Origin: a virus
Length of the DNA stretch: 39,778 nucleotides
IMG/VR virus record: IMGVR_UViG_3300035158_000699
Location: 1-39,778 of that record
Strand: one strand, 5' to 3'
Made by a program: the position numbers and the translations under genes. Positions 1 through 39,778 of this stretch are shown here, piece after piece (the stretch's first letter is position 1; each line of letters opens with the position of its first letter). The notes beneath the pieces were generated by a model. The model was not told the DNA's origin and ran no database searches. It was given only the letters and a program-made list of their open reading frames with translations.

Positions 1-39
1 AACCATATGTTACTCCCACTTTGGTTGTGCCACCCTTAT
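1..39. repeat. Left arm of a perfect 39-bp inverted repeat
   Basis: Bases 1-39 are the exact reverse complement of bases 215-253, with a 175-bp loop between them. The match ends at base 40 versus 214. On the outer side it runs to the first base of the window, so the true length may be greater. It could be a real inverted repeat or a fold-back artefact of amplification or assembly at a contig end. Confidence 0.95.
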
Positions 40-244
40 AGGCGTGCAGGTCACCGTGGTAAGAGAAAATGGGGAAACTATTAAGCAAACCAAGACTAAT
101 AGAGCGGGCGATTGGATGTGCTTTCTCCCTCCCGGAATATATAAGGCTAGATATTTCCTAGATAAACAAATCAATGCCGCTGTCAGTTTTAGTATAACTC
201 CAGACCAAACACTAATAAGGGTGGCACAACCAAAGTGGGAGTAA
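2..244 (+). CDS. Ig-like / carboxypeptidase-regulatory-like domain protein, 3' end (5' partial)
   Basis: The reading frame is open from base 2 to the TAA at 242-244; the 5' end lies outside the window or is disrupted. The visible protein has the pattern of a small prealbumin-like beta-sandwich: a 'GVQVTVV' strand, 'NGETIKQTKTN', then 'GDW' and a 'LPPGIYKARY' strand. This pattern is known from carboxypeptidase-regulatory-like and CNA-B-like domains, which are often found in phage decoration and fibre proteins. A GTG at 44 gives a 66-aa ORF, but it has no clear ribosome binding site and would cut into the first strand, so I prefer an upstream start. The last residues (about LIRVAQPKWE) are encoded by the right arm of the 39-bp inverted repeat. 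The domain assignment is inference from pattern; no catalytic residues are expected. Confidence 0.5.
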   Translation, partial: TICYSHFGCATLIGVQVTVVRENGETIKQTKTNRAGDWMCFLPPGIYKARYFLDKQINAAVSFSITPDQTLIRVAQPKWE

Positions 245-253
245 CATATGGTT
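215..253. repeat. Right arm of the 39-bp inverted repeat
   Basis: Bases 215-253 are the reverse complement of bases 1-39 with no mismatch. The arm covers the last codons of the Ig-like ORF, its stop codon, and the ATG at 248 of a 17-codon ORF (MVRIIVCKMCG..., stop at 299-301). That short peptide has a CxxC motif and could be the remnant N-terminus of a zinc-ribbon protein. Confidence 0.95.
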
Positions 254-306
254 AGAATAATAGTTTGTAAAATGTGTGGGTTGTCAGCAGTGAATGGTTA
301 ACTATA

Positions 307-546
307 ATGAGATCTACCGATTGGAAATGTTTTTATTGTGGAAAATCGATAAGTTCTAAAAAACATAGGACAATTGACCATATTGTTGCTGTTACAAAAA
401 ACGGACCAAACAATATATTGAATTTAGTTCCTTGTTGTAGATCTTGTAATTCTAGCAAGGGCGATCGAGATGTTTTCGATTGGATAAAATATAAAAATTT
501 AGAGTTATCTGAGCATAAGCTTAGAATCATTGGTGGTATAAAATGA
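307..546 (+). CDS. Small HNH endonuclease (free-standing homing type)
   Basis: A 79-aa protein that is almost entirely an HNH nuclease domain. It has a CFYCGK zinc-knuckle pair, then 'TIDHIVAV' with the catalytic Asp-His, the 'NILNLVP' Asn segment, and a second zinc pair 'CCRSC' followed by 'NSSKG'. All the expected HNH elements are present, so it may be active as a metal-dependent DNA nicking or cleaving enzyme. I chose the ATG at 307 because it lies just before the conserved 'DWKCFYCG' core. A GTG at 274 would add 11 residues, and neither start has a convincing Shine-Dalgarno site. Its stop overlaps the start of the next gene (ATGA at 543-546), so the two are translationally coupled. It is best read as a homing endonuclease inserted at a structural-gene junction. 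Confidence in the family is high and in the start low. Confidence 0.85.
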   Translation: MRSTDWKCFYCGKSISSKKHRTIDHIVAVTKNGPNNILNLVPCCRSCNSSKGDRDVFDWIKYKNLELSEHKLRIIGGIK

Positions 547-1316
547 GCACCTCACATCGTGTCTATTCAGATTTGTTTCATATGTCTGATTTTATTACTC
601 AGACAGCTGTATCTCAGGGAAAAAACTTATTAATAGATGCACTTAGAGAGTATTTTCGGCACGATACGTTTTATAGGTTTACCACAGATGCGTTCGGGTT
701 TCCACTTACTCCCGATCTCACAGATGTGCCGCCAGACATACAGGAGGAACGTACTACCAGAATATTCATAGGAGATATTTTTCGATATGACAAAAGATAC
801 TGGCCAGCCATTGTTGTAAGATATTCTTCTGGAAGAACCTATCACGTGAGTTTCAATCAAAATCATACAACCAGATATCGTTTAGATCTTGTGCTTGATG
901 GTTATGGAGGGAGATCCTACATACGTGTGCCAACACACCATGTGGTTGCTGGAGCCTGGGAACAGAGTTTTGAGGTTCTAATAGCCGCAGAAAGCGTGCC
1001 AGACAGAGAGGAACTTACTGATATTGTATCTTCTTTTTTAATTGGAAAGGCCAGACAAGAGCTGTATGAGGCTGGTCTGTTTGTGCGCAATGTTAGTTTA
1101 GGAGGGGAACGGGAAGACGACTGGGGAAATGATAAGGTGTATATTCAAAGTATAACGGTTGAAACCTTCTCGGAATGGCGCAGAGAGGTCCCAATTGACA
1201 GCCTTGTGGAAACTATAAATTTCTGTTTTAAATATGGATTACTCGGAACAGATTCGCCAAGCACAGATACTACTACAATTGGGCTGGAGGATATTCAAGA
1301 ATCTTCAACGCCCTAG
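543..1316 (+). CDS. Probable tail terminator / head-tail connector protein
   Basis: A 257-aa protein with no signal peptide or membrane segment. The centre (about residues 125-225) is a mixed alpha/beta region with 'WEQSFEVLIAAES', a helix 'FLIGKARQELYEAG', and a closing strand 'VYIQSITVETFSEWRREVP'. That arrangement resembles tail-terminator and neck proteins of contractile-tail phages, which cap the tube and sheath and dock the head. The position just upstream of the tail sheath and a size close to T4 gp15 (272 aa) fit this role. The family call is by position and pattern only; another connector or completion role is possible. Its start is coupled to the upstream HNH gene, and its stop overlaps by 4 bases the 3' end of the HNH gene on the opposite strand. 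It contains one DGY tripeptide. Confidence 0.5.
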   Translation: MSTSHRVYSDLFHMSDFITQTAVSQGKNLLIDALREYFRHDTFYRFTTDAFGFPLTPDLTDVPPDIQEERTTRIFIGDIFRYDKRYWPAIVVRYSSGRTYHVSFNQNHTTRYRLDLVLDGYGGRSYIRVPTHHVVAGAWEQSFEVLIAAESVPDREELTDIVSSFLIGKARQELYEAGLFVRNVSLGGEREDDWGNDKVYIQSITVETFSEWRREVPIDSLVETINFCFKYGLLGTDSPSTDTTTIGLEDIQESSTP

Positions 1317-2599
1317 CCCTTTAACCACTGCCTTATTGCACTACAATTTCTACATAACATTGTGTAATTCTTTAATTCTTCCTTAATTCTTTCTAGGGAC
1401 ATATTTTTTACTTTGCTTAGTTGATATATTCCTTCATCAGCATAAAACTCGTATACTGGCATTGGATAGGATATTTTACAGTCCTGACAGACGCCGCCCC
1501 TTTCCTCCACTATTCTTTCAAGTTTTTCTTCCAGCTTCAACATCTTTACTTCATTCTGGCACTTCACACAATAACTAAAGGGCCTTCCACTACCTTTCCT
1601 TATATAGAATTCCAACTTGCTTTTGATCTTCTGGCATCTTACACAAAAAGCTTCATTTTCTTCTAGTTCTATAATATATGATCTTGTATTTTTGCTGTTG
1701 AGTGGACTACATTTGGTACAGAATTTGCGTCCAGTTAGATAACGTGTCCTTCCATTTTCTTCGATTTTATGCGGAATGGTTTCCCCGCAATTTTGACAGA
1801 CTATATCAGCCAAATATTTTTTTAGTTTTTGGTTGTTAAATGTACTGCCCTTTTTCATATTTGCCTCTTTTTTTAGCCACCGATGGTTTTCGGGAGCAAA
1901 AGCTTTTTCTATTTCTTTCGGATTTGTTAAATCAAATGCTGCCAGTGGAATAATGTGATCTATATTATAGTCGCTGTGATTTCCAGGACATGGCCCAAGA
2001 TGTTGTGCGATTGCTTGATAATCAATATTATATTTAGTCGATTTCCTGTTAATTTTTGTTTTTATTGCCCCATGCACTCTAGACCTAAGCAGTTCTCGTA
2101 TTCTGTAATTTTCGTCGTTATCATATCGATATTTTCTATAGCATTTTCGGCAGCGCCTGTGACCTTGTATTTTGGCATCAATGCCACAGATAACACATTT
2201 TTGTTTAGGTCTGTTTTTCATATAGCATTTCTGACATATTGGATGTCCATCATTATCGCGTTTATGAACCCTTGCAACTTTTTGACATATGGAACACTTT
2301 CTTTTTTTTGAATGTTTTTTACGATAACAACGAGCACACATTATGTAGGAATTTAAGTTCTTGGCGGCTGGCGCGAGGGCACCACAAACAGAGCAAATAT
2401 GTTTGGGCTGATGATTTTTACAATAACATTTTATACAAATCGCATCTTTATTGATTCTGAGTATCACCACATCATAGTTTCCACATTCAGAGCATTGTTC
2501 TATCTTCTTGTTTTGTTTTCTATAGCATTTTTGACATAACTTATTCTTTTTGTTAAAGAATTTTTTAATTCTAATCCCGCATACCGAACATTCTACCAT
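1313..2599 (-). CDS. HNH homing endonuclease with an array of zinc ribbons
   Basis: A 428-aa protein encoded against the direction of the tail genes. The N-terminus carries five tandem CxxC...CxxC modules (cysteines near 4/7-22/25, 36/39-55/58, 69/72-88/91, 102/105-122/125 and 135/138-150/153), mostly ending 'CxKCY'; these are probably DNA-binding zinc ribbons. The nuclease core follows: 'YNIDHIIPL' (Asp214-His215), 'FDLTNPKEIEKAF', then 'ENHRWL' and 'ANMKKGS', a typical phage HNH layout. Two further zinc pairs (268/271-294/297 and 319/322-344/347) lead to a C-terminal module, CQDC...CRNC at 371-419, that looks like a second HNH domain lacking its histidines. The start has a GGAG about 8 bases upstream (complement of 2608-2611). 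Insertion between the connector and sheath genes, convergent with the first, is typical of a selfish gene. Confidence 0.88.
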   Translation of the reverse strand: MVECSVCGIRIKKFFNKKNKLCQKCYRKQNKKIEQCSECGNYDVVILRINKDAICIKCYCKNHQPKHICSVCGALAPAAKNLNSYIMCARCYRKKHSKKRKCSICQKVARVHKRDNDGHPICQKCYMKNRPKQKCVICGIDAKIQGHRRCRKCYRKYRYDNDENYRIRELLRSRVHGAIKTKINRKSTKYNIDYQAIAQHLGPCPGNHSDYNIDHIIPLAAFDLTNPKEIEKAFAPENHRWLKKEANMKKGSTFNNQKLKKYLADIVCQNCGETIPHKIEENGRTRYLTGRKFCTKCSPLNSKNTRSYIIELEENEAFCVRCQKIKSKLEFYIRKGSGRPFSYCVKCQNEVKMLKLEEKLERIVEERGGVCQDCKISYPMPVYEFYADEGIYQLSKVKNMSLERIKEELKNYTMLCRNCSAIRQWLKG

Positions 2600-2814
2600 C
2601 TTTTGATCTCCTATGTTAAATTAATTTTATTGATAGAAAAACAAAGTCTTATCACAGACTGTATTGATATTGTTGCTAAATCTTCTAAAACTATCAATAA
2701 AAACATATACCGATGAAGTGCTGTATCTTATTTTAAGAACGCGTTATCAATGGTTTTTTGATTAGTAAGCTTGATGCGGCATGGAAAAGCAAACAATTTA
2801 GGAGGATCGGTTAA
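2600..2814. promoter_or_regulatory. Divergent intergenic region between HNH gene and tail sheath, with a 12-bp inverted repeat
   Basis: These 215 bases separate two genes read away from each other, so they should hold the promoters or entry signals for both. Bases 2625-2636 (TTTTATTGATAG) and 2691-2702 are exact reverse complements. Inside them, 2645-2649 and 2656-2660 (AGTCT/AGACT) form a second short inverted repeat. I see no clear sigma70-like -35/-10 pair. The sheath Shine-Dalgarno AGGAGG lies at 2800-2805. The function is inferred from position only. Confidence 0.35.
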
Positions 2815-5358
2815 ATGCCTAATATTCCTGGAGTTTTAGGATACTCGCAGCCAGATGTTTTTTCTCGTGTGCGCACCCTGCAAAGAGCACTTTCTATACC
2901 TGGAGGTCTTCGCATTCTTAGTATAGTTGGAGAGGGCCGTAGAGAGGAAACAATTATCGAATCTGCACAGGGAGATGGTCAAGATGGGTTTGACCCAACT
3001 TTTACTTCACAGTCTGATGGTTATGGAAGATTTTTCCGTCTGTCAAACTACCCTGTGGTTACAAATCGCACTACACTTCTTCTCAATGACGCCCCTTTAA
3101 GGCTTCTTGAGGGAACTATCGATGGTTCGAGTTTCTCATCTCAATATGACGCAAGACTTGAAATTGCTACAGGCAAGATCGAACTACAAAGTGCTACTCT
3201 TAAAGATCAGGGAGGCAAGCTCTACAGTGCGTCCGCATCAAATACTGGGGATGGATATCTATCTACGCCTACTCTGTCTGATGTAAATGCACCAGCAGAG
3301 ATTTGGACGGTTAGATGTACGAGCGTACTAAAGGACAGTTATGGTGCTCCCATCAGGGAGACAGCCTCTTTTATTGTCAGAGGAACAGTTTCTGGCCAGC
3401 TTTTAGATGAATATGGCCAGCCATATGTCTGGAAGAGTGATGGGCAAACAGTTGATAATGGCGTACTTTCCTTCGCAATATACAACAATCCAGCTCCAGC
3501 ACAGGCATTCGCAGTTGGAGATAGATTTACTATTGAGGTGGAAAGTAAGGTTCTCCAGGCTATGGATAACCTTGAGGCAAAATACATTGCCTCGATCGAT
3601 GTAAATGACCCTAAGAGTTTTACAACTCCAAGTAAGTTGTTTACAACGTATGGTACTCCAAGTACTGAAAACACCCTATCTTTAGGATCTCAAATGGCTT
3701 TTGAAAATGGGGCTACATCTGTTTTGGCACTACAGGCCAAACCTCCACTGCCCAGAAGAACTTCAGATATTCTTCTAGCAGCATACAACTCTCTTACAGG
3801 GTCGGGTGGAGCTACTGGAAATTCCAATGCAGATGACTTGATTTTTGCAATTGACGCTCCAGGGAAGCCAGATAGTGATACTGAAGTACATATCTTTATT
3901 CGCAATACAGATGGAACTGAGGATCAGATTTTCCCTAACAAGGTAATGTTCTATGATCCAGATATTACTGCCGCTTTCTCAGCATATGAAGAAACTGGAA
4001 CTGATACTCTTCTAATGCAGGAATTTATGGATCCAGCGCAGAGCGGACATACATATAGTTATACAATAGTGAGCGATGATAAGATTGAGCAGAGCGCAAC
4101 TGACGGTTCAATTACTCCTATTGGGCCAGGGCAAACTGCGTATTTTACCAGCGCAACAGCGATTTTTACCAGTCAGACTGTAAGCCAGAATAAGGAAATT
4201 GACATCTATCACACTAGCACCGCTAATGAAGGCAGATGGCAGATTTCAGAAATCGTAAACCAGAATACTGTAAAAATTGCAAGAACTGCTGGATCTTTCG
4301 TATCCGAGAGTAACTTGAAGTGGCAGTTGCTACTTCCTGGAACTCAATCTCAAAGGCTTCTTCTTACTACCGATCTTGCATTGGCTCAGTATAAGGGCTT
4401 AAGGGTTAGTTACATTGATAATAAGGACGCAGATTTTTATGATGCAAACTGGGCAGAGGCACTTGATGTTCTGGAAACCCAAGATGCTCAGATTCTAGTT
4501 CCGCTCCCAACTCAAACCTTCTCTGCTATTCAGCAGGCATTTAGGGTCCACTGTGAGCGCATGTCTTCTACTTTTTACAAAAGAGAGCGTGTACTTCTTA
4601 CTGGTGCTTTAGAAGGGCTAACAGTAGCTCAGGTTCTTGGGAATGAGCTTGCTGCTCCCGAAGATATCGGACTGCTGGAAGGTATTCAGGGGGATGATGC
4701 TGAAGAAATACTCGATGGAAACATTGAGGATCTTGCAGATTATGGTGTGGAGAACAGCTTTGGCGACACTTTCCGTGTTGTTTATTTTTACCCAGACCAA
4801 ATCATAAGAACAATTAATGGCACAAGATCTACTCTTCCTGGTTACTATATGGCCGCTGCCGCAGGTGGATGGCTAGCTGGCGAACCAAATATTGCGATGC
4901 CACTAACCTATAAGGTTCTTGTAGGTTTTACTATTCTTAATGATAAGGTTTATAAGCAGACTACGCTTAATCAGCTTGGTGATGCAGGAATCACTGTTGT
5001 ACAGCCTGTTACTGGTGGTGGAAGAGTACAACATGGTAAAACAACTACACAGAGTGGTGCGCCAGAAGAAGAGGAAATCTCAATTGTCTTCATTCGTGAC
5101 CATTTAGCACGCACTATGCGTCGTAGCTTTAGAGCTTTTATTGGTCAACCAGAAGATCCAACTTTGATTCCTTCTTTAACACAGAGAGCAATTTCTTTGC
5201 TTAATGCCTTTGTGTCACAGAATCTTATTACAGACTATAGAAATCTGTCGGTAAGTAGGGATGAAGTGGATCCAAGGCAGTATAACATTGTTGTTGAGGT
5301 CCAACCAAACTACCCAGTAAACTGGATCTTTATTGACATTAGCGCCGGCTTGTTTTGA
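2815..5358 (+). CDS. Tail sheath protein
   Basis: This is the contractile tail sheath subunit, which polymerises around the tail tube and shortens during DNA injection. The 847-aa product opens with the family-like 'MPNIPGVLGYSQPDVFSR' and 'GGLRILSIVGEG'. It closes with the conserved sheath C-terminal domain: 'ISIVFIRDHLARTMRRSFRA', a helix 'LIPSLTQRAISLLNAFV', and the strands 'YNIVVEVQP' and 'VNWIFIDISAGLF', which carry out strand exchange between subunits in this family. It is longer than the T4 sheath (659 aa); residues roughly 100-560 probably form extra surface domains. A strong AGGAGG lies 9 bases before the ATG. DGY motifs occur twice in the N-terminal part. The assignment rests on the terminal motifs and on the tube genes that follow. 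Confidence 0.92.
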   Translation: MPNIPGVLGYSQPDVFSRVRTLQRALSIPGGLRILSIVGEGRREETIIESAQGDGQDGFDPTFTSQSDGYGRFFRLSNYPVVTNRTTLLLNDAPLRLLEGTIDGSSFSSQYDARLEIATGKIELQSATLKDQGGKLYSASASNTGDGYLSTPTLSDVNAPAEIWTVRCTSVLKDSYGAPIRETASFIVRGTVSGQLLDEYGQPYVWKSDGQTVDNGVLSFAIYNNPAPAQAFAVGDRFTIEVESKVLQAMDNLEAKYIASIDVNDPKSFTTPSKLFTTYGTPSTENTLSLGSQMAFENGATSVLALQAKPPLPRRTSDILLAAYNSLTGSGGATGNSNADDLIFAIDAPGKPDSDTEVHIFIRNTDGTEDQIFPNKVMFYDPDITAAFSAYEETGTDTLLMQEFMDPAQSGHTYSYTIVSDDKIEQSATDGSITPIGPGQTAYFTSATAIFTSQTVSQNKEIDIYHTSTANEGRWQISEIVNQNTVKIARTAGSFVSESNLKWQLLLPGTQSQRLLLTTDLALAQYKGLRVSYIDNKDADFYDANWAEALDVLETQDAQILVPLPTQTFSAIQQAFRVHCERMSSTFYKRERVLLTGALEGLTVAQVLGNELAAPEDIGLLEGIQGDDAEEILDGNIEDLADYGVENSFGDTFRVVYFYPDQIIRTINGTRSTLPGYYMAAAAGGWLAGEPNIAMPLTYKVLVGFTILNDKVYKQTTLNQLGDAGITVVQPVTGGGRVQHGKTTTQSGAPEEEEISIVFIRDHLARTMRRSFRAFIGQPEDPTLIPSLTQRAISLLNAFVSQNLITDYRNLSVSRDEVDPRQYNIVVEVQPNYPVNWIFIDISAGLF

Positions 5359-5385
5359 TAAGCCTTCATAATTATTATCTTTTAA

Positions 5386-5550
5386 GGATTTGATTTAGAC
5401 TATAAAGCAATATCACAAGAATATCTGTCTGGAAAGAAACTTAAAGAGCTGGCAAATAAATATAATGTTTCACAGTGGACTTTGTTAGACAGATTTAAAA
5501 AACTTGGTGTTAGAAAATATAATTTAGTAAAGAGATTTGCAAATGGCTAA
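5386..5550 (+). pseudogene. Remnant of a homing endonuclease: isolated helix-turn-helix segment
   Basis: Between sheath and tube a 54-codon open stretch (TAA before, TAA at 5548-5550) has no ATG. It reads as a resolvase-like helix-turn-helix: 'YLSGKKLKELANKYNVSQ', then 'TLLDRFKKLGVRKYN'. Such segments are the DNA-binding part of phage homing endonucleases; here no nuclease part follows. The frame runs through the ATG of the first tail-tube gene at 5543 in another register. The best reading is a decayed selfish gene left in the junction. Recognition is by the HTH pattern only. Confidence 0.6.
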
Positions 5551-6145
5551 TTATCCTCAAACTGGTAGTCTTTTACAAAATCGTATTAATTCGGGCTTAA
5601 GTACTCAAATTACAATTAAAGTTAACAACACTACTGTTGGAGCTGTTCAACGCTTGTCGATTACACAAAATAGAGATTTATGGCGTCACGAAGAAATTGG
5701 AACAGACGGGGTTGTAGAAATTCACCCCAAAGGTGCGGCAAAGATCGATCTTACAGTTGAACGCATTGTATTTGATGGTATGAGACTGCCAGAAGCCTTT
5801 GCACGGGGGTTTATTAACTTACAAGCCCAAAGAGTTCCTTTCGATATTCATATTATTGATAATGCAGAAGTTAGATATACTGGCGATGCTATTGTTCATG
5901 TCTTTAACAATTGTTGGTTTAGGCAGTATAATCCACAGTTTCATGCGGACAGTTTTATTGTTTCAGAATCTGCCCAGATATGGTGTGAATATGTTACAAC
6001 TACCCGTAATGGAGTTAGTGCAGTTATCGGAGGACTCCGTGGAATCGGATATGAACATGATACTATGGAACGGGCTTCAGACACGAAAGGCTTTAGAGGA
6101 AGATATGAGAAATCCAACTTTGGAGATCCACTAGAAAGTATATAA
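5543..6145 (+). CDS. Tail tube protein, first paralogue
   Basis: A subunit of the inner tube that DNA passes through, about 200 aa from ATG 5543; a TTG at 5537 would add only two residues. The gene follows the sheath. Its product shares a framework with the next tube gene: 'GLSTQI', 'IKV.N.TVGA.Q', 'ITQNR.L', 'E.G.DG..EI.PK', 'R.VFD..RL.EAF.RGFIN', 'PFDI.IID' and 'NCWF..Y.P', ending in 'AVIGG.RGI'. Tube proteins of contractile tails are beta-barrel proteins of this size and gene position. The Shine-Dalgarno is weak (AAAGAG about 8 bases upstream), unlike the strong site of the second copy, so this copy may be made in smaller amounts. It might form a specialised ring or a minor tube component rather than the main tube; that is inference. 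Confidence 0.8.
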   Translation: MANYPQTGSLLQNRINSGLSTQITIKVNNTTVGAVQRLSITQNRDLWRHEEIGTDGVVEIHPKGAAKIDLTVERIVFDGMRLPEAFARGFINLQAQRVPFDIHIIDNAEVRYTGDAIVHVFNNCWFRQYNPQFHADSFIVSESAQIWCEYVTTTRNGVSAVIGGLRGIGYEHDTMERASDTKGFRGRYEKSNFGDPLESI

Positions 6146-6146
6146 A

Positions 6147-6351
6147 ATGCCAGCAAGAATTATTACCAACGATCAAGAAATTATAAGTTTGTATGCTGGT
6201 AAATAAAAGAAAACATACGGACACATATTGCTTATCGTTTCATGGTAATAAACAAGTTAAAACGATTGTTGATTGGCTTTATCATAGAGGTCAAAATAAC
6301 CGTTTAGAAAGAAAAATTAACAAATATAAAGTTTTATTGGAGGGTTTATAA
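6147..6351 (+). pseudogene. Decayed LAGLIDADG-type homing endonuclease (N- and C-terminal fragments only)
   Basis: An ATG at 6147 encodes 'MPARIITNDQEIISLYAGK' and stops at 6204-6206. This matches the start of phage homing endonucleases that begin with an HTH ('IITNDQEIISLY'). From about 6193, in the next frame, comes a 52-codon piece with 'DTYCLSFHGNKQVKTIVDWL' and 'RLERKINKYKVLL', ending at 6349-6351. That is the pattern of the extreme C-terminus of LAGLIDADG endonucleases ('GNKQV..I.DWLY', 'L.RK..KY'). The two pieces are in different frames and the catalytic centre between them is gone, so this is an internal deletion. The C-terminal codons contain GGAGGG (6339-6344), which serves as the Shine-Dalgarno of the next gene. 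The family is recalled from pattern. Confidence 0.7.
6339..6344 (+). promoter_or_regulatory. Shine-Dalgarno GGAGGG of the second tube gene, inside the homing-gene remnant
   Basis: GGAGGG ends 8 bases before the ATG at 6353. It also encodes part of the 'LLEGL' end of the homing-endonuclease fragment, whose TAA at 6349-6351 nearly touches that ATG. The remnant therefore cannot be removed cleanly without losing the ribosome binding site. Confidence 0.8.
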
Positions 6352-6352
6352 T

Positions 6353-6991
6353 ATGTCTTCAGCATACCCGATCACTGGATCTACAATGCGTGGTAATATT
6401 AGTACTGGGCTTTCAACCCAAATTTTGATCAAGGTTGAGAATGAGACTGTTGGTGCTATCCAAAATATTAATATTACGCAGAACAGAGGTCTTGAAAGAG
6501 TAAAGGAACTTGGTCTTGATGGGATTTTGGAAATTGTTCCTAAGCAGCCGACAGAATATGAGGCGACCATTCAAAGGGTTGTTTTCGATCGTTTAAGACT
6601 TACAGAGGCTTTTAAGAGAGGATTTATCAATATTAAATCGCAGCTTCTACCATTTGATATTCAAATTATCGATCGTACTAATGGAGATGAAGAGGGTGCC
6701 GTAGTACATACTCTTGAGAATTGTTGGTTTACCAAATACGCTCCAAGATATCAATCTGATAATTTTATTATCCAGGAAGACGCAACTATCTTGATCGAAG
6801 ATATTAGAACCACATTAGGTTCTAGCCAGAGCACAGCTGTTATAGGTGGTGCCCGTGGTATTCAGCCACAAACCGACACATACGGTAGAGAAACTGCCAC
6901 TGACGCTGGTGCTGGAGGAGCAGTTCCTGGTGCAGGATACCGTGGTACTATGGATGTTGCCAACATCACAAACGCTGCTTTCTCAGAATAA
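6353..6991 (+). CDS. Tail tube protein, second paralogue (likely major tube)
   Basis: A 212-aa paralogue of the preceding gene, colinear along residues 1-165 ('GLSTQILIKVENETVGAIQ', 'ITQNRGLERVKELGLDG', 'AFKRGFINIKSQLLPFDIQI', 'TAVIGGARGIQ'). It differs in a C-terminal extension rich in Gly and Ala ('TDAGAGGAVPGAGYRG') ending 'ITNAAFSE'. It is probably the major tube protein, because it has a strong GGAGGG and is followed directly by a terminator, an arrangement that suits high expression. Two tube-like genes side by side imply duplication. The homing-endonuclease remnant between them may have been involved or may simply have landed there. Confidence 0.85.
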   Translation: MSSAYPITGSTMRGNISTGLSTQILIKVENETVGAIQNINITQNRGLERVKELGLDGILEIVPKQPTEYEATIQRVVFDRLRLTEAFKRGFINIKSQLLPFDIQIIDRTNGDEEGAVVHTLENCWFTKYAPRYQSDNFIIQEDATILIEDIRTTLGSSQSTAVIGGARGIQPQTDTYGRETATDAGAGGAVPGAGYRGTMDVANITNAAFSE

Positions 6992-7001
6992 TGTTTGTTG
7001 A

Positions 7002-7034
7002 CCGAGGGGAGTTCCCGCTCCCCTCGGCCTTTTT
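7002..7034 (+). terminator. Intrinsic (rho-independent) terminator after the tube genes
   Basis: A perfect 10-bp GC-rich stem CCGAGGGGAG (7002-7011) pairs with CTCCCCTCGG (7018-7027) around a 6-base loop, followed by CC and five T (7030-7034). It lies 10 bases after the stop of the second tube gene. It should end or attenuate transcription there and keep sheath/tube expression separate from the chaperone and tape-measure genes. Confidence 0.92.
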
Positions 7035-7123
7035 CCCACCAAACAATCAAATGGACCAATCGACCAACATTCTAAAATTAGTTGAATTTAATAAGCCGTT
7101 AAGGTAAATAGGAGGAGTGTACT

Positions 7124-7576
7124 ATGACCGAGCTAAGACATAAGATTTTGGGCACTGTGGGTGCTCCAATGGAAAAACAAGAAACTACTACCGAGCCAAT
7201 GTCAGATGTAGATTTGCAATCTCTCATCGAACTTGGGTGTGTTAAGGACACAGTGGAAATTGATTCCTTTCAGTTTGTTATGCGTTCACTTGGCGCAACC
7301 GAAAGGTTTGAACTTGCAAAACAGTTTACTGACGCTGAACTTCCAGATGAAGAGCAGTTTAAGTTTAATGTAAAACTACTTGCTATGGCAATAGAATCGA
7401 TAAATGGAAAGCCACTAGAAGAACTACACCCCAATCCTAAAGAAGATGTATTATCGGCAAAAATGGATATTATTGCTGCCCTACAAGCTCCCGTTATTGC
7501 AAAGTTACTTGAGTTTTACACCTCTGTTATGGATCGTTGTGATAAGCAGTTTGGGGTGGAGCAAGTAAAAAACTAG
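7124..7576 (+). CDS. Tail assembly chaperone, short form (gpG-like)
   Basis: A 150-aa acidic soluble protein, started by ATG with a strong AGGAGG upstream. It lies between the tube and tape-measure genes, the usual place of the tail assembly chaperone, which in many phages binds the tape measure and recruits tube subunits but is not in the finished virion. The core has 'DTVEIDSFQFVMRSLGATER' and then 'AIESINGKPLEELHPNP', a pattern seen in such chaperones. Its 3' end carries the heptamer A AAA AAC directly before the TAG, so a fraction of ribosomes is expected to shift -1 and make a longer fusion with the next frame. The role is by position, size and frameshift signal; sequence similarity to lambda gpG cannot be judged by eye. 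Confidence 0.8.
   Translation: MTELRHKILGTVGAPMEKQETTTEPMSDVDLQSLIELGCVKDTVEIDSFQFVMRSLGATERFELAKQFTDAELPDEEQFKFNVKLLAMAIESINGKPLEELHPNPKEDVLSAKMDIIAALQAPVIAKLLEFYTSVMDRCDKQFGVEQVKN
7567..7573 (+). promoter_or_regulatory. Programmed -1 ribosomal frameshift site, A AAA AAC
   Basis: In the chaperone frame the bases read gtA AAA AAC TAG, a canonical X XXY YYZ slippery heptamer with the stop codon immediately after it. A -1 slip puts ribosomes into a frame that stays open to 7992. A short stem, 7576-7580 with 7593-7597 (four pairs plus G-U), lies 2 bases downstream and might act as a weak stimulator. Confidence 0.88.
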
Positions 7577-7992
7577 CCGAGGGGTCATCACATCGGTTGC
7601 GATGGAAACTTTGTAAAGTATATCAAAGACCAGTAGATGACCCAATGTTTGAAGAAATGACTGCACAGCAGGCATTGTGGTATCAAATACAAATTTCATT
7701 AGATATGAAAGAACAGTTTGAACTTTTAAGAGATGTTGCTGAACACAATGCGATGTTCATGAATCCAGAAGCTGTGCAACAGGTAAGAGATGCTAGAGAG
7801 AATTCGTTTGAAACCTCAGATGAAGATTTTGATTCGCTATTAGAGGAAACATTTGGTAGGAGTATCTCCAAGGAAGAGAACCAAGAAGTGGTAGATGTTA
7901 TGGAAATGTTAAAACAGGATAGGGAGTCGTCTAAATATTCTTCAGTAATGGATTTAGATCTGGACGAGGTAAGCTTCACACCCTTTAAATGA
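7573..7992 (+). CDS. Tail assembly chaperone extension, made by -1 frameshift (gpGT-like)
   Basis: This frame has no good start of its own: the first in-frame initiator is a TTG at 7597 with no Shine-Dalgarno. It is open back through the slippery heptamer. The expected product joins 7124-7573 to 7573-7992, about 289 aa, passing from 'EQVKN' into 'LAEGSSHRLRWKLCKVYQRP'. The extension has 'FEEMTAQQALWYQIQISLD', typical of the T domain of many phage chaperones, and then a long acidic helical tail ('SDEDFDSLLEETF', 'DVMEMLKQDRES'). In lambda-type systems the T part contacts the tube subunits while G coats the tape measure. The fusion is inferred from the slippery site and the missing start, both visible in the sequence. 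Confidence 0.85.
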   Translation, partial: LAEGSSHRLRWKLCKVYQRPVDDPMFEEMTAQQALWYQIQISLDMKEQFELLRDVAEHNAMFMNPEAVQQVRDARENSFETSDEDFDSLLEETFGRSISKEENQEVVDVMEMLKQDRESSKYSSVMDLDLDEVSFTPFK

Positions 7993-8002
7993 GGTATGCT
8001 GA

Positions 8003-10339
8003 ATGTTTGATATCCAAGAAATTACAAATTATTTAAAAAGCATAGAGGGCTTTGCTGCTAAAACAGAAGAGGGAAATAATGCACTAAAGAGGCTTCAGCA
8101 GATTTATGGACAGCTTCTTACACAGCAAAGCCGATTTGGTGCCAGTCTAAAAGATATTGGTGAGCAAGCCAGTCTAACAAAAGACAAGTTAACTCAAGTT
8201 GGCAGTACCAACCAACAGTTTCAAGGAACTCTTAGACGCGTGAGTCAAGAAATTACTCGTCTTGGTGGCAATGTAAAAACTCTTGAGCTATCTCATCTGA
8301 GCACCGAAATAGGCAAATTTACCGAAAAACTTGGTCCTGGAGCTGACGCCATAACTGGATTTAGCAAAACATTGGTTTCCCAGCTAGGCTCTGCCCTAAA
8401 CCAAAACAAAGCTCTTATGTGGGCAACCACTCTTGGCAAAAACATTGTAAACCCCACAAAAGAATGGAGTCCAATTTCCTCTAATAGAGCTTTTAAAGAT
8501 GCAAATGATTTAATGAAAGACATGTTGACCACGCAGGCCGTTGCACGCAGGTCATACATTGCTCTTGGGGATTCCGTCGGTGATGCAAATAGAAAAACCT
8601 CTCAATATTTAATGAATCTACGTACTACTCAAGCTGCTCTTGGTATGACCAAGCAAGAACAGTTGGCCTTTAACCAGGCCGCTATGATTGTTCCAAGAGT
8701 ATTGGATAGAGCTAGCGATTCTTTCCTTAAAACCATCAACATGCAGGGGCAAATGGTACAAACCTCTGGTGTGTTGCAAACAGCATTACAGCGATTTAGA
8801 ATGACAGGTGCCGAAGCTGGACAAGCAGTTACAAATGCTTTTCTGCAGTCTGGTCTTTCTGCCGAGCAGTTTGCAGATTTTCTAGGACAAGCAAATGCTG
8901 CCCTTCGTGGAACTGATATTGATGCCAAAACTGCATTAACTCAAATGCTTAATGCTAATGCTGTGATGGGTATTCTCGGAGATCAGGCCAGTAGAAGTAC
9001 ATCTTTGTGGCATGAGTTTGCTACGACATTAAGAAGTAGTGGAGTAGCGGCAGATCAGGTAGGGAAAATTGTAAGCAGTGTAACGGAAAACATTACCAAC
9101 ATGAGTACACAAAATCGCGCCTTCATAGGTATGATGAGCGGGATGTTTCAGGGTGCAACGGCTCTTGGTGGTGCTCTCCGTATGGAACTTGCTATGAGAA
9201 GCCCTGGGGGCATGGAACAAAATCTTGAAGCACTGACCAGCACACTGGCACGATTTGGTGGCGGCAGAATTATTACTTTAGAGCAAGCTGCCAATAACCC
9301 ACAGCTTGAGATGCAATTTGTTTTGCAACGGCAGATGCTACAAAAACTTGGCGTCGCTGGAACAGCTCAACAACAAAATAGAATTTTGGAAGTTTTACAG
9401 GGTGTTCAACGCGGCGGTGTTTCCAGAATGCAAGGTGGAAGAGAGCTAAGAGATGTAATGAATAAGGGCAGAAACATTCAGGAACAACTGGTTACATCCA
9501 TAGAAAGAGTTGAACAAACATTACAAACTGGTTTAGTAAGAACCGCCAATGCACATCTTGGAAACATAGATAAAGCCCTTGAAGGTTTTAATAGGGCTCT
9601 GGGGATAGGACGAACTGCGGCTGCAGGTGACGAGCCTATAAGCAGAAGTGGTATAGGTAGGGTCGGCAGAGCAATGGCTTCACAAAGTGCCGCTGACTTT
9701 AGACAACAACTTGTGGCGGGTTTTGGTTTAATAGGAGGGGAGGTTCGCAGAACCATGGTACCTGGAACTGGATCTAGATTAGCACCTTTAGGTTTGCGTG
9801 GAGAAAGATTGCGAGGGGTTAGGGCAGAGCCAGGATTAAATATGAACCAAAACATTCTACGTACTTTTGGCAGTGCTTTAAGAGCATTTAGAAACGCCCT
9901 AACTGGACAAGAAAATAGAGTACAATTGAGAAGAGAAAATTTGAGAGCGGCTAGATTACCAGCGCTGCCTGGAATGGCAGCAGTGCCTGGAACTACAGGA
10001 CCAGCTGCTCAAGCAATAGCTAGGGGTCCAAGTAGATTGCCAGCGCTGAGATCTCAGCAAATGAGTCAAACATTACAACAAGTCAATCGTACTGCGACCG
10101 CTACAAGAACTGCGTTCCCTCCAGGCCTTGAAGAAATACTTAGGGGCACTACAGGAGGTGCTGCTGCCGCTCCTGCTACGGGAGGTCCTGCTACACCTGC
10201 GGCAACAGTCACCGCTACAGAGTCAATTATTACCGTGAAAATTGAGTCTGGAAACCAAGAGTTACGTAACACGATAACAAAAATATTAAAGGATACGCTA
10301 GCAAAAGAAATGAAGAAATATGTTAGCGCGGAGAGGTAA
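8003..10339 (+). CDS. Tape measure protein
   Basis: A 778-aa mostly helical protein directly after the frameshifted chaperones, the standard place of the tape measure, which fills the tube and sets its length. The N-terminal 150 residues look coiled-coil forming ('LKRLQQIYGQLLTQQSRFG', 'GTLRRVSQEITRLGGNVKTL'). The middle is Gln-, Ala- and Met-rich. The C-terminal 200 residues are Arg-, Pro- and Ala-rich low complexity before a final helix 'NTITKILKDTLAKEMKK'. At the usual 1.5 angstrom per residue a helix of this length would match a tail of roughly 115 nm. I see no lysozyme or peptidase motif and no strong membrane helix. A GAGG precedes the start; the end meets the next ATG (TAATG). Confidence 0.8.
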   Translation: MFDIQEITNYLKSIEGFAAKTEEGNNALKRLQQIYGQLLTQQSRFGASLKDIGEQASLTKDKLTQVGSTNQQFQGTLRRVSQEITRLGGNVKTLELSHLSTEIGKFTEKLGPGADAITGFSKTLVSQLGSALNQNKALMWATTLGKNIVNPTKEWSPISSNRAFKDANDLMKDMLTTQAVARRSYIALGDSVGDANRKTSQYLMNLRTTQAALGMTKQEQLAFNQAAMIVPRVLDRASDSFLKTINMQGQMVQTSGVLQTALQRFRMTGAEAGQAVTNAFLQSGLSAEQFADFLGQANAALRGTDIDAKTALTQMLNANAVMGILGDQASRSTSLWHEFATTLRSSGVAADQVGKIVSSVTENITNMSTQNRAFIGMMSGMFQGATALGGALRMELAMRSPGGMEQNLEALTSTLARFGGGRIITLEQAANNPQLEMQFVLQRQMLQKLGVAGTAQQQNRILEVLQGVQRGGVSRMQGGRELRDVMNKGRNIQEQLVTSIERVEQTLQTGLVRTANAHLGNIDKALEGFNRALGIGRTAAAGDEPISRSGIGRVGRAMASQSAADFRQQLVAGFGLIGGEVRRTMVPGTGSRLAPLGLRGERLRGVRAEPGLNMNQNILRTFGSALRAFRNALTGQENRVQLRRENLRAARLPALPGMAAVPGTTGPAAQAIARGPSRLPALRSQQMSQTLQQVNRTATATRTAFPPGLEEILRGTTGGAAAAPATGGPATPAATVTATESIITVKIESGNQELRNTITKILKDTLAKEMKKYVSAER

Positions 10340-11127
10340 TGATGGCCACCAAACACAATAGTAGAGAGGGCAACCGACAGCTTCCCGATATTGTAGCAAA
10401 TAATCCACAAACTCCAAAGGGTATAAAATCTCGTCAACTAATACGTTGGAGAGTGCCAGGTCTTGGTTTTGTAGATATGTATATTAACCCACAGCAAATG
10501 GATATCACAGAGAAAAAGGTTATCCAAAAACAACGTACAAAAGGTGGCTATGTCGTACAATACTGGGGTGAAGAGTTAACGACCATTAGGTTACAAGGTA
10601 GCACTGGTGCTTCAGGAATCGAAGGCATTAATATTTTGCGTAAAGTATATCGTGCAGAACAAGATTCGTTTCAACAGGTGTCTCAAATGCTTGCTGACAG
10701 AGCAAATGCTTTTTCTGTTGGTGGTAATTTATCAAGTTTAATAGGTGCTGGTGCTCAGCAATCTGCTGGAAATCTTGCTGGAAATATATCTGGCGGATTG
10801 GTTACAGGGCTATTTGGCGGTAGTAACGCACCATCAACACTTCCCACTCTAGGATCTTTAGCCGTTTCTGTAGAGCTATATTTTCAAGGCTGGGTTTTCA
10901 AGGGCTTCTTTGAAGATTTTGCTGTGCAAGAATCAGTGGCTAACGGCGTTGGTGTGTATAACTATACTCTTAATTTTACTGTTCTTGATAGAAGAGGAGA
11001 GCGCTCCAACTATATGCCTTGGCATCGCAATCCTGCTATTCTTGATCCAGATTCTAATAAGCCTAAAAGCTATTACAAATCTGATGCCAAGAATACTCCC
11101 TTAAACTTTGGCGGAGAGAAAGAATGA
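10339..11127 (+). CDS. Baseplate/tail structural protein, hub-associated
   Basis: A 262-aa protein between tape measure and hub. The N-terminal half is a compact domain with 'GFVDMYINPQQMDI', then 'QKQRTKGGYVVQYWGEEL' and 'IRLQGSTGASGIEGIN', followed by 'VYRAEQDSF'. The centre is Gly/Ala-rich ('AGAQQSAGNLAGNISGG'). The C-terminal part contains 'SVELYFQGWVFKGFFEDFAV' and 'YNYTLNFTVLDRRGE'. Proteins with this arrangement sit between tape measure and hub genes in contractile-tail phages and are thought to start the tube on the baseplate (compare XkdP-like or gp48/gp54-like roles). That role is inferred from position; no LysM motif is evident. It overlaps the hub gene by 4 bases (ATGA). Confidence 0.55.
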   Translation: MMATKHNSREGNRQLPDIVANNPQTPKGIKSRQLIRWRVPGLGFVDMYINPQQMDITEKKVIQKQRTKGGYVVQYWGEELTTIRLQGSTGASGIEGINILRKVYRAEQDSFQQVSQMLADRANAFSVGGNLSSLIGAGAQQSAGNLAGNISGGLVTGLFGGSNAPSTLPTLGSLAVSVELYFQGWVFKGFFEDFAVQESVANGVGVYNYTLNFTVLDRRGERSNYMPWHRNPAILDPDSNKPKSYYKSDAKNTPLNFGGEKE

Positions 11128-14100
11128 CAATTATCTTAACAACGCAACCAAACCTGTCAGATGATAAAACTCTTAACATATTAGGCGATTTTGGTGATGC
11201 AGTTGGCATACCTGGATTTCCACAACCAAACAGAGATCGTGGGGCCAGAAATGCATTTGATGCGGTTCAGAGTGATATTAACAATGTCATAGATAAGCTG
11301 ACGGGGCGTTCCAACCAAGAACAATTTGACCCTAGTTATGTCGGAGATGGCCGTCAAAGAATACCTGGCGGCACAGTCCAAGGTGGAAAAGTGCCTCCCT
11401 TAGAAGAGGCCAATGTTAGGCAGGTTTATAGCCAAACTCCACATATTAGTGTAATAGTAAAGAAGAAGGCGTTTTCGGGATTAAGTCATCTTTATGATAC
11501 CACATTCATGGATAAGGCTGAGCAATGGTTGCTTCGGTCCATTAAGCGCATGGTTGCTGCTAAGTGCGAGACTATGGCCCTATATGAAAGGTTAACAAAA
11601 GCACAGAGGCTTGAGGATTTGGGCGCGAAGCCTGGTTTGATTTTAGCTTCTTTAATATCTTCATTGGCAGAAGATTTGGGTCAAGTTGATTATTTCACTT
11701 CAGCAATGCAATTGCAGAGAACTATGGCAGACAGACAGCCTCCAGAAGTAACAACCTATCACGTTGATGCTGCTTTTCCAATAGTAGAAAATCTAGGCCC
11801 TGGTATTGGTGTTTTTGAACTTACATCGGTTTCAGGTGTTAATACGAACCTAAACCTAGAAGGGAGTGGTACTGCCTCTTTTGAAATTGAAGACCCCTAT
11901 CGAATATTAATTGTCACAGAACATGATATTGAGACTGCCATTAGAGATTCCGCTCTTTCGAGGTTTGTGGATGCTGTGAGCACTGCGGCAGGTCTATCTC
12001 TTTCAACCGCACAATCAAGTGATTCTATACTACAAAAAACCAGACAAAGTAATGGAAAAAGTGCTATAACATTTTCTGTTGGGGTGGGTAGTAATTCTGG
12101 AGTAACAGCAACCATAGATGCTATCGGTTTTGAGATTACTGAAAACAATCTAGGTGATGTTCCAGAGCCACACACTTTAAGTGATGAAGAGGAAACACTG
12201 TTTAAAAGCGTAATGAGCAACCTTAAAAATTATGAGTTTGCGATGCGCAAGAACTTATTAAGTGGTTTGGGGAATCTAAACTCACAAGAGCTTAAAGAGC
12301 AGGTGAGATATGTGAGAGAGAAACTTAGACTATACCACATGGGAAAGGCTATTATACAGCCAACAGACTCTGTTCATATTTATATCGATGGTGGGACCAG
12401 ACGACTTGGAGAGACCGGAGATGTGGAAGATCCTAATGAAAAATTTAATTTAACTACCGTAACCGGTGCACTAAGTGCAGCTGGCAATATTTTAGGGCTT
12501 CAAAACGAAGCTCAAGTTGATGATGATCTCTTAAGAATCGAATGGCGCAAAGAGGGCCAGCACATGAAGTTTAAAGATTTTAGAGTGCTGCGCACACTTC
12601 AGGGCAGTGGGGAGGGCGGAACTCACGTTTTTGGTGGTATGGTAAACTCTGTTACTGATAAATATGACGCGAGTTCGGGGAAATTTACATTGTCCGTGTC
12701 TTGTGGGTCAAACATGGAATGGCTTAAGTTGTCAAGATTTAATCAATCTCCATCTTTAAAACAGGTGCAGGGCATAGTTTATGATCCTCTAACTCCCTTT
12801 AAAATTGAAGTTGATAAGGCTACTGGGCTTCCAACAGGCAAACCAGAGTGGCTAGATGAAAATCAACAGATTTTAAATAGTCCTAAAAACAAGCCAAAAA
12901 TATATTTCAATAATGGGGAGAAAGTAGGGACACAGCTAAAAACCGAAGACGATGCGGCTCAGGATATTAGGCAGGCTGGCGGAAACATATTAACTCTCTA
13001 TCAACATGCTCCAGGACTTGTGTACAGATGGAAGCCTGGTATAATGACAGCCACCTATAATATGGCAACAGTCGATCCAAAAGATGGGACTGCTGTGAGT
13101 TATAAACAACTTAGAAGAGAGGTAGGTTTTTATAGTTCGAACACGCCATTTGATAATATGGATGCAGCAAACATAATTAGTCTCCTCGTAACAGGTAGGC
13201 CATATGATCCAGTTCGGTTTGTGCAAAGCGCACTTCAAACAGGATCTTTTGCCGTAGACAGCACCTATAATGATTTTCGTCATTATTTTCACACCTTTCT
13301 AGATGTACAACAAAGTATTAATTTTGTTCAGGGAAACTTCTCTCCTTTTAAAACCTATAATGTGAGTCCAAAAACATTTGCGGACGGCATTAGTTTGCAG
13401 CAACAATTAACAAATAAATCATCTAGGCTTATGCAGTTAAGAACTCAGCTTGCAGATTTGGAAGATAAATATTATGCAATTAAAGATGCTAGCAGTCCCA
13501 TTAAAAAGGGCTTAAGTCCTAAAATTAGTTCACTAAGAACTCAAATAAGTGCTTTAATCACAGAGATAAATGGTGATTCCAATGACGCAACGAACCTAAA
13601 GGGAAGTGCTCTATATGTAGCAGGTAATGATATAACATTTGATCTGCTGGGTGGGGATAATAACGTAAAACTTTTTGGCGATCGTCTAAGACATGCATCT
13701 CTCAGGAGAAGAGAAGATGTTATTAGGGGAAGAGATAGTAATTATTTAATTGTTTCAGATGAGTATGATAAGGATTATGACATTCAAGCCTTTGTTTTAA
13801 AACTTAAAGAACAATCACCTGAACTTTGGAGGAGTGATTGGAATGATATGTTAAGTATATGTCAGGAAGTTGCAAAGACACTTAACTTTGAATTTTTCTG
13901 TGATACTCAGGGCCACATTGTGTTTAGGCCGCCACAATATAATCGCACTCCTGCTACTGTGTTTAATAATCTGTTTTCTATGGAGCAGTCATCTGGAATA
14001 GGGATACTGCCAGATTTTCTCAAAAAGCTGTTTTTAAGCAGGGAACAAGCTATTTTAAAAGAGATAATTATTCTTGAGTGGGAACTTATATTAAAAGCTG

Positions 14101-15848
14101 CGATTCTCGGATGTGAAAATGAATATGTTGCGCAAGAGTTGTTAGGCAACAATGATGTTTTTGTATACAATAATTTCAGCACCGTAAGTGAAATTGCGCA
14201 GAGAAATTTTGCACAATCCCCTTCAGAAAGAAAATCATTACAGTTTGAGGTCCAAAGAGCAAACAAAAGTATACAGCTCGGCAACGGATTGAAAGGCGGA
14301 GCTTTCACCCCTAAAAGCCAGGTTAACCTACAGAAAGAGGTTCTTAAAAACGATCGTCTATATAGAGAATACATTGGTGACGTTGCTGGCGTTGGAAGCG
14401 AGGATTTGTATAATAAAGCAAGGTCTAGATTAACTCAATTAAGAGGTACGAAACTTTCTAGTATACCAGAATATAGCAAGGCTAGGGTTGGCGTCTCCAA
14501 AAATGGGCAGCGCCGTCCAGCATCGGACATAGCAAGCGCCATATCTGATGTTTCTAATATAATCAGTAGACGTTCTAAATTATTACTACTACTAGAAAAA
14601 GTCATAAATCAGAACATAGAGGTTGCCAATATGGACTCAAACGGGCAAGTTAAGTTTTCGCCAGAAGGTCTTATTAGCACTAATTATAAAAACATAAGCT
14701 CTGTTTATGATCAACTGATAGAGGATGATACTAAAAATGTTCTTGGGCACATGTCTGGAGAAAGGTTTGTTATTAAAGATGAGTACATATTAAATGCCAG
14801 CTTTGAGGAGAATCCAGCTGACATGACCACAGTACAGGTTAACGGAACTGAGCCAATTGTTGGAGGAAGTGGCAGCCTAGCTGATGTCCCAGTTTATACT
14901 GCTTTTGGGACAGATTTTGATTTGTGGAGACAGTATGGCTGGCGAGGGGATAAGAGTTTCGAGAAACCGTTTTTCTGGAGTGCCGAACTTCAATGTGCTC
15001 CATATGCAGTAATGCTGCTTTCCAGGCAAAGAAGAAATATTGTTCAGGGCACAGTCACATTAATGGGTAATGAGTATTATCAGCTTGGTGATGTGGTGTA
15101 TATAACTCACAGAAACATGTTGTATTATGTTGATTCTGTGCAGCACTCTTTCTCCTATAATAACAGTTTTACCACAACACTACATCTTAAATATGGTCAT
15201 CCTCCAGGAGAATATATTCCAACTCCGCTAGACGTAATAGGAAAGGGCTTGGTTACAAAGGGTAGGTCACACTCTGCATATAGAGTTAGAAGAGAAACGC
15301 CTGTAGAAGATACTGTTCTTGGGGTTATAGAGTTCCAAAAAAATAGCAACCACTTGCTAAAAGGTCCGAAGGGCAGAAGAAACTTCGAGGAACTTAAAAG
15401 AGTTGCTTTGATAGCTAGACAATATATAGGGAAAAGTGCCGACTCATCCTCTAGTCCTAGAATATACATAATATCTTTTGGAGGAGATGAGAATGATCAA
15501 GATACTAGAGCACAGGGTATTAGATCATGGTTTAACAGCCCTTATGCTCCAGGCCAGCCTTCTGGTGGTATAGGTGTTAGCGGGCTTGGTGATTTACCTA
15601 ATCCCACGGATTTATCCACGGAAGATAAAGAAATTATGGAATATCAAATTAACGGTGCTTTTTTGAAGGTAGAACATGTAAATCAGGCTCAAGAGTACGA
15701 AAACCTATCCCCTTCAGAAAAAGAACTTATAAGGTCAGGGCTAGTTGCTGGTCAAAAAACGATAAGTATTGATCGAACATTAGAAAATGTAATTGAAATA
15801 AGATTGCGGCAACCACCAGTAGGCGGGTGGAAAAGGAATGATTCATGA
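11124..15848 (+). CDS. Baseplate hub protein, very large (gpD/XkdQ-like)
   Basis: A 1574-aa protein, far larger than usual hub subunits of 300-500 aa. Hub-like features are spread out: 'VHIYIDGGTRR' followed by 'HVFGGMVNSVTDKYD' and 'FTLSVSCGSNMEWLKLSRF'; near residue 910 'WNDMLSICQEVAKTLNFEFF' with 'GHIVFRPPQYN'; and near 1290-1360 'RRNIVQGTVTLMGNEYYQLG', 'DVVYITHRNMLYYVDSV' and 'HSFSYNNSFTTTLHLKYG'. The last block is the pattern of gpD/XkdQ-like hub domains, which form the ring that holds the spike. The remainder (N-terminal helical part and two inserted helical regions around 780-840 and 1000-1230) is not recognised. Its stop overlaps the start of the spike gene (ATGA at 15845-15848), a typical hub/spike pair. 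Confidence 0.7.
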   Translation: MTIILTTQPNLSDDKTLNILGDFGDAVGIPGFPQPNRDRGARNAFDAVQSDINNVIDKLTGRSNQEQFDPSYVGDGRQRIPGGTVQGGKVPPLEEANVRQVYSQTPHISVIVKKKAFSGLSHLYDTTFMDKAEQWLLRSIKRMVAAKCETMALYERLTKAQRLEDLGAKPGLILASLISSLAEDLGQVDYFTSAMQLQRTMADRQPPEVTTYHVDAAFPIVENLGPGIGVFELTSVSGVNTNLNLEGSGTASFEIEDPYRILIVTEHDIETAIRDSALSRFVDAVSTAAGLSLSTAQSSDSILQKTRQSNGKSAITFSVGVGSNSGVTATIDAIGFEITENNLGDVPEPHTLSDEEETLFKSVMSNLKNYEFAMRKNLLSGLGNLNSQELKEQVRYVREKLRLYHMGKAIIQPTDSVHIYIDGGTRRLGETGDVEDPNEKFNLTTVTGALSAAGNILGLQNEAQVDDDLLRIEWRKEGQHMKFKDFRVLRTLQGSGEGGTHVFGGMVNSVTDKYDASSGKFTLSVSCGSNMEWLKLSRFNQSPSLKQVQGIVYDPLTPFKIEVDKATGLPTGKPEWLDENQQILNSPKNKPKIYFNNGEKVGTQLKTEDDAAQDIRQAGGNILTLYQHAPGLVYRWKPGIMTATYNMATVDPKDGTAVSYKQLRREVGFYSSNTPFDNMDAANIISLLVTGRPYDPVRFVQSALQTGSFAVDSTYNDFRHYFHTFLDVQQSINFVQGNFSPFKTYNVSPKTFADGISLQQQLTNKSSRLMQLRTQLADLEDKYYAIKDASSPIKKGLSPKISSLRTQISALITEINGDSNDATNLKGSALYVAGNDITFDLLGGDNNVKLFGDRLRHASLRRREDVIRGRDSNYLIVSDEYDKDYDIQAFVLKLKEQSPELWRSDWNDMLSICQEVAKTLNFEFFCDTQGHIVFRPPQYNRTPATVFNNLFSMEQSSGIGILPDFLKKLFLSREQAILKEIIILEWELILKAAILGCENEYVAQELLGNNDVFVYNNFSTVSEIAQRNFAQSPSERKSLQFEVQRANKSIQLGNGLKGGAFTPKSQVNLQKEVLKNDRLYREYIGDVAGVGSEDLYNKARSRLTQLRGTKLSSIPEYSKARVGVSKNGQRRPASDIASAISDVSNIISRRSKLLLLLEKVINQNIEVANMDSNGQVKFSPEGLISTNYKNISSVYDQLIEDDTKNVLGHMSGERFVIKDEYILNASFEENPADMTTVQVNGTEPIVGGSGSLADVPVYTAFGTDFDLWRQYGWRGDKSFEKPFFWSAELQCAPYAVMLLSRQRRNIVQGTVTLMGNEYYQLGDVVYITHRNMLYYVDSVQHSFSYNNSFTTTLHLKYGHPPGEYIPTPLDVIGKGLVTKGRSHSAYRVRRETPVEDTVLGVIEFQKNSNHLLKGPKGRRNFEELKRVALIARQYIGKSADSSSSPRIYIISFGGDENDQDTRAQGIRSWFNSPYAPGQPSGGIGVSGLGDLPNPTDLSTEDKEIMEYQINGAFLKVEHVNQAQEYENLSPSEKELIRSGLVAGQKTISIDRTLENVIEIRLRQPPVGGWKRNDS

Positions 15849-18097
15849 CAACCAGGTATGTATCATCGGTTTCAAGAAGAGCTGTTGTCTCTAGTGTAAA
15901 CTATGAAGACGGAGTAATCTACACTAGGTGGCTTGACAGCGATAGTGTGGGTCCTGTTTTGCCCATACCGCATCCATTTGGAAACAAGGGTGGGTCTGGC
16001 ATATTTGTTGGTATTAAGGTTGGAACTGTTGTTGTGCTTGTTATGGGAGCTTACAATGATTATATACCAGTAGCAGTGTTGCCTACCAATGCCTATTACG
16101 ATTCCGATGCGGCTGGCGTATCAGAGATAGATTATGATGAGCAATCTTTTCCAATGCTTGCTGCAGGCGAAATTGTACTTCAAGGGCCAACTGGAGCACA
16201 AATACGACTAAACAACAGCGACCAAGTAGAAGAAATAATCATAGATAATGAGTTCGGTGAGGGCATTATAATTGGTGGAGGCAATGATAGCTTTCGCTGT
16301 TCTATGAGATTAGGATCTCCAGTTAATTATGTTGTCTCTCCACATGGCATTAAAGCCTCTGGAATAGTACGTAGAGATGTAAAGATAGAAGATACGGAAG
16401 AAAGCTTTGTTGATTTTCTCACCGGCCTTGATTCCGAGCAATCATTGGAAGAAATTGGATGGGATCCTAGTAGGCAAGTGGTTTATTTGTCTGGCGGGCT
16501 AGGAGAATCTATTAAAGGTCAAAGTGGTGGAAAAATCTATCGAAACCCAGCCTATGTAGAAGATAGACAAATCATATATGAGTTTGGTCGTGACTATCTA
16601 GTAGGCACATATAAGGAAGAGAAGGAGCGTTTGGAAAGTGTTGTTCCGCCTCCTGTTGATTCTGAAAATCGTAGCGAGCGTCGTAGCAACGTCTTAGGCT
16701 TGTCTTTAGCAAATCCAAATGAACTAATGGAAGTTATTAGTGGTACCGTAATAGATATATTTGGGAACCCGATCGATTTGAATAGGAAAATATTAGAGCC
16801 GCCCAAGGGAGATGATGCTAAAAAGATATTAGAGGACACTCTGGAAAAGGCTCGACATACTATTACCTATCATATAGAGATTAATACAAGAAAGGGCTTT
16901 CGTTTTGACCATAAAAAACAGGGCACCAAAAAGCCCTCTTTGTTTAGAGATTATCGCGAATCTATAAACATCGTAGCTAATAATGCTCGCGACAGAAGTA
17001 GATGGTCAATAGATGTTGATAAAGAAGGCTTAACAAAAATAAATATCCCTGCAAGCTCTGAAACTGGAAATGTGCCTTTACTAACTAGGTATGAAAACTC
17101 AAGTGTTTTAGATATAGATTCCAAGGGTAATCCAACCACTGATCCTCGTAAAGAAACAGATATGAAGAAGTTGTTTCGCAATGAGGAAAATAGAGATGTT
17201 TTTACTGAACAATTCGGCCCGGGCGGCATAAAAATTAAAGGTGATGCGCCCGATAATAGAATGAAGGGTAAAAAAACTAGCTGGGTGGATTCCAACGGAA
17301 ATAGCAAGGCCCAAAAAACAATGAGCACTACCGTTGAGGCTGGAACAGCTTTTCACGATATTACTCAAACAGCATGGGCTTTGATTAAGGATAATATTAA
17401 TAAGACTGCCTCTGATGTGTTTTTCAATGGTCCCACCTCAACCGAATCTGGCCTAAGAGCCGTTTCTCAAGAAATAAATTCTGAGGTGCCAAAAGATGAT
17501 GTAACACCAGCCACCAGATCATCCGACAAGTCTGGTCTCTTAAAAGATCAGCCCAACGCTGGAGGACGCAGTGTTCATATGAATCTTGATGGAAACCTTG
17601 AAATGTCCGTGGGCGCAAACACAATAGATCGTGTTTCATGGGTCCTTGATACAGCTGGCGCTATTGTATGGCGCCTAGGGCGCGACAGGTCAGGTAGAAG
17701 TGCTTTAATTCATGCAGATGGCACAGTTGCTTTAGAGGTAGGTGGCTTTGATTATGTGGGCGAATCTAGCAATGATGAGGTAGATACAAGGTTTGTAGGA
17801 CGAGGGGAAGCTCGCCAGCAGGTTTTGAAATTAGATCCTTATCAGTTTCGCTCTGGTAAAGTTGTTATCAGAGTACGACGGGCCAAACAGGACAGTTCTG
17901 GTCCCGAGTCTGACGACACGCTGTTAATTATAGATGAAACTGGTGTGACTGTTGCCACCCCAGGAAGGATGGATTTTATAAGTGGGCAAAACATGACTCT
18001 TACAAGTAAAAGTTTAATTACTCTTGAAGCCCCTAAGGTCCAGATTTATAGAGATAATCCTAAGTATTTCGCAAGAACTGCTAGACTAATAAGATAA
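15845..18097 (+). CDS. Baseplate central spike protein (OB-fold plus beta-helix)
   Basis: A 750-aa protein. Residues 1-85 form an OB-fold like those of gp5, gpV and VgrG: 'RRAVVSSVNYEDGVIYTRWL', 'GPVLPIPHPFGNKGGSGIFV' and 'VVVLVMGAYNDYIPVAVLP'. The C-terminus has regular short beta strands ('DETGVTVATPGRMDFISGQ', 'MTLTSKSLITLEAPKVQI'), the pattern of the triple-stranded beta-helix that pierces the outer envelope. A second beta-rich block, 'SVHMNLDGNLEMSVGAN' with 'GAIVWRLGRDRSGRSALIH', comes before it. The middle (260-520) is charged and not recognised; I see no lysozyme or peptidase motif there. It follows the hub gene with a 4-base overlap, matching the physical contact of spike and hub. 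Confidence 0.75.
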   Translation: MTTRYVSSVSRRAVVSSVNYEDGVIYTRWLDSDSVGPVLPIPHPFGNKGGSGIFVGIKVGTVVVLVMGAYNDYIPVAVLPTNAYYDSDAAGVSEIDYDEQSFPMLAAGEIVLQGPTGAQIRLNNSDQVEEIIIDNEFGEGIIIGGGNDSFRCSMRLGSPVNYVVSPHGIKASGIVRRDVKIEDTEESFVDFLTGLDSEQSLEEIGWDPSRQVVYLSGGLGESIKGQSGGKIYRNPAYVEDRQIIYEFGRDYLVGTYKEEKERLESVVPPPVDSENRSERRSNVLGLSLANPNELMEVISGTVIDIFGNPIDLNRKILEPPKGDDAKKILEDTLEKARHTITYHIEINTRKGFRFDHKKQGTKKPSLFRDYRESINIVANNARDRSRWSIDVDKEGLTKINIPASSETGNVPLLTRYENSSVLDIDSKGNPTTDPRKETDMKKLFRNEENRDVFTEQFGPGGIKIKGDAPDNRMKGKKTSWVDSNGNSKAQKTMSTTVEAGTAFHDITQTAWALIKDNINKTASDVFFNGPTSTESGLRAVSQEINSEVPKDDVTPATRSSDKSGLLKDQPNAGGRSVHMNLDGNLEMSVGANTIDRVSWVLDTAGAIVWRLGRDRSGRSALIHADGTVALEVGGFDYVGESSNDEVDTRFVGRGEARQQVLKLDPYQFRSGKVVIRVRRAKQDSSGPESDDTLLIIDETGVTVATPGRMDFISGQNMTLTSKSLITLEAPKVQIYRDNPKYFARTARLIR

Positions 18098-18107
18098 CGG
18101 AGAAGAC

Positions 18108-20186
18108 ATGGCATCACCATCAAATCCAGATCAGGGAAATTTCCCAAGCGAAGAACAACCAAAAACATATTCAGAATGGTTGGATCAATTAGAGTGTACA
18201 TGCCCAGCTGGAGCAAAGATACGTCCATCGTCTTTGCCAAGTGCTACAATTGATCTGGGCGACATAATTGCGGATCACACAAGAATCCTTAGCGCCTTTG
18301 CATCGGCATATAGTTTAATAGCTGTTATTTTAAAAATGATTGCGTGTATTACAGATGTGCTTTGTTGTCTTGTTAGCCCATTTTGTTTAACATCTGCACT
18401 AATCAGATTATTTGGTACCTGCCTTCCAGACTTTATTTTAATTTTTCCGCAGCTTGCAGTACCAGCAATTATCATCTGTATTATCAAAATTATATTGGCA
18501 ATAATAGAGTATATACTTACAGTGCTATTGCCGCTAATTCAAGAAATTATTCGAAATATTCAAGACCTTATAGACGCATTTGTAGATCAAAACCAGGATG
18601 CAATTGCTGCGCTAGCGTTTAAACTTGCAGCGCTTATGAAAGAACTCTTTAATGTTTTTGGTATTTTGGCAGTATTAAGTGCGATATGGATTATGATTAA
18701 AGCATTGCTTGCTGCTGGTATTGCCCTTCCTTGTGGCGGCGGCGGCGGTGCCTGTCCTGGGTGCGGCGATGAAGATGATATCTGCCCAACTGTTCTTCAA
18801 CAAACTAGTTTTAGTGGTACAGATGGACAGTTTGTAATAATATTTGGAGCAGACGGGTTCAGTTATCAGATATTATTCTACTCCGCCTCACGTCGGTCTA
18901 GTTTCCTGCAAATGAGAGATTTTTTCCCTAAGGGATTAGATTATACAGAAGTAAAAGACGAGGATGACGTTCCATATACATTAAACATCACACAAACTGA
19001 TGGATCTACACAGACGTATATGGTTACCTCCGTAGATTCTGGTGGGTATTCAAATCTATATCAGTTGCCGCCAGAATGGTTTTCGGACGGATATCTTGCA
19101 AGCACAACCCCAGCTGGCGTGCCTCTTGTAGATCCTCTTGAGGCAAGATTTAACACCAAAAAAGAAACATTCACATTTTCCATAGGTGGCACAGATAGAT
19201 ATATAACGATGACTGATACCAGGGGTGCGAGCCAGTCGTCAATTAATGGTGGATCTTGGAAAATTCAAAGCAAGTATGATGCTTATAATGTGTTATTAAA
19301 AAGAACAGCTGATACTTGGAGCTATGGCGCTCCCAACGAGCATCTCCGCTGGAAACTAGAACCATCAGCTCCTGGTGTTACAAGCGGATTAAACTTTGAG
19401 GTAGAAATAAATCATGAAGAGCTGATTAGACACGGACTGATTGGCGTTGGGTGCCATCCTGCGGTTCAAGCAACAAAAACAGCTTTAGCTAACCGGTTTC
19501 CAGATATGGCAAACCTAACACTACCAGATCTACCCGATCTAGATGGTTTGATCTCAGATGTGAATTCATGTATGGCCAAAGTGGCTCCAACAGATGTTGA
19601 TTCACAGTACATACTAGACAATTATCAAACCATAGCTACAGAAATAGTGACGCTAAACAGTTGTGTTACAAACGCACTTAACGATTTTAAAAGTGAAGCC
19701 GAAGATTACGCAAAGCAGATATATCCTATAATCTTTGATCCAGAGGTCTCGGCTGATGGATATGACGATGCGGATGGATATTATTTCGATGCTGACCCGA
19801 AAGTTCAGGTTGTGGGGTTAGAATCAGAAATACAATTAATACCTTTTGATAGAAATGGCGGAAAGCTTGGTATAACTGTGCCACCTGGCATCGTTGAGGT
19901 GGATTTTGATACCAATTTTGGTACACTTTCTTCTGTTGTTACAGAATTAGATGATGGGTATGACCCAACTGGAAGATTCATTTCTACCATAACCAGCTTG
20001 ACTCCTGGAATAGCTACCATAACAGCACAGGTTGGGGGAAGAGATGTTTCATATTTCGATGGATATGATTTAATTCCAAAAGAGGTACAGGTAGAATTTG
20101 TAACTGCTGAAGAAGCTAGACGTAGAGCAACTGCTGTTACTGGCGAGGTTTCTACAGAGCCTCTTGGACGTGGCAGGGCGGGGTAA
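18108..20186 (+). CDS. Virion protein with several membrane-type segments, Cys-rich linker and Ig-like tail
   Basis: A 692-aa protein not recognised as a family. Residues 61-99, 107-145 and 182-209 are strongly hydrophobic ('AYSLIAVILKMIACITDVLC', 'AIIICIIKIILAIIEYILTV', 'FGILAVLSAIWIMIKALL') and long enough for four or five membrane helices. A cysteine-rich linker 'CGGGGGACPGCGDEDDIC' follows at 209-226, with more cysteines at 30, 32, 80, 86, 87, 93, 105 and 124. The rest is beta-rich and soluble; the end (about 560-680) resembles a bacterial Ig-like or invasin-like domain ('SEIQLIPFDRNGGKLGITVP', 'TSLTPGIATITAQVGGR'). Standing between spike and wedge genes it is presumably in or near the baseplate, where membrane helices are unusual. 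Insertion into the host membrane during injection is possible but is inference. It contains five DGY motifs. Confidence 0.65.
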   Translation: MASPSNPDQGNFPSEEQPKTYSEWLDQLECTCPAGAKIRPSSLPSATIDLGDIIADHTRILSAFASAYSLIAVILKMIACITDVLCCLVSPFCLTSALIRLFGTCLPDFILIFPQLAVPAIIICIIKIILAIIEYILTVLLPLIQEIIRNIQDLIDAFVDQNQDAIAALAFKLAALMKELFNVFGILAVLSAIWIMIKALLAAGIALPCGGGGGACPGCGDEDDICPTVLQQTSFSGTDGQFVIIFGADGFSYQILFYSASRRSSFLQMRDFFPKGLDYTEVKDEDDVPYTLNITQTDGSTQTYMVTSVDSGGYSNLYQLPPEWFSDGYLASTTPAGVPLVDPLEARFNTKKETFTFSIGGTDRYITMTDTRGASQSSINGGSWKIQSKYDAYNVLLKRTADTWSYGAPNEHLRWKLEPSAPGVTSGLNFEVEINHEELIRHGLIGVGCHPAVQATKTALANRFPDMANLTLPDLPDLDGLISDVNSCMAKVAPTDVDSQYILDNYQTIATEIVTLNSCVTNALNDFKSEAEDYAKQIYPIIFDPEVSADGYDDADGYYFDADPKVQVVGLESEIQLIPFDRNGGKLGITVPPGIVEVDFDTNFGTLSSVVTELDDGYDPTGRFISTITSLTPGIATITAQVGGRDVSYFDGYDLIPKEVQVEFVTAEEARRRATAVTGEVSTEPLGRGRAG

Positions 20187-20189
20187 ACT

Positions 20190-21854
20190 ATGACAGAGTT
20201 TTCTGAAAAAGAATTCGACGTAATTGGATTTGGCAAAAGCATACTGAGCGAAGTGGAAAGGGTGCGTTCGTTTAGAAAGGTGTCTGACACAGAAACAAAA
20301 GAGGGCTTTCAACTCCCTGTTGAGTCTCGTATTGACGCGTTTTTGCGACTCATAGGTTTGCCCTACTTTGTTAGTGTTACTGATAAGAAAGGGGTAGAGA
20401 AGAAGGATGATATTAAGTTCCTAAACCCAGGCTTTGGTAAAACAACAAGAAGTGGTCTGGCTGACAAAAAAATAACTAACAATTTTAAACAGAATTATAA
20501 GGATCCTGATGGGACAACTGGAAAAATTGGCACTGTTGTAAGTCGCCGTAAAAACGACCTAGCGACACTTACAGAGGGTATTGGAAGTAGTGATATGAAT
20601 ATTCGCATGTCAAAAGCTCTGTGTGCGCCGCTTGATGTAATACCCAATTTTCCAGAAAAAATATTGACAGGCGAGGGGGATTATACCCCCACCTATCCAG
20701 GTAGTGGAGGCCCAGACCATCAGAACAAAAGAAAAGTGATTAAGCGGCTTTTCCCTCTGGTGCCAAATTATGACCAAGTTTTGCCGTTAAGCAATGAACT
20801 CGCTCGCCCATTTAGCTTAAGCGTGAGTGAAAGAAGAGTGGACAGGGATACGGTTTTAAGAAAACCCTTTATAGAACAAGTAGTTAGAATTAGATTTGTT
20901 GTCTATGGTAGTGCTCAAAAAGCGTCAGAGTTGGAGGGCCAAAAAGATTTTATAAAATCAATTAAGCAACTTATCGGAGAAGATGAGTTTTCTAAAATCT
21001 TTCCCACATCAGATGACTCTAGAATATTCACAGATGCTAATCTTGTGGAACAGTTTATAATTAATAAGTTTTTAGATGCTATTAAAAACTTGGCTCGGCG
21101 CTGGGTGAAAATAAACGAGCAGAGGATTAACTTATTGAGAAAAATTCGGCCTACTGTAAACATTAAAACAAGCTCGGCTAGGCAAAGCCCCTTCGGAAAA
21201 AGAATAGAAGTTTCTACTGATCTTAGCAACACAAGTGAGGGCGAAAAGATTAAAAAACTGAATAAAGCAATTTCTAGAGAAGAAGCCCTTATTGCTATAT
21301 TGCCAACTGACGAAACTGAAGAAAAAGAACCAAATGTTAGTAAAACTAGAAATATTACGCCAAGTGCTTTACAAAATTCCTTTACAGAGCTAATTACCTA
21401 TAATTTAAAGAAAAATAAGGAGGTGCGAAGCAACTTGGTGGCGCGATCGAAGAAAAATATAACAACCCTGGAAAGGATTCGTTTGGAACTAGACGTAATG
21501 ACTGGGGAATTTACTGGATTGTCCTTACCAGATGTAGTGTGTACAGTTGCAGCTCTTTTTCTCATGGATAGGAACAAACTATTAAATTTGTTGGATAAAT
21601 ATGTAGTGGATTTTATGAAGACTGATTCTGTGCTAAAAACTGTTGTGAAAAATGTAAACCCAACGTCTACTAATGCCATGGAGGCTGTTCAGGAACTGGA
21701 AAAAAGGGTGGATCAGTTATTTACACTTTTTCAAAAAGAGGTTGAGGCTGTCCAGGCACGCAAGACTCAAGGCCGTAAGAACACTTCGATTCGTAAATCT
21801 GATGATAAGGAACCTAGCACTCCTGCCTGCTATGTTTCTCAGGGAGAGACATAA
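20190..21854 (+). CDS. Baseplate-region structural protein, unrecognised
   Basis: A 554-aa, lysine-rich soluble protein with predicted mixed helices. I do not recognise a family. Visible features are an N-terminal 'ESRIDAFLRLIGLPYFV' segment, a basic centre, a long helical stretch 'RARRWVKINEQRINLLR'-like near 290-320, and coiled-coil-like C-terminal helices ('AMEAVQELEKRVDQLFTLFQ') before a charged tail. It sits 3 bases after the multi-membrane protein gene and overlaps by one base the gp25-like wedge gene (TAATG), so it belongs to the baseplate operon. A wedge, inner-tube or scaffold role is possible from position. There are no DGY motifs and no enzyme motifs that I can see. Confidence 0.5.
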   Translation: MTEFSEKEFDVIGFGKSILSEVERVRSFRKVSDTETKEGFQLPVESRIDAFLRLIGLPYFVSVTDKKGVEKKDDIKFLNPGFGKTTRSGLADKKITNNFKQNYKDPDGTTGKIGTVVSRRKNDLATLTEGIGSSDMNIRMSKALCAPLDVIPNFPEKILTGEGDYTPTYPGSGGPDHQNKRKVIKRLFPLVPNYDQVLPLSNELARPFSLSVSERRVDRDTVLRKPFIEQVVRIRFVVYGSAQKASELEGQKDFIKSIKQLIGEDEFSKIFPTSDDSRIFTDANLVEQFIINKFLDAIKNLARRWVKINEQRINLLRKIRPTVNIKTSSARQSPFGKRIEVSTDLSNTSEGEKIKKLNKAISREEALIAILPTDETEEKEPNVSKTRNITPSALQNSFTELITYNLKKNKEVRSNLVARSKKNITTLERIRLELDVMTGEFTGLSLPDVVCTVAALFLMDRNKLLNLLDKYVVDFMKTDSVLKTVVKNVNPTSTNAMEAVQELEKRVDQLFTLFQKEVEAVQARKTQGRKNTSIRKSDDKEPSTPACYVSQGET

Positions 21855-22285
21855 TGTCTTTTGATTTAAAACTCATTAATAATGATCTTAATCTGAATCC
21901 AAATGGGACGCTGCAGACGGTTTATGATAACGAAAAGTTGGTGCAGGATATATTAAAAATTATCTTGACCTCAGCAGGCTCTAATAAGATTTTTCGGTGG
22001 TACGGAAGTGCTCTGGGTACAAGAATAATCGGCAATGTGCTGGACTCAACACAACTTGAAACAGAGATTTCTAGATCTGTTCAAACAGCCTTAAGTAATT
22101 TAATTGCTCTACAAAAAACACAAGGCAGAACACAGTATGTTTCGGCTGGAGAAAGTATAGCGGCTATTAGGGGTGTTTCTGTATTAAGAAATGATGAGGA
22201 TCCAAGACTATATGAAATAGGAATATCTGTGCTAACCAGAAAACTAACAGTGGTAGAAGATACATTTACTCTGAGGGTGACATAA
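21854..22285 (+). CDS. Baseplate wedge protein, gp25-like (gpW/lysozyme-like fold)
   Basis: A 143-aa protein of the gp25/gpW-like baseplate wedge family, which joins the wedge to the sheath. It has the expected size and layout: an N-terminal 'MSFDLKLINNDLNLNPNG', a helix 'NEKLVQDILKIILTSAGSN', a loop 'FRWYGSALGTRIIG', then helices 'LETEISRSVQTALSNLIAL', and a final strand pair 'DPRLYEIGISVLTRKLT'. The family is called lysozyme-like but has no muramidase activity in phages. It is immediately followed by a gpJ-like gene, as in P2, T4-like and R-type tail systems, which supports the call. Confidence 0.82.
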   Translation: MSFDLKLINNDLNLNPNGTLQTVYDNEKLVQDILKIILTSAGSNKIFRWYGSALGTRIIGNVLDSTQLETEISRSVQTALSNLIALQKTQGRTQYVSAGESIAAIRGVSVLRNDEDPRLYEIGISVLTRKLTVVEDTFTLRVT

Positions 22286-22287
22286 TT

Positions 22288-25200
22288 ATGGTAACTTTTA
22301 AAAGTTTTAATAACATTGTATTAGATATGATACAGCAGTTGCGACTAACGCAGCCCAGCCTAGATACGAAGCCAGGCACAGTTGCGAGAGACTTGATGGT
22401 CGACTTACAAGCTCTCCAGGTGTCTGACATATATGAGGCACTTAGGGAGTTGTCGAGCTTACAATCGGTCTTAAATATTTCCGGGCAGGATCTTACAAAC
22501 TACGCAAGTAACTTCGGCGTTACAAGACAAACTGGAACAAAGTCAATAGGCACTGTAGTTTTTACCTTTAAATCTATCGATTCGGACTTCACCATACCCT
22601 CTAGAACCCTAGTTAGAACACGAAACGGCCTTCCCTTTATAACTGTATCAACCATATCAATTTCTACTGCTCAGTCTAACTCATACAGAGCTACTGCTAC
22701 TAGACTTAGACAAGAACTTGCAACTGCAAGTATTGATGATCAGTTTGCTGTAGAAGCTTCCGTAGAAGCACAGAGCGCAGGAGCAGTTGGTAATATTGCT
22801 GCTTACTCCATAATAACCACAAGTGCTACTGACGTGAATAATGTAACAAACCTTTCGTCATTTACAGGGGGCACAGATTTAGAGTCCGACACAGAATTAA
22901 GAGCACGAGTTTTGGCTACTTTTGCTGGAGCCAATGTTGGGACTTCTGTTGCATATAGAAGCGCTGTTTTAAGCCTATCTAATGCTATTGATGCACTGGT
23001 TGTTGAGCCAGGAAGCCCTCTAATGATAAGAGATGGCACTGTGGTGGGATATGATTCTGATGGGAATAAAGTTGTTTCCGAGCCGGGAACTGGAGGCAGA
23101 GTTGACATATATGTAATGGGGACCAATGCTCAAGATGGCACAGATAGTTTTGTTTATAACGATCAGAGTGGTAAAGATGACCCCACAGACACCTCTAATG
23201 ATTATGTTTTGGGGCAAAGCAGTCTTACACCAGACACATCGCTAACCATTAATTCCAGAAGGGTAGCGGTTTTCTCTGAAGGTGCAAACATACCAAATCA
23301 GCCCATATCAGAAATAGTTTCTGTAAGTGGAAGTTTGTCTGGCCCAAACTTTGTCGAGCAATATCTTGATGATTCTGGAAACCTTAAAGGTAATTTTGTG
23401 CTTGTTCCCGATACAGGGTCAGCTGGTGGTAGCCCCTTTGGATTAGACAAATTACGATGGACCGACAATAAAATCGAACTGGAAGGTGAATCTAACTCTA
23501 AAACTGGCGTTAACAGCATTGATGGCCTTGGTTTTACCGATGTTATTAAGATATCTGCAGTGGAGCAAGACATACAAGTTACAAACGAAAACTCTTCAAT
23601 AACAACTGCTTCCAGAAGTTATATACAACTTAATCACAAGCCTGTTCGTACAGTCAGTAGAGTATTTAATCTAACTACTGGAGAACGCTATGTAATTAGT
23701 GATCAAACTCCTGACGATACGGGAAGCATTAATACAACTGGCAGAGTTCAAATAAGTGGAAGGACTCTTCCAACTTCAAGTGACATTTTACAAGTAGATT
23801 ACACGTGGATTTACAATTATGATCCGCATATAGACTTGGACAACTTTGATCCTGCGGACCCTCTAAATGAGGCTCAGGATTCTATTGAGTGGGGATATCC
23901 CAACTACATACGTGACGAAATTAAAGCGGTTTCGGTCGATGCGTATGGTAATATGTATGTTACCACAGATCTTCCCGTATCTCGTGTATTATCAGTAAAT
24001 ACATACAAAACTGAAACGGGACTCAGAGTGCTTTCGGGCAAAACTGTAACTGCTAGTGTAAATGTAAGTAATGTATACAGTATTAAGGATACCAGTATTT
24101 CAGGAACCCCAGAGGTATATAATACTTTGGCGGCTGATGGAAACATATCAAACAAAACCATTACACTTCCAACTGATACTTTGGCTGGTGTTGGAGATTA
24201 TGTTAATGTGGTTTATAACTTAAATGATGTGTTTACCAGTGATAGTTATGGCTCGGGGACGGTGTTAAACAAACAAATTACATTGCCATCCGATGCTGGC
24301 GTTTCAAGTGGAACCAGTGTGAGAGTAAACTATGTGGCGTCATTTAGTAATATAGCCCCCAAAACCGATATGACGGTTTTGCCAGTTTCAACAAACGGGG
24401 CCAATGGTTTTCAGAACATAGATGGATATCAGCCAGTACAAAACGAATATTCTGGATCTACCATAATATCAAACAAACGTAGGTCACCATCAAACCTTAG
24501 CGTTGTTGTCGGAGGCATATCTACATCTGGGTTGCTTAGAGTTGTGGGTACGACAATTAACAAAGTGACATCGGTTTATACTGCCACTGCAAACGACGAA
24601 GTAGATCTTGCTCTCTTGATTAGGAGAGACAAGGGTCTGTCTGACACAGCCGCACTTTCTTCCACGACATCTGTGGCCCGCGTAGTATCTGTAGAGGCTG
24701 TGACAACAGATGCTACTGGAGAAGTATCATCTGTGGATGTTACATATGATGTTACAAACTATTCCTTATACGATAATAGTTGGGATAAGGCTAATGCTCT
24801 GCAAGATACATCAATTGGTAGAACGGAAGCAAAACTTGCTAGCGTGTCAACAAACACATCAAATCCAATAACAACTGGCACAGAACTTAGGGTTACTTTT
24901 TATTATGCTGAACAGTTTGATTCTGAGGACTTGTTCTTTTCCAAAAATGGCACGGCTGTAACCGATAAGCGATTTGGGCATGTTTACTCTGTAAATAGAA
25001 TTTCTGGTTTTCAGGATTCTCAGGGAAACATTGAGGGCAGCGTCACCATTAGTAGTTTTAATCAGCCAGCAATAAACTCTACATATTCAGTGGATTATAA
25101 CTATACGGCTCCAAAAGAAGGCGAGCGCATTACGGTTAATTTTGAATATAATAAACTAATTGTCGACGCCGCAGAAACCGTTGAAGACATTAGGCCAATC

Positions 25201-25530
25201 ACCGCTGACGTTCTTGTTAAGGCGGCCGTCGAGGTGGAAGTAGATGTTACAGCCTATGTAGTTGTAGAAGCATCATTTGAAAACAAGGAAGAGACAGTAA
25301 AGCAAGATGTTGCAGATAATATTAGTTCTACGCTAAGTTCAGATCAACTTGGCACAACGCTAGATGAGTCTGATATTGTAAACAATGTTTACAATGTTGC
25401 TGGTGTTGATAGAGTAAGAATTACTAGGTTTAATGTAGCTAATGTTTCTGGTACTAAAGAAAGTATAACCGTAGAAGGCAATGAATATATTGCCCCAGGC
25501 ACTATCACGGTTAATATAGAGGAGCGCTAA
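22288..25530 (+). CDS. Baseplate wedge protein, gpJ-like (gp6-like), enlarged
   Basis: A 1080-aa baseplate J-like wedge protein, larger than P2 gpJ (302 aa) or T4 gp6 (660 aa). The N-terminal 260 residues carry the family pattern: 'DTKPGTVARDLMVDLQAL', 'VLNISGQDLTNYASNFGV', 'SAGAVGNIAAYSI', 'FTGGTDLESDTELRARVLAT' and 'GTSVAYRSAVLS'. The C-terminus returns to family features ('TAYVVVEASFENKEETVKQD', 'GTTLDESDIVNNVYNV', 'TITVNIEER'). Between them lies a run of beta-rich repeats with lines like 'TLPTDTLAGVGDYVNVVYNL' and 'ITLPSDAGVSSGTSVRVNY', probably Ig-like insertion domains exposed on the baseplate. The gene starts 2 bases after gp25-like and ends 2 bases before the next gene. It has one DGY, plus DAYG and DSYG variants. 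Confidence 0.82.
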   Translation: MVTFKSFNNIVLDMIQQLRLTQPSLDTKPGTVARDLMVDLQALQVSDIYEALRELSSLQSVLNISGQDLTNYASNFGVTRQTGTKSIGTVVFTFKSIDSDFTIPSRTLVRTRNGLPFITVSTISISTAQSNSYRATATRLRQELATASIDDQFAVEASVEAQSAGAVGNIAAYSIITTSATDVNNVTNLSSFTGGTDLESDTELRARVLATFAGANVGTSVAYRSAVLSLSNAIDALVVEPGSPLMIRDGTVVGYDSDGNKVVSEPGTGGRVDIYVMGTNAQDGTDSFVYNDQSGKDDPTDTSNDYVLGQSSLTPDTSLTINSRRVAVFSEGANIPNQPISEIVSVSGSLSGPNFVEQYLDDSGNLKGNFVLVPDTGSAGGSPFGLDKLRWTDNKIELEGESNSKTGVNSIDGLGFTDVIKISAVEQDIQVTNENSSITTASRSYIQLNHKPVRTVSRVFNLTTGERYVISDQTPDDTGSINTTGRVQISGRTLPTSSDILQVDYTWIYNYDPHIDLDNFDPADPLNEAQDSIEWGYPNYIRDEIKAVSVDAYGNMYVTTDLPVSRVLSVNTYKTETGLRVLSGKTVTASVNVSNVYSIKDTSISGTPEVYNTLAADGNISNKTITLPTDTLAGVGDYVNVVYNLNDVFTSDSYGSGTVLNKQITLPSDAGVSSGTSVRVNYVASFSNIAPKTDMTVLPVSTNGANGFQNIDGYQPVQNEYSGSTIISNKRRSPSNLSVVVGGISTSGLLRVVGTTINKVTSVYTATANDEVDLALLIRRDKGLSDTAALSSTTSVARVVSVEAVTTDATGEVSSVDVTYDVTNYSLYDNSWDKANALQDTSIGRTEAKLASVSTNTSNPITTGTELRVTFYYAEQFDSEDLFFSKNGTAVTDKRFGHVYSVNRISGFQDSQGNIEGSVTISSFNQPAINSTYSVDYNYTAPKEGERITVNFEYNKLIVDAAETVEDIRPITADVLVKAAVEVEVDVTAYVVVEASFENKEETVKQDVADNISSTLSSDQLGTTLDESDIVNNVYNVAGVDRVRITRFNVANVSGTKESITVEGNEYIAPGTITVNIEER

Positions 25531-25532
25531 CC

Positions 25533-28500
25533 ATGGCAAATTTAAGGGTTGTCAGGCTTTCTATAAAAAATAGCACAACTGTCGAGATCCTATTTACTCA
25601 CAATCTCGATACCAATCTTGGTATGGAAAATGTTTCTATAGAGGGGGCAGCTGGTGGAGTTTCCGATCCAACAATAACTTCTGTTGTTCCATCTGAAAAA
25701 ACATTAACAGTGCTGGTGCGCCCGCTGGTACCACGTGCTAACTATAAACTCACACTTGCCTCAACTACTGCTCAGCCCTTCAAAGGTGCTAGGGGGGAGG
25801 AACTTGTTGAAGATGGAAGCAATAATGTCATCTTCTTTATTGGTCAGCAGGAAAGTAATATTGTAAGAGACAATATTCTTGCTGATATACCAGATCTTTA
25901 TACCACAGAGGCTGGAACATTAGTATTTGATACAGTAGATGCTGGATCAAAACAAATATTAAACTCTGCCAATGCGGCGGGAGAAGTACGAAGTGCTAAC
26001 TATGTTTCAATAGAAGAGCAAGATGTTGCTATGACCAGAGGGAGTGGGCCATTCGATAGGTTTCCTGATGAGGGAGTTTATCAGCTACTCAGAGTAGGCT
26101 CGACTGCAACTGGTGCACAAAAACAAGGTAGTATAACTTTTGCGGAGTTTCCAAATGATCAGGTTAGCCTTCAGCAAATTTTTGTAGAGGAAGAAACTGT
26201 TTCGAACACATCTAATGATAATAACAGTTTTATTGGTCTTACTATAAGCTTGGCGAACAAGCCAGTGATTATAGTTACGGCAGTGACATTATATAGAGAT
26301 GGCACTGCTTATCCGTATGATATTGTACAGTATAAGTATGGTGTAGCCAATAGTAATTATGATTCCAACAATGCCTATCCAGCAGTTGATTTGGAAGAAG
26401 ATCAAATTAGACTTAGCACTGCTGCTGTTGGTCCTAGTTTTCCATTGCCACAGGGCAGCGATACAATTGTAGTAAGTTATTTCTATAAAAGGTTGGGGCG
26501 CGATATAGACTCAGCATCAGTAGAAATTACAACGGCTGTTAATGTTGTTAGAGAAGCTGTGCCTTCTGTGGCTACCACGTTTTTCCTTTCTAATGCTCCT
26601 GTTATTGACTCTTCAGGCAACGTGGCAGTTTCAAATGGGGTGACTTGGTTGGATCCCGCGCAAAACTTCGACCCAGATGTAAAACATCCAGCTTTCATAA
26701 CTGAAGTCCCCTTTAGCAGTTCCAGTCTTCCAAATCAAGTTGGAGAGTTTTCGGTAGACTATGAAACTGGCCAGGTGTTTGTGTACGGTGTGAATGGTAC
26801 TGGGGTTGATGGCACGACTTCTGTTCCACCAGTAGCAGACTACACATATAAAAAAGAATACCAGGAAAATTTAGATTACATATTTTTTTCAGACACGGAC
26901 GAAATCGCTTCCATTCCTAACAGAGAGTTAAGAGGCAATCCAGCCACAATTTCTTTTAATTATGAGGATACTTTTGCCAATGGCACTGATTTCGAATTTG
27001 CATCACATGTGGAAGTTATCAATGAGCGTGTGGGGAATAATCTTATAGAGGACATTGGGCTTCGTACACAATATTCTCCAGTAAACGAAGTATTTCGTAT
27101 ATATAACGAAACAACTGGAGAAATCTACACTCCAACAAGAATAAGTGGAAATGAGGTATATTTCTCCGCATCTCAACCCCCTAGAACAGTTAACATATCT
27201 AGAGAGGCCGCCACATTTGAGTCAGCTATACAATCACAGCTCGTTGTTACAACCTCTTCTCCAGTTGGATCACTTGAAATATTTACAATAGAACTTTCCG
27301 ATAGTGATATTATGTCAGCTACAGGAGGATTTTATGGAGCTAACTTTAACACCTCGCTGACATTTTCAGAACAAAACCTATTTGTAAGGGAGTTCTATTA
27401 CAGTCCAGACAAAACGCTTTCTGAGAATTTACAGCGATTGGTTACGGTTGGTGATTATATAGTAGACTATGAATCTGGCATCGTCTACCTTGCTCATTCT
27501 CCAGGGCAAAGTACAGCCGTAGGAGATGCTACATATAGAAAAAACAACATTAAGACAAAAAATAGGCATATCATTAGGGTAGATGACATATACAGAAGTC
27601 CTTCAGTTACCCTGCCAAACACTGAAACCATAGAGGTCGGTACTATAAGTGATGAAACCGTAAACGTCCCAAATGTTAATCATGTTGGCGAGACCACAGT
27701 AAGTGGGGCGGCAATTACGGTTAATGGCGGCTCGATTACTGTTTCTTCAGATATCTACAAGTTGCGCCATATTTTCCAGGTCACCGACTTGCAAACCACT
27801 CACGATCCTATAAATTTTGCAACTGGTGCTTCTTTTTCTGCGACAAGCATTACATTAGACAGTACAGGTGTAGAAATAGATGACGACGCCGACGGTTTGG
27901 GAATTGTAGTACAAAGCGACGGTTCTAGAGAGTATGTTACAGCTGATCGTCTAGATAGCTTGGCCACGGCTGGGTTGGCTGAGTTAACGGTCGCACTTAG
28001 TGTAACACCACTTGGTGGATCTTTTAACTATCTGTCTCAGGGATCAGATGGATATGTGGATGCTACCAACAATAGAATATATCTCCCATCAGGCTCAAGT
28101 GTTGCTGGAACAAGGGTAGAGACCAAATATAAAGCTCAACTGCGCGGCGGCGCTGCGGTTTTGGTAGACTATGTTACTGGAGATGTTTTTGTAGATTATA
28201 CTTATTCTAAGGATGAGATTTTAGTAAGTTATGAGTATGGTGACAATGTTATTGATTGGAGTGTTTCAAGCGTATTACTGGAAAACGAAACATATTATGT
28301 TACATATCGCTATGGAGCGCTGCGAGATTCTTTGCGTGATAATTTTGGCGTGCTTACAAGTTTAGAAGAACTGTCTACAATTCCAGATGATTTGGATAGG
28401 GAAACCTACAGAAACGCAGTTTCTGGGTCCCTACAAACATTTTTAAAGGGTCCTACCATACCTGCCATCGAAACCTTGGTGGAAGCATTTACGCAGATTA

Positions 28501-31500
28501 CTCCTAACATTACAGAGTCAGCGTTTCAAGAGTGGATTTTAGGTAGAGACTATATACATCTTCTGCCAATGGAATTGTCCTCTTTAAGCGAAGATACTAC
28601 ACCGGGATACTCTCCAGGAAAGTTTGGAAATGGTCTGTTACTAGACACTACAGGTCAAACGGCTAAAGTACCTGCCACATCTAATATGAAATTTAGCGAA
28701 GGTACTTGGGAAGCTTTCATTATCCCTAGCTGGAAAGGAATAGAAAACGACGCGAGTTTAACTTTCGATCTTTCCCTTGATAATTCTACCATATCGACAG
28801 AAAAAGTACATATAGGTTCTGGAGCTATAAACCCATCAGAGGTTCCGTTTACACTGGATAAAACTGACCCGGCTGTTTTAGGCAGACCTTACAACCTACA
28901 CAGTCATGGATCAACTGGGTGCTACATTTGGTTTGACACAAACGCCAACCGATGGAGATTTCGTACTAGAGCGCCAGTTTCCGAAAACAGACTGTTTACT
29001 GGAATTATATCGACATCTGGCGAGTTTTATAATGTTAAGGTGGCCAGTACTGCTGATGGATACGACGGATACGACGGATACGAAATTGATGAAATTAATG
29101 ATAGGCTTTGGTCTACAGATGAGAGTATAAAATTTTCTTTTGTAGTAGATGCATATGATATGATGAACATGGCTTTTGATGCCTATGATGCTTATGATTC
29201 TTATGGAACTATTGCTGGCTTTGATGGTATAGATTTTACGTCTGACGATTTACATTTCCTGTTTGATACTGGTGTTGCTGAAAACAGATGTAGAATGTCT
29301 CTGTATAAGGACGGGTCTGGCTATCTCAAATATCGCATATATGATGGGAACCGTCGGATTAAAGTTCTAAGCCATGGAATTCATAATTGGCTTGCGGGGG
29401 AAACACATCATGTTGCAGTATCTTGGAAAATAGGTACCGTAGAACAAAGGGATGAAATGCATCTGTTTGTGGACGGAGAAGAAGTCCCGAATATGTATAG
29501 ATTTAAGGGGTATTTGGATGTGCCAGCCAGTGCTAACAAGAACACATACAGGTTTAAAAACCCTGTTAGTGTCCCCAGTGGATCAAAGTTTTTAAGTGAG
29601 GCTAGTGAGACATTGGTTCTTTCTGCCACAGCCCCAACGACTGGCGGCTTTGATTTGGAAACTACAACAGGCTCACGACGGGTAATATCACGAGGCGCAA
29701 ACTTCTCTGGTTCTGGCGTTGTTGTCGGCAGTAGATTTGAGATCTTAGATGATACGGATGACGGACGTAGCACTCGTGGATCACCATGGGTTTATGTTAG
29801 CAATGTAATCGGGCAAAATATTCTAGAACTAGAACAGGGGCCACCTGGATCTGGTGTTCCATGGACTGCCATAGCAACACTAAATAACGTTAGATATACT
29901 GTTAATCCGCTAGAATTGCAAACTGTAAGTGATCCTGAAATTGAAAGTATCCGAATGTTTACCAAGGATTCTTATGGGGAGTTAACCGAACTTAATTCTC
30001 CAAACACTCTAACTCCAGATTATAGTTTCTCGGAAGATGGATATATGGATTTCGTGAATGTATATAATGGGGTTTCAATAGGAGATGAAGTTCTTCTGAA
30101 AACATACGGTTTAACTATAGGGCGATGTTCACAGTACGTGTATATATGGCCTGATCGTCAAACAAATCTATTAAACACAATAATGCCCGCGCCTACAGCG
30201 ATTTCTAAGGTTAACGCTACTAATATAATTATAAGGCGGACGGTTATTGAGCCTGGGGTTTTTGCTTTAATAGCCACACTAGTTGGTGGACACCTGGTAA
30301 CGGTTTTAACATCTAGTTTAGATTTTTGTCAGCCATCAAATACAGTAACTGGTAGAAGCCTAACTGTTACCGTGTCTGGCGATAACATAGACTGGATGGG
30401 CTTGAACCAAGTGGTATTTATCGGTACCACATATGATGGTACAAACGTAGAAACCTTAAACTTTACGGGTCCTGGAAAAATGACCACAACAAAGTTTTTT
30501 ACTTCGCTTACAGATGTTAATGCGGCATTCACACCCATTAACTCCTCGTTGCCAGCTGGGGCTATAGAAATTCGGGAAACATATCCTCTAAACTGGCAGG
30601 AAAATGATGGACTTTATGCTGATATTCATTTGTCGGTACAAGAGCAGGCAGGAACAAATGGTGTAATAGTTGGCGGCACAAAGAAGCTTACAGATAGATA
30701 CTCTCGGTTTGGTGCCGAAGATATTGGGAAAGCAATTAATATTATATCTCCGCCACCCATTGCAGGAACCTACTCCATTACCAACGTGCCTTTGGATCCA
30801 TCAGGAACGGCTAAGGACTCTGACAGTGTGATTCTTAATGAATCTTTTAGCGATGGATACTCCAATATAACTTGGAGAATGATGAACACGTTTTATGGGG
30901 ATAGTGGTTTTGCTAATGGTCTGCTTACTCTAGAGACAGCCAGAACTGGCGGGCAGCCATTTTTACTTAGAAGTTGTTGGCACGAAGTAGATTTCCCAGC
31001 TTATCTTGTAATACCGTGGAATGAAGTACCTGCCGATCTTTTTACTGGCTCGGACATGTTTGGGGAAAATCAAGCTGATGCGGTTATTGATGAATTACGA
31101 ATACTGGATGAAATGTCTATAGAAACTAGAACTGGCGAGTCTCTTCCCAGCTCAGGCCGCAGCATTACAACAGATGCGGCTGCTGTACGTGAATTTGATC
31201 CTACGGATCAAACACTAGCACTATTTCACTTTAACGATAGTGTGGACAATGCCGCCAATTTCATTACCAGTTTTTCTGGAGACTATAAGCAGAGCGAGAA
31301 TAGCGTAAACTCCAGGTTTGGTCAGTCAGCTGTGTTTAATCTGCAACGAGCCTTGAAGGTTGATAATACAGCAGTTTTTAAAAATAATGAAGGAACAATT
31401 GAATTTTGGGTCAGTCCAATTTTGGACACTCATAATGACCCAACAATTAGATATTATATAGATTTATCTTCTGAGGTTGTGGCAGAGGCAACATCCACCA

Positions 31501-32447
31501 CATCACTGCAGATTCGTTTGCCTGCTAGAGCCAGGGCAGTAACATCCGTTACAGCATCTGGAAGCACAATTAACTATGCAACTGGTGGCACTCTTTCTTC
31601 TGATGGAATCACTTTTAGACTAGGACAATCTCTTCCAACGGAAGTTCTAACGGTTAGTGTTACATATGTACCAATTGCAACACAAGGTGATAGATTCAGT
31701 ATTTTTAAGAATGAAACAGGACAACTTGTACTTTCAGTTACAGCGTCTGGAGTAGACTATCAAATATCCGCTCCAATTTATTGGAAAAAGAACACTTGGC
31801 ACCGTGTATTTGCTGGATGGGACTTAAACAACTCCGACAATCAAGACCGTTTAATTTTTATGGTTGATGGAACGGAATCTGGGACTATTCGTTATGGCAC
31901 GGGCTTGGTTTATAATACGGGCGTAATATATGGACAAAAAACTGTATGGGGTTCAGCAGATGCAGGCACCACGGTTTCTAGAAATATTTTGGCTGATATT
32001 AACCTTATTGATACCTTCAATCGTATTAATGTCGGTGCTGATTTTACCGAGCAATATACAGCACTTGCTAGAATGGATAATATTAGGTTTTCTACCAGCT
32101 TAAGGCCGATTACATATCTCGGAGCTACAACAACTAACTCTATTGTTGGTCTTGGTCCAGGTCGGCTTATAGGTAAAGATCTATTATATACGAGCAATAC
32201 AAATGCAGCACAGCCTGTTGTTGATGATGCGTTAACCGGGCTTCTTTTAGACTTCAATACTACAGAGGACGAGGTAGAATATCTTGCACAAATTAGAGAC
32301 GCTGCCACTGGAATTTTTGATTTCTTTGTAGAAGTTATTGATACTTTTGAACTAGTTGATACTGATTTGGCTCATCAGTTAATCGAAGATTTGATAAATA
32401 AAATAAAGCCGTCACATACTAGAGCTTTTGTGAGCTTTACTAAGTAG
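25533..32447 (+). CDS. Giant baseplate/tail protein with LamG-like domains
   Basis: A 2304-aa protein, the largest in the window. Order of parts: an Ig-like domain of SbsA type (residues 1-110, 'KTLTVLVRPLVPRANYKLTL', ending 'FFIGQ'); beta-rich modules to about 930; a helical block near 935-1015 ('RDNFGVLTSLEELSTIPDDL', 'LQTFLKGPTIPAIETLVEAF') like wedge/tail proteins of the gpI neighbourhood; a concanavalin/LamG-like domain from about 1020 to 1335 ('FGNGLLLDTTGQTAKVP', 'HHVAVSWKIG', 'HLFVDGEEVP'); further beta modules; a second LamG-like domain at about 1890-2195 ('ALFHFNDSVDNAANF', 'GTIEFWVSPI', 'WHRVFAGWDL'); and a C-terminus 'LAHQLIEDLINKIKPSHTRA'. LamG-like domains often bind sugars, so host-surface contact is plausible. 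It follows gpJ-like directly, where P2 has gpI. It holds six DGY and several DAY/DSY motifs. Confidence 0.7.
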   Translation: MANLRVVRLSIKNSTTVEILFTHNLDTNLGMENVSIEGAAGGVSDPTITSVVPSEKTLTVLVRPLVPRANYKLTLASTTAQPFKGARGEELVEDGSNNVIFFIGQQESNIVRDNILADIPDLYTTEAGTLVFDTVDAGSKQILNSANAAGEVRSANYVSIEEQDVAMTRGSGPFDRFPDEGVYQLLRVGSTATGAQKQGSITFAEFPNDQVSLQQIFVEEETVSNTSNDNNSFIGLTISLANKPVIIVTAVTLYRDGTAYPYDIVQYKYGVANSNYDSNNAYPAVDLEEDQIRLSTAAVGPSFPLPQGSDTIVVSYFYKRLGRDIDSASVEITTAVNVVREAVPSVATTFFLSNAPVIDSSGNVAVSNGVTWLDPAQNFDPDVKHPAFITEVPFSSSSLPNQVGEFSVDYETGQVFVYGVNGTGVDGTTSVPPVADYTYKKEYQENLDYIFFSDTDEIASIPNRELRGNPATISFNYEDTFANGTDFEFASHVEVINERVGNNLIEDIGLRTQYSPVNEVFRIYNETTGEIYTPTRISGNEVYFSASQPPRTVNISREAATFESAIQSQLVVTTSSPVGSLEIFTIELSDSDIMSATGGFYGANFNTSLTFSEQNLFVREFYYSPDKTLSENLQRLVTVGDYIVDYESGIVYLAHSPGQSTAVGDATYRKNNIKTKNRHIIRVDDIYRSPSVTLPNTETIEVGTISDETVNVPNVNHVGETTVSGAAITVNGGSITVSSDIYKLRHIFQVTDLQTTHDPINFATGASFSATSITLDSTGVEIDDDADGLGIVVQSDGSREYVTADRLDSLATAGLAELTVALSVTPLGGSFNYLSQGSDGYVDATNNRIYLPSGSSVAGTRVETKYKAQLRGGAAVLVDYVTGDVFVDYTYSKDEILVSYEYGDNVIDWSVSSVLLENETYYVTYRYGALRDSLRDNFGVLTSLEELSTIPDDLDRETYRNAVSGSLQTFLKGPTIPAIETLVEAFTQITPNITESAFQEWILGRDYIHLLPMELSSLSEDTTPGYSPGKFGNGLLLDTTGQTAKVPATSNMKFSEGTWEAFIIPSWKGIENDASLTFDLSLDNSTISTEKVHIGSGAINPSEVPFTLDKTDPAVLGRPYNLHSHGSTGCYIWFDTNANRWRFRTRAPVSENRLFTGIISTSGEFYNVKVASTADGYDGYDGYEIDEINDRLWSTDESIKFSFVVDAYDMMNMAFDAYDAYDSYGTIAGFDGIDFTSDDLHFLFDTGVAENRCRMSLYKDGSGYLKYRIYDGNRRIKVLSHGIHNWLAGETHHVAVSWKIGTVEQRDEMHLFVDGEEVPNMYRFKGYLDVPASANKNTYRFKNPVSVPSGSKFLSEASETLVLSATAPTTGGFDLETTTGSRRVISRGANFSGSGVVVGSRFEILDDTDDGRSTRGSPWVYVSNVIGQNILELEQGPPGSGVPWTAIATLNNVRYTVNPLELQTVSDPEIESIRMFTKDSYGELTELNSPNTLTPDYSFSEDGYMDFVNVYNGVSIGDEVLLKTYGLTIGRCSQYVYIWPDRQTNLLNTIMPAPTAISKVNATNIIIRRTVIEPGVFALIATLVGGHLVTVLTSSLDFCQPSNTVTGRSLTVTVSGDNIDWMGLNQVVFIGTTYDGTNVETLNFTGPGKMTTTKFFTSLTDVNAAFTPINSSLPAGAIEIRETYPLNWQENDGLYADIHLSVQEQAGTNGVIVGGTKKLTDRYSRFGAEDIGKAINIISPPPIAGTYSITNVPLDPSGTAKDSDSVILNESFSDGYSNITWRMMNTFYGDSGFANGLLTLETARTGGQPFLLRSCWHEVDFPAYLVIPWNEVPADLFTGSDMFGENQADAVIDELRILDEMSIETRTGESLPSSGRSITTDAAAVREFDPTDQTLALFHFNDSVDNAANFITSFSGDYKQSENSVNSRFGQSAVFNLQRALKVDNTAVFKNNEGTIEFWVSPILDTHNDPTIRYYIDLSSEVVAEATSTTSLQIRLPARARAVTSVTASGSTINYATGGTLSSDGITFRLGQSLPTEVLTVSVTYVPIATQGDRFSIFKNETGQLVLSVTASGVDYQISAPIYWKKNTWHRVFAGWDLNNSDNQDRLIFMVDGTESGTIRYGTGLVYNTGVIYGQKTVWGSADAGTTVSRNILADINLIDTFNRINVGADFTEQYTALARMDNIRFSTSLRPITYLGATTTNSIVGLGPGRLIGKDLLYTSNTNAAQPVVDDALTGLLLDFNTTEDEVEYLAQIRDAATGIFDFFVEVIDTFELVDTDLAHQLIEDLINKIKPSHTRAFVSFTK
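29055..29084 (+). repeat. In-frame 9-bp tandem repeat encoding DGYDGYDGY
   Basis: GATGGATAC followed by two copies of GACGGATAC, then GAA, encode three DGY units in a row inside the first LamG-like domain. About 65 bases downstream, 29148-29207 encodes a looser series (DAYD, then FDAYDAYDSYG). The repeats keep the frame and look like a local expansion of a motif that is frequent in this virion. Confidence 0.85.
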
Positions 32448-32454
32448 GAAACAA

Positions 32455-32842
32455 ATGAATTTGGAAAAACAACAAATAGTAACCTTGTATAAACGTGGCA
32501 AATCGATTTCTGAACTACAAAAAAACATTCAGGCGGGGATTTAGGTTTATTACTGACACTTTAAGTGAATATAGGGAGAAGAGAAGAACACTACAGGAAG
32601 CAAACTCTATTAGTAAAATAAGACACGTTGGGCTGAACACAGAAATAACCAATGTGTTAATTGGAGAGTTGCTTGGAGATGCACATATTGTGCCTGGTAT
32701 TAACTCTGCGCTGAAACACAGAAAAAATCCTAACGGTACAGTTGTTCCTAGGATATATTTTTCAAAGAATGACATCAAGCGCTTTTTGGAATTTATTGGT
32801 GAATCACCAGTTAAATCTTTAGAGCACAGATGGAGGATATAA
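32455..32842 (+). pseudogene. LAGLIDADG-type homing endonuclease with a frameshift, probably truncated
   Basis: An ATG at 32455 (AGGAAA upstream) opens 29 codons, 'MNLEKQQIVTLYKRGKSISE...', stopping at 32542-32544. The reading continues in the +1 frame as 'FRRGFRFITDTLSEYREKRR', 'TNVLIGELLGDAHI' and 'PRIYFSKNDIKRFLEFIGES', to the TAA ending at 32842. Joined, this is a homing endonuclease N-terminal DNA-binding part plus one LAGLIDADG-like motif ('LIGELLGDAHI', His and Ala in place of the usual Gly/Asp pair) and an endonuclease C-terminus. The switch falls at seven A (32519-32525); six A would restore one frame. The nuclease domain is also short (about 70 residues), so an internal deletion is likely. 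It could be a sequencing error in a homopolymer, but the shortness suggests true decay. Confidence 0.72.
32832..32836 (+). promoter_or_regulatory. Shine-Dalgarno GGAGG of the next structural gene, inside the homing-gene end
   Basis: GGAGG ends 5 bases before ATG 32842 and is encoded within 'HRWRI', the last codons of the homing-endonuclease remnant, whose TAA overlaps that ATG by one base. This decides the start of the next gene in favour of 32842 over an in-frame ATG at 32830. Confidence 0.8.
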
Positions 32843-35691
32843 TGGTTACAAAAAGATTGCCCGTGGGTGTGTCCCGCGTAAATTGGTTTGACGGAATGCA
32901 AGTAGACCGTGATGATATGGTCGATGAACAATCCAGACACAAAGATATTGATGCAGCTAATGTCCATAACTTTTTTAGTAGTGGGATAATTGTAAATACC
33001 ACCACGCCCAATGTTATTTTGGACACTAATAATTTAAACTCGACGCAGCAGGCAATTTTAGATTCAGGGGCGTTTGATGGTCAAAACGTATACGATTATG
33101 ACGATGAAGTGAGCGACGTTATACAGGGTGTACAGCTGGCCGTCACCTTATCTAATGTAACTCTAGACGGGTCTGCACAAACAAAGGTCTCTATTATTGG
33201 AGATACCTTTGGTGATACACTAGAACATGATGATTTAGTTTTCAACCAAAATGGCACTCAAATAACGCGAGGGCGCTACAAAAAAATACGCTCAATTATT
33301 TTTAGCGATTTCGCGGGCAACTTACGTGGTAGTGCTACTAGAGCCATAGTTGATGGATATATGGTTGGAAGATGTATTGTCGCAGAGGCTGATTCACTAG
33401 AGGCATCTAGAGATACTATTCTTGCATCTCAAACCGCACAACCTAACAAATTTTTTGAGGATTTTACTCCTGCTAATTGGACCACTACAGTTACCCAAAT
33501 GCTTGACACAGCAGTTAGAGCCGATGATGATGCTAAATCTCTAGCAGATTTAGATATCGGTTTAGTCTCAGCACAGCAACGAGAGCTTGAAGAAAATGAT
33601 GTGACTACAAAGATTGGACAAAAGTTTCAAGCTAATGGAAATAATATTCAAAAGATATCAATCCTCCTATCTGCTGAATATGACTCTGTTGATGGTTATG
33701 ACTGGTCTGGCTCAATTACCATGTCGGTATATGAACTACAAACAGAGGTAAATTGTCCAGTTTCCCCAGTTCCAGATACCGCAGAAGATTTCGACCCAGA
33801 TCCTAGAATTGTTGGACAACTCGCACTCGACAAGAGCGATTTGGAAAAACAAGGGGTCGTTTTAGATGGTTACACACAAATAGTGGATTTTGTTTTTACA
33901 AACACAAATATTTCGGACCCCATACGTTCTCCTATTACTCCAGGAAACTACTACGCTTTTACAGTTCATAGGTCTGGCGACACCAGCAAGGGTACTCTTT
34001 TACTTGAAGAGTCGCCTCAAAGAGCTGAGACAGGATATATGGTTGTTTTTGATGGTTCTCAGTGGGTTAATGTAAAAGATAGTGATATGTGGTACGTGGT
34101 GTATGGTGATTATATAAAGGTTGCAGATGGAATTGCCTATGAAGATGGCGTTGGTATTGAGGTTCCAAAAATTGATGAAGATGAAACCAATACGGAAGCG
34201 CCCTATGTTTCTGGGCCACATGAGTTTAGCCTAGTTACCAGAGATGCATATAATTATATAATCATGGAACGTGAGTTGGAGTATTCTGAACCTACTCAAG
34301 ACCAAAGAACAGGAAATTTTATTTACTCGCGAGTAAAACCAACTCCAAACTTTTCTCTTATTAGTTTATCTAGGCTCAATACTTTGCTAGAAACAAACCC
34401 AGTTCCATTAATGCTGGGATGCACTAGGGATAGAAACCCAAGAGCAAATATTGAGATCGTAACTGGAACCACAGAAATTGTGGGTCTGGTTAGACGGAAT
34501 GAGTTTAATGTTTTATATCCTGATGCAGACTTGTTACAGCACAATTGGGTAGGCTCAATGCTTATCCCAAATGCTACCAGTTGTTGTGAAACCTATAGAA
34601 TAATTTCTGCTGAAGAATTTGACGATGCCTATGGAGATATTATAGGGGATGGGACTATTGGTAGCGACGACATTGTACAGCTTCAAGCAATAAGACAGAG
34701 CTATTTTAACTATACTGAGGCTGTTCTCGGGCCAGGCATGGGTACGAATATTATAGACCTTTCTACTGCAACAGCTCAGCAATTTGTAGTTGACGGGTAT
34801 GTAGATATTGAAGTTTTATTAAGGGCTGACGTAGATGCTAACGGAGTTATTAATAATGTTGATGAAGGTTTAATAGAAGACTATGTAAACAAAATTACGA
34901 ATAGCTTCCCTGCTGGTTCTACATTTCCTAGGTTACAGTTTACAGTTGAGAATCTCACAGATCCGCTAACCACCACGACAGACATCACTTCAATTTGCTC
35001 GGCTTTTGGAGTCGTTCCGTTTATTGATGTGGATTGGAAAATTGAATATTATCCAACTTGGACTCCAGATTTGGTGGTGGTACATGATGGTAGAAGAAAA
35101 TTAGTCACTACAATTTCCGACCCAGTGAGCGGGTGTGATGGCGGAAAAAATAACTATTTTATTCCAGGCGACCTGTTGCTTGGCGGTACCATATTGAACC
35201 CTGACGGAACAAACTTCTCTATAGATTTCGAAATGACTCACCTGTCATTACACATTCCAATTACGGATGCATATGGCAGTCCAGTCTTTATTGATGGATA
35301 TACTGGTATATTGCTTTTTGATACTTTTGTAGCAGAAGAAGCGGAAGGGAAAACCACATCTGGCTTTAGTGCTATGAAGTATTCAGATGGTACATATGTA
35401 CAGCCCACAGACTTTGATGATGGAAAAATTAAGATAGCGCCATCAATACAGTCTACTGCAAGTAGTTTTACAATACCATTTAGTGGGGCCTTAACTGATA
35501 TCGTAGGGTTAAACTACGACCCAGACACCTCACTAATGACTCTATATATGGCGGATGGCTATGAGGCTATAGCTGAGCCAGCAATTAGAACAAAGGTTTT
35601 GGTTGAGGTTTATTTGAAAAAGGCAGGATTCCAAAACGAAACACAAAATATAACAGATGATGAGATGCGAGCGCTTCTTGGAATTGTATAG
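32842..35691 (+). CDS. Tail/baseplate structural protein with dockerin-like calcium loops
   Basis: A 949-aa protein from ATG 32842, which has GGAGG 5 bases upstream; an ATG at 32830 lies before that site. The N-terminus 'PVGVSRVNWFDGMQVDRDDM' resembles N-terminal attachment segments of phage tail proteins that precede fibres. The middle is beta-rich. Near residues 594-618 'GDIIGDGTIGSDDIVQLQ' and near 662-685 'ADVDANGVINNVDEGLIEDY' match the two calcium loops of type I dockerin or EF-hand-like repeats (Asp at loop positions 1, 3, 5). The C-terminal 200 residues are again beta-rich ('DFEMTHLSLHIPITDAYG'). It has six DGY motifs. The gene precedes a fibre gene by 13 bases, so it may be the fibre's baseplate connector. 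The product name is inferred from context; the dockerin-like loops are visible. Confidence 0.65.
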   Translation: MVTKRLPVGVSRVNWFDGMQVDRDDMVDEQSRHKDIDAANVHNFFSSGIIVNTTTPNVILDTNNLNSTQQAILDSGAFDGQNVYDYDDEVSDVIQGVQLAVTLSNVTLDGSAQTKVSIIGDTFGDTLEHDDLVFNQNGTQITRGRYKKIRSIIFSDFAGNLRGSATRAIVDGYMVGRCIVAEADSLEASRDTILASQTAQPNKFFEDFTPANWTTTVTQMLDTAVRADDDAKSLADLDIGLVSAQQRELEENDVTTKIGQKFQANGNNIQKISILLSAEYDSVDGYDWSGSITMSVYELQTEVNCPVSPVPDTAEDFDPDPRIVGQLALDKSDLEKQGVVLDGYTQIVDFVFTNTNISDPIRSPITPGNYYAFTVHRSGDTSKGTLLLEESPQRAETGYMVVFDGSQWVNVKDSDMWYVVYGDYIKVADGIAYEDGVGIEVPKIDEDETNTEAPYVSGPHEFSLVTRDAYNYIIMERELEYSEPTQDQRTGNFIYSRVKPTPNFSLISLSRLNTLLETNPVPLMLGCTRDRNPRANIEIVTGTTEIVGLVRRNEFNVLYPDADLLQHNWVGSMLIPNATSCCETYRIISAEEFDDAYGDIIGDGTIGSDDIVQLQAIRQSYFNYTEAVLGPGMGTNIIDLSTATAQQFVVDGYVDIEVLLRADVDANGVINNVDEGLIEDYVNKITNSFPAGSTFPRLQFTVENLTDPLTTTTDITSICSAFGVVPFIDVDWKIEYYPTWTPDLVVVHDGRRKLVTTISDPVSGCDGGKNNYFIPGDLLLGGTILNPDGTNFSIDFEMTHLSLHIPITDAYGSPVFIDGYTGILLFDTFVAEEAEGKTTSGFSAMKYSDGTYVQPTDFDDGKIKIAPSIQSTASSFTIPFSGALTDIVGLNYDPDTSLMTLYMADGYEAIAEPAIRTKVLVEVYLKKAGFQNETQNITDDEMRALLGIV

Positions 35692-35704
35692 GAGGATTTT
35701 ATAA

Positions 35705-37423
35705 ATGGCCAGACTAACTCCAATTATCAGTATAAGCATTAATGGCGGTGTTCCAAACGTTAGTAATGACGATGTGCCATATGGTAGCACCGTGATATTA
35801 GAAAATACTGACAGGGTAAATGTGGACGGCTACTCATGGAAGCTAGTTTCAAAACCACCCGGGTCCAGTGCTTCTTTAAGCTTTGTTTCTTGGGAAAGAG
35901 AACAAGATGGAGGATCGCTTGGAGATATTAAAACCTCTTTTGTCGCTGATGCTTATGGTAGCTACATTATTGAGCTTACACTAAACAGATGGTTAAAAGG
36001 CACAATTGGTGTGTCTGTAAGAAGTCCACACCTTAGTATAAGATTACCAGCAAAAGAGGAGAGAGATGAGTTTGGTGGTTGGAGCAGTGCTGTTTATGGT
36101 GCTTTAATAAGTTTAGAGGATGGCTATGCTACAGTGGCTGCAGCGACAGGAACAGGGACAGTTAGTGGCGATTTAAGCGGTACGCTACCAAATCCAACCG
36201 TTTCTGGGCTACAAGGAAGAAATTTATCTGGAGCTGCACCATCGTCTGGCCAAGCATTGGCGTGGAACGGATCGGCTTGGGCACCAGCCGACGTTTTGGT
36301 ATCTGGTACTGCTGCTAGCGGGGATCTTTCTGGTACCTATCCCGGCCCAACAGTGTCTAAATTACAGGGACGAAGCCTTGACAGCTCGGCCCCCTCTCCT
36401 ACAGATGTTTTAGCTTGGGATGGAACAAAATGGACTCCAACGGCACCTGGTGCTCCTGGAGCACATGCTTCTTCCCATCAAAATGGTGGAGCAGACGAAA
36501 TTAATGTTGGGGGCCTAAATGGTGTTTTAGCTGATGCTCAAAATGCTGGGCAACTCCAATCTAGAACAGTCGCATCAACAGCACCTAGTTCTGGGCAAGT
36601 TTTATCATGGAATGGGTCTCAATGGGCGCCAGCAACTCCTTCTGGAGGCTCCCACTCTATGGGTGGATCCCAACACATTGCTGATACTCCCGCTAGTATT
36701 AACACTAAAGTCTCTGGGGCTGATATTATATTCACTACAACATCAGCTGGTGGGGACCTAAGTGGAACATATCCTAATCCAACCGTGGCCAAGTTGCAAG
36801 GTAGAAATGTAGCAGTAACAGCCCCTGGCATGTCTGAGGTTTTGACATGGAATGGATCTCAGTGGGCACCCGCAGCAGGTGGAGGCCCTCCTAGCGGATC
36901 AGCTGGAGGTGACCTTGGTGGAACATACCCCAATCCAGACGTAACAGGTATACGTGGTGCGCCAATTCACGGCGGAATTTCTCCTGGCGAAGCATGGGTT
37001 TTAGCATGGGATTCTGACGGATATCAGTGGGTTCCTCAGGCACAGTCTGGCAGCGGCGGAGGCGATGGTTATGATTTAATATTCTCTGACGACACAGAGT
37101 TTACAGAAACAGGAACAACCCCAGTTACAAAGAAAACCTTTAGATTTGTAATGGATTCTGTTAATAAGCCAACTCACTGGAGAATTATTGTTAGCTTGTG
37201 GGTTACCGGAGAACATGGTGACACTGCAGAATGCACTATTAATATGGGAGGTGATAGTGTGGTTTTGACCACCACCAACGGCTCAGAAACAGTTAAAAAG
37301 GGTGTTATAACAGTGGCTGCAGCAGCAGATACATTATTAACAGCAAATATTCAGTTACGAGTTACAACAGGTACTGACACAGCTCACCTCAAATATACAG
37401 ATATATATGCGGTAAAGGATTAG
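35705..37423 (+). CDS. Tail fibre protein built from GDLSGTYPNP-type repeats
   Basis: A 572-aa fibre. Residues 1-120 form a probable attachment/Ig-like domain ('GSTVILENTDRVNVDGYSW', 'AYGSYIIELTLNRWL'). From about 155 to 445 come repeated units of the type 'GDLSGTYPNPTVAKLQGR' followed by 'APSSGQVLSWNGSQWAPA': two complete copies in the first part, one half copy, and two more after a spacer 'HASSHQNGGADEINVGGLNG'. Such repeats are common in phage fibres and form the elongated trimeric shaft. The C-terminal 120 residues ('LIFSDDTEFTETGTTP', 'RIIVSLWVTGEHGDTAECTI') form a compact beta domain, probably the knob that contacts the host. A strong AGGAGG precedes the start. It has four DGY motifs. 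The next gene is a glycosyltransferase. Confidence 0.85.
   Translation: MARLTPIISISINGGVPNVSNDDVPYGSTVILENTDRVNVDGYSWKLVSKPPGSSASLSFVSWEREQDGGSLGDIKTSFVADAYGSYIIELTLNRWLKGTIGVSVRSPHLSIRLPAKEERDEFGGWSSAVYGALISLEDGYATVAAATGTGTVSGDLSGTLPNPTVSGLQGRNLSGAAPSSGQALAWNGSAWAPADVLVSGTAASGDLSGTYPGPTVSKLQGRSLDSSAPSPTDVLAWDGTKWTPTAPGAPGAHASSHQNGGADEINVGGLNGVLADAQNAGQLQSRTVASTAPSSGQVLSWNGSQWAPATPSGGSHSMGGSQHIADTPASINTKVSGADIIFTTTSAGGDLSGTYPNPTVAKLQGRNVAVTAPGMSEVLTWNGSQWAPAAGGGPPSGSAGGDLGGTYPNPDVTGIRGAPIHGGISPGEAWVLAWDSDGYQWVPQAQSGSGGGDGYDLIFSDDTEFTETGTTPVTKKTFRFVMDSVNKPTHWRIIVSLWVTGEHGDTAECTINMGGDSVVLTTTNGSETVKKGVITVAAAADTLLTANIQLRVTTGTDTAHLKYTDIYAVKD
36167..37040 (+). repeat. Coding repeats of the fibre shaft (about 120-bp units)
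   Basis: Units begin at about 36167, 36320, 36752 and 36907, with a half unit near 36546. Each encodes Gly-Asp-Leu-x-Gly-Thr-x-Pro, a 'LQGR' or similar segment, and a 'W.G..W.P' close. The DNA copies differ, so they are old repeats kept at protein level. They offer sites for recombination between fibres. Confidence 0.85.
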
Positions 37424-37425
37424 GC

Positions 37426-38298
37426 ATGATTGCTGCCTGTACGCTGTTTGATAGTCGATTTTCCATTGAAGGTTGGCTTTGTTGGAAATCAATAAACAAA
37501 TTTGATCCTTGTATGAAGTTTTATGTTCTTTGTTTGGATGAAAGAGTTTATCACGAAGCCTCTTATTGGCGTCAATACTGTGGTGATATTATTCCCATTC
37601 GTTTATATGAATTCGAGAATCGTTTTAGACAGCTTTTAGATAGTCGGGCCACACGTCCTTGGAACGCCTATACACAAACTTGTAAAGTGTTTTTGCCCAG
37701 TTATATATTTGAGAGGTTTGGGGAAAATAAAATTTTTTATATAGACTGTGATTTGTATTTTTGGAGTGCCCCCAAGCAAATAGAGGATGCTTTGGGAGAC
37801 AAATCTTTTATGGTTTCCTCAAGAGAGTTAGAACCTCCACCAAGACAGGGGAGATATAATGGTGGTTTTTATGCTTGTTGCAATGATGACAAATCTAGAG
37901 TGTTTTTAAACTGGTGGCAAAATAAAACAATTGAATGGTGTTTATGGGAACCTGGGCCAGACGGAAGATATGCTGAAGAGGGCTATCTAAACATTTTTTA
38001 CAATGAGCCTAAAAAATTCCAAGGGATTAAAATTTCATCCAACCCGGGAATTAACTTGGCAAATTGGAATTTAAACAAGCACCAGTTGAAGAGGGCTGAT
38101 GATAAAATTATAATTGATGACTATTATTACTTAGTTTGTTTTCATTATCAAGGTATGAGGTTTCATAAAGATCATTATGAAACTTATGCTGATATAAGAA
38201 ACAGCGCATCTAAATATATATATGAGAAATATTATAATGACTATATTGTATTTAAGGAGGAGTTTTTAAATGGCTTGGACAGCTACCGGTGGCGGTGA
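37426..38298 (+). CDS. Glycosyltransferase, GT-A fold (family 8-like)
   Basis: A 290-aa enzyme expected to transfer a sugar from a nucleotide-sugar donor. Features: N-terminal 'MIAACTLFDSRFSIEGWLCW' (nucleotide-binding start), 'TCKVFLPSYIFERF', the metal-binding DxD as 'FYIDCDLYFWSAP', then 'YNGGFYACCNDDKSRVF', 'NWW', an acidic 'YAEEGYLNIFY', and 'SSNPGINLANWNLNKH' near the end, with a late histidine motif 'CFHYQGMRFH'. This order is typical of GT-A, especially family 8-like, enzymes. The sugar and acceptor are not visible. It lies between two fibre genes, starts 2 bases after the first and overlaps the next by 29 bases, so it is made with the fibres. It could modify virion proteins or host surface sugars. 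No signal peptide is seen, so it acts in the host cytoplasm. Confidence 0.78.
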   Translation: MIAACTLFDSRFSIEGWLCWKSINKFDPCMKFYVLCLDERVYHEASYWRQYCGDIIPIRLYEFENRFRQLLDSRATRPWNAYTQTCKVFLPSYIFERFGENKIFYIDCDLYFWSAPKQIEDALGDKSFMVSSRELEPPPRQGRYNGGFYACCNDDKSRVFLNWWQNKTIEWCLWEPGPDGRYAEEGYLNIFYNEPKKFQGIKISSNPGINLANWNLNKHQLKRADDKIIIDDYYYLVCFHYQGMRFHKDHYETYADIRNSASKYIYEKYYNDYIVFKEEFLNGLDSYRWR

Positions 38299-39382
38299 CC
38301 ATGGTGGAGATGATTGGATTATCTCTAGTAATACACAGGTAGGTGGAACACATACAGGAGTCGGAGTTTTTAGGGTAAACTCTGGCACAACCATATGGCC
38401 ATCATCTGCGTTTAGTGTATCTTGCATAAAAGCAGAGATAGATGGGTCCATTAGCCAGTGGTATGCATGGGGACAATCAGTTTCAATCACTGCTATACAA
38501 ACCATAACAAACAACATTATAGACCAGGGTGGCGCTGGGGGAACTGGCGGAACAAACCAGGTTGGTGGGACAGGAACAACAGGATCTGCAGGATCTGCTG
38601 GAAGTAATGGTGCCGCTGCAGGAGCATGTAGTGCGGGAAATGATGGTGGAAATGGTGGAACAGGCAGTACAGGTGGAATGGGAAATAGTGGTCCAAATGG
38701 CGGTAACGGTAGTGGTGGATATAGTGGTGGAGCAATTTCTCTTACAGCAGTTAAACTAGAGTACGGAACTTTAAAAACTAACGGTGGTAATGGCGGTAGT
38801 GGTGGTTTTAGTCGCGGAGGCACTGGAGGCACTGGAGGCGTTGGAGGAAATGGTGGTCAGGGTGGTGCTGCTAATTGCAGTGGGTGTGACGAATGGCCGT
38901 TTCCATTACAAGGCGGCGATGGAGGTAATGGCGGCAACGGAGGTCAAGGTGGTAATGGTGGCTGGGGTGGCCAAGGTGGTAATGGTGGCTGGGGCGGCTG
39001 GGGTGCTAATATTACACTGCGTCATGCTAGACCAACAAGTACCTATAGAACTGGTAGTAGTGTCAATTATTTTGGCGGCAGTGCTGGTGGCGGAGGCGCT
39101 TCGCTTGCAGGAGCTGGCGGTGGGGGTGGAAATGGTGGATCACAAGGATTTGGAGGAGCTGGATGCGACGGAGGGGGATTTGGATCGCCTGGATCACCTG
39201 GATCTAGTGGTGGATCTGGATCTGCTGGTGGCGGAACATATTGGGGCAGCTCTGGTGGTAGCGGGATAAATGGAACCTTTTCTAGCGGAAATAGTGGAAC
39301 AGCGGATGTAGAACATCAGGCTAGGGTAATATATCAAGAAGGTGGGCAATATTTAAGACGTTTTAGGTCGAACCTAATATAA
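38270..39382 (+). CDS. Glycine-rich tail fibre tip / adhesin-like protein
   Basis: A 370-aa protein; AAGGAGG before the ATG lies within the end of the glycosyltransferase gene. The N-terminal 90 residues form a small domain ('GGDDWIISSNTQVGGTHTGV', 'WYAWGQSVSITAIQTITNNI'). Most of the remainder is Gly-Gly-X repeat: about 95-150, 163-195, 205-240 ('GGNGGQGGNGGWGGQGGNGG') and 265-345. This is the composition of polyglycine-II helix sandwiches known from adhesins such as the phage S16 gp38 fibre tip, where exposed loops bind the receptor. Between the Gly runs are short non-repetitive segments ('CSGCDEWPFPLQ', 'NITLRHARPTSTYRTG') that may be such loops. The end returns to 'VEHQARVIYQEGGQYLRRF'. 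A receptor-binding role is inferred from composition and place, not from homology. Confidence 0.7.
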   Translation: MAWTATGGGDHGGDDWIISSNTQVGGTHTGVGVFRVNSGTTIWPSSAFSVSCIKAEIDGSISQWYAWGQSVSITAIQTITNNIIDQGGAGGTGGTNQVGGTGTTGSAGSAGSNGAAAGACSAGNDGGNGGTGSTGGMGNSGPNGGNGSGGYSGGAISLTAVKLEYGTLKTNGGNGGSGGFSRGGTGGTGGVGGNGGQGGAANCSGCDEWPFPLQGGDGGNGGNGGQGGNGGWGGQGGNGGWGGWGANITLRHARPTSTYRTGSSVNYFGGSAGGGGASLAGAGGGGGNGGSQGFGGAGCDGGGFGSPGSPGSSGGSGSAGGGTYWGSSGGSGINGTFSSGNSGTADVEHQARVIYQEGGQYLRRFRSNLI

Positions 39383-39441
39383 TATCAAAAACTATTCAAT
39401 AAGTTAGTATAATTGTAGAATTTTTCTCGGAGGGAAGCCAA
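39383..39441 (+). promoter_or_regulatory. Candidate promoter region before the small fibre gene
   Basis: A perfect TATAAT lies at 39408-39413, 34 bases before ATG 39442. The matching -35 is poor: TCAAAA at about 39385-39390 with a 17-base gap matches the consensus at only 3 of 6 positions. This is one of the few gaps in the fibre cluster without overlap, so a separate promoter is plausible but weakly supported. Confidence 0.25.
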
Positions 39442-39663
39442 ATGGCAATAAAAGATTGGATTACAAACTATCCTACTAGTTTAGATACTGATGCTCCAGG
39501 TAACATGGAGGATCTTGTAGATGGAGCAGATCTTTCTCGTGTTAGCCAAATACACTCTATTAGAGACGCACTTATCGCTATAGAAACAGAAATTGGCACG
39601 ACCGTTCCAGCTGTTGGAAGCCTAAGAAAGCGGGTGGCCGACCTAGAGGGTAGCCAGCAGTAG
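39442..39663 (+). CDS. Small fibre-associated protein, coiled-coil type
   Basis: A 73-aa protein with strong CGGAGGG before its ATG. The sequence 'SLDTDAPGNMEDLVDGADLS' followed by 'VSQIHSIRDALIAIETEIGT' and 'GSLRKRVADLEG' is a pattern often found at the start of phage fibre or neck-appendage proteins, in which a short leader leads into a trimeric coiled coil. Here the protein ends right after the coiled-coil segment, so it is either a tiny stand-alone protein or the N-terminal remnant of a longer fibre gene. The next gene begins about 40 bases later in unrelated sequence, which would fit truncation by insertion. Confidence 0.65.
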   Translation: MAIKDWITNYPTSLDTDAPGNMEDLVDGADLSRVSQIHSIRDALIAIETEIGTTVPAVGSLRKRVADLEGSQQ

Positions 39664-39703
39664 CCAATAAACTTGGACATTTTTAACCAAACTTGGAGAA
39701 ATT

Positions 39704-39778
39704 ATGAAATTCAAACGCTCTACCAAATGTAGCACTAAGTTTGCTACAAAACATAAAAAAGAAGAACTATCTAATATT
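39704..39778 (+). CDS. Start of a further gene, possibly TnpB/OrfB-like (3' partial)
   Basis: An ATG at 39704 with TTGGAGA upstream opens a frame that runs to the end of the window (25 codons). The product is basic: 'MKFKRSTKCSTKFATKHKKE', then 'ELSNI'. The pattern 'K.S.KFA.K.K...L..' recalls the N-terminus of IS200/IS605 TnpB-type (OrfB) proteins, RNA-guided nucleases spread by or with transposons. Twenty-five residues are too few to decide, and another basic phage protein is possible. Its place directly after a truncated-looking fibre gene fits an inserted mobile gene. Confidence 0.4.
   Translation, partial: MKFKRSTKCSTKFATKHKKEELSNI

Follow-up and report, generated by a model that had tools for sequence, protein, structure and literature searches.

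The window analysed here is the whole 39,778-nt stretch of the viral record IMGVR_UViG_3300035158_000699, and towards its 3′ end an enzyme gene sits among genes for tail fibre proteins. The features on which the argument draws are listed below, with DGY standing for the tripeptide Asp-Gly-Tyr and GT for glycosyltransferase.

2815..5358, plus strand: tail sheath protein with 2 DGY, used as the query for finding relatives
18108..20186, plus strand: structural protein with 5 DGY, by DGY count
25533..32447, plus strand: tail/baseplate protein of 2304 aa with 6 DGY, by DGY count
32830..35691, plus strand: DGY-rich baseplate/fibre protein with 6 DGY, whose homologues in relatives lie upstream of a GT4 of HSW type (from sequence and alignment)
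35705..37423, plus strand: tail fibre protein with GDLSGTYPNPTV repeats and 4 DGY, matching phrog_9729 (tail fiber) and ending 2 nt before the enzyme gene
37414..37419, plus strand: Shine-Dalgarno-like AAAGGA of the enzyme gene, read from the sequence, inside the 3′ end of the fibre gene that precedes it
37426..38298, plus strand: predicted GT-A glycosyltransferase (P0001) with a GT8/GT77-like fold, related to PF03407 (from the reading frame, fold, relatives' profiles and tree)
37744..37752, plus strand: Asp107-Cys-Asp109, a DxD metal/nucleotide motif with both Asp conserved in every aligned full-length paralogue
38143..38154, plus strand: HYQG (residues 240-243), a partial match to HxxGxxKPW with the KPW absent
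38270..39382, plus strand: glycine-rich protein with GGNGG repeats, likely a distal fibre protein or adhesin
39442..39663, plus strand: start of a further fibre/virion gene resembling L002:9989-12001, by N-terminal similarity judged by eye

The enzyme frame encodes 290 aa with no internal stops and is packed tightly between its neighbours, with a 2-nt gap after the fibre gene and a 29-nt overlap with the glycine-rich gene, spacings that the sequence-only reading had given exactly. AAAGGA lies 6 nt 5′ of the enzyme start, and a strong Shine-Dalgarno sequence, AAGGAGGAG (38254-38262), is placed within the enzyme gene, 7 nt 5′ of the start of the glycine-rich gene. With its GGNGG repeats, that protein resembles polyglycine adhesins such as T4-type gp38. 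The same order of fibre, enzyme and glycine-rich protein recurs at locus L002 of the 302-kb contig G001, again with a 29-nt overlap, and at L003 as far as the contig end. The window's arrangement is kept in G001 and G002, in G005 a GT also comes after a fibre gene, and altogether four of six related contigs have an arrangement for co-expression with fibre genes. The proposed coupling to fibre genes is thereby upheld, and in relatives a sugar island lies further downstream. As a separate observation, the protein at 32830-35691 carries, at about residues 599-690, a dockerin-like calcium-loop pair (DAYGDIIGDGTIGSDD ... ADVDANGVINNVDEG) that is conserved in relatives.

Fold, family and likely sugar donor

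Structurally, the AlphaFold2 model of the enzyme (pLDDT 76.6, pTM 0.81) predicts a GT-A fold, as had been read from the letters, with Foldseek matches in the PDB to glycogenin (8.6e-9), to the Skp1 galactosyltransferase AgtA (structure 6mw5, GT77; 2.8e-8, match 4) and to LgtC (7e-8), and further GT-A matches to LARGE1, GlyE and 3tzt. The catalytic region of the model is of low confidence, with residues 135-145, 179-183 and 204-207 below pLDDT 50. The earlier assignment to family 8 stands for the predicted fold, for which glycogenin and LgtC (CAZy GT8) give the best scores and share the DxD motif, albeit not exclusively, as GT77 and other structures match too. It does not stand for sequence models: neither P0001 nor L002 matched the GT8 profile (Pfam PF01501), and the best relative reached 19.8 bits against a cut-off of 24.3. 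Identity to the fold matches is 10-17%. Of the two GT8 motifs, DxD and the C-terminal HxxGxxKPW, the enzyme has DCD for the first and HYQG, with no KPW, for the second. Two relatives exceed the curated cut-off of Nucleotid_trans (PF03407, GT77 type), with 28.5 and 22.3 against 22 bits; P0001 itself had no match there, nor in searches of the Pfam, PHROGs and NCBIfam profiles and of PDB sequences, and annotated phage records gave no match to it, to its relative in the island or to the DGY-rich fibre protein. Lipid, glycan and protein acceptors are all represented among enzymes that score alike, so that the fold does not reveal the acceptor.

Evolutionarily, the enzyme has close kin within the phages themselves. 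Three of the related contigs, all from jumbo phages and 302-340 kb long (G001, G003 and G005), carry further copies of it in an island on the 3′ side of the fibre genes, together with a large GT4, a GT2, GT77-like and GT47-like enzymes, a methyltransferase, a DegT aminotransferase, RmlB and RmlA; FdtA is present in the islands of G001 and G005, and no FdtA match was found in G003. The phage copies of the window's clade form one group in the tree (support 100/100), within which the embedded copies (100/99) and the island copies (97/93) separate. Since this split falls inside a single phage group, the tree indicates that the embedded enzyme is a duplicate of the island enzyme that arose within the phage lineage; the long-branch joins of L071 and L083 leave the position of other phage copies unsure, and these were not used. 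The window contig stops short of the expected glycosylation island, so that its presence in this virus is deduced from the relatives.

A genome scan with three close sequences returned no bacterial relatives, and a broader alignment found 197. At 80 bacterial loci, FdtA was the adjacent gene in 42, and a DegT aminotransferase was second in 36 or lay immediately before the relative in 11; the bacterial clade with FdtA next door is mostly not the one closest to the phage copies. FdtA makes dTDP-3-keto-6-deoxygalactose, en route to the dTDP-Fuc3NAc of S-layer glycans (PMC2943079). The phage islands hold the same enzyme set as this FdtA/FdtB pathway; they differ from it in their phage setting and in that no FdtC acetyltransferase was identified in them. 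Because FdtA and DegT stand beside the bacterial relatives, the most likely donor of the enzyme is a dTDP-3-amino-3,6-dideoxyhexose or a close relative, the kind of activated sugar that RmlA, RmlB, the FdtA-like protein and DegT of the island could jointly make.

Two sulfotransferase-like genes, with P-loop motifs judged by eye, were also seen in the G001 island (L011:9960-10727, minus strand, and L011:1218-1919, plus strand). They prompted the idea of tyrosine sulfation, which was set aside: the searched stretches of G003 and G005 held no match to a G001 sulfotransferase-like gene, nor could one be recognised in the set of 67 genes common to four genomes. Genes resembling HNH- or LAGLIDADG-type homing endonucleases lie amid structural and island genes (window 1313-2599, minus strand; L002, L005 and L012), and window 32495-32842 gives a weak LAGLIDADG match.

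The DGY motif and the GT4 found with it

The abundance of DGY noted in the first reading of the sequence is borne out by counts: the window's proteins contain 25, where 2.5 would be expected (Poisson P about 5e-17). An origin at the nucleotide level, as an inserted DNA word, was ruled out: many synonymous codons write the motif, which therefore is a signal at the protein level. In structural regions taken from the window and seven relatives, eight contigs altogether, DGY occurs 233 times against 22 expected, or 10.6-fold, and the enrichment is chemically specific, with NGY at 1.0-fold, EGY at 1.1-fold, DGF at 1.2-fold and DGW at 1.8-fold; the island stretches contain no DGY. Among the other D-x-Y tripeptides only Asp-Ala-Tyr (DAY) departs from about 1-fold, at 4.7-fold in the window's clade (window 25533-32447 and homologues) and only 1.4-fold in the wider superclade, where DGY alone is enriched, as if motif specificity differed between lineages. 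When 59 homologues of the DGY-rich protein (953 aa) are aligned, the motif falls in 53 columns, none of them universal, and most homologues have several DGY against about 0.25 expected, with one having none. Among 18,792 site pairs, the fraction in which Phe, Trp or His replaces the Tyr after Asp-Gly rounds to 0.000 (<0.05%). On these alignments DGY behaves like a sequon, in that sites turn over, their number is kept, and Tyr is not replaced by Phe.

Another view, which we regard as possible though doubtful, is that DGY is a structural turn preference without any modification and that the enzyme has nothing to do with it. Asp-Gly is a common turn and the DGY sites coincide with length-variable loops, in keeping with this view; a turn, however, would tolerate Asn and Phe, and the flat counts of NGY and DGF, together with the near-absence of aromatic replacement in the site pairs, argue that the motif is sequon-like beyond a simple turn preference.

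Should DGY prove to be a modification sequon, its most plausible writer in the available genomes is a GT4 enzyme encoded near a DGY-rich fibre protein. In the DGY-rich contig L217 such a GT4, a homologue of the large GT4 seen in the islands, follows shortly after the DGY-rich gene. It is predicted (model pLDDT 90.2) to be a GT-B enzyme of the GT4 kind, and the SdgB structure 7ec1 is among its fold matches. A profile of its N-terminal domain, which bears a His-Ser-Trp (HSW) motif, gave matches of about 1e-50 or better in 14 of the 18 DGY-rich contigs, among them every one of the nine that measure at least 190 kb; the four without a match (G009, G013, G014 and G021) are 28-140 kb long and probably incomplete. 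Eight DGY-poor controls gave either no match or weak generic GT4 matches of at most 64 bits. When viral contigs were searched by the GT4 alone, and thus with no selection for DGY, the 71 loci found, which include some near-copies of one another, held 806 DGY against 79 expected, with DGF at 1.3-fold and NGY at 1.2-fold. A homologue of the DGY-rich protein was encoded within the same stretch at 68 of these loci, and the family of the window enzyme occurred at only 3. The GT4 is often followed by a GT2. The GT4 is also among the 67 genes common to the four genomes.

It is conceivable, then, if doubtful, that the HSW-type GT4 starts a glycan on DGY tyrosines across the superclade and that the window enzyme extends this glycan in its own clade. 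Apart from the co-occurrence, this proposal has a precedent in the SdgA/SdgB system of Staphylococcus, in which a GT-B enzyme modifies the serine of DSD, a short motif with Asp that occurs in an adhesin, and SdgB accepts the minimal DSD tripeptide (PMC8561734). That system serves as a model for the GT4 and DGY; in common with the GT4 it has the fold only, and with the window enzyme not even the fold. Against the proposal, the GT4 gene adjoins only one of the DGY-rich genes, four DGY-rich contigs, though probably incomplete, give no match, and the superclade shares ancestry: because DGY-rich phages share tail genes, the co-occurrence may be mere common descent, and a single origin of both traits would leave the same pattern. 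Separately, the GT4 of G006 (L201:17298-20000, a 903-aa open frame) carries an intein-like insertion directly after CEGFC, in the catalytic domain.

Probable virion decoration and its alternatives

Phage-encoded GT genes are linked to structural genes at this locus and in its relatives, as expected of a virion-glycosylation system, and the window enzyme probably helps to decorate the virus particle. On balance, we favour the reading that it is an accessory GT of a jumbo-myovirus virion-glycosylation set, derived from the island, which would place an amino-deoxy sugar on a fibre protein or adhesin and would not be the general writer of DGY. Under such a scheme, the island enzyme would have been duplicated in the phage lineage, giving a copy inside the fibre operon whose expression probably falls late, when fibre and adhesin are also made; a dTDP-activated sugar supplied by the island would then most likely be transferred to the neighbouring fibre or adhesin, or to a sugar already attached there.

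The enzyme and the island could instead remodel the host cell surface, by receptor masking or a change of O-antigen, with the fibre genes as mere neighbours. The bacterial relatives do lie amid polysaccharide-type genes, and there are known cases of phage-encoded GTs altering the serotype of the host, as quoted in PMC12619734. We nevertheless consider this rather unlikely, since the gene lies inside a fibre operon, with a tight overlap in several relatives and a predicted timing that fits virion assembly, since the GT4 is found near one fibre protein at 68 of the 71 superclade loci, and since the island ORFs listed include no recognisable flippase or polymerase.

Least probable of all, and by our estimate very improbable, is that the window enzyme itself glycosylates DGY tyrosines in virion proteins in the manner of glycogenin, the idea put forward in the sequence-only reading: glycogenin is its top fold match, DGY is sequon-like and the gene lies within the fibre operon, yet DGY does not follow the enzyme across genomes. 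That reading had suggested a survey of co-occurrence, with DGY-rich relatives devoid of the enzyme as the outcome that would speak against it, and such relatives are readily found. G003 and the fragment G006 are without the embedded orthologue at an equal DGY load (G003 retains an island paralogue, 38% identical), and none of 16 further DGY-rich phage contigs, located by a scan for the DGYDGY-coding pattern and including contigs of 428, 406, 361 and 252 kb, gave a member of the enzyme family with a query that does find the family in G001, G003 and G005. Conversely, DGY shows no excess at another 45 phage loci, which encode distant relatives of the enzyme, with 41 observed and 40.5 expected. 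As far as these comparisons of sequences go, with contigs that may be incomplete, the window enzyme is not a general writer of DGY. The idea of tyrosine modification is still worth keeping, with the fibre-linked GT4, not the window enzyme, as the candidate, and with shared ancestry as the main caveat.

A close parallel to the accessory-decoration reading comes from the mycobacteriophages Che8, Corndog and Myrna, whose phage-encoded GTs decorate capsid and tail proteins (Freeman et al. 2023, as cited in PMC12363180 and PMC12619734). As there, the GTs here are phage-encoded, and the tail sheath of Myrna, a cluster C phage, weakly matches that of the window. The present phages are uncultured jumbo myoviruses and differ from the mycobacteriophages in their sugar-nucleotide island and their embedded GT-A enzyme; the DGY motif is not described in the citing articles.

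Documented cases of phage virion glycosylation are so far limited to a few isolated phages, and the articles consulted describe no sequence rule for where the sugars are placed. In this superclade of uncultured jumbo phages, fibre-linked GTs occur with a chemically precise tripeptide in proteins of the tail, baseplate and sheath, which is D-G-Y and hardly ever D-G-F, a pairing that predicts both the modified residue and the enzyme from sequence alone. We raise, as a speculative and rather unlikely extension, the model that these phages glycosylate virion tyrosines at Asp-Gly-Tyr, and in the window's clade also at Asp-Ala-Tyr, by means of a cytosolic, fibre-linked GT4, with accessory enzymes extending the glycan with phage-made amino-deoxy sugars; if true, a viral protein-glycosylation code would be readable from sequence.

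The motif can also be locally expanded to an extreme degree, as in one structural protein of the 428-kb contig G020 (L248:2790-6536), which contains the tandem run DGYTDGYSDGYDGYSDGYRDGY.
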